A stretch of 32,347 nt of DNA, from assembly GCA_025351485.1 (NCBI GenBank), contig JANXVU010000021.1, forward strand, positions 1-32,347, read 5' to 3'. This document shows, piece by piece, positions 1 through 32,347 of the stretch (position 1 is its first letter; each line of letters begins with the position of its first letter). This stretch comes from Candidatus Eiseniibacteriota bacterium (lineage in GTDB: Bacteria; Eisenbacteria; RBG-16-71-46; JACRLI01). The position numbers were made by a program, and so were the translations under genes. The notes under the pieces are model-generated. The model was not told the DNA's origin. It ran no database searches and worked only from the letters and a program-made list of their open reading frames with translations.

Positions 1-1758
1 GTCATAGCTGTAACCCGCGAAACGCCGCGCGGGCTGGGAGCCCACGTACTCCCAGAAAGTTGTCTTCGCCCCTTCCACCGAGGTGAAGATGGCGCCGGCG
101 TGCGATCGCGCCGGGGCGCCCGCGAGTCCCACCAGCCTCGATCCCGCACGCAGCCGGGCGGTGGCGAGCGCGGCCGGGATGGATCGCCACACTTCGTAGT
201 TGTTGATCTCGATGAAAGGAGGGGCGTCAAGGTAGCTCGCCAGCCACGAGACCTTCACGTGCCCGCCGTTGTCGAAGGGCACGTCCCGCACGCTCACGAT
301 TACCGGTTCCGGATTTCCGAGCCGGCCATAGGCTTCGAGCTTCTGAGCATAGATATCGTAATTGGACCCGTTGCGCTGGTCCTGCCAGCACACGATGGCG
401 CCCCCGGATCCATCGGTGACGATCATGGGCAGGCTCTGGTAGCCCGCCGCGCCACAGATGAACCGCCCGTTGGAGGGCCAGGCCGGATCCAGGAATCCCG
501 ACGCCAGCAGGTGCTCGGCGTAGATGTCGTCGGCCGAGCCGGTGCGGGGGTCGCTCCATGCCACGAAGGCGCCGCCGTATCCGTCCGATGCGAGGGTCGG
601 GTTCTGCTGGTTGTTGGCGGCGGTGCACACGGCCCTGCCGTCGGTGGGCCACCCGGGGTCCACCGCGCCCGAGGCCTGGACGTGCTGGGCATAAATGTCG
701 TAGTTGGTGCCGGCGCGAACGTCGTTCCATGCCACGATCGCGCCTCCGGAGCCATCCGGCACGATGGTCTCGGCGAACTGGTCGCCAACAGCGGTGCACA
801 GCGCCCGGCCGTTCGCAGGCCATGCGGGATCCGCGGACCCCGAGGCGAGGACGTGTTGAGCATAGATGTCGGCGGTCGTTCCGCCTCGCAAGTCGTACCA
901 GGTGACGATGGCGCCGCCCGCGCCGTCCGGGACCAGTGCGGGGCTGGACTGGTTGTTGGCCGCGATGCATAGCGCCAGGCCATTCACCGGCCACGCCGGA
1001 TCCACCACCCCCGAGGCCTGTATGTGCTGGACGTAAATGTCCGAAAACGCGCCACTGCGGTTGTCGGCCCAGGCGACGATGGCCCCTCCGGCCCCATCCG
1101 GCACGCTGACCGAGCTGAACTGGCTGTTCGGAGCCAGGCACAGGGCGCGTCCATCGGCGGGCCAAGCCGGATCCACGGTTCCGGAGGCCAGAAGATGCTG
1201 CGCATAGATGTCGTTGTTAGAGCCATTGCGGAAGTCCTGCCACGACACGATGGCTCCACCCGCCCCGTCCGTCGAGATGCTGGGGCTGTACTGGAGGTTG
1301 GGCGCGGTGCACACCGGGAGTCCGTCCGCCGGCCAGGCGGGATCCACCGTCCCGGATGCCAGCACATGCTGCGCGTAGATGTCGTAGATGGCCCCGGTGC
1401 GCGAGTCCGCCCAGGCCACGATGGCCCCGCCGGCGCCATCCGAAACGATCGTCGGGCCCAGCTGGTTGTTCAACGCGGTGCACAGCGCCAGGCCATTCAC
1501 CGGCCAGGCCGGATCCACCGCGCCGGAGGCCATCACGTGCTGGGCGTAGATGTCGGCATCCGGGCCGGAACGACGGTCTTCCCACGTCATGATGGCGCCG
1601 CCGGCCCCGTCGCTGACCATGCGGGGATTGAGCTGGTCGCCCGGAGCGGTGCACTGCGCCACGTTGGTGAACGCGCTGTTGGGCCATGCGGCCAACGCTG
1701 GCGAAGCAAGGATCGGGATGAGAAGCAGCGACAGGCTCGTGGCGGCAAGGGCGCGCAT
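1..1758 (-). CDS. Secreted repeat protein with eight 57-residue DGAGGAIV-type repeats (C-terminus outside window)
   Basis: The start at 1758 gives a clear signal peptide (MRALAATSLSLLLIPILASPALA, then AWPN). The open frame has no stop down to base 1, so at least 586 residues are present and the C-terminus is missing. After the signal come eight copies of a unit with the core DGAGGAIV.W.D.R.G...DIYAQH followed by ASG.VDPAWP.NG..LC.A...Q. Downstream of the repeats is a region with fibronectin-III-like features (VKVSWLAS, NNYEVWRS). In related proteins such a region often precedes a FlgD-like sorting domain; here that part lies beyond the window. The repeats are rich in short beta-strand patterns and probably build a beta-propeller, which is inference. 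No enzyme motif is visible and the function is unknown. It is transcribed divergently from the kinase at 2056 and has no evident link to the glucan genes. Confidence 0.85.
   Translation of the reverse strand, partial: MRALAATSLSLLLIPILASPALAAWPNSAFTNVAQCTAPGDQLNPRMVSDGAGGAIMTWEDRRSGPDADIYAQHVMASGAVDPAWPVNGLALCTALNNQLGPTIVSDGAGGAIVAWADSRTGAIYDIYAQHVLASGTVDPAWPADGLPVCTAPNLQYSPSISTDGAGGAIVSWQDFRNGSNNDIYAQHLLASGTVDPAWPADGRALCLAPNSQFSSVSVPDGAGGAIVAWADNRSGAFSDIYVQHIQASGVVDPAWPVNGLALCIAANNQSSPALVPDGAGGAIVTWYDLRGGTTADIYAQHVLASGSADPAWPANGRALCTAVGDQFAETIVPDGSGGAIVAWNDVRAGTNYDIYAQHVQASGAVDPGWPTDGRAVCTAANNQQNPTLASDGYGGAFVAWSDPRTGSADDIYAEHLLASGFLDPAWPSNGRFICGAAGYQSLPMIVTDGSGGAIVCWQDQRNGSNYDIYAQKLEAYGRLGNPEPVIVSVRDVPFDNGGHVKVSWLASYLDAPPFIEINNYEVWRSIPAALATARLRAGSRLVGLAGAPARSHAGAIFTSVEGAKTTFWEYVGSQPARRFAGYSYD
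330..1675 (-). repeat. Eight in-frame tandem repeats, period exactly 171 bp
   Basis: The WP/DPAW-encoding landmark (ggatcc or close variants) recurs at 485, 656, 827, 998, 1169, 1340 and 1511, each step exactly 171 bp (57 codons). An eighth DG.GGAIV core sits at the C-terminal end of the array. Copies differ at many third positions and some residues, but no copy gains or loses a codon. This is a protein-coding repeat inside the first gene, not a CRISPR or an intergenic repeat. Confidence 0.9.
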
Positions 1759-1852
1759 CGGAACTCCATGGTTCGGGTGGAATCCCGGAGGGCCGGTGGC
1801 CATGCGGGGAGGGCGGAGGGACACGGGATCACGCCCTGCCCTCAGTCGATAA

Positions 1853-1883
1853 AGTATAACATCTGGCGTTCGCCCGGGGTCAA
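1853..1883 (-). promoter_or_regulatory. Possible sigma70-type promoter for the repeat protein gene
   Basis: Read on the minus strand, TTGACC (1883-1878) and TATACT (1858-1853) are separated by 19 bp, about 95 bp upstream of the start at 1758. The -10 box is good but the spacer is long. The rest of the 297-bp divergent gap up to 2055 shows nothing further that I can support; a TAGAAT at 1984 could be a -10 for the kinase but has no matching -35. Confidence 0.3.
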
Positions 1884-2055
1884 GATATTGGGCTTGAATT
1901 GAGTGTGACGGGGATGTGAAGCGGGGCCCGCGCGGCCGCGGAGCCCGGACGGATTCGACGTAGGTCTAACCCGCTCCGGATGATAGAATGCAGCCTCTGT
2001 TGCGCCATCGCCATCACCCCTTGATTCCATCCAATTCCGAACAGGAACCCGATCC

Positions 2056-4551
2056 ATGCTCGCCTCCGGCACCCGCCTCGGCCCCTACGAAATCCTATCC
2101 CCACTTGGCGCCGGCGGAATGGGCGAAGTGTACCGGGCCCGCGATACCCGCCTGGGCCGGGAAGTGGCCATCAAGACCCTTCCCGCGGCCTTTGCCCAGG
2201 ACCCGGAGCGCCGGGGCCGGTTCGAGACCGAGGCGCGCGCGGTGGCGGCGCTGTCCCACCCCAACGTCCTGGCCATCCATGACTTCGGCACCGAGGGCGG
2301 GATTTCCTACGCGGTCATGGAGCTGGTCGAGGGCCAGACGCTGCGCGAGAAGCTGATGGACGGGCCGATCGCCGGTCCCCGGGCCATGTCCCTGGCCATC
2401 CAGATCGCCCACGGCCTCGCGGCGGCGCACGACAAGGGCGTGATCCACCGCGACCTCAAGCCCGAAAACGTCATTCTCACTCCCGAGGGCCACGCCAAGA
2501 TCCTGGATTTCGGTCTGGCCAAGCGGGAGCCTGGGGCGGAGCCCGGTTCGCACAGCGTGGCGCCCACGCTGGCCGTGGCCACCGAGCCGGGCGCCGTGCT
2601 AGGCACGACCGGCTACATGGCTCCCGAGCAGGTTCGTGGTCTTCCGACGGACGCCCGCTCAGATATTTTCGCGCTGGGAGTGGTGATCTACGAGATGCTC
2701 TCGGGCCGCCGGCCCTTCCAGGGCGATTCACCCGCGGACACCATGAGCGCGATCCTCAGGGAAGACCCGGCGGAGCTGACGCAGCTCGTGCCCGACGTGC
2801 CGCCTGCGATGGAGCGGATCGTGCGGCGGTGCCTGGAAAAACAGCCCACGGGCCGGTTCCGCTCCGCGGCCGACCTGGCTTATGCGCTGGAGGCGATTTC
2901 ATCCGGATCGGGCACCTCCAGCTCGGGCAGCGCAGCGCTCGCCGCACTCACGACACGCCGTCCCCGGTTCAAGCGACTCTCGTACCGCAACGGGCTGGTT
3001 GCCGCTGCGCGCTTCGTGCCCAACGGGGGAGGAATCCTCTACGGCGCGTCCTGGGAAGGAAAGCCCTGCGAGATCTTTTCCGCGCATCCGGGCAGTCCCG
3101 AGGCGCGAAGCCTGGGCCTTCCACACGCCAATCTGCTGTCGATCTCCGCGACCGGAGAAATGGCGGTCTCGCTCGGCTATCGCCAATTCTTCTGGAACCA
3201 GGTCACGGGAACGCTGGCCCGAACGTCGCTGGGGGGCGGAGGAGTGCGCCCGGTGCAGAAGGATGTGGGACACGCAGACTGGGGGCCGGACGGCCGTGCC
3301 ATGGCGGTGGTGCGGTACCTGGAGGGCAGCTGTCGTCTCGAATACCCCTCGGGCGTTGTGCGGTGCGAAACCCTGGACTGGCTCAGCCGTCCCGGCGTGT
3401 CACCGGACGGCAGGCACGTCACATTCGCCCACCATCCGCGTTCCGGGGATAGTTCGGGAGCGCTTTGCGTGTGCGACACGGATGGAAACGTCAAGACCCT
3501 GTCCCCCGACATGACCAGCATCAGCGGAATCGAGTGGTCTCCGGCCGGCGATGAGGTGTGGTGCTCGGGAATCAACGCTGATCAACAGAACGGCATCTGG
3601 GGATTTCGCCTGGACGGGTCGCATCGCGAGGTCTACTCCTCGCCGGCCCGCGTTTCGCTCCACGATGTCGCCCGGGACGGCCGGGTGCTGATGAGCCTGG
3701 GAAACTTGCGACTGTGCCTTAGCGTGAGCCCGGCGGACGGCGCGCGTGAAGTGGATCTCTCGTGGTTCGACGGCGCGGTGGCCACGGACCTGTCCGCGGA
3801 TGGCCGACAGGTCCTGTTCTCCGAAGGTCACGAGGCGGAGAATCCCCACTACGCGGGCTTCCTGCGCGACGTGGACGGCTCGCCCGCCGTGCGCCTGGGA
3901 GACGGAACCACCACCCGCATTTCTCCGGACGGCCAGTGGGTCCTGGCCATCGTGTCCCGGCCCGATCCCGAGCTGTTCATGTATCCGACCGGAATGGGCG
4001 AGCCGCGCCGGATCCAGGTGGACGGGGTCGAGCGTATCCTGTGGGCCGGGTTCCATCCCGACGGCCGCCAACTCTTCGTGGTCGGCTCCACCGGAGGGCA
4101 GGCGATGCTCCCGTTTCTGGTCCCCGCATCGGGAGGGGCGGCCCGGCTGCTGTGGGGGGAACCCATCAAGTTCAACCGGCTCAACGGGCTGCCCATTTCG
4201 CCCGACGGTGATCGACTGGTCCTGCGCCGCGTGACCGGCGAACAAGTGATGTTTTCCTGCAGCACCGGCGCCGTGGAGCCGCTTCCCGCCCTGGGCGCCG
4301 ACGAGACCGCGGTTCGCTTCGATTCTTCAGGGCGCTTTCTGTTCGTGTCCGGACCCGAAGCCGGTAGCCGCGAGGTGTTTCGGATGGACCTCGAGACGGG
4401 GGAGCGGGAGCCGTGGCGCAGGCTCGAACCGCCCGATCGCACCGGCGTATTCTATGTTGGCGATCCGGTGATCAGCCTGGACGGCGCGTGCCTCGCCTAC
4501 AGTTTCTACCGGCACATCTCCGATCTGTACCTGGTCGAGGGCCTGGCATGA
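2056..4551 (+). CDS. Soluble Ser/Thr protein kinase with C-terminal WD40/PD40-like beta-propeller
   Basis: The 831-residue protein opens with a complete Hanks-type kinase domain (about 10-285): glycine loop GAGGMGEVY (18-26), Lys40, Glu59, HRDLKPEN with Asp133, DFG 151-153 and APE 189-191. All catalytic residues are present, so activity is expected. After a Ser/Gly-rich linker, residues from about 305 to 831 carry repeated SPDGR..-like turns (SPDGRHVTF, SADGRQVLF, SPDGQWVLA, HPDGRQLFV, SPDGDRLVL), typical of PD40/TolB-type propellers. I see no transmembrane helix between the domains, unlike classic PknB receptors, so it is probably cytoplasmic with the propeller as a sensor or scaffold. Start ATG 2056 has AGGA about 10 bases upstream. 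Substrate and signal are unknown. It lies upstream of the glucan locus, but no direct link is shown. Confidence 0.9.
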   Translation: MLASGTRLGPYEILSPLGAGGMGEVYRARDTRLGREVAIKTLPAAFAQDPERRGRFETEARAVAALSHPNVLAIHDFGTEGGISYAVMELVEGQTLREKLMDGPIAGPRAMSLAIQIAHGLAAAHDKGVIHRDLKPENVILTPEGHAKILDFGLAKREPGAEPGSHSVAPTLAVATEPGAVLGTTGYMAPEQVRGLPTDARSDIFALGVVIYEMLSGRRPFQGDSPADTMSAILREDPAELTQLVPDVPPAMERIVRRCLEKQPTGRFRSAADLAYALEAISSGSGTSSSGSAALAALTTRRPRFKRLSYRNGLVAAARFVPNGGGILYGASWEGKPCEIFSAHPGSPEARSLGLPHANLLSISATGEMAVSLGYRQFFWNQVTGTLARTSLGGGGVRPVQKDVGHADWGPDGRAMAVVRYLEGSCRLEYPSGVVRCETLDWLSRPGVSPDGRHVTFAHHPRSGDSSGALCVCDTDGNVKTLSPDMTSISGIEWSPAGDEVWCSGINADQQNGIWGFRLDGSHREVYSSPARVSLHDVARDGRVLMSLGNLRLCLSVSPADGAREVDLSWFDGAVATDLSADGRQVLFSEGHEAENPHYAGFLRDVDGSPAVRLGDGTTTRISPDGQWVLAIVSRPDPELFMYPTGMGEPRRIQVDGVERILWAGFHPDGRQLFVVGSTGGQAMLPFLVPASGGAARLLWGEPIKFNRLNGLPISPDGDRLVLRRVTGEQVMFSCSTGAVEPLPALGADETAVRFDSSGRFLFVSGPEAGSREVFRMDLETGEREPWRRLEPPDRTGVFYVGDPVISLDGACLAYSFYRHISDLYLVEGLA

Positions 4552-4639
4552 GCCTCACCTCCGGCACCCGGCCCGGTCCTTTGGAGTTCCTTTCCCTGAC
4601 GGGGATTTCGAACCGGTAGCGGCCTGGGCACGACACCGA

Positions 4640-5623
4640 TCAGGCCCGGATGGCCGCATCGAGCACGCGCTGGTTGGCAAGGCCGTTCTCACCGGTCAGC
4701 TCGAAGGCCGCTCCGGCGCGGATGGCCTCCACGAACTGCTCCACCTCCGCCACGTACAGATTGGGCACTTCAATCTCCTCGAACCTCGCCTCCAGCCGCT
4801 CTCCTCCCGCCCGGAGGCCGATTTCCAACTTCACGCTCACGCCTCCCCGCGTGAAGTCGAGCGCTGACAGGATGCCCTCCGTGCCGATCACTTCGATATA
4901 GGATCGCCGCACGGGGGATTCATAGGAGCACAGGATGGATGCGGTGGTGCCTTTTCCAAAGCGCAGCGCCAGCGCCGCGGTGCGCTCGGTCTGCCCGTTC
5001 GCCGGTAAGGGGTCCAGCTCCGCCCGCACGTCCACCGGCTCGTCATCCAGGAGAAAGCGGATGGTGTCCAGGCAGTGCACCCCGACGTCGAACACGGGTC
5101 CACCGCCGGCTACCCGGGCGTCGGTGAGCCAGGCGCGGTGGGACAGGCGACTGTCGTAGAGGAACTCCGAGCGGACATGGGTCACGCGCCCAATTTCCCC
5201 GCCGGCGATCAGGTTCTTCATCCGCCGCGCCACCGGAGAGAGCCGCACCATGTGGGCCACCATGAGGCGCACGTTCGCCTCGCGGCAGGCGGCGATCATC
5301 CGCTCCGCCTCGGCCACGTCGAGCGCCATGGGTTTTTCGACCAGGACGTGCTTGCCGTGGCGCGCAGCCAGGATGGCCTCCGGCGCGTGCGCGGAGTTCG
5401 CGGAGCAGATGAACACCGCGTCGATCTCGGGGCAGCGCAGCAGCGCCTCGACCGTGTCGAAGGAGTGCCTGACACCGTACTGGGAGGCGGCCTCCCGCGC
5501 CGCCTCCGATGAGCGCTTCTGCAGCGCCACCAGCTCCGCCCCCCGCGCCTGCTGGATGGCGGGCGCGATGGCGTGCCCGGCGAAGCGCCCAAAACCAAGG
5601 ATGCCGAAGCGGACTGGGGTCAT
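4640..5623 (-). CDS. Gfo/Idh/MocA-family NAD(P)-dependent oxidoreductase
   Basis: This 327-residue protein has the N-terminal Rossmann turn (GILGFGRFAG, residues 7-16), the family EKP motif (96-98) and the GGGPVFDVGVH segment with Asp179 and His183 expected at the active site. The family oxidises or reduces sugars, inositols and related polyols using NAD(P); the substrate cannot be read from sequence. The open frame extends upstream to 6010, but the start at 5623 is preferred: it has AGAGGA 4-5 bases upstream, begins directly at the Rossmann fold (MTPVRFGILG), and avoids running over the GH16 gene. It is divergent from the GH16 operon across a 208-bp gap, so it may process a sugar released by that pathway, but this is only positional inference. 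Confidence 0.9.
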   Translation of the reverse strand: MTPVRFGILGFGRFAGHAIAPAIQQARGAELVALQKRSSEAAREAASQYGVRHSFDTVEALLRCPEIDAVFICSANSAHAPEAILAARHGKHVLVEKPMALDVAEAERMIAACREANVRLMVAHMVRLSPVARRMKNLIAGGEIGRVTHVRSEFLYDSRLSHRAWLTDARVAGGGPVFDVGVHCLDTIRFLLDDEPVDVRAELDPLPANGQTERTAALALRFGKGTTASILCSYESPVRRSYIEVIGTEGILSALDFTRGGVSVKLEIGLRAGGERLEARFEEIEVPNLYVAEVEQFVEAIRAGAAFELTGENGLANQRVLDAAIRA

Positions 5624-5731
5624 GATGTCCTCTGGGAAGGCGCGAGTGACTGGGTGGGGCCGGGGGACTGCAGGGAGGTTACCACACGCTCGGGTGGCCG
5701 CCGGGAGCAGCCCCCGCGACAAGGGTTTGGC

Positions 5732-5773
5732 TTGCCCTGCGACCAGTTGGGGCTTAGTATTTGTAGAGAACAA
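5732..5773 (+). promoter_or_regulatory. Candidate promoter of the GH16-GH17-phosphorylase operon, with degenerate operator
   Basis: TTGCCC (5732-5737) and TAGTAT (5755-5760) are exactly 17 bp apart. TTGTAGAGAACAA follows at once (5761-5773), a shortened inverted repeat (TTGT/ACAA) ending in the same GAACAA half-site found in the palindromes at 14571-14589 and 28345-28363. Each element is imperfect (4 of 6 consensus bases in each box), so the call rests mainly on the matching arrangement with the two better promoters. Confidence 0.4.
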
Positions 5774-5831
5774 ACTGTCCTGGCTCAGCCGATCCGGGAC
5801 GTGCTTCGGACTTCGGACCTTGGAGCCTTGG

Positions 5832-7433
5832 ATGAAATCTAAGTTCATCTTCGCCATTTTAGTGGTTTTCGCGCTGGCCACGACCGTGGGATGGGGCCAT
5901 GCCGCGCAGTGCATGCTGGCAAATCCCAGTTTTGAGCATCCCGGCACCGGCGGGGCTATTTTTGCCGGCTGGAACCAGTTCGGGATTGTCGGCAGCTCGG
6001 CGACCGCCACTCACGGCAAGGTCTCCGCCAAGGTGTCCGGACCCAATTCCGGAGTCTGGGACGTGTCCGGCTACTGGCAGGCGCAGGACTGCGTCCCGGG
6101 CGAGCGCTGGAAGGCGACCGTGAAGGGTTGGCACACCGCGGTTCGTCCGCTTACCGGGGGATGCACGGCCCTCCTCAACATCGAGTGGCGCAACTCCGGT
6201 GGTGGGCTGATCTCCTACGAGTCCCACACGGTTGTGAGCGCTTCGACGCCGACCGGGCAGATCGTTTCCTACTCGGTGGTGAGCGGGGCAGCCCCGGCCG
6301 GGACCGTTTCCGCGCGCCTGCTGCTCGGGGCTTTGCAGAGCCCGACCGACCCGGTTCCGGACGTCTACTTCGACCAGGCCACCTTTGAAAGCCAGGGCCC
6401 GCCCACGCTGGCCAGCCTCCAATGGTCCGACTTTCCCGGAGGTCGCACCCTCGCCTTTGGCGGGTACACGTGGCGCGTGAAGGGGCCGGGCTACTTTGGG
6501 CCAGGACCGAACTTGTTCAAGGACGCTTCGACCAGCGCCTGGGTGGACACTTCCAGCCGGCTGCACCTGACGATCCAGAAGATTGCCGGCTCGTGGTACA
6601 GCACCGAGGTGGTGCTCGCGGATCCGCTTGGATACGGGGACTATCAATTCACCACCCGCGGGCGCCTCGACACTCTCGATCCCAACGCGGTGCTGGGCAT
6701 CTTCCTGTGGGAGTACGGCCCCTGTTATGACCCGGCGAACGGCTGGTGGGATCCTTATAACGAAATCGATGTCGAATTCAGCCGCTGGGGCGCGCCGGCG
6801 AACGCGAATGCGCAGTTCGTCTGCCAGCCGTACGACACTCCCGGGAACATCCACCGCTTCAACGCCACATTCAGCGACGGGGAAGTGACCACGCACGCTT
6901 TTCGCTGGCTTTTCGACCGGGTCGAATACCGGAGCTGGCGGGGCGGCCCGCTGGATGAACTGCCCGCGAACCTGATCCACTCCTGGACCTACTCCGGGGC
7001 CGACCTGCCCCGTCCGGACCAGCCCAGGGTGCACCTGAACCTGTGGCAGTTCAACGCCCCGCCGGCGGCAAACCAGGAAGCGGTCTTCGACCGGTTCACG
7101 TTTGTTCCCGCCGGATCGATCGTCGGGGTTCCGGGCGGCCCGCGCGCCGGCATCGCGGACGGCCAGCTTGGCGCGGCCTCGCCCAGCCCGTTCCGGGGCA
7201 ACACCTCCATAAGGTTTGCCCTGGCCCAGGAAGGCGCCGCGCAGATCGCGATCTTCGATCTGTCCGGGCGCCGCGTCCGCACCCTGGTGGACGGCGTGCT
7301 GGGCGCCGGAGAGCACCGCGCGACCTGGGATGGCCGCAGCGATTCCGGAGCGCGTGTCGCGTCCGCCGTGTACTTCTACCAGCTCCGGACCGGCAATTCC
7401 GTCGAAACAAGGCGCGTGATCCTGCTCAAATAG
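5832..7433 (+). CDS. Secreted GH16 beta-glucanase with N-terminal CBM-like domain and FlgD-like C-terminal domain
   Basis: The 533-residue protein has a signal peptide (about 1-25, ending GHA-AQC). A CBM4/9-like jelly roll follows (about 26-180; NPSFEHPG, GW..FG, YFDQATF), then a GH16 domain (about 195-430) with the active-site motif EIDVE: Glu311 nucleophile, Asp313, Glu315 acid/base. The last 90 residues (SPSPFRGNTSIRF, IFDLSGRRVRTL, G.H...WDGR, VYFYQL) form a FlgD-like domain seen in secreted proteins of FCB-type bacteria and annotated as a type IX-like sorting signal. GH16 members of this kind cut beta-1,3 or mixed-linkage glucans; the neighbours favour beta-1,3. The open frame runs back to 5250, but the ATG at 5832 with GGAG 9 bases upstream starts exactly at the signal peptide. 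It is first gene of a three-gene operon. Confidence 0.88.
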   Translation: MKSKFIFAILVVFALATTVGWGHAAQCMLANPSFEHPGTGGAIFAGWNQFGIVGSSATATHGKVSAKVSGPNSGVWDVSGYWQAQDCVPGERWKATVKGWHTAVRPLTGGCTALLNIEWRNSGGGLISYESHTVVSASTPTGQIVSYSVVSGAAPAGTVSARLLLGALQSPTDPVPDVYFDQATFESQGPPTLASLQWSDFPGGRTLAFGGYTWRVKGPGYFGPGPNLFKDASTSAWVDTSSRLHLTIQKIAGSWYSTEVVLADPLGYGDYQFTTRGRLDTLDPNAVLGIFLWEYGPCYDPANGWWDPYNEIDVEFSRWGAPANANAQFVCQPYDTPGNIHRFNATFSDGEVTTHAFRWLFDRVEYRSWRGGPLDELPANLIHSWTYSGADLPRPDQPRVHLNLWQFNAPPAANQEAVFDRFTFVPAGSIVGVPGGPRAGIADGQLGAASPSPFRGNTSIRFALAQEGAAQIAIFDLSGRRVRTLVDGVLGAGEHRATWDGRSDSGARVASAVYFYQLRTGNSVETRRVILLK

Positions 7434-7506
7434 AGCTTCCGGCGGGCCCCTGGAGGCTCCCGGCAGAACTCCCCACATCCACTTCTCCCAAGGGGGCGAT
7501 GGACCC

Positions 7507-8586
7507 ATGCGAGCCTTCCCCGCGATCCTGGGCGCCCTGGGCGCCTGCCTCGCCCTGTGCACTGCCGCCGGCGCCTTCGCCGCGGCCGGCGCCGCGAGCA
7601 ACACCACCGGTGGCGACCGGGGCCGGGCCTACGCGCGCCAGGAACCTTTCCAGAAGAGACCGTTTCCCATGCAATATGATGGAAGGTGGATCGGCGACGC
7701 CGTGGCCTATGGCCCGCACCGGGATGGGCAGCGTCCGAACGGCCCATCGCCCAGCGTGGCGGAGCTTCGGCAAGATCTGGATCTGATGGTGAAACGCTGG
7801 CACCTGCTGCGCCTTTACGGTTCCGCGGAGTACGCCGAGGACATCCTCATGGTGATACGTGCGGAACATCTCGACATGAAGGTCATGCTGGGCATCTCCC
7901 TGGCCGCGGAGGACCGCCGCGACTCGAGCGGCGCGGTGCTGGAGACCTTCGCCCGGACCAGGGAAGCAAACCGTCGCGAAGTGGAGGCCGGGCTGCGCCT
8001 GGCGGACGGCTTTCCGGAGATCGTGAAGGCGCTGTGCGTGGGGAATGAAACCCAGATCTTCTGGTCGGGGAACCGCGTGCCCACGGAGCGCCTTATCGAG
8101 ATCGTGCGCGAAGTCCGGGCCCGCTCCGGCGTGCCCATCACGGTCTCCGATGACTTCAACTACTGGAACAAACCGGAGAGCCGCGTGGTGGCGCGCGAGA
8201 TTGACTTCATCAGCAGCCACCACCATCCTCTCTGGAATGGCAGCCAGGTCCAGGACGCGATGGCCTGGGTCCGCAAGACCTTCTCGGATGTCCAGGCCGT
8301 GCACCCCGGAGATCTGGTCCTCATCTCCGAAACCGGATGGGCCACGCAGAGGCTCGACACGGGCGACCAGGGCAAGTACATGAAGGGCCGTGTCGGGGAG
8401 GACGAGCAGGCGGTATTCTGCGACTCCTTGGGCGCGTGGCTCCGGGTGTCGCGCGTGCCGACTTTCACGTTCGAGGCCTTCGACGAGAACTGGAAGGGCA
8501 GCGACCCGCCGGGCGAGGTCGAGAAGCACTGGGGACTCTACCGGGCGGACCGCACGCCCAAGAAGGCGCTGAGCGTTGGCAAGTGA
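7507..8586 (+). CDS. Secreted GH17 beta-1,3-glucanase-type glycoside hydrolase
   Basis: This 359-residue protein has a signal peptide of about 25-30 residues (MRAFPAILGALGACLALC...). The rest matches a GH17 TIM barrel: LRLYGS near the N-terminus, VGNE with acid/base Glu181, ISETGW with nucleophile Glu275, and the C-terminal FEAFDENWK..., KHWGLYR block. Clan GH-A places the two glutamates on strands 4 and 7, and a gap of 94 residues fits. Family members hydrolyse or transglycosylate beta-1,3-glucan. No CBM or sorting domain is attached, so it may be periplasmic or freely secreted. The start has AGGGGG about 10 bases upstream. It lies 73 bp after the GH16 gene and its stop overlaps the start of the phosphorylase gene. 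Confidence 0.9.
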   Translation: MRAFPAILGALGACLALCTAAGAFAAAGAASNTTGGDRGRAYARQEPFQKRPFPMQYDGRWIGDAVAYGPHRDGQRPNGPSPSVAELRQDLDLMVKRWHLLRLYGSAEYAEDILMVIRAEHLDMKVMLGISLAAEDRRDSSGAVLETFARTREANRREVEAGLRLADGFPEIVKALCVGNETQIFWSGNRVPTERLIEIVREVRARSGVPITVSDDFNYWNKPESRVVAREIDFISSHHHPLWNGSQVQDAMAWVRKTFSDVQAVHPGDLVLISETGWATQRLDTGDQGKYMKGRVGEDEQAVFCDSLGAWLRVSRVPTFTFEAFDENWKGSDPPGEVEKHWGLYRADRTPKKALSVGK

Positions 8587-11500
8587 CACCGTAAGGCGGT
8601 CCGTCCCGACTGGCGGTTTCAGCACGCTGGACGGAGAAGCCTACTACCGCATTTCCGCCTGCGACGGGATGAGGCCCTTCCTCATCAACCTGGCGAGTGA
8701 TTCCGACCTGTGGATGTTCGTCACCTCGGTAGGCGGGCTGACCGCCGGCCGGGTGGATGCGGAGGGAAGCCTCTTTCCCTACGAGACCGTGGACCGGCTC
8801 TACGACGCCGGCGCGCATACCGGGCCGGTCACCTTGATCCGCTGGACCCGCGGGACCGGGCACGAGCAGTCCTGGGAGCCGCTCTCCGCGCGCTCCCCCG
8901 AGACCTCCGGGATCGAGAGAAATCTCTACAAGAACCCCCTCGGAAACCGCCTGGTCTTCGAGGAACTCCATCACTCCGCCGGGCTGGCATTCCGGTACCG
9001 ATGGGCCGCCGCCGATCCGCTCGGATGGGTTCGGACCGCGACCCTGTCCAACCTGGGCCATGGCCCGGTGCGGATCTCCTTGCTCGACGGCCTCCGCAAC
9101 GTGTTGCCTTTCGGGGTCCCGCTGGCCGTCTATCAGCAGGCGAGCTGCCTGGCCGACGCCTACAAGCGATCCGAGCTGGATTCCCTCTCCCGGCTGGCCA
9201 TCTTTTCCCTGACCTCCAGGATCATCGACCGTCCGGAGGCGGCCGAGGTGCTGCGCGCCAACACGGTCTGGTGCCACGGGCTACCGGATTTCGAGGTCAG
9301 CCTCTCGCCCGACGCGGTCGATGCCTTCCGTGCCGGCGAACCGCTTCCCTCGGGGCACACGCTGACCGGGCGGCGGGGGAACTACCTGGCGTCTTCAGCG
9401 TTCACGCTGCAGGCCGGGGCCCGCGCGAAGTGGCAGATGGTCGCCGACTCCGGCCGCAGCCAGGGCGATGCGGCCTCGCTGCGGGCCCGCCTGCTGGAGG
9501 CCCACGATCTCGACGGACAGATTGAAGACAGCCTTGCCGGCGCCTCCGGGAACCTGCTTCGCAACGTGGCCAGCGCCGACGGACTTCAGCTTTCCGGCGA
9601 TGCCGAGGCGGACGCCCACCATCTCGCCAACGTGCTGTTCAACAACATGCGCGGCGGGGTGTTCGATCGGAACTACGATCTTCCGGTGCGGGATTTCGCG
9701 GACTTCCTGAACACGCGCAACCGTGAGGTCGCCGCCCGCCACCGGGCGCGGATCCAGGCGCTGCCGGAGCGGGTCCCGGCCGCGAAACTGCACGAGGTGG
9801 CCGCCGCCACCGGGGATGCCGATCTCGAGCGGCTGTGCCACGAGTACCTTCCGCTGTACTTCGGGCGGCGGCACGGCGACCCGAGCCGCCCGTGGAACAA
9901 GTTCGCGATCCGGCTACGGAACCCGGACGGCAGCCGGTCCCTGAGCTACGAGGGCAATTGGCGGGATGTATTCCAGAACTGGGAGGCGCTGAGCCTGAGC
10001 TTCCCGGGTTTCCTGCCCAACATCATCGCCAAGTTCGTGAATGCCTCGACCGTCGACGGGTTCAACCCGTATCGAATCACCCGGGACGCGACCGAGTGGG
10101 AAGTGCCCGAGGAAGGGGACCCCTGGAGCAACATCGGATACTGGGGCGACCACCAGATCATCTACCTGCTCAAGTTCCTGGAATCGCTGCGCGATCACGA
10201 TCCGCGGGCGCTGGCCGGGCTGCTGGATCGCCGGATCTTTTCCTACGCCGACGTTCCCTACCGCCTGAAACCCTACCGGGAAATGCTGGCGGATCCCCAC
10301 TCCACGATCCACTACGACCGCAATTTGGAATCCAGGATCGCCGAGCGGGTGGCGGCATTGGGCACGGACGGCAAGCTGGTTCCGGCGCGAGGCGGCTCGG
10401 TCCACCACGCCAACCTCTTGGAGAAGCTGCTGGTCCCGGCGCTTTCGAAGCTCTCGAACCTGGTGCCCGACGGCGGCATCTGGATGAACACCCAGAGGCC
10501 CGAGTGGAACGACGCCAACAACGCGCTGGTGGGCCATGGCATTTCCATGGTTACCCTGTGCCATTTGCGGCGCTACCTCGCCTTCCTCGCCGGGATCCTG
10601 GGCGAGAAGGAAGGCGGGCCGGTCCCGGTATCCGTCGAGGTGGTGCGCTGGGCCCGACAGGTGCGAGAGATCCTGGAACGGAGCCGGCCGCTGCTGGCTT
10701 CGGCCGGGCTCGGGGACGGCGATCGGCGGATGGTGCTGGATGAGCTGGGCGAGGCTTATTCCGCCTATCGCGCCCAGGTCTACCGGTCCGGTTTCAGCGG
10801 ATCCGAAGACATGCCGGCAGGCGAGATCACGTCGCTGTGCGCCGTGGCGCTCGAGCACCTGGACCACGCCATGCGCGCCAACCGGCGCGAGGACGGCCTG
10901 TACGACTCCTACAATCTCCTGGATGTGTCCGGGGAACCGGGCACGGCTGCCGTTCGTCCACTCTACGAAATGCTGGAAGGCCAGGTCGCCGCGCTGGGCT
11001 CCGGGCTGGTGCCGGCCACCGAGGCGGTCCGGCTCCTGGATGCCCTGTTTGAAAGCCGCATGTACCGGGCCGATCAGCGCAGCTTTCTGCTGTACCCGGA
11101 GCGCACCCTTCCGGGATTCCTGGACAAGAACGTCATCCCCGCGGACCGGGTCCAGGCGGTTCCGTTGCTCCGGGACCTGTTGCAGGCGGGGGAGAAGTCC
11201 ATATTGGAGCATGATGCGGCCGGGCACTTCCGCTTCCACGCCGACTTCGGGAATTCAGGAGACCTGGAAAGAGCGCTGGACCGGCTGGCCGCGGGGCCGC
11301 ATGCGAGCCGCGCCGGCCGGGACCGGGGCGCCGTGCTTGAATTGTTCGAGGACGTGTTCCGGCACCGGGAGTTCACCGGCCGCTCCGGCGCGATGTACGG
11401 CTACGAGGGACTGGGCTGCATCTACTGGCACATGGTGACCAAGCTGCTCCTGGCGGTGCAGGAGACGGCCCTTCGCGCCATCCGCGAGGATGGGCCCGAG

Positions 11501-12046
11501 CCGGTCAGCCGGGCGCTGGTCGCACACTATTACCGGATCCGCGCGGGACTTGGTTTTGAAAAGTCGCCCGCGGAGTACGGCGCCTTTCCCTGCGATCCCT
11601 ACTCGCACACTCCGGCCCAGGGGGGCGCGCAGCAGCCGGGCATGACCGGCCAGGTGAAGGAAGAGATCCTGGCACGCTTCGGAGAGCTGGGAGCAGGGCT
11701 GAAGGATGGAATCGTGAGGTTCCGCCCGGAGATCCTGAGAAGGAACGAGTTCCGCAGATCGGTCGGCGCCTACCGGCACTTCGACGTGCACGGCGCGCCC
11801 GGGAATCTCGAGGTTCCGGCGGGTGGCCTGGCTTTCAGCTACTGCCAGGTGCCCGTCCTCTACGAGATCAGCCCGGGAAATGCCTGGATCCGTGTGGTGA
11901 CGGCCGGAGGCGAGCCCACGCGCCGCGAAGGCGACGCGTTGGACCCGGACCAGAGCCGCTCGCTGCTGGGCCGGACGGGAGCGATCGCCCGCATCGAGGT
12001 GGGAATTCCGGCCGCCTCGCTCTCACGCTTCGAATCCCGCTCATAG
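8576..12046 (+). CDS. Cytoplasmic beta-1,3-glucan phosphorylase, probably GH149 (GH94-like fold)
   Basis: The 1156-residue protein lacks a signal peptide. It starts at TTG 8576, 11 bases inside the GH17 gene, with AGAAGG about 10 bases upstream; no better start lies near. An N-terminal beta-sandwich (GGFSTLDGEAYYRI, TSVGGLTAGR.DAEGSLFPYETVDRLYD) precedes a helical toroid containing RPEWNDANNALVGHG. Asp646 in that WND motif lines up with the DWND catalytic Asp of GH94 cellobiose phosphorylase. Length and layout fit GH149 beta-1,3-oligoglucan phosphorylases better than GH94 (about 800 residues); GH161, another beta-1,3-glucan phosphorylase family, is the main alternative. The expected reaction is phosphorolysis of beta-1,3-oligoglucosides to glucose 1-phosphate, inside the cell after import. 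The family assignment is from recollection of motifs and architecture, without a search. Confidence 0.75.
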   Translation: MASDTVRRSVPTGGFSTLDGEAYYRISACDGMRPFLINLASDSDLWMFVTSVGGLTAGRVDAEGSLFPYETVDRLYDAGAHTGPVTLIRWTRGTGHEQSWEPLSARSPETSGIERNLYKNPLGNRLVFEELHHSAGLAFRYRWAAADPLGWVRTATLSNLGHGPVRISLLDGLRNVLPFGVPLAVYQQASCLADAYKRSELDSLSRLAIFSLTSRIIDRPEAAEVLRANTVWCHGLPDFEVSLSPDAVDAFRAGEPLPSGHTLTGRRGNYLASSAFTLQAGARAKWQMVADSGRSQGDAASLRARLLEAHDLDGQIEDSLAGASGNLLRNVASADGLQLSGDAEADAHHLANVLFNNMRGGVFDRNYDLPVRDFADFLNTRNREVAARHRARIQALPERVPAAKLHEVAAATGDADLERLCHEYLPLYFGRRHGDPSRPWNKFAIRLRNPDGSRSLSYEGNWRDVFQNWEALSLSFPGFLPNIIAKFVNASTVDGFNPYRITRDATEWEVPEEGDPWSNIGYWGDHQIIYLLKFLESLRDHDPRALAGLLDRRIFSYADVPYRLKPYREMLADPHSTIHYDRNLESRIAERVAALGTDGKLVPARGGSVHHANLLEKLLVPALSKLSNLVPDGGIWMNTQRPEWNDANNALVGHGISMVTLCHLRRYLAFLAGILGEKEGGPVPVSVEVVRWARQVREILERSRPLLASAGLGDGDRRMVLDELGEAYSAYRAQVYRSGFSGSEDMPAGEITSLCAVALEHLDHAMRANRREDGLYDSYNLLDVSGEPGTAAVRPLYEMLEGQVAALGSGLVPATEAVRLLDALFESRMYRADQRSFLLYPERTLPGFLDKNVIPADRVQAVPLLRDLLQAGEKSILEHDAAGHFRFHADFGNSGDLERALDRLAAGPHASRAGRDRGAVLELFEDVFRHREFTGRSGAMYGYEGLGCIYWHMVTKLLLAVQETALRAIREDGPEPVSRALVAHYYRIRAGLGFEKSPAEYGAFPCDPYSHTPAQGGAQQPGMTGQVKEEILARFGELGAGLKDGIVRFRPEILRRNEFRRSVGAYRHFDVHGAPGNLEVPAGGLAFSYCQVPVLYEISPGNAWIRVVTAGGEPTRREGDALDPDQSRSLLGRTGAIARIEVGIPAASLSRFESRS

Positions 12047-12049
12047 GAA

Positions 12050-12075
12050 CGGCGCCCCGGTTGCCCGGGGCGCCG
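12050..12075 (+). terminator. Strong hairpin terminator between convergent genes
   Basis: Perfect 11-bp arms CGGCGCCCCGG (12050-12060) and CCGGGGCGCCG (12065-12075) enclose a TTGC loop, four bases after the phosphorylase stop codon. The tract after the stem (CTTTC) is only partly T-rich. The stem is symmetric and may also serve the minus-strand gene that stops at 12120. Confidence 0.8.
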
Positions 12076-12119
12076 CTTTCACCGCATCGTCCAACTTGCT
12101 GCTTCGGCCTGCCGCACTC

Positions 12120-13553
12120 CTAGTGGAGGCGCATCATCTTCCTGGAGATCATCCCGGTGGACGTCTTCAGCGAGTACTGGTAGAGACCCGCGGGCGCCAC
12201 GGCACCGTTGGAGGACCGGCCGTCCCACGTCACGTGGTGCGGCCCGGCGGAGAACTCGCCCCTGGCCAGCGTGGCCACCCTGCGCCCCACCGCGTCAAAG
12301 ATGCTCAGTTCCACGGCATCGCCGCGGCCCAGGACAAAGTCGATCCTGGTGGAAGGCTTGAAGGGATTGGGCGTGTTCTGCCGCAGCTCGAACGCCAGGT
12401 TCCTGGGGCCGTCGCCGACGCCCACCGGCACGTACTCGCGCAGCGAGGCGTCGTCCACGAAGGCCGATCCGCCGAGGTTGTTCGGTGAAATGAACTGGAT
12501 GTAGGCCCGCATCGAGTCCGTCCCGGCCGGGGCGGTGGCGATCACGGTGTGCTTGGTCCAGTTGCCCAGCGGCGAGGCTCCGTTGAGGATCACCGTGTCC
12601 TTGGTGGCTCCGGCGATCTCGGCGCCGGCAACGTCCCGGAAAACCAGGCTGGCCTGCATGAAGTCGTCGTTCGCGCCGGTGACGGCGTCGTTCCCCTGGC
12701 AGGTCGTCAGCGAATACACGTCGAACTGCCACTTCTTGCCGGGAATCGTCTTCAAGGTCTGGTACATGCCGGAATTGGCGAGGGTCACGAAGGTCGAGAA
12801 GAGCTTGGCGCAGCCGCCGGCGGAGCGCACGTAAATGTGGTTCGTTTCCAGGAAGACATTTCCGAAGGTCAACCAGCCGGTGGTGAGCGGCGAGGAGAAG
12901 TTCCCGTTGACCAGCGAATTGGCGGCCGAGGCGGGAGTGGCCGTGTCGAACGACAGATCGTCCACGAACACCGCGCCCGGGTCGCACGCGGGCTGCAGGT
13001 ACAGGATCAGGGCCTCGACCCTCTTGGCGCCCGCGGGGGCCGGGGCGACGACGCTGAAGGCGTTCCACACATTCGTCGCCGTGTTTCCGTCACCGATCAC
13101 GTATTCGTTCGACGAAAGCTCGTTTCCGCCGGCGAGGGCGTCGAAGAACACCACCTTGGCAAGGGCCCGGTTCTTGGTGCAGGTGGTCGTGCCCAGCAGG
13201 GGGTCGGCGGCGCCGACGTAGGAATAGCCCGAAAAAGTGTAGAGATTCCCAACCGTGGGATTGGTGAACGCCTGCCCGTAGCCTCCGACGTTGAACACCG
13301 GAGAACTCGGACAACCGTTGAACCCGCCGTAGATCTTGGAGGCGGCGAAGCCGGTGCGCACGATGTTGTCGGTGCTGCCCACGGTGTCGATCTTCACGCC
13401 GCTTCCAAACGTGAACCAGCCGGCGTACGAACCGGCGCCGGACTCAAACCCGGGATTCGTGAGCAGGTTGGCCGCCGCCGTAGGCCGCGCGTGGGCTGCG
13501 AGGAGTGCCAGGAGCGCCAGGAAGATCCAGTTTCTGCAGGGAAGGCGGTTCAT
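12120..13553 (-). CDS. Secreted protein with two CBM4/9-like domains and a FlgD-like C-terminal domain
   Basis: The 477-residue protein has a signal peptide (MNRLPCRNWIFLALLALLAAHARPTAAA) and two jelly-roll-like domains: about 28-200 (NLLTNPGFESG, GW.TFG, VFVDDLSFD) and about 205-370 (NSLVNGNFSSP, GWLTFGN, AFVDDASL). It ends in a FlgD-like sorting domain (NTPNPFKPSTRIDF, IFDAVGRRVATL, HHVTWDGRSSNG, YQYSLKT). No catalytic motif is visible, so it is probably a surface glycan-binding protein; the ligand is inferred from the neighbourhood. The domains resemble those of the next gene and of the GH16 at 5832. The open frame reaches back to 13802, but AGGAGG 7 bases before the ATG at 13553 and the signal peptide decide the start. 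It lies 218 bp downstream of the paralog at 13772. Confidence 0.85.
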   Translation of the reverse strand: MNRLPCRNWIFLALLALLAAHARPTAAANLLTNPGFESGAGSYAGWFTFGSGVKIDTVGSTDNIVRTGFAASKIYGGFNGCPSSPVFNVGGYGQAFTNPTVGNLYTFSGYSYVGAADPLLGTTTCTKNRALAKVVFFDALAGGNELSSNEYVIGDGNTATNVWNAFSVVAPAPAGAKRVEALILYLQPACDPGAVFVDDLSFDTATPASAANSLVNGNFSSPLTTGWLTFGNVFLETNHIYVRSAGGCAKLFSTFVTLANSGMYQTLKTIPGKKWQFDVYSLTTCQGNDAVTGANDDFMQASLVFRDVAGAEIAGATKDTVILNGASPLGNWTKHTVIATAPAGTDSMRAYIQFISPNNLGGSAFVDDASLREYVPVGVGDGPRNLAFELRQNTPNPFKPSTRIDFVLGRGDAVELSIFDAVGRRVATLARGEFSAGPHHVTWDGRSSNGAVAPAGLYQYSLKTSTGMISRKMMRLH

Positions 13554-13699
13554 CTTCGTCCTCCTCGGCCGACGAGTCGTCGAGTCGAAAGTCATGAAGT
13601 GCGTGGGCGGCATGCGCCGATCCAACCTGTTGGACTGTTCGGTCTGCCGTCTCGTGCCAAGGTATGCCTGTTCGATTGATCCCCGAGGACCCTGCGGGA

Positions 13700-13734
13700 A
13701 CGGCGGGCAGCTGCGTGGGCAGGCTGCCCGCCGT
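13700..13734 (-). terminator. 12-bp perfect hairpin downstream of the single-CBM gene
   Basis: ACGGCGGGCAGC (13700-13711) and GCTGCCCGCCGT (13723-13734) are perfect reverse complements with an 11-base loop. The hairpin sits 37 bases after the stop codon at 13772 and 146 bases before the start of the next minus-strand gene. There is no T-run, so it may terminate by another route or protect the 3' end. Confidence 0.6.
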
Positions 13735-13771
13735 CCGAGCGGAGGACTCGTTTCGCGATCGGCTTCTGCGT

Positions 13772-14425
13772 CTAGCGGTAGAGCTTCTTGATGTTGCCCC
13801 ACGTGCTGGTCCGGACCGGCGTCGCGCTCTCCTTGGACAGGGAGACGTTGTCGATCTGGACCGCGCCGCCGTCGTTACCGGGAGCGAGATACAGCAGGAA
13901 CGCCCACACGGTGGTGGTGGTCGGGGGAGCCGTGAGCGTCACCGGAGCGTTGTTGAACCACGTGTCGACCGGGGAGTCGCCGTCCAGGATGACGGACTCG
14001 TTGGACGCGATGTCGTTCACGCCGTCGGCCCGGAAGATCAGCTTCTGGACCACCCAGTTGCCGTTGCCGCCCTTGGGGAGGCTAAGGCCGCGGATCGGGT
14101 CATCGGCGCAGTGGCGCGACTTGCATGAGAGCATCCAGACTTCGCCCGGAGCGGCGGGGTAGCTCTGGAAGGTGCCGCTCACGCTGAAGCCGCCGGCGAA
14201 GCCGCCGAACATCTTGTTCACGTTGTTGCCCGCGTAGGGCACGATGCACGGAGGGTTGCTTGCCTCGATGTACGAATTGCCGAATGCGGTCCAGGAGCTG
14301 AATCCGGCTTCAAACCCCGGGTTCGTCAGGACATTCTGGGCCTGCGCACTCGTGGAGCTGGCCGCGAGGAACAGGAGGAACATGCCTGTGCCGGTTGCAC
14401 GCAGTAGCAGTTTTTTCATAAGCAT
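13772..14425 (-). CDS. Secreted single CBM4/9-like domain protein with unusual short C-terminus
   Basis: This 217-residue protein starts at 14425 (GGAGG six bases upstream; a second ATG lies two codons in). A signal peptide (MLMKKLLLRATGTGMFLLFLAASSTSAQA) is followed by one jelly-roll-like domain (NVLTNPGFEAGFSSWTAFGN to VQIDNVSLSK). It is clearly related to the first domain of the protein at 12120: compare SNESVILDGDSPVDTWF with SNEYVIGDGNTATNVWN. The protein stops at TSTWGNIKKLYR, where its relative has a FlgD-like domain. The aromatic, basic tail may be an anchor or sorting tag; that is speculation. It is probably a glycan-binding protein, secreted. The ABC/GH1 operon promoter starts about 120 bp away on the opposite strand, so the palindrome at 14572 could also act on this gene. 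Confidence 0.82.
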   Translation of the reverse strand: MLMKKLLLRATGTGMFLLFLAASSTSAQAQNVLTNPGFEAGFSSWTAFGNSYIEASNPPCIVPYAGNNVNKMFGGFAGGFSVSGTFQSYPAAPGEVWMLSCKSRHCADDPIRGLSLPKGGNGNWVVQKLIFRADGVNDIASNESVILDGDSPVDTWFNNAPVTLTAPPTTTTVWAFLLYLAPGNDGGAVQIDNVSLSKESATPVRTSTWGNIKKLYR

Positions 14426-14543
14426 GGAACGCCTCCATCTGGGTCTTGAACGAGTGGCGGATCCTAACACCTCGCGAATTATCCAGACGGCAAGCCTGCC
14501 CGGGGGATTTGTCGGCGGCGGCATTTTTGGATCCAGTGGCACC

Positions 14544-14588
14544 TTGACAGGTGTGCTATAAGGCTACACAATGTTCGGCAAGCGAACA
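14544..14588 (+). promoter_or_regulatory. Promoter with palindromic operator for the ABC ATPase-GH1-fusion operon
   Basis: Consensus -35 TTGACA (14544-14549) is followed after 17 bp by CACAAT (14567-14572). A perfect inverted repeat TGTTCG-N5-CGAACA (14572-14588) overlaps the -10 end and the expected start site, a classic repressor position. Widened by one base at each end, the element (14571-14589) shares the form TGTTC-N7-GAACA with the palindrome at 28345-28363. The likely binder is the ROK repressor encoded at 25590-26843, which is inference from proximity and site type. Confidence 0.65.
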
Positions 14589-14619
14589 ATCTCTTTTATT
14601 AGAAACAGGGAGAAATTTT

Positions 14620-15687
14620 TTGCCGCCTGAGACGAGCGCTGCTCCGACCCGCCTGCTGGACGTCCGTGGTATCCGGAAGGTCTACGCGTCGGGTGGTTTC
14701 CTGGCCCCCACCCGCAGAGTGGTCGCGGCCGAGGGCGTGTCCTTTGGCCTGGACCGGGGCGAAGCAGTGGCCCTGGTGGGGGAATCCGGGAGCGGTAAAA
14801 GCACGCTGGCACGCATCTTACTGCGGTTGGAGCCCCCCGATGCCGGGCAGATCCTGCTGGATGGCGAGGACGTGCTGGCCCGGGAGCCCCGGAGGGCCTC
14901 CCTGGGATACCGCGGGCGGGTCCAGATGGTTTTCCAGGACCCGTTTGGCTCGCTGAACCCGGTCCACACCGTGGCCCACCACCTGGTTCGTCCGCTCCTG
15001 CGACACGGCAAAGGCCTGAACCCCGCCAAGGACGTCGGAGCCCATCTGGCCGGCCCGCTGGTGCTCCATCAGCGCGCCACACCCCAGAGTGTTCGGGCCC
15101 GTGCCCTCGACCTGCTCCGCACCGTCGGGCTGGAGCCGGCCGAGGACTTCATTGATCGCCACCCGTACGAACTTTCGGGGGGCCAGCGGCAGCGCGTGGC
15201 CATCGCCCGGGCGCTGGCGGTGGACCCCGACCTGCTGGTGGCCGACGAGCCCACCTCGATGCTGGATGTGTCCATCCGCATGGGAGTGCTGAATCTGTTG
15301 TTGCAGCTCAAGAAGGAGCGCCGGCTTGGAATCCTGTTGATCACCCACGACCTGGCCTCGGCCCGCTACCTGGCCGACCGGATCCTGGTCCTGTACCGGG
15401 GGCGGGTGGTGGAGGACGGGCCCAGCGCGGCCGTCGTGGAATCGCCTGCCCATCCCTATACCCGCGCCCTGCTGGCCTCGATCGCCGATTCGAGCCCGAG
15501 GCATGCGGGTGGCGGAAAGCCCGTGGAGTCCCACGCGGATTCCACGGAGGTGGCTTGCCCGTTTGCGGCCCGTTGTCCCAATGTGCATGACGTTTGCCTG
15601 AAAATCGACCCGCAGCCCCGTGAGTTCGATGGCCGGACCGTGCGCTGCCACCTTTACCCGGAGGGCGCGCCATCGCCCCGGAGCTGA
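14620..15687 (+). CDS. ABC importer ATPase, OppF/DppF type (oligosaccharide uptake)
   Basis: The protein has 355 residues from a TTG start at 14620, chosen because AGGGAG lies 7 bases upstream and because the longer frame would begin inside the promoter. Walker A GESGSGKST (about 54-62), signature LSGGQRQR, Walker B LLVADEP and a switch His (ITHD) are all intact. The C-terminal extension holds the cysteine cluster CPFAARC.......C...C typical of the oligopeptide/dipeptide branch. In this branch OppF pairs with an OppD; here the OppD-like partner is encoded at 20222-21181 in the converging operon. Branch members also import beta-glucan oligosaccharides, as in Thermotoga, and the neighbours support that here. 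It is the first gene of a tight operon: the GH1 gene starts 5 bases after its stop. Confidence 0.9.
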   Translation: MPPETSAAPTRLLDVRGIRKVYASGGFLAPTRRVVAAEGVSFGLDRGEAVALVGESGSGKSTLARILLRLEPPDAGQILLDGEDVLAREPRRASLGYRGRVQMVFQDPFGSLNPVHTVAHHLVRPLLRHGKGLNPAKDVGAHLAGPLVLHQRATPQSVRARALDLLRTVGLEPAEDFIDRHPYELSGGQRQRVAIARALAVDPDLLVADEPTSMLDVSIRMGVLNLLLQLKKERRLGILLITHDLASARYLADRILVLYRGRVVEDGPSAAVVESPAHPYTRALLASIADSSPRHAGGGKPVESHADSTEVACPFAARCPNVHDVCLKIDPQPREFDGRTVRCHLYPEGAPSPRS

Positions 15688-15692
15688 TTCCA

Positions 15693-17084
15693 ATGGACAA
15701 GCAGGAGTTTCCGAAGGGCTTCCTGTGGGGGGTCGCCACTTCCGCGCAGCAGATCGAAGGGGCGGCCCGCGAAGGGAGCCGGGGCGAGTCCATCTGGGAC
15801 CGGTTTGCACGGACCCCGGGAAGGATCTCCGACGGCTCGAATCCGGGGGTGGCCTGCGATCACTTCCACCGGTGGGAAGAGGACATCGCGCTGCTGCGCC
15901 GGCTCGGGGTGCAGGCTTACCGATTTTCCGTCGCTTGGCCCCGCGTGGTGCCGGACGGCGGGGGGGCCGTGAACGAGCGTGGCCTGGACTTCTATGATTC
16001 GCTCGTGGACGGGCTCCTTGCGGCCGGCATCCAGCCCTTTGTGACCCTGTACCACTGGGACCTTCCGCAGGCGCTCCAGGACCAGGGCGGATGGGGAAAC
16101 CGCAAGACCGCCGAAGATTTCGTGGGCTTCGCGGCGGCCGTGTCCCGGCGCCTGGGAGACCGGGTTCGCTCCTGGGCCACCCACAACGAGCCCTGGTGCA
16201 TCGCGACCCTGGGACACGAGCAGGGGGAGCACGCCCCCGGGCACAGGGATCCGGCCGAATCGCTGCGCGTGGCGCACCACCTGCTGGTTTCCCACGGCTG
16301 GGCCGCCGGGGTCATCCGCGAAAGCTCGCCCGGCTCCGAAGTCGGGATCGTGCTCAATCTCACGCCCGCTTTTCCCGCCTCGGACGCTCCGTCGGACGCC
16401 GATGCGGTCCGGCACTTCGACGGCGCCTTCAACCGCTGGTACCTGGATCCGCTCTTTCGCGGGGAGTATCCTGCCGACGCGGTGGCGGACCGGGTTCGGC
16501 GAGGCCACCTTCCGGCGGGGGAGCTGCCCTTCGTGCGGGAGGGGGACATGAAGTCCATCGCGACTCCGCTCGACTTCCTCGGAATCAATTACTATAGCCG
16601 GGTCGTGGTTCAATCGAGCGGGACGGGCGAGCCGGTGGCCGTGGCGGTTGCCCCAAAGGAGCAGCTCACCGACATGGGTTGGGAGGTCTACCCCCAGGCG
16701 CTCGAGGATCTCCTGATGCGGGTGACGCGCGAGTACCGGCCCCGCAAGATCTTCATCACCGAGAACGGGGCGGCGTACACGGACACCATGGCCGCCTCGG
16801 GGATCATCGCCGACACGCGCCGGGTGGCGTACCTGAGGAACCACCTCGCCTCCGCCCATCGCGCGCTGGAGGCCGGGGCGCCGCTGGCCGGCTACTTCGT
16901 GTGGTCGCTGCTGGACAAGTTCGAGTGGGCCCACGGCTACACCAAGCGATTCGGGCTCTACAACGTGGATTTCAGCACGCAGCGCCGGACTCCGAGGGAC
17001 AGTGCATATTGGTACCGCGACGTCGTCGCCGCCAACGCGGTCGACGCCGGCGCTCCGCAATCCGCCATGGGGAGGAATCCGTGA
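15693..17084 (+). CDS. GH1 beta-glucosidase
   Basis: This 463-residue enzyme has no signal peptide, so it acts in the cytoplasm. GH1 hallmarks are complete: FPKGFLWGVATSAQQIEGA at the N-terminus, FRSVAWPR-like YRFSVAWPRV, THNEPW with acid/base Glu166, the ITENGAAY nucleophile Glu357, and the C-terminal GYFVWSLLDKFEWAHGY..RFGL block that forms the glucose-binding site. It should remove terminal glucose from short imported beta-glucosides, complementing the phosphorylase, which conserves the bond energy as glucose 1-phosphate. GGAG lies 9 bases upstream of the ATG. The gene overlaps the next one by 4 bases (GTGA), so translation is probably coupled. Confidence 0.95.
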   Translation: MDKQEFPKGFLWGVATSAQQIEGAAREGSRGESIWDRFARTPGRISDGSNPGVACDHFHRWEEDIALLRRLGVQAYRFSVAWPRVVPDGGGAVNERGLDFYDSLVDGLLAAGIQPFVTLYHWDLPQALQDQGGWGNRKTAEDFVGFAAAVSRRLGDRVRSWATHNEPWCIATLGHEQGEHAPGHRDPAESLRVAHHLLVSHGWAAGVIRESSPGSEVGIVLNLTPAFPASDAPSDADAVRHFDGAFNRWYLDPLFRGEYPADAVADRVRRGHLPAGELPFVREGDMKSIATPLDFLGINYYSRVVVQSSGTGEPVAVAVAPKEQLTDMGWEVYPQALEDLLMRVTREYRPRKIFITENGAAYTDTMAASGIIADTRRVAYLRNHLASAHRALEAGAPLAGYFVWSLLDKFEWAHGYTKRFGLYNVDFSTQRRTPRDSAYWYRDVVAANAVDAGAPQSAMGRNP

Positions 17085-20000
17085 TCTCGATCCAGAATGC
17101 GCCCTCGATGCCCGGTTCCCGTTTGATCGCGGCGCTCGCGGCGGTCCTTGCGCTGGCCGTGGCGCCGGCGGCCGCGAGGGCGGACGCCCCCGCATCGCCC
17201 GGCGCGCCCAGCGTGCGCGTAGTGAGCGACGCTCCCGGCTCCCGGCTCCAGGTGGACGGCCGGGACTTCCTGATCCGGGGGATGAACTGGGACTACATCC
17301 CGATCGGGCAGAACTACTCCTACGACTTCTGGGGCCAGCCGGACGACATGATCGAGGCGGCGCTCGGAAGGGAGATGCCGCTACTGAAAGGCATGGGCGT
17401 GAACGCCATCCGGCAGTACGTGGGGATCCCCCCGCGCTGGGTCGCGTACATCTACCAGCGCTACGGGATCTTCACCGTGCTCAATCACACCGTGGGCCGC
17501 TACGGCTACACGATGGACGGCGTGTGGCACCCGGTGGTGGACTACTCGGATCCGCACTTCCGCGAGGTGGTCAAGGCCGACGTGGTGGCGGAGGTCCAGA
17601 AGTTCCGCGGCGTGCCGGGCGTGCTGATGTGGCTGCTCGGGAACGAAAACAACTACGGCCTCTCGTGGTCGTCCTTCGAGATCGAGGCCCTGCCCAAGGG
17701 TGAGCGCGACGCGGCCCGCGCGCGCTATCTGTACTCCCTGTTCGGCGAGGTCATCGGCGCGGTCAAGGCCGCCGACCCGGACCGCCCGGTCGCCATCGCC
17801 AACGGCGACCTGCAGTACATCGACATCATCGCCAAGGAGTGCAAGGGCCTGGATGTCCTGGGCACCAACGTGTACCGCGGCATCTCCGTGGGCGGACTGT
17901 TCCAGGAGGTCAAGGACAAGCTGGGCGTGCCGGTGATGTTCAGCGAATTCGGGTGCGACGCCTTCAACTCGAAGGAAATGCGCGAAGACCAGGTGATGCA
18001 GGCGCACTACCTGCTCGGCCAGTGGAAAGAGATCTACGAACAGTCGAGCGGCAAGGGCAAGGTCGGCAACGCGGTCGGCGGGTTCATCTTCCAGTGGAGC
18101 GACGGCTGGTGGAAGTACATGCAGGACAGCCGGCTCGACATCCACGACACCCACGCTTCCTGGCCCGACGGCGGTTACAGCGACTTCGTCGAGGGCGACA
18201 ACAATATGAACGAGGAGTGGTGGGGGATCTGCGCCAAGGGCCAGCCGGATGACCGGGGGATGTTCGATCTCTACCCTCGTGCGGCTTACTACGCGCTGCA
18301 GCAGGCCTTCCGCCTGCCGGCCTACGCGCCGACCACCGATACCACGGCCATCCAGGCCCACTTCGGCGCCATCGATCCGGCCGTGTCCGCCCTGGCCGCG
18401 CGCGGCGATCACGCGGCCCTGGCCGCCACCGAGCAGGAAAAGCTCCGGGTCAGCGGGCTGAGGATCGATCTGCAGACCATCAGCACCGGGGCCACCGGGA
18501 CCACCACCGGTCTCGTCCCGGGCCCGCCATCTTTCACGGGCTTCGACAAGCTGCAGTCCTACTACGTGGATTTCCAGGCCAAGCCGGCGGAGGGGGTGAC
18601 GGGCGGGTTGTCCCTCAACGTGCTGGGAAGCATTCCGCTGAATCCCATCGACCAGATCTTCTATGAGAACCGCCCGAACGAGCGGCTCAAGGTCTATCGT
18701 GCTTCCGTTTCGTGGGAAGAGCGCCTGTTCCAGCTGGACGGCTTCTACCACACCGGGCACTACCACTGGGGCTACGAAGGGGACTTCTTCGGGCTGTACC
18801 GCGAGGCCAACTACGGGACCAACACCGACGTTTACAACGCCGACGCCCCGGTGGGCTTCGAAATCGCGGGAAAAAAGCAGCTGGACGGACTGAAGCTCGC
18901 ATTCGGGCAGGAATTGTGGTGGGGCGCGAACCCGGCGGCGATGTTGAAGTACCGGCGAAACGTGGGCAGGTTCACGGCGACCGGGATCTACCAGGAAGAC
19001 ATCGCCAGGCAGTCCTCGGTGAGCAGTTCGAACGCCGTGCCACTGCCCCGGACCCGCAAGGCCACCCTGGACCTGGTCACCAGCCGCGGCCCTCTGAACA
19101 TCGAGATGGGCGCGATCTGGTCGGGCAGCAACAAGATCGACCAGCCGTTCCAGATCGCCGATTCGATCCCCGGCGGAGGGTATCGGCTGCTGCAGGACTC
19201 GGTGTTCAAGTCGGACGCGTTCGGCGGAAAGATCAAGCTTTCGGTGCAGAGCGGGCGCTGGAACTGGTACGCGCAGGCCGCCCGCATGGGCCTGGTCGCG
19301 GAGGGTGGCCCCACTTCGGTCATCACCTACACCGGCTGGTCGCTGAAGGACGCGGGGTCCGGCAACCAGACCAACTTCATGACCGGCGTGGCCGTGAACC
19401 TGGGCAAGTTCCAGGTCGGGCCCAACTTCCTGTGGCAGAAGCCCATCGTGGGGCCCATCCCGGCCGTGTTCGATTCCAAGCTGCAGGGACGCAACGTCCA
19501 GGTCCTGGATGATCCGTTCTCGGTGCGCGCCAACCGGGAGATGGTGGGCGCGGAGATGATGATCGTTTACGACCCGACGCCGGCCACGTGGACGTGGGCG
19601 TGGGACAACGACGTTCGCGAAGACGCCCCGCTGGCGGCGAGCCTGGACCTCGTCTACCGGCACCTTCCGACCACCCAGGACGCGGGCACCGGCATCCTGG
19701 CGAACGGAACCCCTTTTGCCTTCAGGACCGCCGGGCCGCCGCGCGACCTGTTGGAAGCGCGCCTCCGGCTGGTCTCGCGGATCGCGGGCGACCGGCGGCT
19801 GGTGGCGACCCTGTTCGACGGCCAGGGAGAGCCGAATGGCGACAGCCCCCGCCTGGTGCACCGCTACGGGGCCGATGCGCGGCTCTCGTGGGGATCCATG
19901 GCGCTGGCCGCTTCCGCCAAGTGGAACGATTGGGGCCCCTACGACTACCACCGCGACTTCAACCTGACCTTCCCGGTGCAGCTGATGGGAGACCTGTCGC

Positions 20001-20203
20001 ACACCCTCGGGATGCCGCGATGGTTCGGCGTGCCCCAGACCCGGGTGGGCGTGCGCGGCACCTATCGAACGCTGGACCGGTACTCGCCCCGGTTTTGTCC
20101 CACCTCGTCACGGGATGAAAGTGGCGTGCTGAACTGCAACATCACGGCCATCGCGCCGGCCCACGAATGGGAAGTGCGAACTTACCTCAGCTTGTCGATG
20201 TGA
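17081..20203 (+). CDS. Clan GH-A glycoside hydrolase apparently fused to a C-terminal outer-membrane beta-barrel
   Basis: The protein has 1040 residues from a GTG at 17081, with GGAGG six bases upstream and a 4-base overlap with the GH1 stop. Signal peptide: about 1-35 (LIAALAAVLALAVAPAAARA). Residues about 45-430 look like a GH2/GH72-like TIM barrel: FLIRGMNWDYIPIG, GVNAIRQY, LLGNEN with Glu189 and MFSEFG with Glu289, the two expected catalytic glutamates 100 residues apart. A helical linker (about 440-495) leads to about 540 residues rich in alternating polar/aromatic strands (YRASVSWEERLFQLDGFYHTG, FGQELWWGAN, WNWYAQAARMG) ending in VRTYLSLSM, typical of the closing strand of an outer-membrane barrel. 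A loop near the end holds two cysteines. The substrate is probably a beta-glucan, from context. Barrel assignment is pattern-based and unverified. Confidence 0.7.
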   Translation: MISIQNAPSMPGSRLIAALAAVLALAVAPAAARADAPASPGAPSVRVVSDAPGSRLQVDGRDFLIRGMNWDYIPIGQNYSYDFWGQPDDMIEAALGREMPLLKGMGVNAIRQYVGIPPRWVAYIYQRYGIFTVLNHTVGRYGYTMDGVWHPVVDYSDPHFREVVKADVVAEVQKFRGVPGVLMWLLGNENNYGLSWSSFEIEALPKGERDAARARYLYSLFGEVIGAVKAADPDRPVAIANGDLQYIDIIAKECKGLDVLGTNVYRGISVGGLFQEVKDKLGVPVMFSEFGCDAFNSKEMREDQVMQAHYLLGQWKEIYEQSSGKGKVGNAVGGFIFQWSDGWWKYMQDSRLDIHDTHASWPDGGYSDFVEGDNNMNEEWWGICAKGQPDDRGMFDLYPRAAYYALQQAFRLPAYAPTTDTTAIQAHFGAIDPAVSALAARGDHAALAATEQEKLRVSGLRIDLQTISTGATGTTTGLVPGPPSFTGFDKLQSYYVDFQAKPAEGVTGGLSLNVLGSIPLNPIDQIFYENRPNERLKVYRASVSWEERLFQLDGFYHTGHYHWGYEGDFFGLYREANYGTNTDVYNADAPVGFEIAGKKQLDGLKLAFGQELWWGANPAAMLKYRRNVGRFTATGIYQEDIARQSSVSSSNAVPLPRTRKATLDLVTSRGPLNIEMGAIWSGSNKIDQPFQIADSIPGGGYRLLQDSVFKSDAFGGKIKLSVQSGRWNWYAQAARMGLVAEGGPTSVITYTGWSLKDAGSGNQTNFMTGVAVNLGKFQVGPNFLWQKPIVGPIPAVFDSKLQGRNVQVLDDPFSVRANREMVGAEMMIVYDPTPATWTWAWDNDVREDAPLAASLDLVYRHLPTTQDAGTGILANGTPFAFRTAGPPRDLLEARLRLVSRIAGDRRLVATLFDGQGEPNGDSPRLVHRYGADARLSWGSMALAASAKWNDWGPYDYHRDFNLTFPVQLMGDLSHTLGMPRWFGVPQTRVGVRGTYRTLDRYSPRFCPTSSRDESGVLNCNITAIAPAHEWEVRTYLSLSM

Positions 20204-20219
20204 GGAGCGCGCGGGCTCC
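20204..20219. terminator. Small hairpin in the 18-bp gap between convergent operons
   Basis: GGAGC (20204-20208) and GCTCC (20215-20219) flank a 6-base GC loop, filling the space between the stop codons of the fusion gene and the OppD-type gene. There is no T-tract. It could slow both polymerases, but termination this close to two stops is only a suggestion. Confidence 0.35.
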
Positions 20220-20221
20220 GG

Positions 20222-21181
20222 CTACTTCGCCAGGTGGCAGGCGGCGGAGTGGCCGGGCCCGATCTGTTTCAGTTCGGGGGACACCTTGCTGCAGAGTTCC
20301 ACCGCCACCGGGCAGCGGGGGTGGAAGCGGCAACCCGCGGGCGGGTTCCGGAGGCTGGGCGGAGTGCCCGGGATGCTGAACATTTCCACGGTGGAGCCGT
20401 GCACGGAGGGGAACGCCCGCAGCAGGCCCTGCGTGTAGGGATGGCGCGGGGAAGTCCGGAGTTCCTCGGCGGGCCCGATTTCCGCCATCCGGCCGGCGTA
20501 GAACACCGCCACCCGGTCCGAGAACTGCAGCATTCGGGCCAGGTCGTGGGTGATGAAGATCACCGCGAACCCCAGCTTGCGCTGCAGGCCCCGGATTTCT
20601 TCCAGGATTTCCCGCTCCACGATGACGTCCAGCGCCGTGGTCGGCTCGTCCAGGATGAGCAGGGTCGGCTCCAGGGCCAGCGCGATGGCGATTCCCACCC
20701 TCTGCCGCATGCCCCCGGATAGCTGGTGGGCGTAGGCGTCCAGCCGATCGCCTGGAATCCCCACCATTTCCAGCAGCTCCGCCGCCCGGTCCCGGGCCGC
20801 GCGCGCGCTCATGTCACCGTGCGCGTGCATGGTGTCGGTAATCTGCTCGCCGATTGTGATCACCGGGTTCAGGGCGTCCATGGCGCTCTGGAACACCATG
20901 GACATGCGGCTCCAGCGAAGCTTGCGCAACTCTTCCTCGTCCAGCGTGAGGATGTCGCGCCCCTCGAAGATCGCTTCTCCGCCCGTGATCACGGCTGGAG
21001 GCGGAAGGATCCGCATGATTCCCTGGGCCAGGGTCGACTTGCCGCTCCCCGATTCGCCGGCGACCCCCAGGAACTCGCCCCGCTCCAGGTCCAGCGACAC
21101 ATGGTCGATGGCGCGCACCGGGCCCCGGTCGGTGATGTAGTCGATGCACATCCCGCGAACGCTCAGCAGCGGCTCAGCCAC
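20222..21181 (-). CDS. ABC importer ATPase, OppD/DppD type
   Basis: The 319-residue ATPase has Walker A GESGSGKST (42-50), signature LSGGMRQR, Walker B LLILDEPT and ITHD. The long helical insert before the signature (VFQSAMDALNPVITIGEQI) and the C-terminal cysteine cluster CRFHPRCP....C...C are typical of OppD/DppD. It starts with GTG at 21181, overlapping the end of the upstream permease gene by 8 bases. It is last in the minus-strand operon and should form the nucleotide-binding heterodimer with the OppF-type ATPase at 14620, which is encoded in the opposite operon. Confidence 0.92.
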   Translation of the reverse strand: MAEPLLSVRGMCIDYITDRGPVRAIDHVSLDLERGEFLGVAGESGSGKSTLAQGIMRILPPPAVITGGEAIFEGRDILTLDEEELRKLRWSRMSMVFQSAMDALNPVITIGEQITDTMHAHGDMSARAARDRAAELLEMVGIPGDRLDAYAHQLSGGMRQRVGIAIALALEPTLLILDEPTTALDVIVEREILEEIRGLQRKLGFAVIFITHDLARMLQFSDRVAVFYAGRMAEIGPAEELRTSPRHPYTQGLLRAFPSVHGSTVEMFSIPGTPPSLRNPPAGCRFHPRCPVAVELCSKVSPELKQIGPGHSAACHLAK

Positions 21182-22109
21182 GGTCCACCACCACCGGCGT
21201 CGAGCGCCCGGCTTTCTGTCCTGCCGCGCCCAGGTGCGCGCGCCACGCTCGCTCCAGCTGCAGCCGGGGGTTGGTGATCTCGTCGAATCCCGAGTTGAGC
21301 ATGGTGAGCCCGAAGCCCACCAGGGCCACGCACAGGCCGGTGGGGGCGAAGGTCCACCACGCGCCGGTGAGGATCGCCGAGTCGTTCTGGGCCCAGTACA
21401 GGTTGGTTCCCCAGGTGACCGCCGAGACGTCTCCGAGCCCCAGGAACTCCAGGCCCACCTGGGCGCCGATCGCGTACACGGTGCTTCCGATCACCTGGGC
21501 CACCAGCAGCGACATCATGTTGGGCAGGATCTCACTCACCAGGATGCGCCGCTTGGATTCCCCGGACACGATGGCGGCGGCCACGAAGTCCCGCTGCCGC
21601 AGCGCCAGCGTCTGGGCTCGCAGTACCCGCGCATTCCAGGCCCAGCCCGTGACCACCAAGACCAGGGCGAGCGTGAGCGGCCCCGACGGAAGGTAGGCGG
21701 CGATCACGATGGCCAGCGGCAGTCCCGGCAGCACCAGGAAGACGTTGAACAGGACCGAGAGCAGACCGTCCACCCGGCCTCCGAAGTATCCGGCCATGAC
21801 ACCCACCAGCGCGCCGATCAGCACCACCATGATCCCGACGCCGAAACCGATCGCCAGGGATACCCGGGTTCCCACCACCAGCTGGGCCAGCACGTCCTGG
21901 CCCTGGCCGTTGGTGCCGAGCCAGTGCGCCGCCGATGGCGGCTGCAGCGGGATCCCCACCAGCGCCTGCGGATCGCCCGCGAACAGGGGCCCGAAGACCC
22001 CGACGATCACGAACAGCGCCAGCAGCACCGCGCCGATCGAGGCCTTGCGGTCGCGGCGAATCGCGTCCACCCAGGCCGTGATGCCGGAGGCAACGTTCGA
22101 ATCGCTCAT
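21174..22109 (-). CDS. ABC importer permease, OppC/DppC type
   Basis: The 311-residue inner-membrane protein has the OppC N-terminal segment (DRKASIGAVLLALFVIVGVFGPLFAGDP) followed by the domain preamble HWLGTNGQGQDVLAQLVVGTRVSL, then about five further hydrophobic helices. The cytoplasmic loop that contacts the ATPase reads FVAAAIVSGESKRRILVSEILPN, where most relatives have an Ala-rich AA...GAS version. The stretch EFLGLG..VTWG is also characteristic. ATG at 22109 overlaps the upstream permease stop by 4 bases (ATGA), implying coupled translation and a fixed ratio. The transported solute is inferred to be beta-glucan oligosaccharide. Confidence 0.92.
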   Translation of the reverse strand: MSDSNVASGITAWVDAIRRDRKASIGAVLLALFVIVGVFGPLFAGDPQALVGIPLQPPSAAHWLGTNGQGQDVLAQLVVGTRVSLAIGFGVGIMVVLIGALVGVMAGYFGGRVDGLLSVLFNVFLVLPGLPLAIVIAAYLPSGPLTLALVLVVTGWAWNARVLRAQTLALRQRDFVAAAIVSGESKRRILVSEILPNMMSLLVAQVIGSTVYAIGAQVGLEFLGLGDVSAVTWGTNLYWAQNDSAILTGAWWTFAPTGLCVALVGFGLTMLNSGFDEITNPRLQLERAWRAHLGAAGQKAGRSTPVVVDRG

Positions 22110-23089
22110 GACCTGGACTCCCGGGTGCGTGGATCGAGCCACAGGTAGAAGATATCCACGCACAGGTTCGCCCCCAGGACAGCCAGGGTGATGACCAGGA
22201 AGATGCCCTGCATCAGCGCGTAGTCCTGGTTGCGGACGGCCTGCACCAGCAGGTAGCCCTGGCCCGGGTAGGAGAAGACGATTTCGGTGAGCAGGGAGCC
22301 TCCCAGGACGAAGCCCAGGGCCATCCCGAAACCGGTGACGCTCGGCAGCAGCGCGTTGCGTGCCGCGTAGCGCAGCGCGACGCGCGCGGGCGGAAGCCCC
22401 TTGGCGCGCGCCAGGTTCACGTAGTCCGAGCCGAGCACGGCGATCATGCTGTTGCGCATGGACAGCAGCCAGCCGCCCAGGGTGACCAGGATCACCGTTC
22501 CCACGGGCAGGACCGCGTGGCGCAGGACGTCGATGGCGAAGCCGAACGACCAGCTCGGGGTGATGTCGTCGGAATAGGCGTGCCCCAGCGGAAACCAGCC
22601 CAGCGTGAACCCGAACACATAGAGCGCCACCATGGCCAACCAGAAGTAGGGGAAGGCGCCCACGAACACCAGCGCGGAAGGCAGCCACGTGTCGACCCAG
22701 CCGCGCCGCCACCACGCGGCCGCGACCCCCAGCAGCGTGCCGATGGCGAAGCTGAGGACCACCGCCGACCCGGCCAGGAACAGGGTCCAGACAAAGCCCG
22801 TTCCGATCACCTTCATGACCGGCGAGGGGAAGTAGGCCACCGAGATTCCCAGGTCGCCCTTCAGGACGTGGCCCAGGTAGGTGATGTACTGCTTCAAGAG
22901 CGGCTCGTGGGTGAACCCGAAGGCCTCGCGAAGGCCCTGCATGGCTTCGGGCGAGAGGCGTCCCTTGAATCGGGCGAACAGCGCCGTGGCCGGATCGCCG
23001 GGCATCAGGCGCGGCAGGAAGAAGTTCATGGTCAACGCCACCCAGGCCGCCAAGACGTAGAAGCCGAACCGCCGCAGGATGTAGCGCAT
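22106..23089 (-). CDS. ABC importer permease, OppB/DppB type
   Basis: This 327-residue permease starts with the family N-terminus MRYILRRFGFYVLAAWVALTMNFFLPRLMPGDP and carries about six hydrophobic helices. The ATPase-contacting loop YVNLARAKGLPPARVALRYAARNALLP is well conserved. An excellent AGGAGG lies six bases before the ATG at 23089, and the upstream substrate-binding protein gene ends 9 bases earlier. It forms the transmembrane pore with the OppC-type subunit. Sequence alone cannot separate peptide from oligosaccharide transport; the surrounding hydrolases favour sugar. Confidence 0.93.
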   Translation of the reverse strand: MRYILRRFGFYVLAAWVALTMNFFLPRLMPGDPATALFARFKGRLSPEAMQGLREAFGFTHEPLLKQYITYLGHVLKGDLGISVAYFPSPVMKVIGTGFVWTLFLAGSAVVLSFAIGTLLGVAAAWWRRGWVDTWLPSALVFVGAFPYFWLAMVALYVFGFTLGWFPLGHAYSDDITPSWSFGFAIDVLRHAVLPVGTVILVTLGGWLLSMRNSMIAVLGSDYVNLARAKGLPPARVALRYAARNALLPSVTGFGMALGFVLGGSLLTEIVFSYPGQGYLLVQAVRNQDYALMQGIFLVITLAVLGANLCVDIFYLWLDPRTRESRS

Positions 23090-23098
23090 TGCCGCCTC

Positions 23099-24772
23099 CT
23101 ACCTCGGGCTCAAGCTGGTCAGGACCAGGAGCAGATCGCCGCGGTCGAACTTGTTCGGCGAAGGATCGGCGTAGGGGTTCGCCGCGGACGGGAACCCGTC
23201 GAAACGGCGGATGTTGTACTCGGCCCAGGAAGGGTTCGGGTACAGCGGGATCGCCGGGGCTTCCGCGGAAAAGATGCGCTGCATCTCGTTGCACAGGCCT
23301 CGTTGCGCCGCCGGGTCGGGCTCGCGCTCGAAGGCGCCCAGCACACGGTCGGCTTCGGGGCTCCCGTAGCGGTGCCAGTTGCCCATCGACGCTTCGCCGA
23401 TCGGCTTCACGGTGGAAGAGGACATGAGCCAGTGATAGAAGTTGTACGGGGTCGGGCCTTCGAAGGACCATCCCAGGCTCAAGTCGAAGTTGCCCTCCTG
23501 CACGCGCTGGAACCACGCGGCAAAATCGTAGGTGCGCACCGATGCCTGGATCCCCAGCCCGGCGAGCCCGCGCGAAATCACCTGCGAGGCCCGCACCCAA
23601 TCGGACCAGCCGGAGACGGTCAGGATCTCGTAGTTCCAGGGTTTCCCATTGGGAAGCCGCCGGAGCCCGTCCGGTCCCCGGCGGAACCCGGCGGAATCGA
23701 GCATCGAGTTGGCACGCGCCAGGTCGTGCTTCACCCAGTCTCCGCGGGCAATGACCGTGGTGTCCAGCCAGGCCGAGTACGCGTCGCTGAGACCGGTGGC
23801 ATCCGCGGGACGTGAGTAGTGGTACAGGGCCACGTCCACCAGCAGGTTCCGGTCGATGGCCATGCTGAGCGCTTTTCGCACGCGGACGTCGTTGAAGGGA
23901 ACGCGGGTGGTGTTGGGGTAGAGGAAGATGCTGCTCCCCGTGAGCGGGAACCAGTAGCGGTGGTCCTGGGGCCGCCGCTTCACGAACACCCGGTCCACGG
24001 CGGGTATGAAGTTGCCGGCCCAGTCCGCCTCGTCGAAGACCAGCGCCAGGTTGGCCCGGTCGTTCGATGGATAGGCCGGAAAGCGAAGCGCCTCCACCCT
24101 GGGCTTGCCCGGCTGCCAGTAGTGCGGGTTTCGCCCCAGCTCGTAGATCTGGTCCTGGAACACCCGCACCTCGGTGAACGGGCCGGTAGCCACCGGCTTT
24201 TCGTTGGGAAAGGCCACCGGGTCGACCACCGAGCTCCAGGCATGCCGCGGCACGATGAGTTGCGCGGCCACTTCGTCAAAACCGGGTATGAACACCCGCT
24301 GGAAGCGGAAGTCCACGGTGGAGTCGTTCACTGCAGTCACCCCATCCAGGAAGCCCCACACCCCGCGGCGGTCCAGGGCCTTGAAGCGGCGCAGCAGGTC
24401 GAACGTGAAGGCCACGTCGCGGGCGCTGAACGGCCGCCCGTCGGACCACAGCACGCCGCGGCGGGTGGTCAGCCGCAAGACCCGGTTCTGCTCGCGCCAT
24501 TCGCGGGCCACGGCCAGCCACGGCACGTACTGCGACTTGACGCTGTTGAAGACGAAGAGCGGCTCATAGACGCCGGCCAGGGTCGGCCAGCGGGCCGAGG
24601 TGGCCGTGGTCAGGGGATTGAAGTTGCGGATCCACGAGGACTGCTGCTCCTGGGAGACGATCAGCACCCCTTTGGGCGCGCGCGCATGCTCCGGGGCGCA
24701 GGCCGCGCCTCCGAAAGCCAGTAGCAGCGGGAAGAGAATCCCGGCCCCGCGAAAGCGCGCCCGCAGGCTCAA
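23099..24772 (-). CDS. ABC importer substrate-binding lipoprotein, SBP_bac_5 family
   Basis: The protein has 557 residues if it starts at the TTG at 24772, whose bases overlap the GH16 stop (TTGA). No good ribosome site is visible, so re-initiation is likely. A hydrophobic leader LFPLLLAFGGAAC gives a probable lipidated Cys25, though the lipobox is weak. Family marks of peptide/oligosaccharide-binding proteins are clear: FNPLTT, VYEPLF, WSDGRPFSARDVAFTFD, VATGPF, VRKALSMAIDR, LGWSFEGPTPYNFYHWL. Thermotoga relatives of this Opp-type family bind cello- and laminari-oligosaccharides. Many Trp, Tyr and Phe residues fit a sugar ligand, but the substrate is inferred from context. Confidence 0.88.
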   Translation of the reverse strand: MSLRARFRGAGILFPLLLAFGGAACAPEHARAPKGVLIVSQEQQSSWIRNFNPLTTATSARWPTLAGVYEPLFVFNSVKSQYVPWLAVAREWREQNRVLRLTTRRGVLWSDGRPFSARDVAFTFDLLRRFKALDRRGVWGFLDGVTAVNDSTVDFRFQRVFIPGFDEVAAQLIVPRHAWSSVVDPVAFPNEKPVATGPFTEVRVFQDQIYELGRNPHYWQPGKPRVEALRFPAYPSNDRANLALVFDEADWAGNFIPAVDRVFVKRRPQDHRYWFPLTGSSIFLYPNTTRVPFNDVRVRKALSMAIDRNLLVDVALYHYSRPADATGLSDAYSAWLDTTVIARGDWVKHDLARANSMLDSAGFRRGPDGLRRLPNGKPWNYEILTVSGWSDWVRASQVISRGLAGLGIQASVRTYDFAAWFQRVQEGNFDLSLGWSFEGPTPYNFYHWLMSSSTVKPIGEASMGNWHRYGSPEADRVLGAFEREPDPAAQRGLCNEMQRIFSAEAPAIPLYPNPSWAEYNIRRFDGFPSAANPYADPSPNKFDRGDLLLVLTSLSPR

Positions 24773-25593
24773 GAGGCGGCCTGGTAGACCCGGACCCAGT
24801 CCACGAGCATGGTCTGTGGAAATGCGGTCGTGCCGTCGGGCGGGCCGACGTAGTTGCCCCCGACCGCGAGGTCCAGGATGACGAAGAAAGGATGATCGAA
24901 CACCCAGCGCCTGCCCTTGAGGTCGGCCGGAGCGATGGCCTGGTAGGCCGTGCCGTCCACGTACCAGGTGATGCTTTCCACGGTCCACTCCACGGCAAAC
25001 ACGTGGAAGTCCCCGTCGAACGTGCCCGAAGAGAGCTGGTAGGGCGCGGCAAACGCTCCTCCGCCGGAATAGCCCGGTCCATGCAGGCTTCCGTGCACCA
25101 CGGCGGGGGCCTGCCCGCGATTCTCCATCACGTCCACTTCCCCGCATGCCGGCCAGGTGGCGGTGTCGATGTTGGACCCGAGCAGCCAGAACGCCGGCCA
25201 CATCCCCTGGCCCACCGGCAGCTTGATGCGGGCCTCGAACCGACCGCGGGCCTGCTCGAAAAGCCCCTTGGTGTTGATCCGGGCGGAGGTGTAGGCCTGC
25301 CCGCTGTAGCTTTCCTTTAACGCCGTGATGGCCAGGTGTCCCGCCCCGTCGAGCGAGACGTTCTTCGGACGCGATGTGTCGTATTCAAGCTGCCCGTTGC
25401 CCCAATCCGTGCCGATATCGTAGCCCCACCGGGAGGCGTCGGGGGACTGGCCGGCGGGGCCATCGAACTCGTCCTGGAAAACCAGTTGCCGGCCCGAAGT
25501 GCCCGGGTCGCTGGGTGAGCCGCAACTGGCGATGGCCAGCGTCACGGCCACTCCGGTCAGAATCCAGGCGCCCCGGAAACCCTTTCGGATCAT
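24769..25593 (-). CDS. Lipoprotein GH16 endo-beta-1,3-glucanase (laminarinase type)
   Basis: This compact 274-residue enzyme has a lipoprotein signal (VAVTLAIASCGS, lipidated Cys24) and a canonical GH16 domain: FQDEFDG, NGQLEYDT, ARG.FEARIKLPVGQGMWPAFWLLG, and the active site CGEVDVMEN with Glu152 (nucleophile), Asp154 and Glu157 (acid/base). The EVDVME form with the extra residue is the laminarinase/lichenase style and differs from EIDVE in the secreted GH16 at 5832, so the two are not recent duplicates. It ends VDWVRVYQAA, a normal GH16 end, with no CBM. Membrane anchored, it should trim glucan near the binding protein encoded next. It overlaps the ROK gene stop by 4 bases (ATGA). Confidence 0.93.
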   Translation of the reverse strand: MIRKGFRGAWILTGVAVTLAIASCGSPSDPGTSGRQLVFQDEFDGPAGQSPDASRWGYDIGTDWGNGQLEYDTSRPKNVSLDGAGHLAITALKESYSGQAYTSARINTKGLFEQARGRFEARIKLPVGQGMWPAFWLLGSNIDTATWPACGEVDVMENRGQAPAVVHGSLHGPGYSGGGAFAAPYQLSSGTFDGDFHVFAVEWTVESITWYVDGTAYQAIAPADLKGRRWVFDHPFFVILDLAVGGNYVGPPDGTTAFPQTMLVDWVRVYQAAS

Positions 25594-26843
25594 CGTGCTC
25601 CCTTCTGTTGCGCCGCCGCTGGGAACAGGCGCGGGTTGCTGAGCGCTTCCTTCAATACCATGCTGGCCGCCCCGATGGCCACCGACATGGGGCCCAGCGC
25701 GCTCATCCGGATTTCGGAGGCGGTGACCGAACTGAGCAGGGTGCGCCGCAGGACCGCGTTGCGCAGCGGCGCCAGCAGCAATTCCCCCAGCCGCGAAAAG
25801 CCCCCCCCCAGGATGACGATGGACGGATTCATCAGATTCAACATGCCGGACACGGCGATTCCCAGGTTCTCCGCGGCCTCCCGCGTCACCTGCAGGGCCA
25901 GCGGATCGCCGACGAGCGCCGCGTCCTCGATGGCAGTGATGTCCGCCGTTCCGGCCGCGAGCGCACTGCCGGGATACTCCCCGGCCAGGGCCTGGGCGCG
26001 GGCCACCAGCGCCGGCGCTCCGACCAGGGTCGCGAGGCACCCCCGCAGCCCGCAGATGCACGGCGGACCGTGCGGGTCGATGGCCAAATGCCCTATTTCT
26101 CCTGCGATTCCGCTGGCTCCCCGGTAGATCTCGCCGCCGATCACGTGGCCCGATCCCAGTCCCGTGCCCAGCTTGATGTAGGCGAGGTCGTCCACCCCCT
26201 GGCCGGCTCCCCACCACCGCTCCGCCAGAGCGCCCAAATTGGCATCGTTGTCCACCATGACCGGAACCTTGTAGTGCCTCTCCAGCATGTCGAGTCCGCT
26301 GCCGCCCTTCCAGTCCGGCATCACCACCTCGGAAAGACCGAGGGGATTGCGGGGGTCCACCGGGCTGGGCACCGCGACCCCGATCCCGACCAGCGTGCCC
26401 CGGCTTTTCTCGGATCTCGCCAGGCATACGTCGCACAGCTGGATGATCAGCGCCCTGGTGCCCTCGGGATCGGTCCGGACGGGATGGTTGCGGGTCTCGG
26501 AAGCGAGCACCCGGCCGCGGAGGTCGATCAGCGCGGCCGTCACGTGGGTGGCGCCCATTTCCACCCCCAGGATGACGCACGCATCGTCCTGGAATTCCAG
26601 CACCACCGGCCGCCGGCCGCCGCTGGAAGGCCCCATGCCCATCTCCGCCACCAGTCCGGTGGGAAGCAGGGCGTCGACGATGCCCGACACCGTCGAGCGG
26701 GACAGGTCGGCGCGGCGCGCGATTTCGGCGCGGGAGATCTGCTTTTCCCGCCAGATCAGCTGGAGCACGGAATCGGACAACGGACGCGGACGCGATTTCT
26801 CCGGGCCCTTCGCCGCCCTGGCTCCCTTGGCTACGATTCTCAT
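25590..26843 (-). CDS. ROK-family transcriptional repressor of the glucan locus
   Basis: The 417-residue protein has an N-terminal winged helix (about 24-68; ISRAEIARRADLSRSTVSGIVDAL) and a ROK sugar-kinase-like domain: GVEMGATHVTAALIDL, VDNDANLGALAERW, GTGLGSGHVIGGEIYRGASGIAGEIGHL, and the zinc motif CICGLRGC with Cys262, Cys264 and Cys269. Such proteins (NagC, Mlc, XylR type) repress sugar genes until a sugar ligand binds. In Thermotoga a ROK regulator sits beside the laminarinase/ABC genes, a close parallel. Likely targets are the palindromes at 14572 and 28345; the latter lies before its own operon, so it would be autoregulated. The start at 26843 has no clear ribosome site. A run of nine G (minus strand; 25801-25809) lies inside the frame. 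Confidence 0.93.
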   Translation of the reverse strand: MRIVAKGARAAKGPEKSRPRPLSDSVLQLIWREKQISRAEIARRADLSRSTVSGIVDALLPTGLVAEMGMGPSSGGRRPVVLEFQDDACVILGVEMGATHVTAALIDLRGRVLASETRNHPVRTDPEGTRALIIQLCDVCLARSEKSRGTLVGIGVAVPSPVDPRNPLGLSEVVMPDWKGGSGLDMLERHYKVPVMVDNDANLGALAERWWGAGQGVDDLAYIKLGTGLGSGHVIGGEIYRGASGIAGEIGHLAIDPHGPPCICGLRGCLATLVGAPALVARAQALAGEYPGSALAAGTADITAIEDAALVGDPLALQVTREAAENLGIAVSGMLNLMNPSIVILGGGFSRLGELLLAPLRNAVLRRTLLSSVTASEIRMSALGPMSVAIGAASMVLKEALSNPRLFPAAAQQKGAR

Positions 26844-26891
26844 TCGGACACTACCCCTGTTCGAGCGATCGGCCCGCCGACAGGCGCCGGG

Positions 26892-28265
26892 CTACTTGTG
26901 AAAATACAGATTGTCCAGGTACAGCGTGGGCGAGTCGCTCGACAGTATCAGCTGGGCCAGGTGCGCGGTCGCATGCAGGCTCTGGAAGTCGGCCAGTGGA
27001 ATGTCGAGCGAAGCCCACGATCCGATGGCCAGGGGAGGCGTGCTGGACGCGCTCAGCGTGATCTCGTGCTCGCTGTCGTCGCTTCCGCCAAAGGCGCCGT
27101 TGGGGCCGAAGTCGACCAGCTTGATCTTGACGTAGGTTCCCTTGGGAAGCCAGACGTCCACGTGGAGGTGGGTCATGGCACTGGCGTCGATCACATGGGT
27201 CGTGAACTCGATCCCGGCGTACACCAGGTTCTGGTACTTCTTCAAGTCATTGCCCTGGATCTTGACGTCGGACACGTCTGCCTGGTCCCAACTGGCCGAC
27301 CAGGTGTCCACGGGCACACTGGTGTAGGCGCCGCTATAAAGCGAGATCACCGAGGAGGCCGGCAGGGAGGGCGCCGCCGGCGCGGTGTTGGGCGCAACGG
27401 TGGTGGTCAGGTTGATCGAACCGGTCGCGGGCACGGACCCGAGCGTGGCCGTGATGGTGGCGGTGCCGAGGCCGACCGCTTTCATCTCGCCGTTCGACGC
27501 CGTTGCCACCGTGTCGTTCGAGGAAATGAACGAGAAATAGTTCTGCGAGCACGCGATGATCTGGTCCTTGCCGTCCACGCCGAAAGTGACCTGGGTTCCG
27601 GGCACGACCAGCGCCGATCCGAGATCCACGCTCACCGAAAGGTTGGGAATGACCGGCCTGGGATTGGTGATCGTGCCCAGTTTTTCGTACCGGATGTCGT
27701 CGAACCAGAACGTGTTGGCAGCGCCGCCTTCAGGCCCCTCGGCGAAGAAGAACAAGCCGCCCTCGTTGGTCAGCCGGGAAGCCAGCGGGATGGCGATGGT
27801 GTATTTCGTCCACTCGGTGGTTATCGGGATGGCGCTGCGCTTGGCTTCGTACCTCGAGGTCCCGGTGTTATCGTTCCCGATGCCCGCCACGTCGAGGGAG
27901 GCGGCCTTGGAGGCCTTGGCCCAAAACGTCAGGGCATCATAGCCAGACAGATCACGTGGTTTGAAGGTGGTGAAGGCGCCCCCGGCATAGGTCCCGGAAG
28001 CGTCTCCCCGGGCCGGCACGCTGATCTTCAGGGCGGCGGTGCCTCCATGTTTCTCGACGTTGTCGATGCTGAGCGCATCCACCTTGGAGCCGCCGAAGGC
28101 CTGGAAATCGACGGCCGAGCCGAAGTCATCCGTGAAGATCACGGGATCGGTGATCCGGGAAGGGGGGGTCGGTCGAAACACTCCAACGTGTTTGCCGCAG
28201 CCGACCAAGGCCAACGCGGCCAATGCCACCGTCAGGGCGAGTATGTACGGTTTGTTGGGCGCCAT
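26892..28265 (-). CDS. Surface glycan-binding lipoprotein with CBM-like, BIG2-like and C-terminal CBM-like domains
   Basis: The 457-residue protein has a lipoprotein signal (ALTVALAALALVGCGK, Cys23). Residues about 40-195 form a first jelly-roll-like domain (FTDDFGS, YDALTFWAKAS, NTFWFDDIRYEKLG). Residues about 205-290 form a bacterial Ig-like domain (VSVDLGSALVVPGTQVTFGV, GLGTATITATLG). Residues about 305-457 form a second jelly roll (SLYSGAYTSVPVDTWSASW, YAGIEFTTHVIDAS, LHVDVWLPKGTYVKIKLVDFGPNG, LYLDNLYFHK). This last domain resembles those attached to GH16 laminarinases of marine Bacteroidetes. No catalytic motif is visible. It probably captures glucan at the surface, functionally like a SusE/F or SGBP protein, but without SusC/D. 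It leads the operon, directly after the promoter at 28345-28392; the ROK gene follows after 48 bp. Confidence 0.82.
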   Translation of the reverse strand: MAPNKPYILALTVALAALALVGCGKHVGVFRPTPPSRITDPVIFTDDFGSAVDFQAFGGSKVDALSIDNVEKHGGTAALKISVPARGDASGTYAGGAFTTFKPRDLSGYDALTFWAKASKAASLDVAGIGNDNTGTSRYEAKRSAIPITTEWTKYTIAIPLASRLTNEGGLFFFAEGPEGGAANTFWFDDIRYEKLGTITNPRPVIPNLSVSVDLGSALVVPGTQVTFGVDGKDQIIACSQNYFSFISSNDTVATASNGEMKAVGLGTATITATLGSVPATGSINLTTTVAPNTAPAAPSLPASSVISLYSGAYTSVPVDTWSASWDQADVSDVKIQGNDLKKYQNLVYAGIEFTTHVIDASAMTHLHVDVWLPKGTYVKIKLVDFGPNGAFGGSDDSEHEITLSASSTPPLAIGSWASLDIPLADFQSLHATAHLAQLILSSDSPTLYLDNLYFHK

Positions 28266-28344
28266 TCCTGGTCTCCCGGTTGGGTATGTGGGTCCCTGGC
28301 CGGGGGCTCGGTCCGGAGGGCCGGCTCCCGGGGGTTCCTTAACC

Positions 28345-28392
28345 TTGTTCAGATAGCGAACAAAGTATGCTGTGGCCGAAAGACCGTGTCAA
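28345..28392 (-). promoter_or_regulatory. Promoter with palindromic operator for the binding protein-ROK-GH16-ABC operon
   Basis: On the minus strand, TTGACA (28392-28387) is separated by exactly 17 bp from CATACT (28369-28364). The palindrome TTGTTC-N7-GAACAA (28345-28363) follows immediately at the expected start site. The leader from there to the ATG at 28265 is about 80-90 bases. The arrangement repeats that at 14544-14588, which suggests one repressor controls both. It lies in a 345-bp divergent gap (28266-28610). Confidence 0.65.
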
Positions 28393-28446
28393 GCCTGTGT
28401 TAACGGCATCTTGCGGGATCGAGCCGGGGCGGTGGACGCAGATTCC

Positions 28447-28477
28447 TTGTCTGCCGGTGCGAGTCGGCTGGTAGAAT
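28447..28477 (+). promoter_or_regulatory. Weak candidate promoter for the small membrane protein gene
   Basis: TTGTCT (28447-28452) and TAGAAT (28472-28477) are 19 bp apart, about 130 bp before the ATG at 28611. The -10 box is good, the -35 moderate and the spacer long. Confidence 0.25.
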
Positions 28478-28553
28478 TCCTGCTCCATCCTCAGGGGGGC
28501 AGCCGGCAGCGGGTTTGACGGATGGGAAATCTTCCCGCTCGACTTTGGCCGGG

Positions 28554-28581
28554 CGCCGCCGAGAGGCGGCGGAACTCCGCC
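28554..28581 (+). other. Two overlapping, mutually exclusive RNA hairpins in a leader
   Basis: CGCCGCC (28554-28560) pairs with GGCGGCG (28565-28571) around a GAGA tetraloop of the stable GNRA type. GGCGG (28568-28572) can instead pair with CCGCC (28577-28581). The two stems share bases, so only one can form. They sit 30-57 bases before the start of the small membrane protein, where attenuator or translational-switch elements are found; a function is not shown. Confidence 0.35.
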
Positions 28582-28610
28582 GATTCTCCAACAAAGAGGG
28601 GCCAGACCCG

Positions 28611-28817
28611 ATGAAACGGATCTTCATGTGGGCGCCACTGTTCATTCTGCCGCTGTGTTCTTCCGTGGCCATGGCCATCTCGAAACCGGCGCCAGGCACG
28701 GCGGCCCCGGCCGGCGACTCGGCCGGTATCCCGTCCGTCTACCTGTGGGTGGCGGGGGCCATGGTGATCGTGCTGGCGGTGTGGCTGTGGCGGGGCCGTG
28801 CCGGTGGTCGGCGGTAG
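28611..28817 (+). CDS. Small membrane protein (68 residues) with signal-like start and C-terminal helix
   Basis: The ATG at 28611 gives MKRIFMWAPLFILPLCSSVAMA, a good signal peptide. A short Ala/Pro-rich stretch follows, then a hydrophobic helix VYLWVAGAMVIVLAVWLW and a basic tail RGRAGGRR. The layout resembles a small secreted and anchored protein or a membrane microprotein; I recognise no family. The frame continues upstream to a TTG at 28515, but that would bury the signal peptide. AGAGGGG lies about 12 bases upstream, a rather long spacing. It is divergent from the glucan operon and convergent with the prepilin gene. Coding status is likely but not certain. Confidence 0.5.
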   Translation: MKRIFMWAPLFILPLCSSVAMAISKPAPGTAAPAGDSAGIPSVYLWVAGAMVIVLAVWLWRGRAGGRR

Positions 28818-28846
28818 CTGGAAAGTGCGCTTTAGTCCCGCGGGCC

Positions 28847-29362
28847 CTACCACTTGTGGAGGGGCGGGTACTCGGCCATGTAGGCCTGCACGGCGGTGCC
28901 CGAGGCGTTGTTCAGGGTCTTGATCTCGTAGATGACCCACTGGGCGCCGCCCCAACTGAAGGCCGTGGTCATGGCCGACTTGGGACGGTAGATCACGATC
29001 GCCCAGTTTCCGTTGGTTCCGTTCCCGATCTGGTAGGCCCAGTTTCCCGGCGGGCAATTGCTGAGATCCACGTCGCCAAAGGCTCCGGCGTAGTTGTTCG
29101 GCTTGGTGGCCAGGTCGTCGAAGGGGTTGTGGGATGTGACCGGCAGGCCGTCCAGAAGAAGCTTGGACGACCTGATCTTCAGCGCGGACGCGATGATGCC
29201 GGTGGTGTGCTCCATGCTTGCCTGTTCGGCATTCTTGGATAGGTTGACGTAGGCCGGGATGGCGATGCTGGCCAGGATTCCAAGGATGAGGATGACCAGG
29301 ACCAGCTCGATGAGGGTGAATCCCCGGGTGCGCGGGCGCGCCGGCGGACTTGGAGCCATCAT
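28847..29362 (-). CDS. Type IV pilin-like / type II secretion pseudopilin precursor
   Basis: This 171-residue protein starts with two Met (29362) and a short basic leader, then the prepilin peptidase motif RTRG-FTLIELVLVILILGILASIAIP. Cleavage is expected after Gly14, leaving Phe at +1 and Glu at +5 (Glu19). The hydrophobic helix is followed by a globular domain with NCPPGNWAYQIGNG and a C-terminal strand region. No other pilus or secretion gene is in the window, so it is an isolated (pseudo)pilin. The open frame extends upstream to 29539 but the leader peptide supports 29362. A weak ribosome site is visible. A 133-bp gap separates it from the kinase gene on the same strand. Confidence 0.88.
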   Translation of the reverse strand: MMAPSPPARPRTRGFTLIELVLVILILGILASIAIPAYVNLSKNAEQASMEHTTGIIASALKIRSSKLLLDGLPVTSHNPFDDLATKPNNYAGAFGDVDLSNCPPGNWAYQIGNGTNGNWAIVIYRPKSAMTTAFSWGGAQWVIYEIKTLNNASGTAVQAYMAEYPPLHKW

Positions 29363-29413
29363 GTCTGCACCGTCCAGGTTGAGCTGTGGGAGCTTCTCCC
29401 GGCATCCGGCCCG

Positions 29414-29444
29414 CCGTGGCGCGCGCGGCCGACGAATGCCACGG
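29414..29444 (-). terminator. Possible weak hairpin after the kinase gene
   Basis: CCGTGGC (29414-29420) pairs with GCCACGG (29438-29444) over a 17-base loop, about 50 bases past the kinase stop at 29496. A smaller GGGAG/CTCCC stem lies at 29388-29400. Neither has a T-run. Confidence 0.25.
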
Positions 29445-29495
29445 AGGATATCGGCAGGACGGCTTTGAATCAACCGGGATGTGCGGGCCGCCTGC

Positions 29496-31490
29496 TTAAT
29501 GGCCCAACCTGCGCAACTCCTCCTGGATAAGAGTTTCAAGTTGCGGCTTGTTCATCCGGCGAGGTGATTGCGCCGCCGCTTCCAGCAGGGCCCGGGCCCG
29601 CTCGCGGTCGCCGCGCTCCGCCAGGAGCATGGCGAAGGAGTGACCCAGCTCCGGATCCGATCCGGTCACATCCATTCCCAGTTCGTACGCGCGAATAGCC
29701 CGGTCATGCTGGCCGAGCTCTTCGTGCGAGCGGGCCATGAGCAGGTACGTCCAGGCCCACTCGTAGCGCTCCGCGGCGAGGGGCTCCAGCACCTCAAGGC
29801 ATCTCGCGAACTCACGGGAAGTGAAGTGTCCCCTTCCGCGCAGGTAAACGAAGAAACGATTCTCGGGATATAGGCCGGAGAGATCGGTGGCCACCCGGAC
29901 CAGGCGCGAGGAGTCCTCGTGGATCACCGCCTCGATCAGATCCAGCTGCAGAGCCTCGCGCCGGCTCGCGCGGCCGCGAAGTCGGCCGGCCTCCGCGAGG
30001 CTGGCGCTCAGCAACTCTTCCTGCCCCGTGTTCCAGTAGCAGCCGGCAAGGTCGATGCGCGCGGCCACGAACTCGCCGTCCAGGGCCAGCGCGCGCTCGT
30101 ACTCCGCCGCGGCTTCCGCCCATCGTGAACCGATGAACGCCTTTCGGCCGTCCAGGAAGAGGCGATAGGCCTCCACGGACGATGTGGTGATGTCCCGCAG
30201 CCATTGATCCCCGGTCCGCAGTCCGATGAGGTCCACTTCCAGCGACGTCTGCAGCCCGCTTATGAGCCTGCCCGCCAGTTCAAATAGATCGTCTCCCGCG
30301 CCGCCATCCACCGAGTGCGAAAGCAGGACCCGGCCGCTCTCCACGTCCAGCACCCGCCCCTGGATCCGCAGGCGGCCGCCGGCGCCCAGGACGCTCCCCA
30401 CCACGGCGCGGCCGATCCCGGCGCGCCGGAGGGAGGCCATGGCGTCCGAGGGCCCGGATGTGTCTCCGGGGGTCGTAAGGCTCGTCAAGCGCTGCGCGTC
30501 GTAGACATCCAGTTCCTCGGAGCTCGACAGGGCGGTTCCCAGGAGTTCCGCGAGCCCGCGCTGCATCCAGTCGAGCGAGGGATCGCCGCCGAGGTTCTCG
30601 AAATCGAGCACCGCCACGGAAGACGCTTGCAGGGGCGTGCGGGCCGCCGCGGGACGGGAGCGCCCGACGCCGACCACCGTGGCGGCCTCCATCCTCAGGG
30701 CCGAGGCGACCGCGCCGACATCCGGAAATCGCAGTCCCGGATCCTTCTCCAGGCACCGGCGTACGACAGGCTCCAGCAGCAGGCTCTCGCGGGAGAGTGA
30801 CCCGGGGAACGGCAGGGGCTCGAGTTCCAGGATGGAGTGGAGCACCGCCGCCACCTGCGTTCCCTGGAAAGGCAGGTGCCCGGTCAGGGCCTGGTAGAGC
30901 ACAACTCCAAGCGAGAACTGGTCGGAGTGGGGGCTTGCGTGCTCGCCGCGAACAACCTCGGGGGCCATGAACTCGATCGTCCCCACGACCGTTCCATCCT
31001 GCCGGGTGACCCGCGTGTCGCCCTCGCGCAGCGCCAGGCCGAAGTCCACCAGCCGCGGCACGTCGCCGGCATCCACCAGGATGTTGCTGCTCTTCACGTC
31101 GCGGTGCACCACGCCGCGTCGGTGGGCCGCCTCCAGCCCCTCGGCGATGCGCGGCAGGAGCGCGGCTGCCCGTCCGGGGGGGAGCGGGCCCGATCGTAGC
31201 AGTTCGTTCAGGGCTTGCCCTTCCACGAACGCGAGCACCATGAAGTGCCGGTCCTCGATCTCTTCGAATCCGTGGACGGTGCCGATGTAGGGATGGTCCA
31301 TGGCCGCCAGGGCGCGGGCCTCGCCCAGGAAGCGGCGGCGGATTTCCGGATCGCCCAGCAGATCGGCCCGGATGAATTTCAAAGCCACGGTGCGGTCCAG
31401 CTTGACGTCGTGGGCCCGGTACACCTCGCCCATGCCGCCCCGGCCGAGTTGATCAAGGATCTGGTAGTGGCCGAGAGTGCTTCCGATCAT
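29496..31490 (-). CDS. Ser/Thr protein kinase with TolB-like and TPR domains
   Basis: The 664-residue protein has an intact Hanks-type kinase domain (about 8-270): GRGGMGEVY (16-24), Lys38, Glu57, HRDVKSSN with Asp131, DFG 149-151, APE 176-178. Residues about 290-415 (SSVAVLDFENLGGDPSLDWMQRGLAELLGTALS..., ADPGRLRIQGRVLDV-like strands) match the TolB/FlgO-like domain often found between kinase or cyclase modules and TPRs. From about 425 onward, helical repeats with TPR features (AYRLFLDGRKAFIGSRWAEAAAEYERALALD; YELGMDVTGSDPELGHSFAMLLAERGDRERARALLEAAA) reach the C-terminus. No transmembrane helix is apparent, so it is probably cytoplasmic. Target and signal are unknown. It starts at 31490, 37 bases from the end of the glutamate dehydrogenase gene on the same strand. 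Confidence 0.9.
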   Translation of the reverse strand: MIGSTLGHYQILDQLGRGGMGEVYRAHDVKLDRTVALKFIRADLLGDPEIRRRFLGEARALAAMDHPYIGTVHGFEEIEDRHFMVLAFVEGQALNELLRSGPLPPGRAAALLPRIAEGLEAAHRRGVVHRDVKSSNILVDAGDVPRLVDFGLALREGDTRVTRQDGTVVGTIEFMAPEVVRGEHASPHSDQFSLGVVLYQALTGHLPFQGTQVAAVLHSILELEPLPFPGSLSRESLLLEPVVRRCLEKDPGLRFPDVGAVASALRMEAATVVGVGRSRPAAARTPLQASSVAVLDFENLGGDPSLDWMQRGLAELLGTALSSSEELDVYDAQRLTSLTTPGDTSGPSDAMASLRRAGIGRAVVGSVLGAGGRLRIQGRVLDVESGRVLLSHSVDGGAGDDLFELAGRLISGLQTSLEVDLIGLRTGDQWLRDITTSSVEAYRLFLDGRKAFIGSRWAEAAAEYERALALDGEFVAARIDLAGCYWNTGQEELLSASLAEAGRLRGRASRREALQLDLIEAVIHEDSSRLVRVATDLSGLYPENRFFVYLRGRGHFTSREFARCLEVLEPLAAERYEWAWTYLLMARSHEELGQHDRAIRAYELGMDVTGSDPELGHSFAMLLAERGDRERARALLEAAAQSPRRMNKPQLETLIQEELRRLGH

Positions 31491-31527
31491 GGCCTGCTTT
31501 CCACCTTCAACCCCGCCGGGTCGTCGA

Positions 31528-32347
31528 TTAGACCAGTCCCTGGTCCAGCATCGAGTTGGCGACCTTCAGGAACCCCGCGATGTTGGCGCCCACCACCAGA
31601 TTGCCCTTGGCGCCGTACTTCTCGGCCGTCTCCCAGGCGTTCTTGTGGATGGCGATCATGATGTCGTGCAGGCGCCGGTCCACTTCTTCCCGGCTCCAGG
31701 AGAGGTGCAGGCTGTTCTGGGACATTTCCAGCCCCGAGGTGGCCACGCCGCCGGCGTTGGCGGCCTTGGCCGGGCCGTACAGCGCCTTGGCCTGGAGGAA
31801 CAGGTTGGTGGCTTCCAGCGTGCTCGGCATGTTCGCCCCTTCGCCGATCACGTAGACGCCGTTTTTCAGCAGGTTCCGGGCATCCTTCCCGTTGATCTCG
31901 TTCTGCGTGGCGCTCGGGTAGGCGCAGTGCGCGCCCGGGATCGCCCACATCGGGTTGTGGTCGGCGTCCGGAGCGGTCGCGGTGTACGTGGATCCCTTGA
32001 ACTTCTGGGCGTACTCCTCGATGCGTCCGCGCTTGACGTTCTTCAGCTCCATCAGCCACGCCAGCTTTTCGCGGTCGATGCCCGCCGGGTCATGGATGAA
32101 ACCGTTCGAGTCGGAGAGCGTGATGGCCTTGGCCCCCAGGTCGATCAGCTTCTCCACGGTGTACTGGGCCACGTTGCCGCTTCCGGAGACCAGCGCCACC
32201 TTATCCGTCAAGGTCTCGCCCCGGGTCTTCAGCATTTCCTCGGTGAAATAGACCGTTCCATATCCGGTGGCTTCCGGACGGATCAAGGAGCCGCCCCAGT
32301 TCAGCGCCTTGCCCGTAAGCACGCCGGTGAACTCGTTGCGGATGCGC
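31528..32347 (-). CDS. gdhA: NADP-type glutamate dehydrogenase, C-terminal part (5' end outside window)
   Basis: At least 273 residues are in frame to the window edge; the N-terminal substrate domain lies beyond it. The visible part includes GVLTGKALNWGGSLIRPEATGYG, the Rossmann motif GSGNVAQYTVEKLIDLGAKAITLSDSNGFI, GEGANMPSTLEA and AANAGGVATSGLEMSQNS, all hallmarks of hexameric GdhA. The enzyme interconverts glutamate and 2-oxoglutarate plus ammonium, at the junction of carbon and nitrogen metabolism. NADP preference is family-based. The stop codon is TAA at 31528-31530. It precedes the kinase gene by 37 bases and may be cotranscribed with it, but no functional tie to the glucan genes is visible. 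Confidence 0.93.
   Translation of the reverse strand, partial: RIRNEFTGVLTGKALNWGGSLIRPEATGYGTVYFTEEMLKTRGETLTDKVALVSGSGNVAQYTVEKLIDLGAKAITLSDSNGFIHDPAGIDREKLAWLMELKNVKRGRIEEYAQKFKGSTYTATAPDADHNPMWAIPGAHCAYPSATQNEINGKDARNLLKNGVYVIGEGANMPSTLEATNLFLQAKALYGPAKAANAGGVATSGLEMSQNSLHLSWSREEVDRRLHDIMIAIHKNAWETAEKYGAKGNLVVGANIAGFLKVANSMLDQGLV

Follow-up and report, generated by a model that had tools for sequence, protein, structure and literature searches.

The window, i.e., the whole stretch of 32,347 nt analyzed here, contains a forward-strand open reading frame (8576–12046, TTG start) for a protein of 1156 residues, which we identified as a member of glycoside hydrolase family GH149 and a predicted cytoplasmic 1,3-β-glucan phosphorylase. 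It lies in a β-1,3-glucan utilization cluster that includes a GH17 enzyme, an Opp-type ABC importer, a GH1 enzyme, a GH16 lipoprotein and a ROK regulator. The unexpected part of this cluster is a protein encoded at 17108–20203, in which a GH158-like TIM barrel is predicted to be joined to an outer membrane β-barrel.

Identification of the phosphorylase

The product of 8576–12046 matched NF058639, the NCBIfam equivalog model for GH149, over residues 12–1144 with a score of 1467.7 bits; at a curated cut-off of 1150 bits, this excludes a chance match. It aligned with the GH149 enzyme Pro_7066 (PDB 6hq6) in one continuous alignment (residues 14–1147 to 42–1172, 1075.7 bits), and appears from its sequence to be full-length for GH149, with both of the extra domains that interrupt the catalytic domain. 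GH161 yielded ≈34 bits in three pieces, and no Pfam family, GH94 (PF17167) included, was matched at E 0.01; the GH94 model did match two other genes of the same genome. The first-pass annotation had proposed a GH149-like phosphorylase, with an HMM search against GH94, GH149 and GH161 among its checks; GH149 was clearly favored over the other two.

The same annotation had named a WND-type catalytic acid, Asp646, and the motif was found exactly there, as W644-N645-D646. The other active-site residues are R463 and D464 (the RD donor motif), E944 and H952. Those described for Pro_7066 (W651, N652, D653, R470, D471, H959 and E951; PMC6771811) map onto the phosphorylase, each shifted by 7 positions; all seven residues were identical in 90/90 loci (80 loci and 10 relatives). 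Inspection of the N-terminus showed no hydrophobic signal-like stretch, in agreement with the earlier claim that the protein lacks a signal peptide. Full-length alignment, active-site residues and, by inspection, the absent signal peptide are common to this protein, Pro_7066 (PDB 6HQ6/6HQ8) and EgP1, but its lineage is neither Bacteroidota nor a well-sampled proteobacterium, and it is known here from sequence. The nearest named GH149 matches include metagenome-assembled genomes of Krumholzibacteriota and ‘Effluviviaceae’ (59%). In itself, the GH149 identity is ordinary and extends a known family to a further lineage; activity on β-1,3-gluco-oligosaccharides is predicted.

Genes of the surrounding cluster

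Two genes precede the phosphorylase on the forward strand. The GH17 gene (7507–8586) has its stop beyond the phosphorylase start at 8576, and 73 bp separate it from the end of the first gene (5832–7433); overlap, short gap and shared strand fit a single operon. The GH17 product, which has a signal-peptide-like N-terminus, matched PF00332 with 36.2 bits (cut-off 28.2) and would be either an endo-β-1,3-glucanase or a glucanosyltransferase. Its PDB matches included the GH17 structure 6fcg (E = 1.7e-18) and the β-1,3-glucanosyltransferase 4wtp (E = 1.1e-10); the resemblance of this GH17 branch to glucanosyltransferases was counted against the cluster explanation.

The 5832–7433 product has the N-terminus of a secreted protein and a C-terminal FlgD_ig/Por_Secre_tail-type domain (FlgD_ig, 33.1 bits). 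Among ten members of its family, Pfam found FlgD_ig in all ten, Por_Secre_tail in six and GH16 in none. The family does have a GH16-like EIDVE motif, with E311, D313 and E315 invariant, and profile–profile hhalign against real GH16s placed the EID motif in register, at a probability of 1.7% (E = 0.03); the single sequence gave 0.2%. A PDB profile search returned mostly FlgD- or secretion-type proteins, the best glucanase having an E of 0.76. The protein is possibly a distant GH16. Of the secreted GH16 and GH17 originally proposed for this operon, the GH17 therefore stands, while Pfam did not bear out the GH16. A clear GH16 sits elsewhere in the window, at 24769–25593 on the reverse strand (PF00722, 77 bits), and is a laminarinase-like lipoprotein with a lipobox-like N-terminus.

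Downstream of the phosphorylase, two reverse-strand genes encode a secreted protein with a C-terminal FlgD_ig domain (12120–13553; PF13860, 45.6 bits), which adjoins GH149 in relatives, and a short secreted protein (13772–14419) with homologues in three other loci (L104, L109 and L110). They are followed on the forward strand by an OppF-type ATPase (14551–15687; ABC_tran 119.5, oligo_HPY 45.2 and PRK11308 293.6 bits) and a GH1 β-glucosidase (15693–17084; PF00232, 543.8 bits) that shows no signal peptide by inspection. At 613.8 bits against TIGR03356 (cut-off 478.5), the latter substantiates the GH1 enzyme noted in the first-pass annotation. The division of substrates by chain length that it suggested for the phosphorylase and the GH1 is plausible, and the pairing of GH161 and GH1 is a published parallel (PMC6484121). 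Locus L025 has both GH149 and GH1; in L103 and L110 no GH1 was found in the stretch fetched.

Beyond 17108–20203, all genes of the cluster lie on the reverse strand: an OppD-type ATPase (20222–21181; PRK09473, 290.8 bits), an OppC-type permease (21174–22109), assigned by its position and by a homologue flanked by OppB and OppD in both L025 and L103, an OppB-type permease (22106–23089; NF045470, 222.1 bits) and an Opp-family substrate-binding protein (23099–24730, start uncertain). The last falls in the oligosaccharide-binding branch, matching the branch of the Vibrio chitin-oligosaccharide binding protein (E = 2e-81 to 6e-79) and the Thermotoga proteins 4jsd and 2o7i (E = 1e-51). As the ABC genes fall into two groups on different strands, common regulation of the whole set is an assumption. 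Beyond the GH16 lipoprotein gene lie those for a ROK-family transcriptional regulator (25590–26843), matching NagC/Mlc-type models at 195.7 and 162.6 bits, under their equivalog cut-offs, and a lipoprotein (26892–28265) with a Big_2-like domain (21.0 bits, just under the cut-off of 22.8). In many clusters of Bacteroidota, a homologue of this lipoprotein lies directly 3′ of the barrel gene; the lipoprotein is likely to be a surface glycan-binding protein. The combination recurring in relatives is GH149 with GH17, a 5832-type gene, OppF, GH1 and the barrel gene.

A GH158-like enzyme joined to a predicted outer membrane barrel

The forward-strand gene at 17108–20203 encodes a signal peptide, a TIM barrel (residues ≈35–440) and a C-terminal part of about 590 residues (≈441–1031). 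In profile searches, the TIM domain matched best to BuGH158 (6PAL, E = 7.5e-10) and GH158(Pro) (9ORO, E = 4.7e-7), followed by GH2 enzymes (E = 7.5e-5). Structurally, 9oro was the top match (Z 28.6, rmsd 3.0, 290 aligned), with GH2 glucuronidases close behind (Z 27.8). PF02836, the GH2 catalytic domain, scored 24.9 bits (cut-off 21) with the profile matched only in part, and a Pfam scan found no GH2 N-terminal sandwich domain. The catalytic residues N179, E180 and E280 are invariant in 25/25 members. Identity to BuGH158 and GH158(Pro) is about 21%, with the catalytic N–E and E kept, and by sequence the domain is best described as GH158-like, a distant match with the N–E pair of clan GH-A. BuGH158 is described as having a C-terminal Ig-like domain (PMC7157763), whereas the present protein has the large barrel in that place.

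The TIM domain filled the VIA list for the whole model, so the barrel part was folded alone with AlphaFold2. The model has amphipathic antiparallel strands that would close into a barrel, with 22 predicted strands of at least 8 residues. The best 50 Foldseek rows were all outer membrane barrels, and a second structural alignment listed only membrane barrels, including the mitochondrial VDAC/TOM barrels. TonB receptors and pilus ushers led the fold lists; absence from these lists was not counted as evidence. No TonB plug was found in the protein (Pfam scan, E 5), nor in any other frame of the window. We predict an outer membrane barrel, while sugar conduction by it, and the membrane side faced by the enzyme, are inferred.

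Distribution of the barrel protein

Among the 14 relatives with GH149, 13 have the barrel protein; of the 44 Flavobacteriaceae genomes that encode it, 42 have GH149 as well. Co-occurrence gave Fisher probabilities, which ignore kinship, of 2.3e-13 among 99 relatives and 1.8e-21 among 199 Flavobacteriaceae. For these counts, one genome was dropped from the GH149 list (G098; best match 50 bits in pieces, far under the cut-off), two under the cut-off were kept, both matches lying at contig ends (G015 and G036), and three Flavobacteriaceae with a match to the TIM part only (G154, G281 and G304) were still scored as having the barrel protein. A homologue also adjoins GH149 in Bacteroidota loci whose gene order is that of variant-1 laminarin loci. 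One homologue lies at 4502–7630 of locus L094, from Gaetbulibacter saemankumensis.

At the level of loci, 43 of the 90 contained a match, which extended into the barrel in 27/80 loci and 7/10 relatives. The TIM part occurred alone in seven loci (46–53% identity), and L060 and L069 matched at 23–25% only; L035 and L056 were cut by contig ends, and L074 was in two frames. ORF calls were unreliable in GC-rich loci, and those above 58% GC were left out of ORF clustering.

If the barrel took the place of TonB receptors, the two should be anti-correlated over the 80 loci. Either a TonB receptor or SusD was encoded in the stretch in 4/27 fusion-bearing loci and 10/53 others, many of the 80 stretches being cut by contig ends; among the 49 loci of at least 18 kb, a receptor was found in 4/24 with the fusion and 6/25 without it. 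Without a contrast, replacement gets no support from this test.

Alternative roles for the barrel

One explanation, which we consider somewhat short of even odds, is that the barrel only anchors or exports the glucanase, and that oligosaccharides enter through a TonB receptor encoded elsewhere. Autotransporters have an N-terminal passenger and a C-terminal barrel, the same order as enzyme and barrel here, but the autotransporter unit has 12 strands, whereas a barrel with 22 strands over about 590 residues is comparable in size to TonB receptors and pilus ushers. Each of the 11 TonB plug matches elsewhere in the genome is a potential glucan importer, so that glucan could enter without the barrel. 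A receptor does occur beside the fusion in the four loci noted above; its absence from the other 23/27 is mirrored by 43/53 loci lacking the fusion and does not discriminate. In addition, the literature regards susCD as a typical feature of variant-1 laminarin loci (PMC10108472).

It is unlikely that the C-terminal 590 residues are instead a soluble, β-rich carbohydrate-binding region. In favor of that reading, confidence in the model was moderate (mean pLDDT 72.5, pTM 0.73), and the protein ends in M rather than an aromatic residue. Among the 25 members, the last residue is F in two, both gammaproteobacterial, which speaks against it, and K, R, N, L or M in the others. The structural comparisons described above, whose listed matches were all membrane barrels, also speak against it. 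Moreover, polar/apolar alternation in the predicted barrel strands was 2.47, compared to 1.41 ± 0.21 for shuffled sequences, with 0/2000 shuffles reaching the observed value, whereas the TIM-domain strands showed no such alternation above shuffles.

With an outer membrane barrel as the predicted architecture, we tentatively propose a one-piece arrangement: a GH158-like endo-β-1,3-glucanase may sit at the mouth of a plugless barrel of the 22–24-strand class, cutting β-1,3-glucan while passing it without TonB energy, and feed the GH149 enzyme. We regard this as possible but doubtful.

Proposed pathway

Our main reading, to which we assign a probability of roughly 0.87, is that the GH149 phosphorylase splits imported β-1,3-gluco-oligosaccharides in the cytoplasm, as the intracellular end of a laminarin-type cluster. 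Glucan would be cut outside the cell by the secreted GH17, the GH16 lipoprotein and possibly the 5832–7433 product, their activities being judged from family. The fragments would then pass the outer membrane, for which the 17108–20203 barrel is a possible route, with the GH158-like domain perhaps trimming them at one pore mouth. The Opp-type importer and its binding protein, whose families suggest this substrate, would carry them into the cytoplasm, where GH149 would use inorganic phosphate to release glucose 1-phosphate and a shortened chain. GH1 could hydrolyze the short remains, and the genome has two phosphoglucomutase-family (PGM_PMM_I) genes. Judging by its position, the ROK protein is probably the regulator of these genes. 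A mainly synthetic phosphorylase, or one acting on internal rather than imported β-glucan, is very improbable: GH149 reactions are reversible (PMC5827456), but the gene is surrounded by those for secreted glucanases, an importer and a surface-type lipoprotein, and no glucan synthase was recognized among the part of the window genes scanned for families.

Comparison with known clusters and significance

The Type I GH149 clusters described for Proteobacteria (PMC5827456) likewise combine GH149 with a five-gene Opp-type ABC cassette, a type (COG0747/0601/1173/0444/4608) also reported there for Thermotoga laminarin use. In the window, OppB, OppD and OppF were assigned by model, OppC by homology and position, and the binding protein by its matches. 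As described in that source, Type I clusters are without a secreted laminarinase or outer membrane transporter and have a LacI or AraC regulator; in contrast, the present cluster has GH17, GH16, a predicted barrel and a ROK regulator. Variant-1 Bacteroidota laminarin loci (PMC10108472, PMC10877868; Muricauda PUL, PMC13188888) are described with GH149, GH16, GH17 and an extra GH0, GH158 or GH2 gene. For the inner membrane step they have an MFS transporter, in many cases joined to GH17, where the window has Opp ABC and GH1. Gene order indicates that the genes named GH0, GH2 or GH158 in these loci probably correspond to the 17108–20203 type; our searches of the openly licensed PMC literature found no mention of its barrel. 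The Formosa MFS–GH17 fusion (PMC6246565) also joins a transporter to a β-1,3-glucanase in laminarin use, but in the inner membrane, while the present fusion is predicted to be in the outer membrane.

Laminarin is one of the most abundant marine algal sugars, and in blooms GH149 loci are reported to rank with the most highly expressed sugar loci of bacteria (PMC10108472). More important than the phosphorylase is that its closest companion, apparently in print as GH0, GH2 or GH158, looks like an enzyme welded to an outer membrane barrel. If the one-piece glucanase and channel exists, it would be an outer membrane counterpart of the MFS–GH17 fusion, common to Bacteroidota, Gammaproteobacteria and the lineage of the window. 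It would also account for the ‘GH0’ gene of marine laminarin loci, which is strongly expressed but unclassified. The route of β-1,3-glucan over the outer membrane in clusters that lack SusCD becomes a question answerable with one purified protein, and the GH158-like/barrel protein may be the cell’s route for taking in this abundant algal sugar.

The phosphorylase and its operon

The gene at 8576–12046 (+ strand, TTG start, 1156 amino acids), which the first-pass annotation had proposed as a GH149-like phosphorylase, is a real frame, and its product scored 1467.7 bits against the NCBIfam GH149 model NF058639 (cut-off 1150 bits). The GH149 enzyme Pro_7066 (PDB 6hq6) aligned to residues 14–1147 with 1075.7 bits, against ≈34 bits for GH161 chains, and Pfam, although it holds a GH94 model, gave zero matches; GH161 and GH94 were therefore rejected. 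The active-site residues of Pro_7066 given in the accessible part of PMC6771811 (W651, N652, D653, R470, D471, H959 and E951) correspond, with a constant shift of seven, to W644, N645, D646, R463, D464, H952 and E944, and the catalytic Asp646 had been correctly placed. All seven residues were identical in the 90 loci examined (80 GH149 loci from named genomes and 10 from related genomes). The protein is an ordinary, confidently assigned GH149 1,3-β-glucan phosphorylase in a sensible operon. It was the only one found in the 3.44-Mb genome, which also contains two PGM/PMM-family genes for glucose 1-phosphate and, on other contigs, two GH94 genes (G000:C83:16168–17442 and G000:C7:61–882; L001 and L002), one of them within a 1507-residue frame. 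GH149 was also seen on short contigs labelled as Halobacteria (L036), Acidimicrobiia (L034), Chloroflexi (L084) and Steroidobacteraceae (L022) MAGs, which are possibly misbinned.

Secreted GH16 and GH17 enzymes had been proposed for the same operon. The GH17 assignment held: the gene at 7507–8586 (+), whose stop overlaps the phosphorylase start, scored 36.2 bits against PF00332 in Pfam (cut-off 28.2 bits), and the best PDB matches of its product were the GH17 entry 6fcg and β-1,3-glucanosyltransferases. The first gene of the operon, 5832–7433 (+), is possibly a GH16, as judged from an E-D-E motif (EIDVE) that is invariant in its family and a weak, in-register alignment with true GH16s. Its product appears secreted and has a C-terminal FlgD_ig domain (Pfam), and a Por_Secre_tail sorting domain was matched in 6 of 10 family members.

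The wider cluster

Downstream on the plus strand lie OppF (14551–15687), GH1 (15693–17084) and a gene for a 1031-residue protein (17108–20203), separated by 5 and 23 bp. On the minus strand, OppD, OppC and OppB are joined by genes for a substrate-binding protein, two lipoproteins (one GH16, one Big_2-type) and a ROK regulator. The closest matches of the substrate-binding protein are chitin-oligosaccharide-binding proteins of Vibrio (E = 2e-81 to 6e-79); it also matches the Thermotoga proteins 4jsd and 2o7i (E ≈ 1e-51) and is distant from dipeptide binders. Homologues of the Big_2-type lipoprotein (26892–28265) matched in 28 of 90 loci and lie directly 3′ of the 17108-type gene in many Bacteroidota GH149 loci. 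Two secreted proteins at 12120–14419 (−), one with FlgD_ig, recur beside GH149 in relatives, and two Ser/Thr-kinase-like genes (2056–4551 and 29496–31490), one on either side of the cluster, have homologues close to GH149 in L106 and L108.

The Type I cluster, as described in the portion of PMC5827456 available, pairs a five-gene ABC type with GH149 and is said to have neither a secreted laminarinase nor an outer-membrane transporter. The present cluster has the same ABC type and GH149 but adds secreted glucanases; it thus joins the Type I importer to secreted glucanases, and is a variant uniting Type I and variant-1 features.

When the window's proteins were run by tblastn against ten GH149-bearing stretches of related genomes (L102–L111), several of which stop at contig ends, the 17108-type gene, GH1 and OppF were each found in seven, GH17 in five, and the 5832-type gene, at no less than 54% identity, in seven. 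The order OppF, GH1, 17108-type gene was kept in L102, L104, L107 and L108.

A glucanase-like domain fused to a predicted outer-membrane barrel

The 17108–20203 product has a signal-peptide-like start followed by a TIM barrel with a partial Pfam match to GH2 (24.9 bits). A 25-sequence profile of this partner protein gave the endo-laminarinase BuGH158 as its top PDB match (E = 4.3e-7), and one built from only the TIM domain gave BuGH158 at 7.5e-10, GH158(Pro) at 4.7e-7 and the best GH2 at 7.5e-5. The AlphaFold2 model (mean pLDDT 75.2, pTM 0.52) matched GH157 and GH158 β-1,3-glucanases best in Foldseek. VIA-align placed GH158(Pro) first (Z = 28.6, rmsd 3.0, 290 aligned), with GH2 glucuronidases within one Z unit, so that structure leaves the choice of family undecided. 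In the profile alignments, N179-E180 and E280, invariant in 25 of 25 sequences, line up with BuGH158's GNE and TEWG motifs; the accessible text of PMC7157763 reports the N136A, E137A and E220A mutants of that enzyme as dead.

Residues 441–1031, folded alone (mean pLDDT 72.5, pTM 0.73), contain 22 predicted strands of at least eight residues. The best 50 Foldseek rows were outer-membrane barrels: BtuB, MOMP, the OmpT porin, LptD, AlgE, OprD-type channels, ScrY and other TonB receptors. Pilus ushers came top in VIA-align (7lhh, Z = 14.1, rmsd 5.3, 370 aligned), values which reflect a common arrangement and are no evidence of kinship. Polar/apolar alternation in the strands was 2.47, compared with 1.41 ± 0.21 in shuffles, and was reached in none of 2000.

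A Pfam scan found no plug domain in the partner, and none was seen in the window's frames. The boldest reading would have the barrel replace TonB receptors, in which case a receptor should be missing more often where the fusion is present. This was not so, since a receptor was absent from 23 of 27 loci with the fusion and from 43 of 53 without it; this result, together with 11 plug matches elsewhere in the genome, counts against that reading. The N-terminal domain preceding a BAM-built, even-stranded barrel usually remains periplasmic, and the glucanase domain may for this reason sit below the pore, in the periplasm; surface placement would require autotransporter-like export.

Linkage of the partner to GH149

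Of 99 related genomes, 13 had both genes, one GH149 only, two the partner only, and 83 neither. In 199 genomes sampled from Flavobacteriaceae, the family of Gaetbulibacter, the corresponding numbers were 42, 29, 2 and 126; the two genes shared a contig, 186 to 17,972 bp apart, in 39 of the 42 and lay on separate contigs in three. Presence of the partner therefore nearly implies GH149, whereas the converse is true only in the window's own lineage.

The two-part form occurred in 27 of the 80 GH149 loci of named genomes, in Bacteroidota, Krumholzibacteriota and gammaproteobacterial records, and a TIM-only form of 415–443 residues in seven (L041, L058, L059, L068, L077, L089 and L097). The barrel part has been lost or gained within the family, with TIM-only relatives beside GH149. 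In two Bacteroidota loci (L094 and L098) the genes after the partner encode, in order, a Big_2-type lipoprotein, a GH16-type lipoprotein and GH149, with an MFS transporter further along. In Flavobacteriales bacterium ALC-1 (L074:4436–7533) the gene is in two frames, from a frameshift or sequencing error.

GH158 is listed for the variant-1 laminarin loci of Bacteroidota in the available part of PMC10877868, and a "GH2 β-glycosidase" adjoins GH16 and GH149 in a Muricauda locus in that of PMC13188888; gene order suggests that these published genes are one family. The barrel is not mentioned in the sections covered of the literature on these loci, these two papers included, and no glycosidase–barrel fusion was found in the CC-licensed literature. 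A published precedent for joining a transporter to an enzyme is the MFS–GH17 fusion of Formosa, which the accessible part of PMC6246565 describes as combining transport and cleavage in laminarin use. It is the partner protein, rather than the phosphorylase, that is the part of this cluster worth following.
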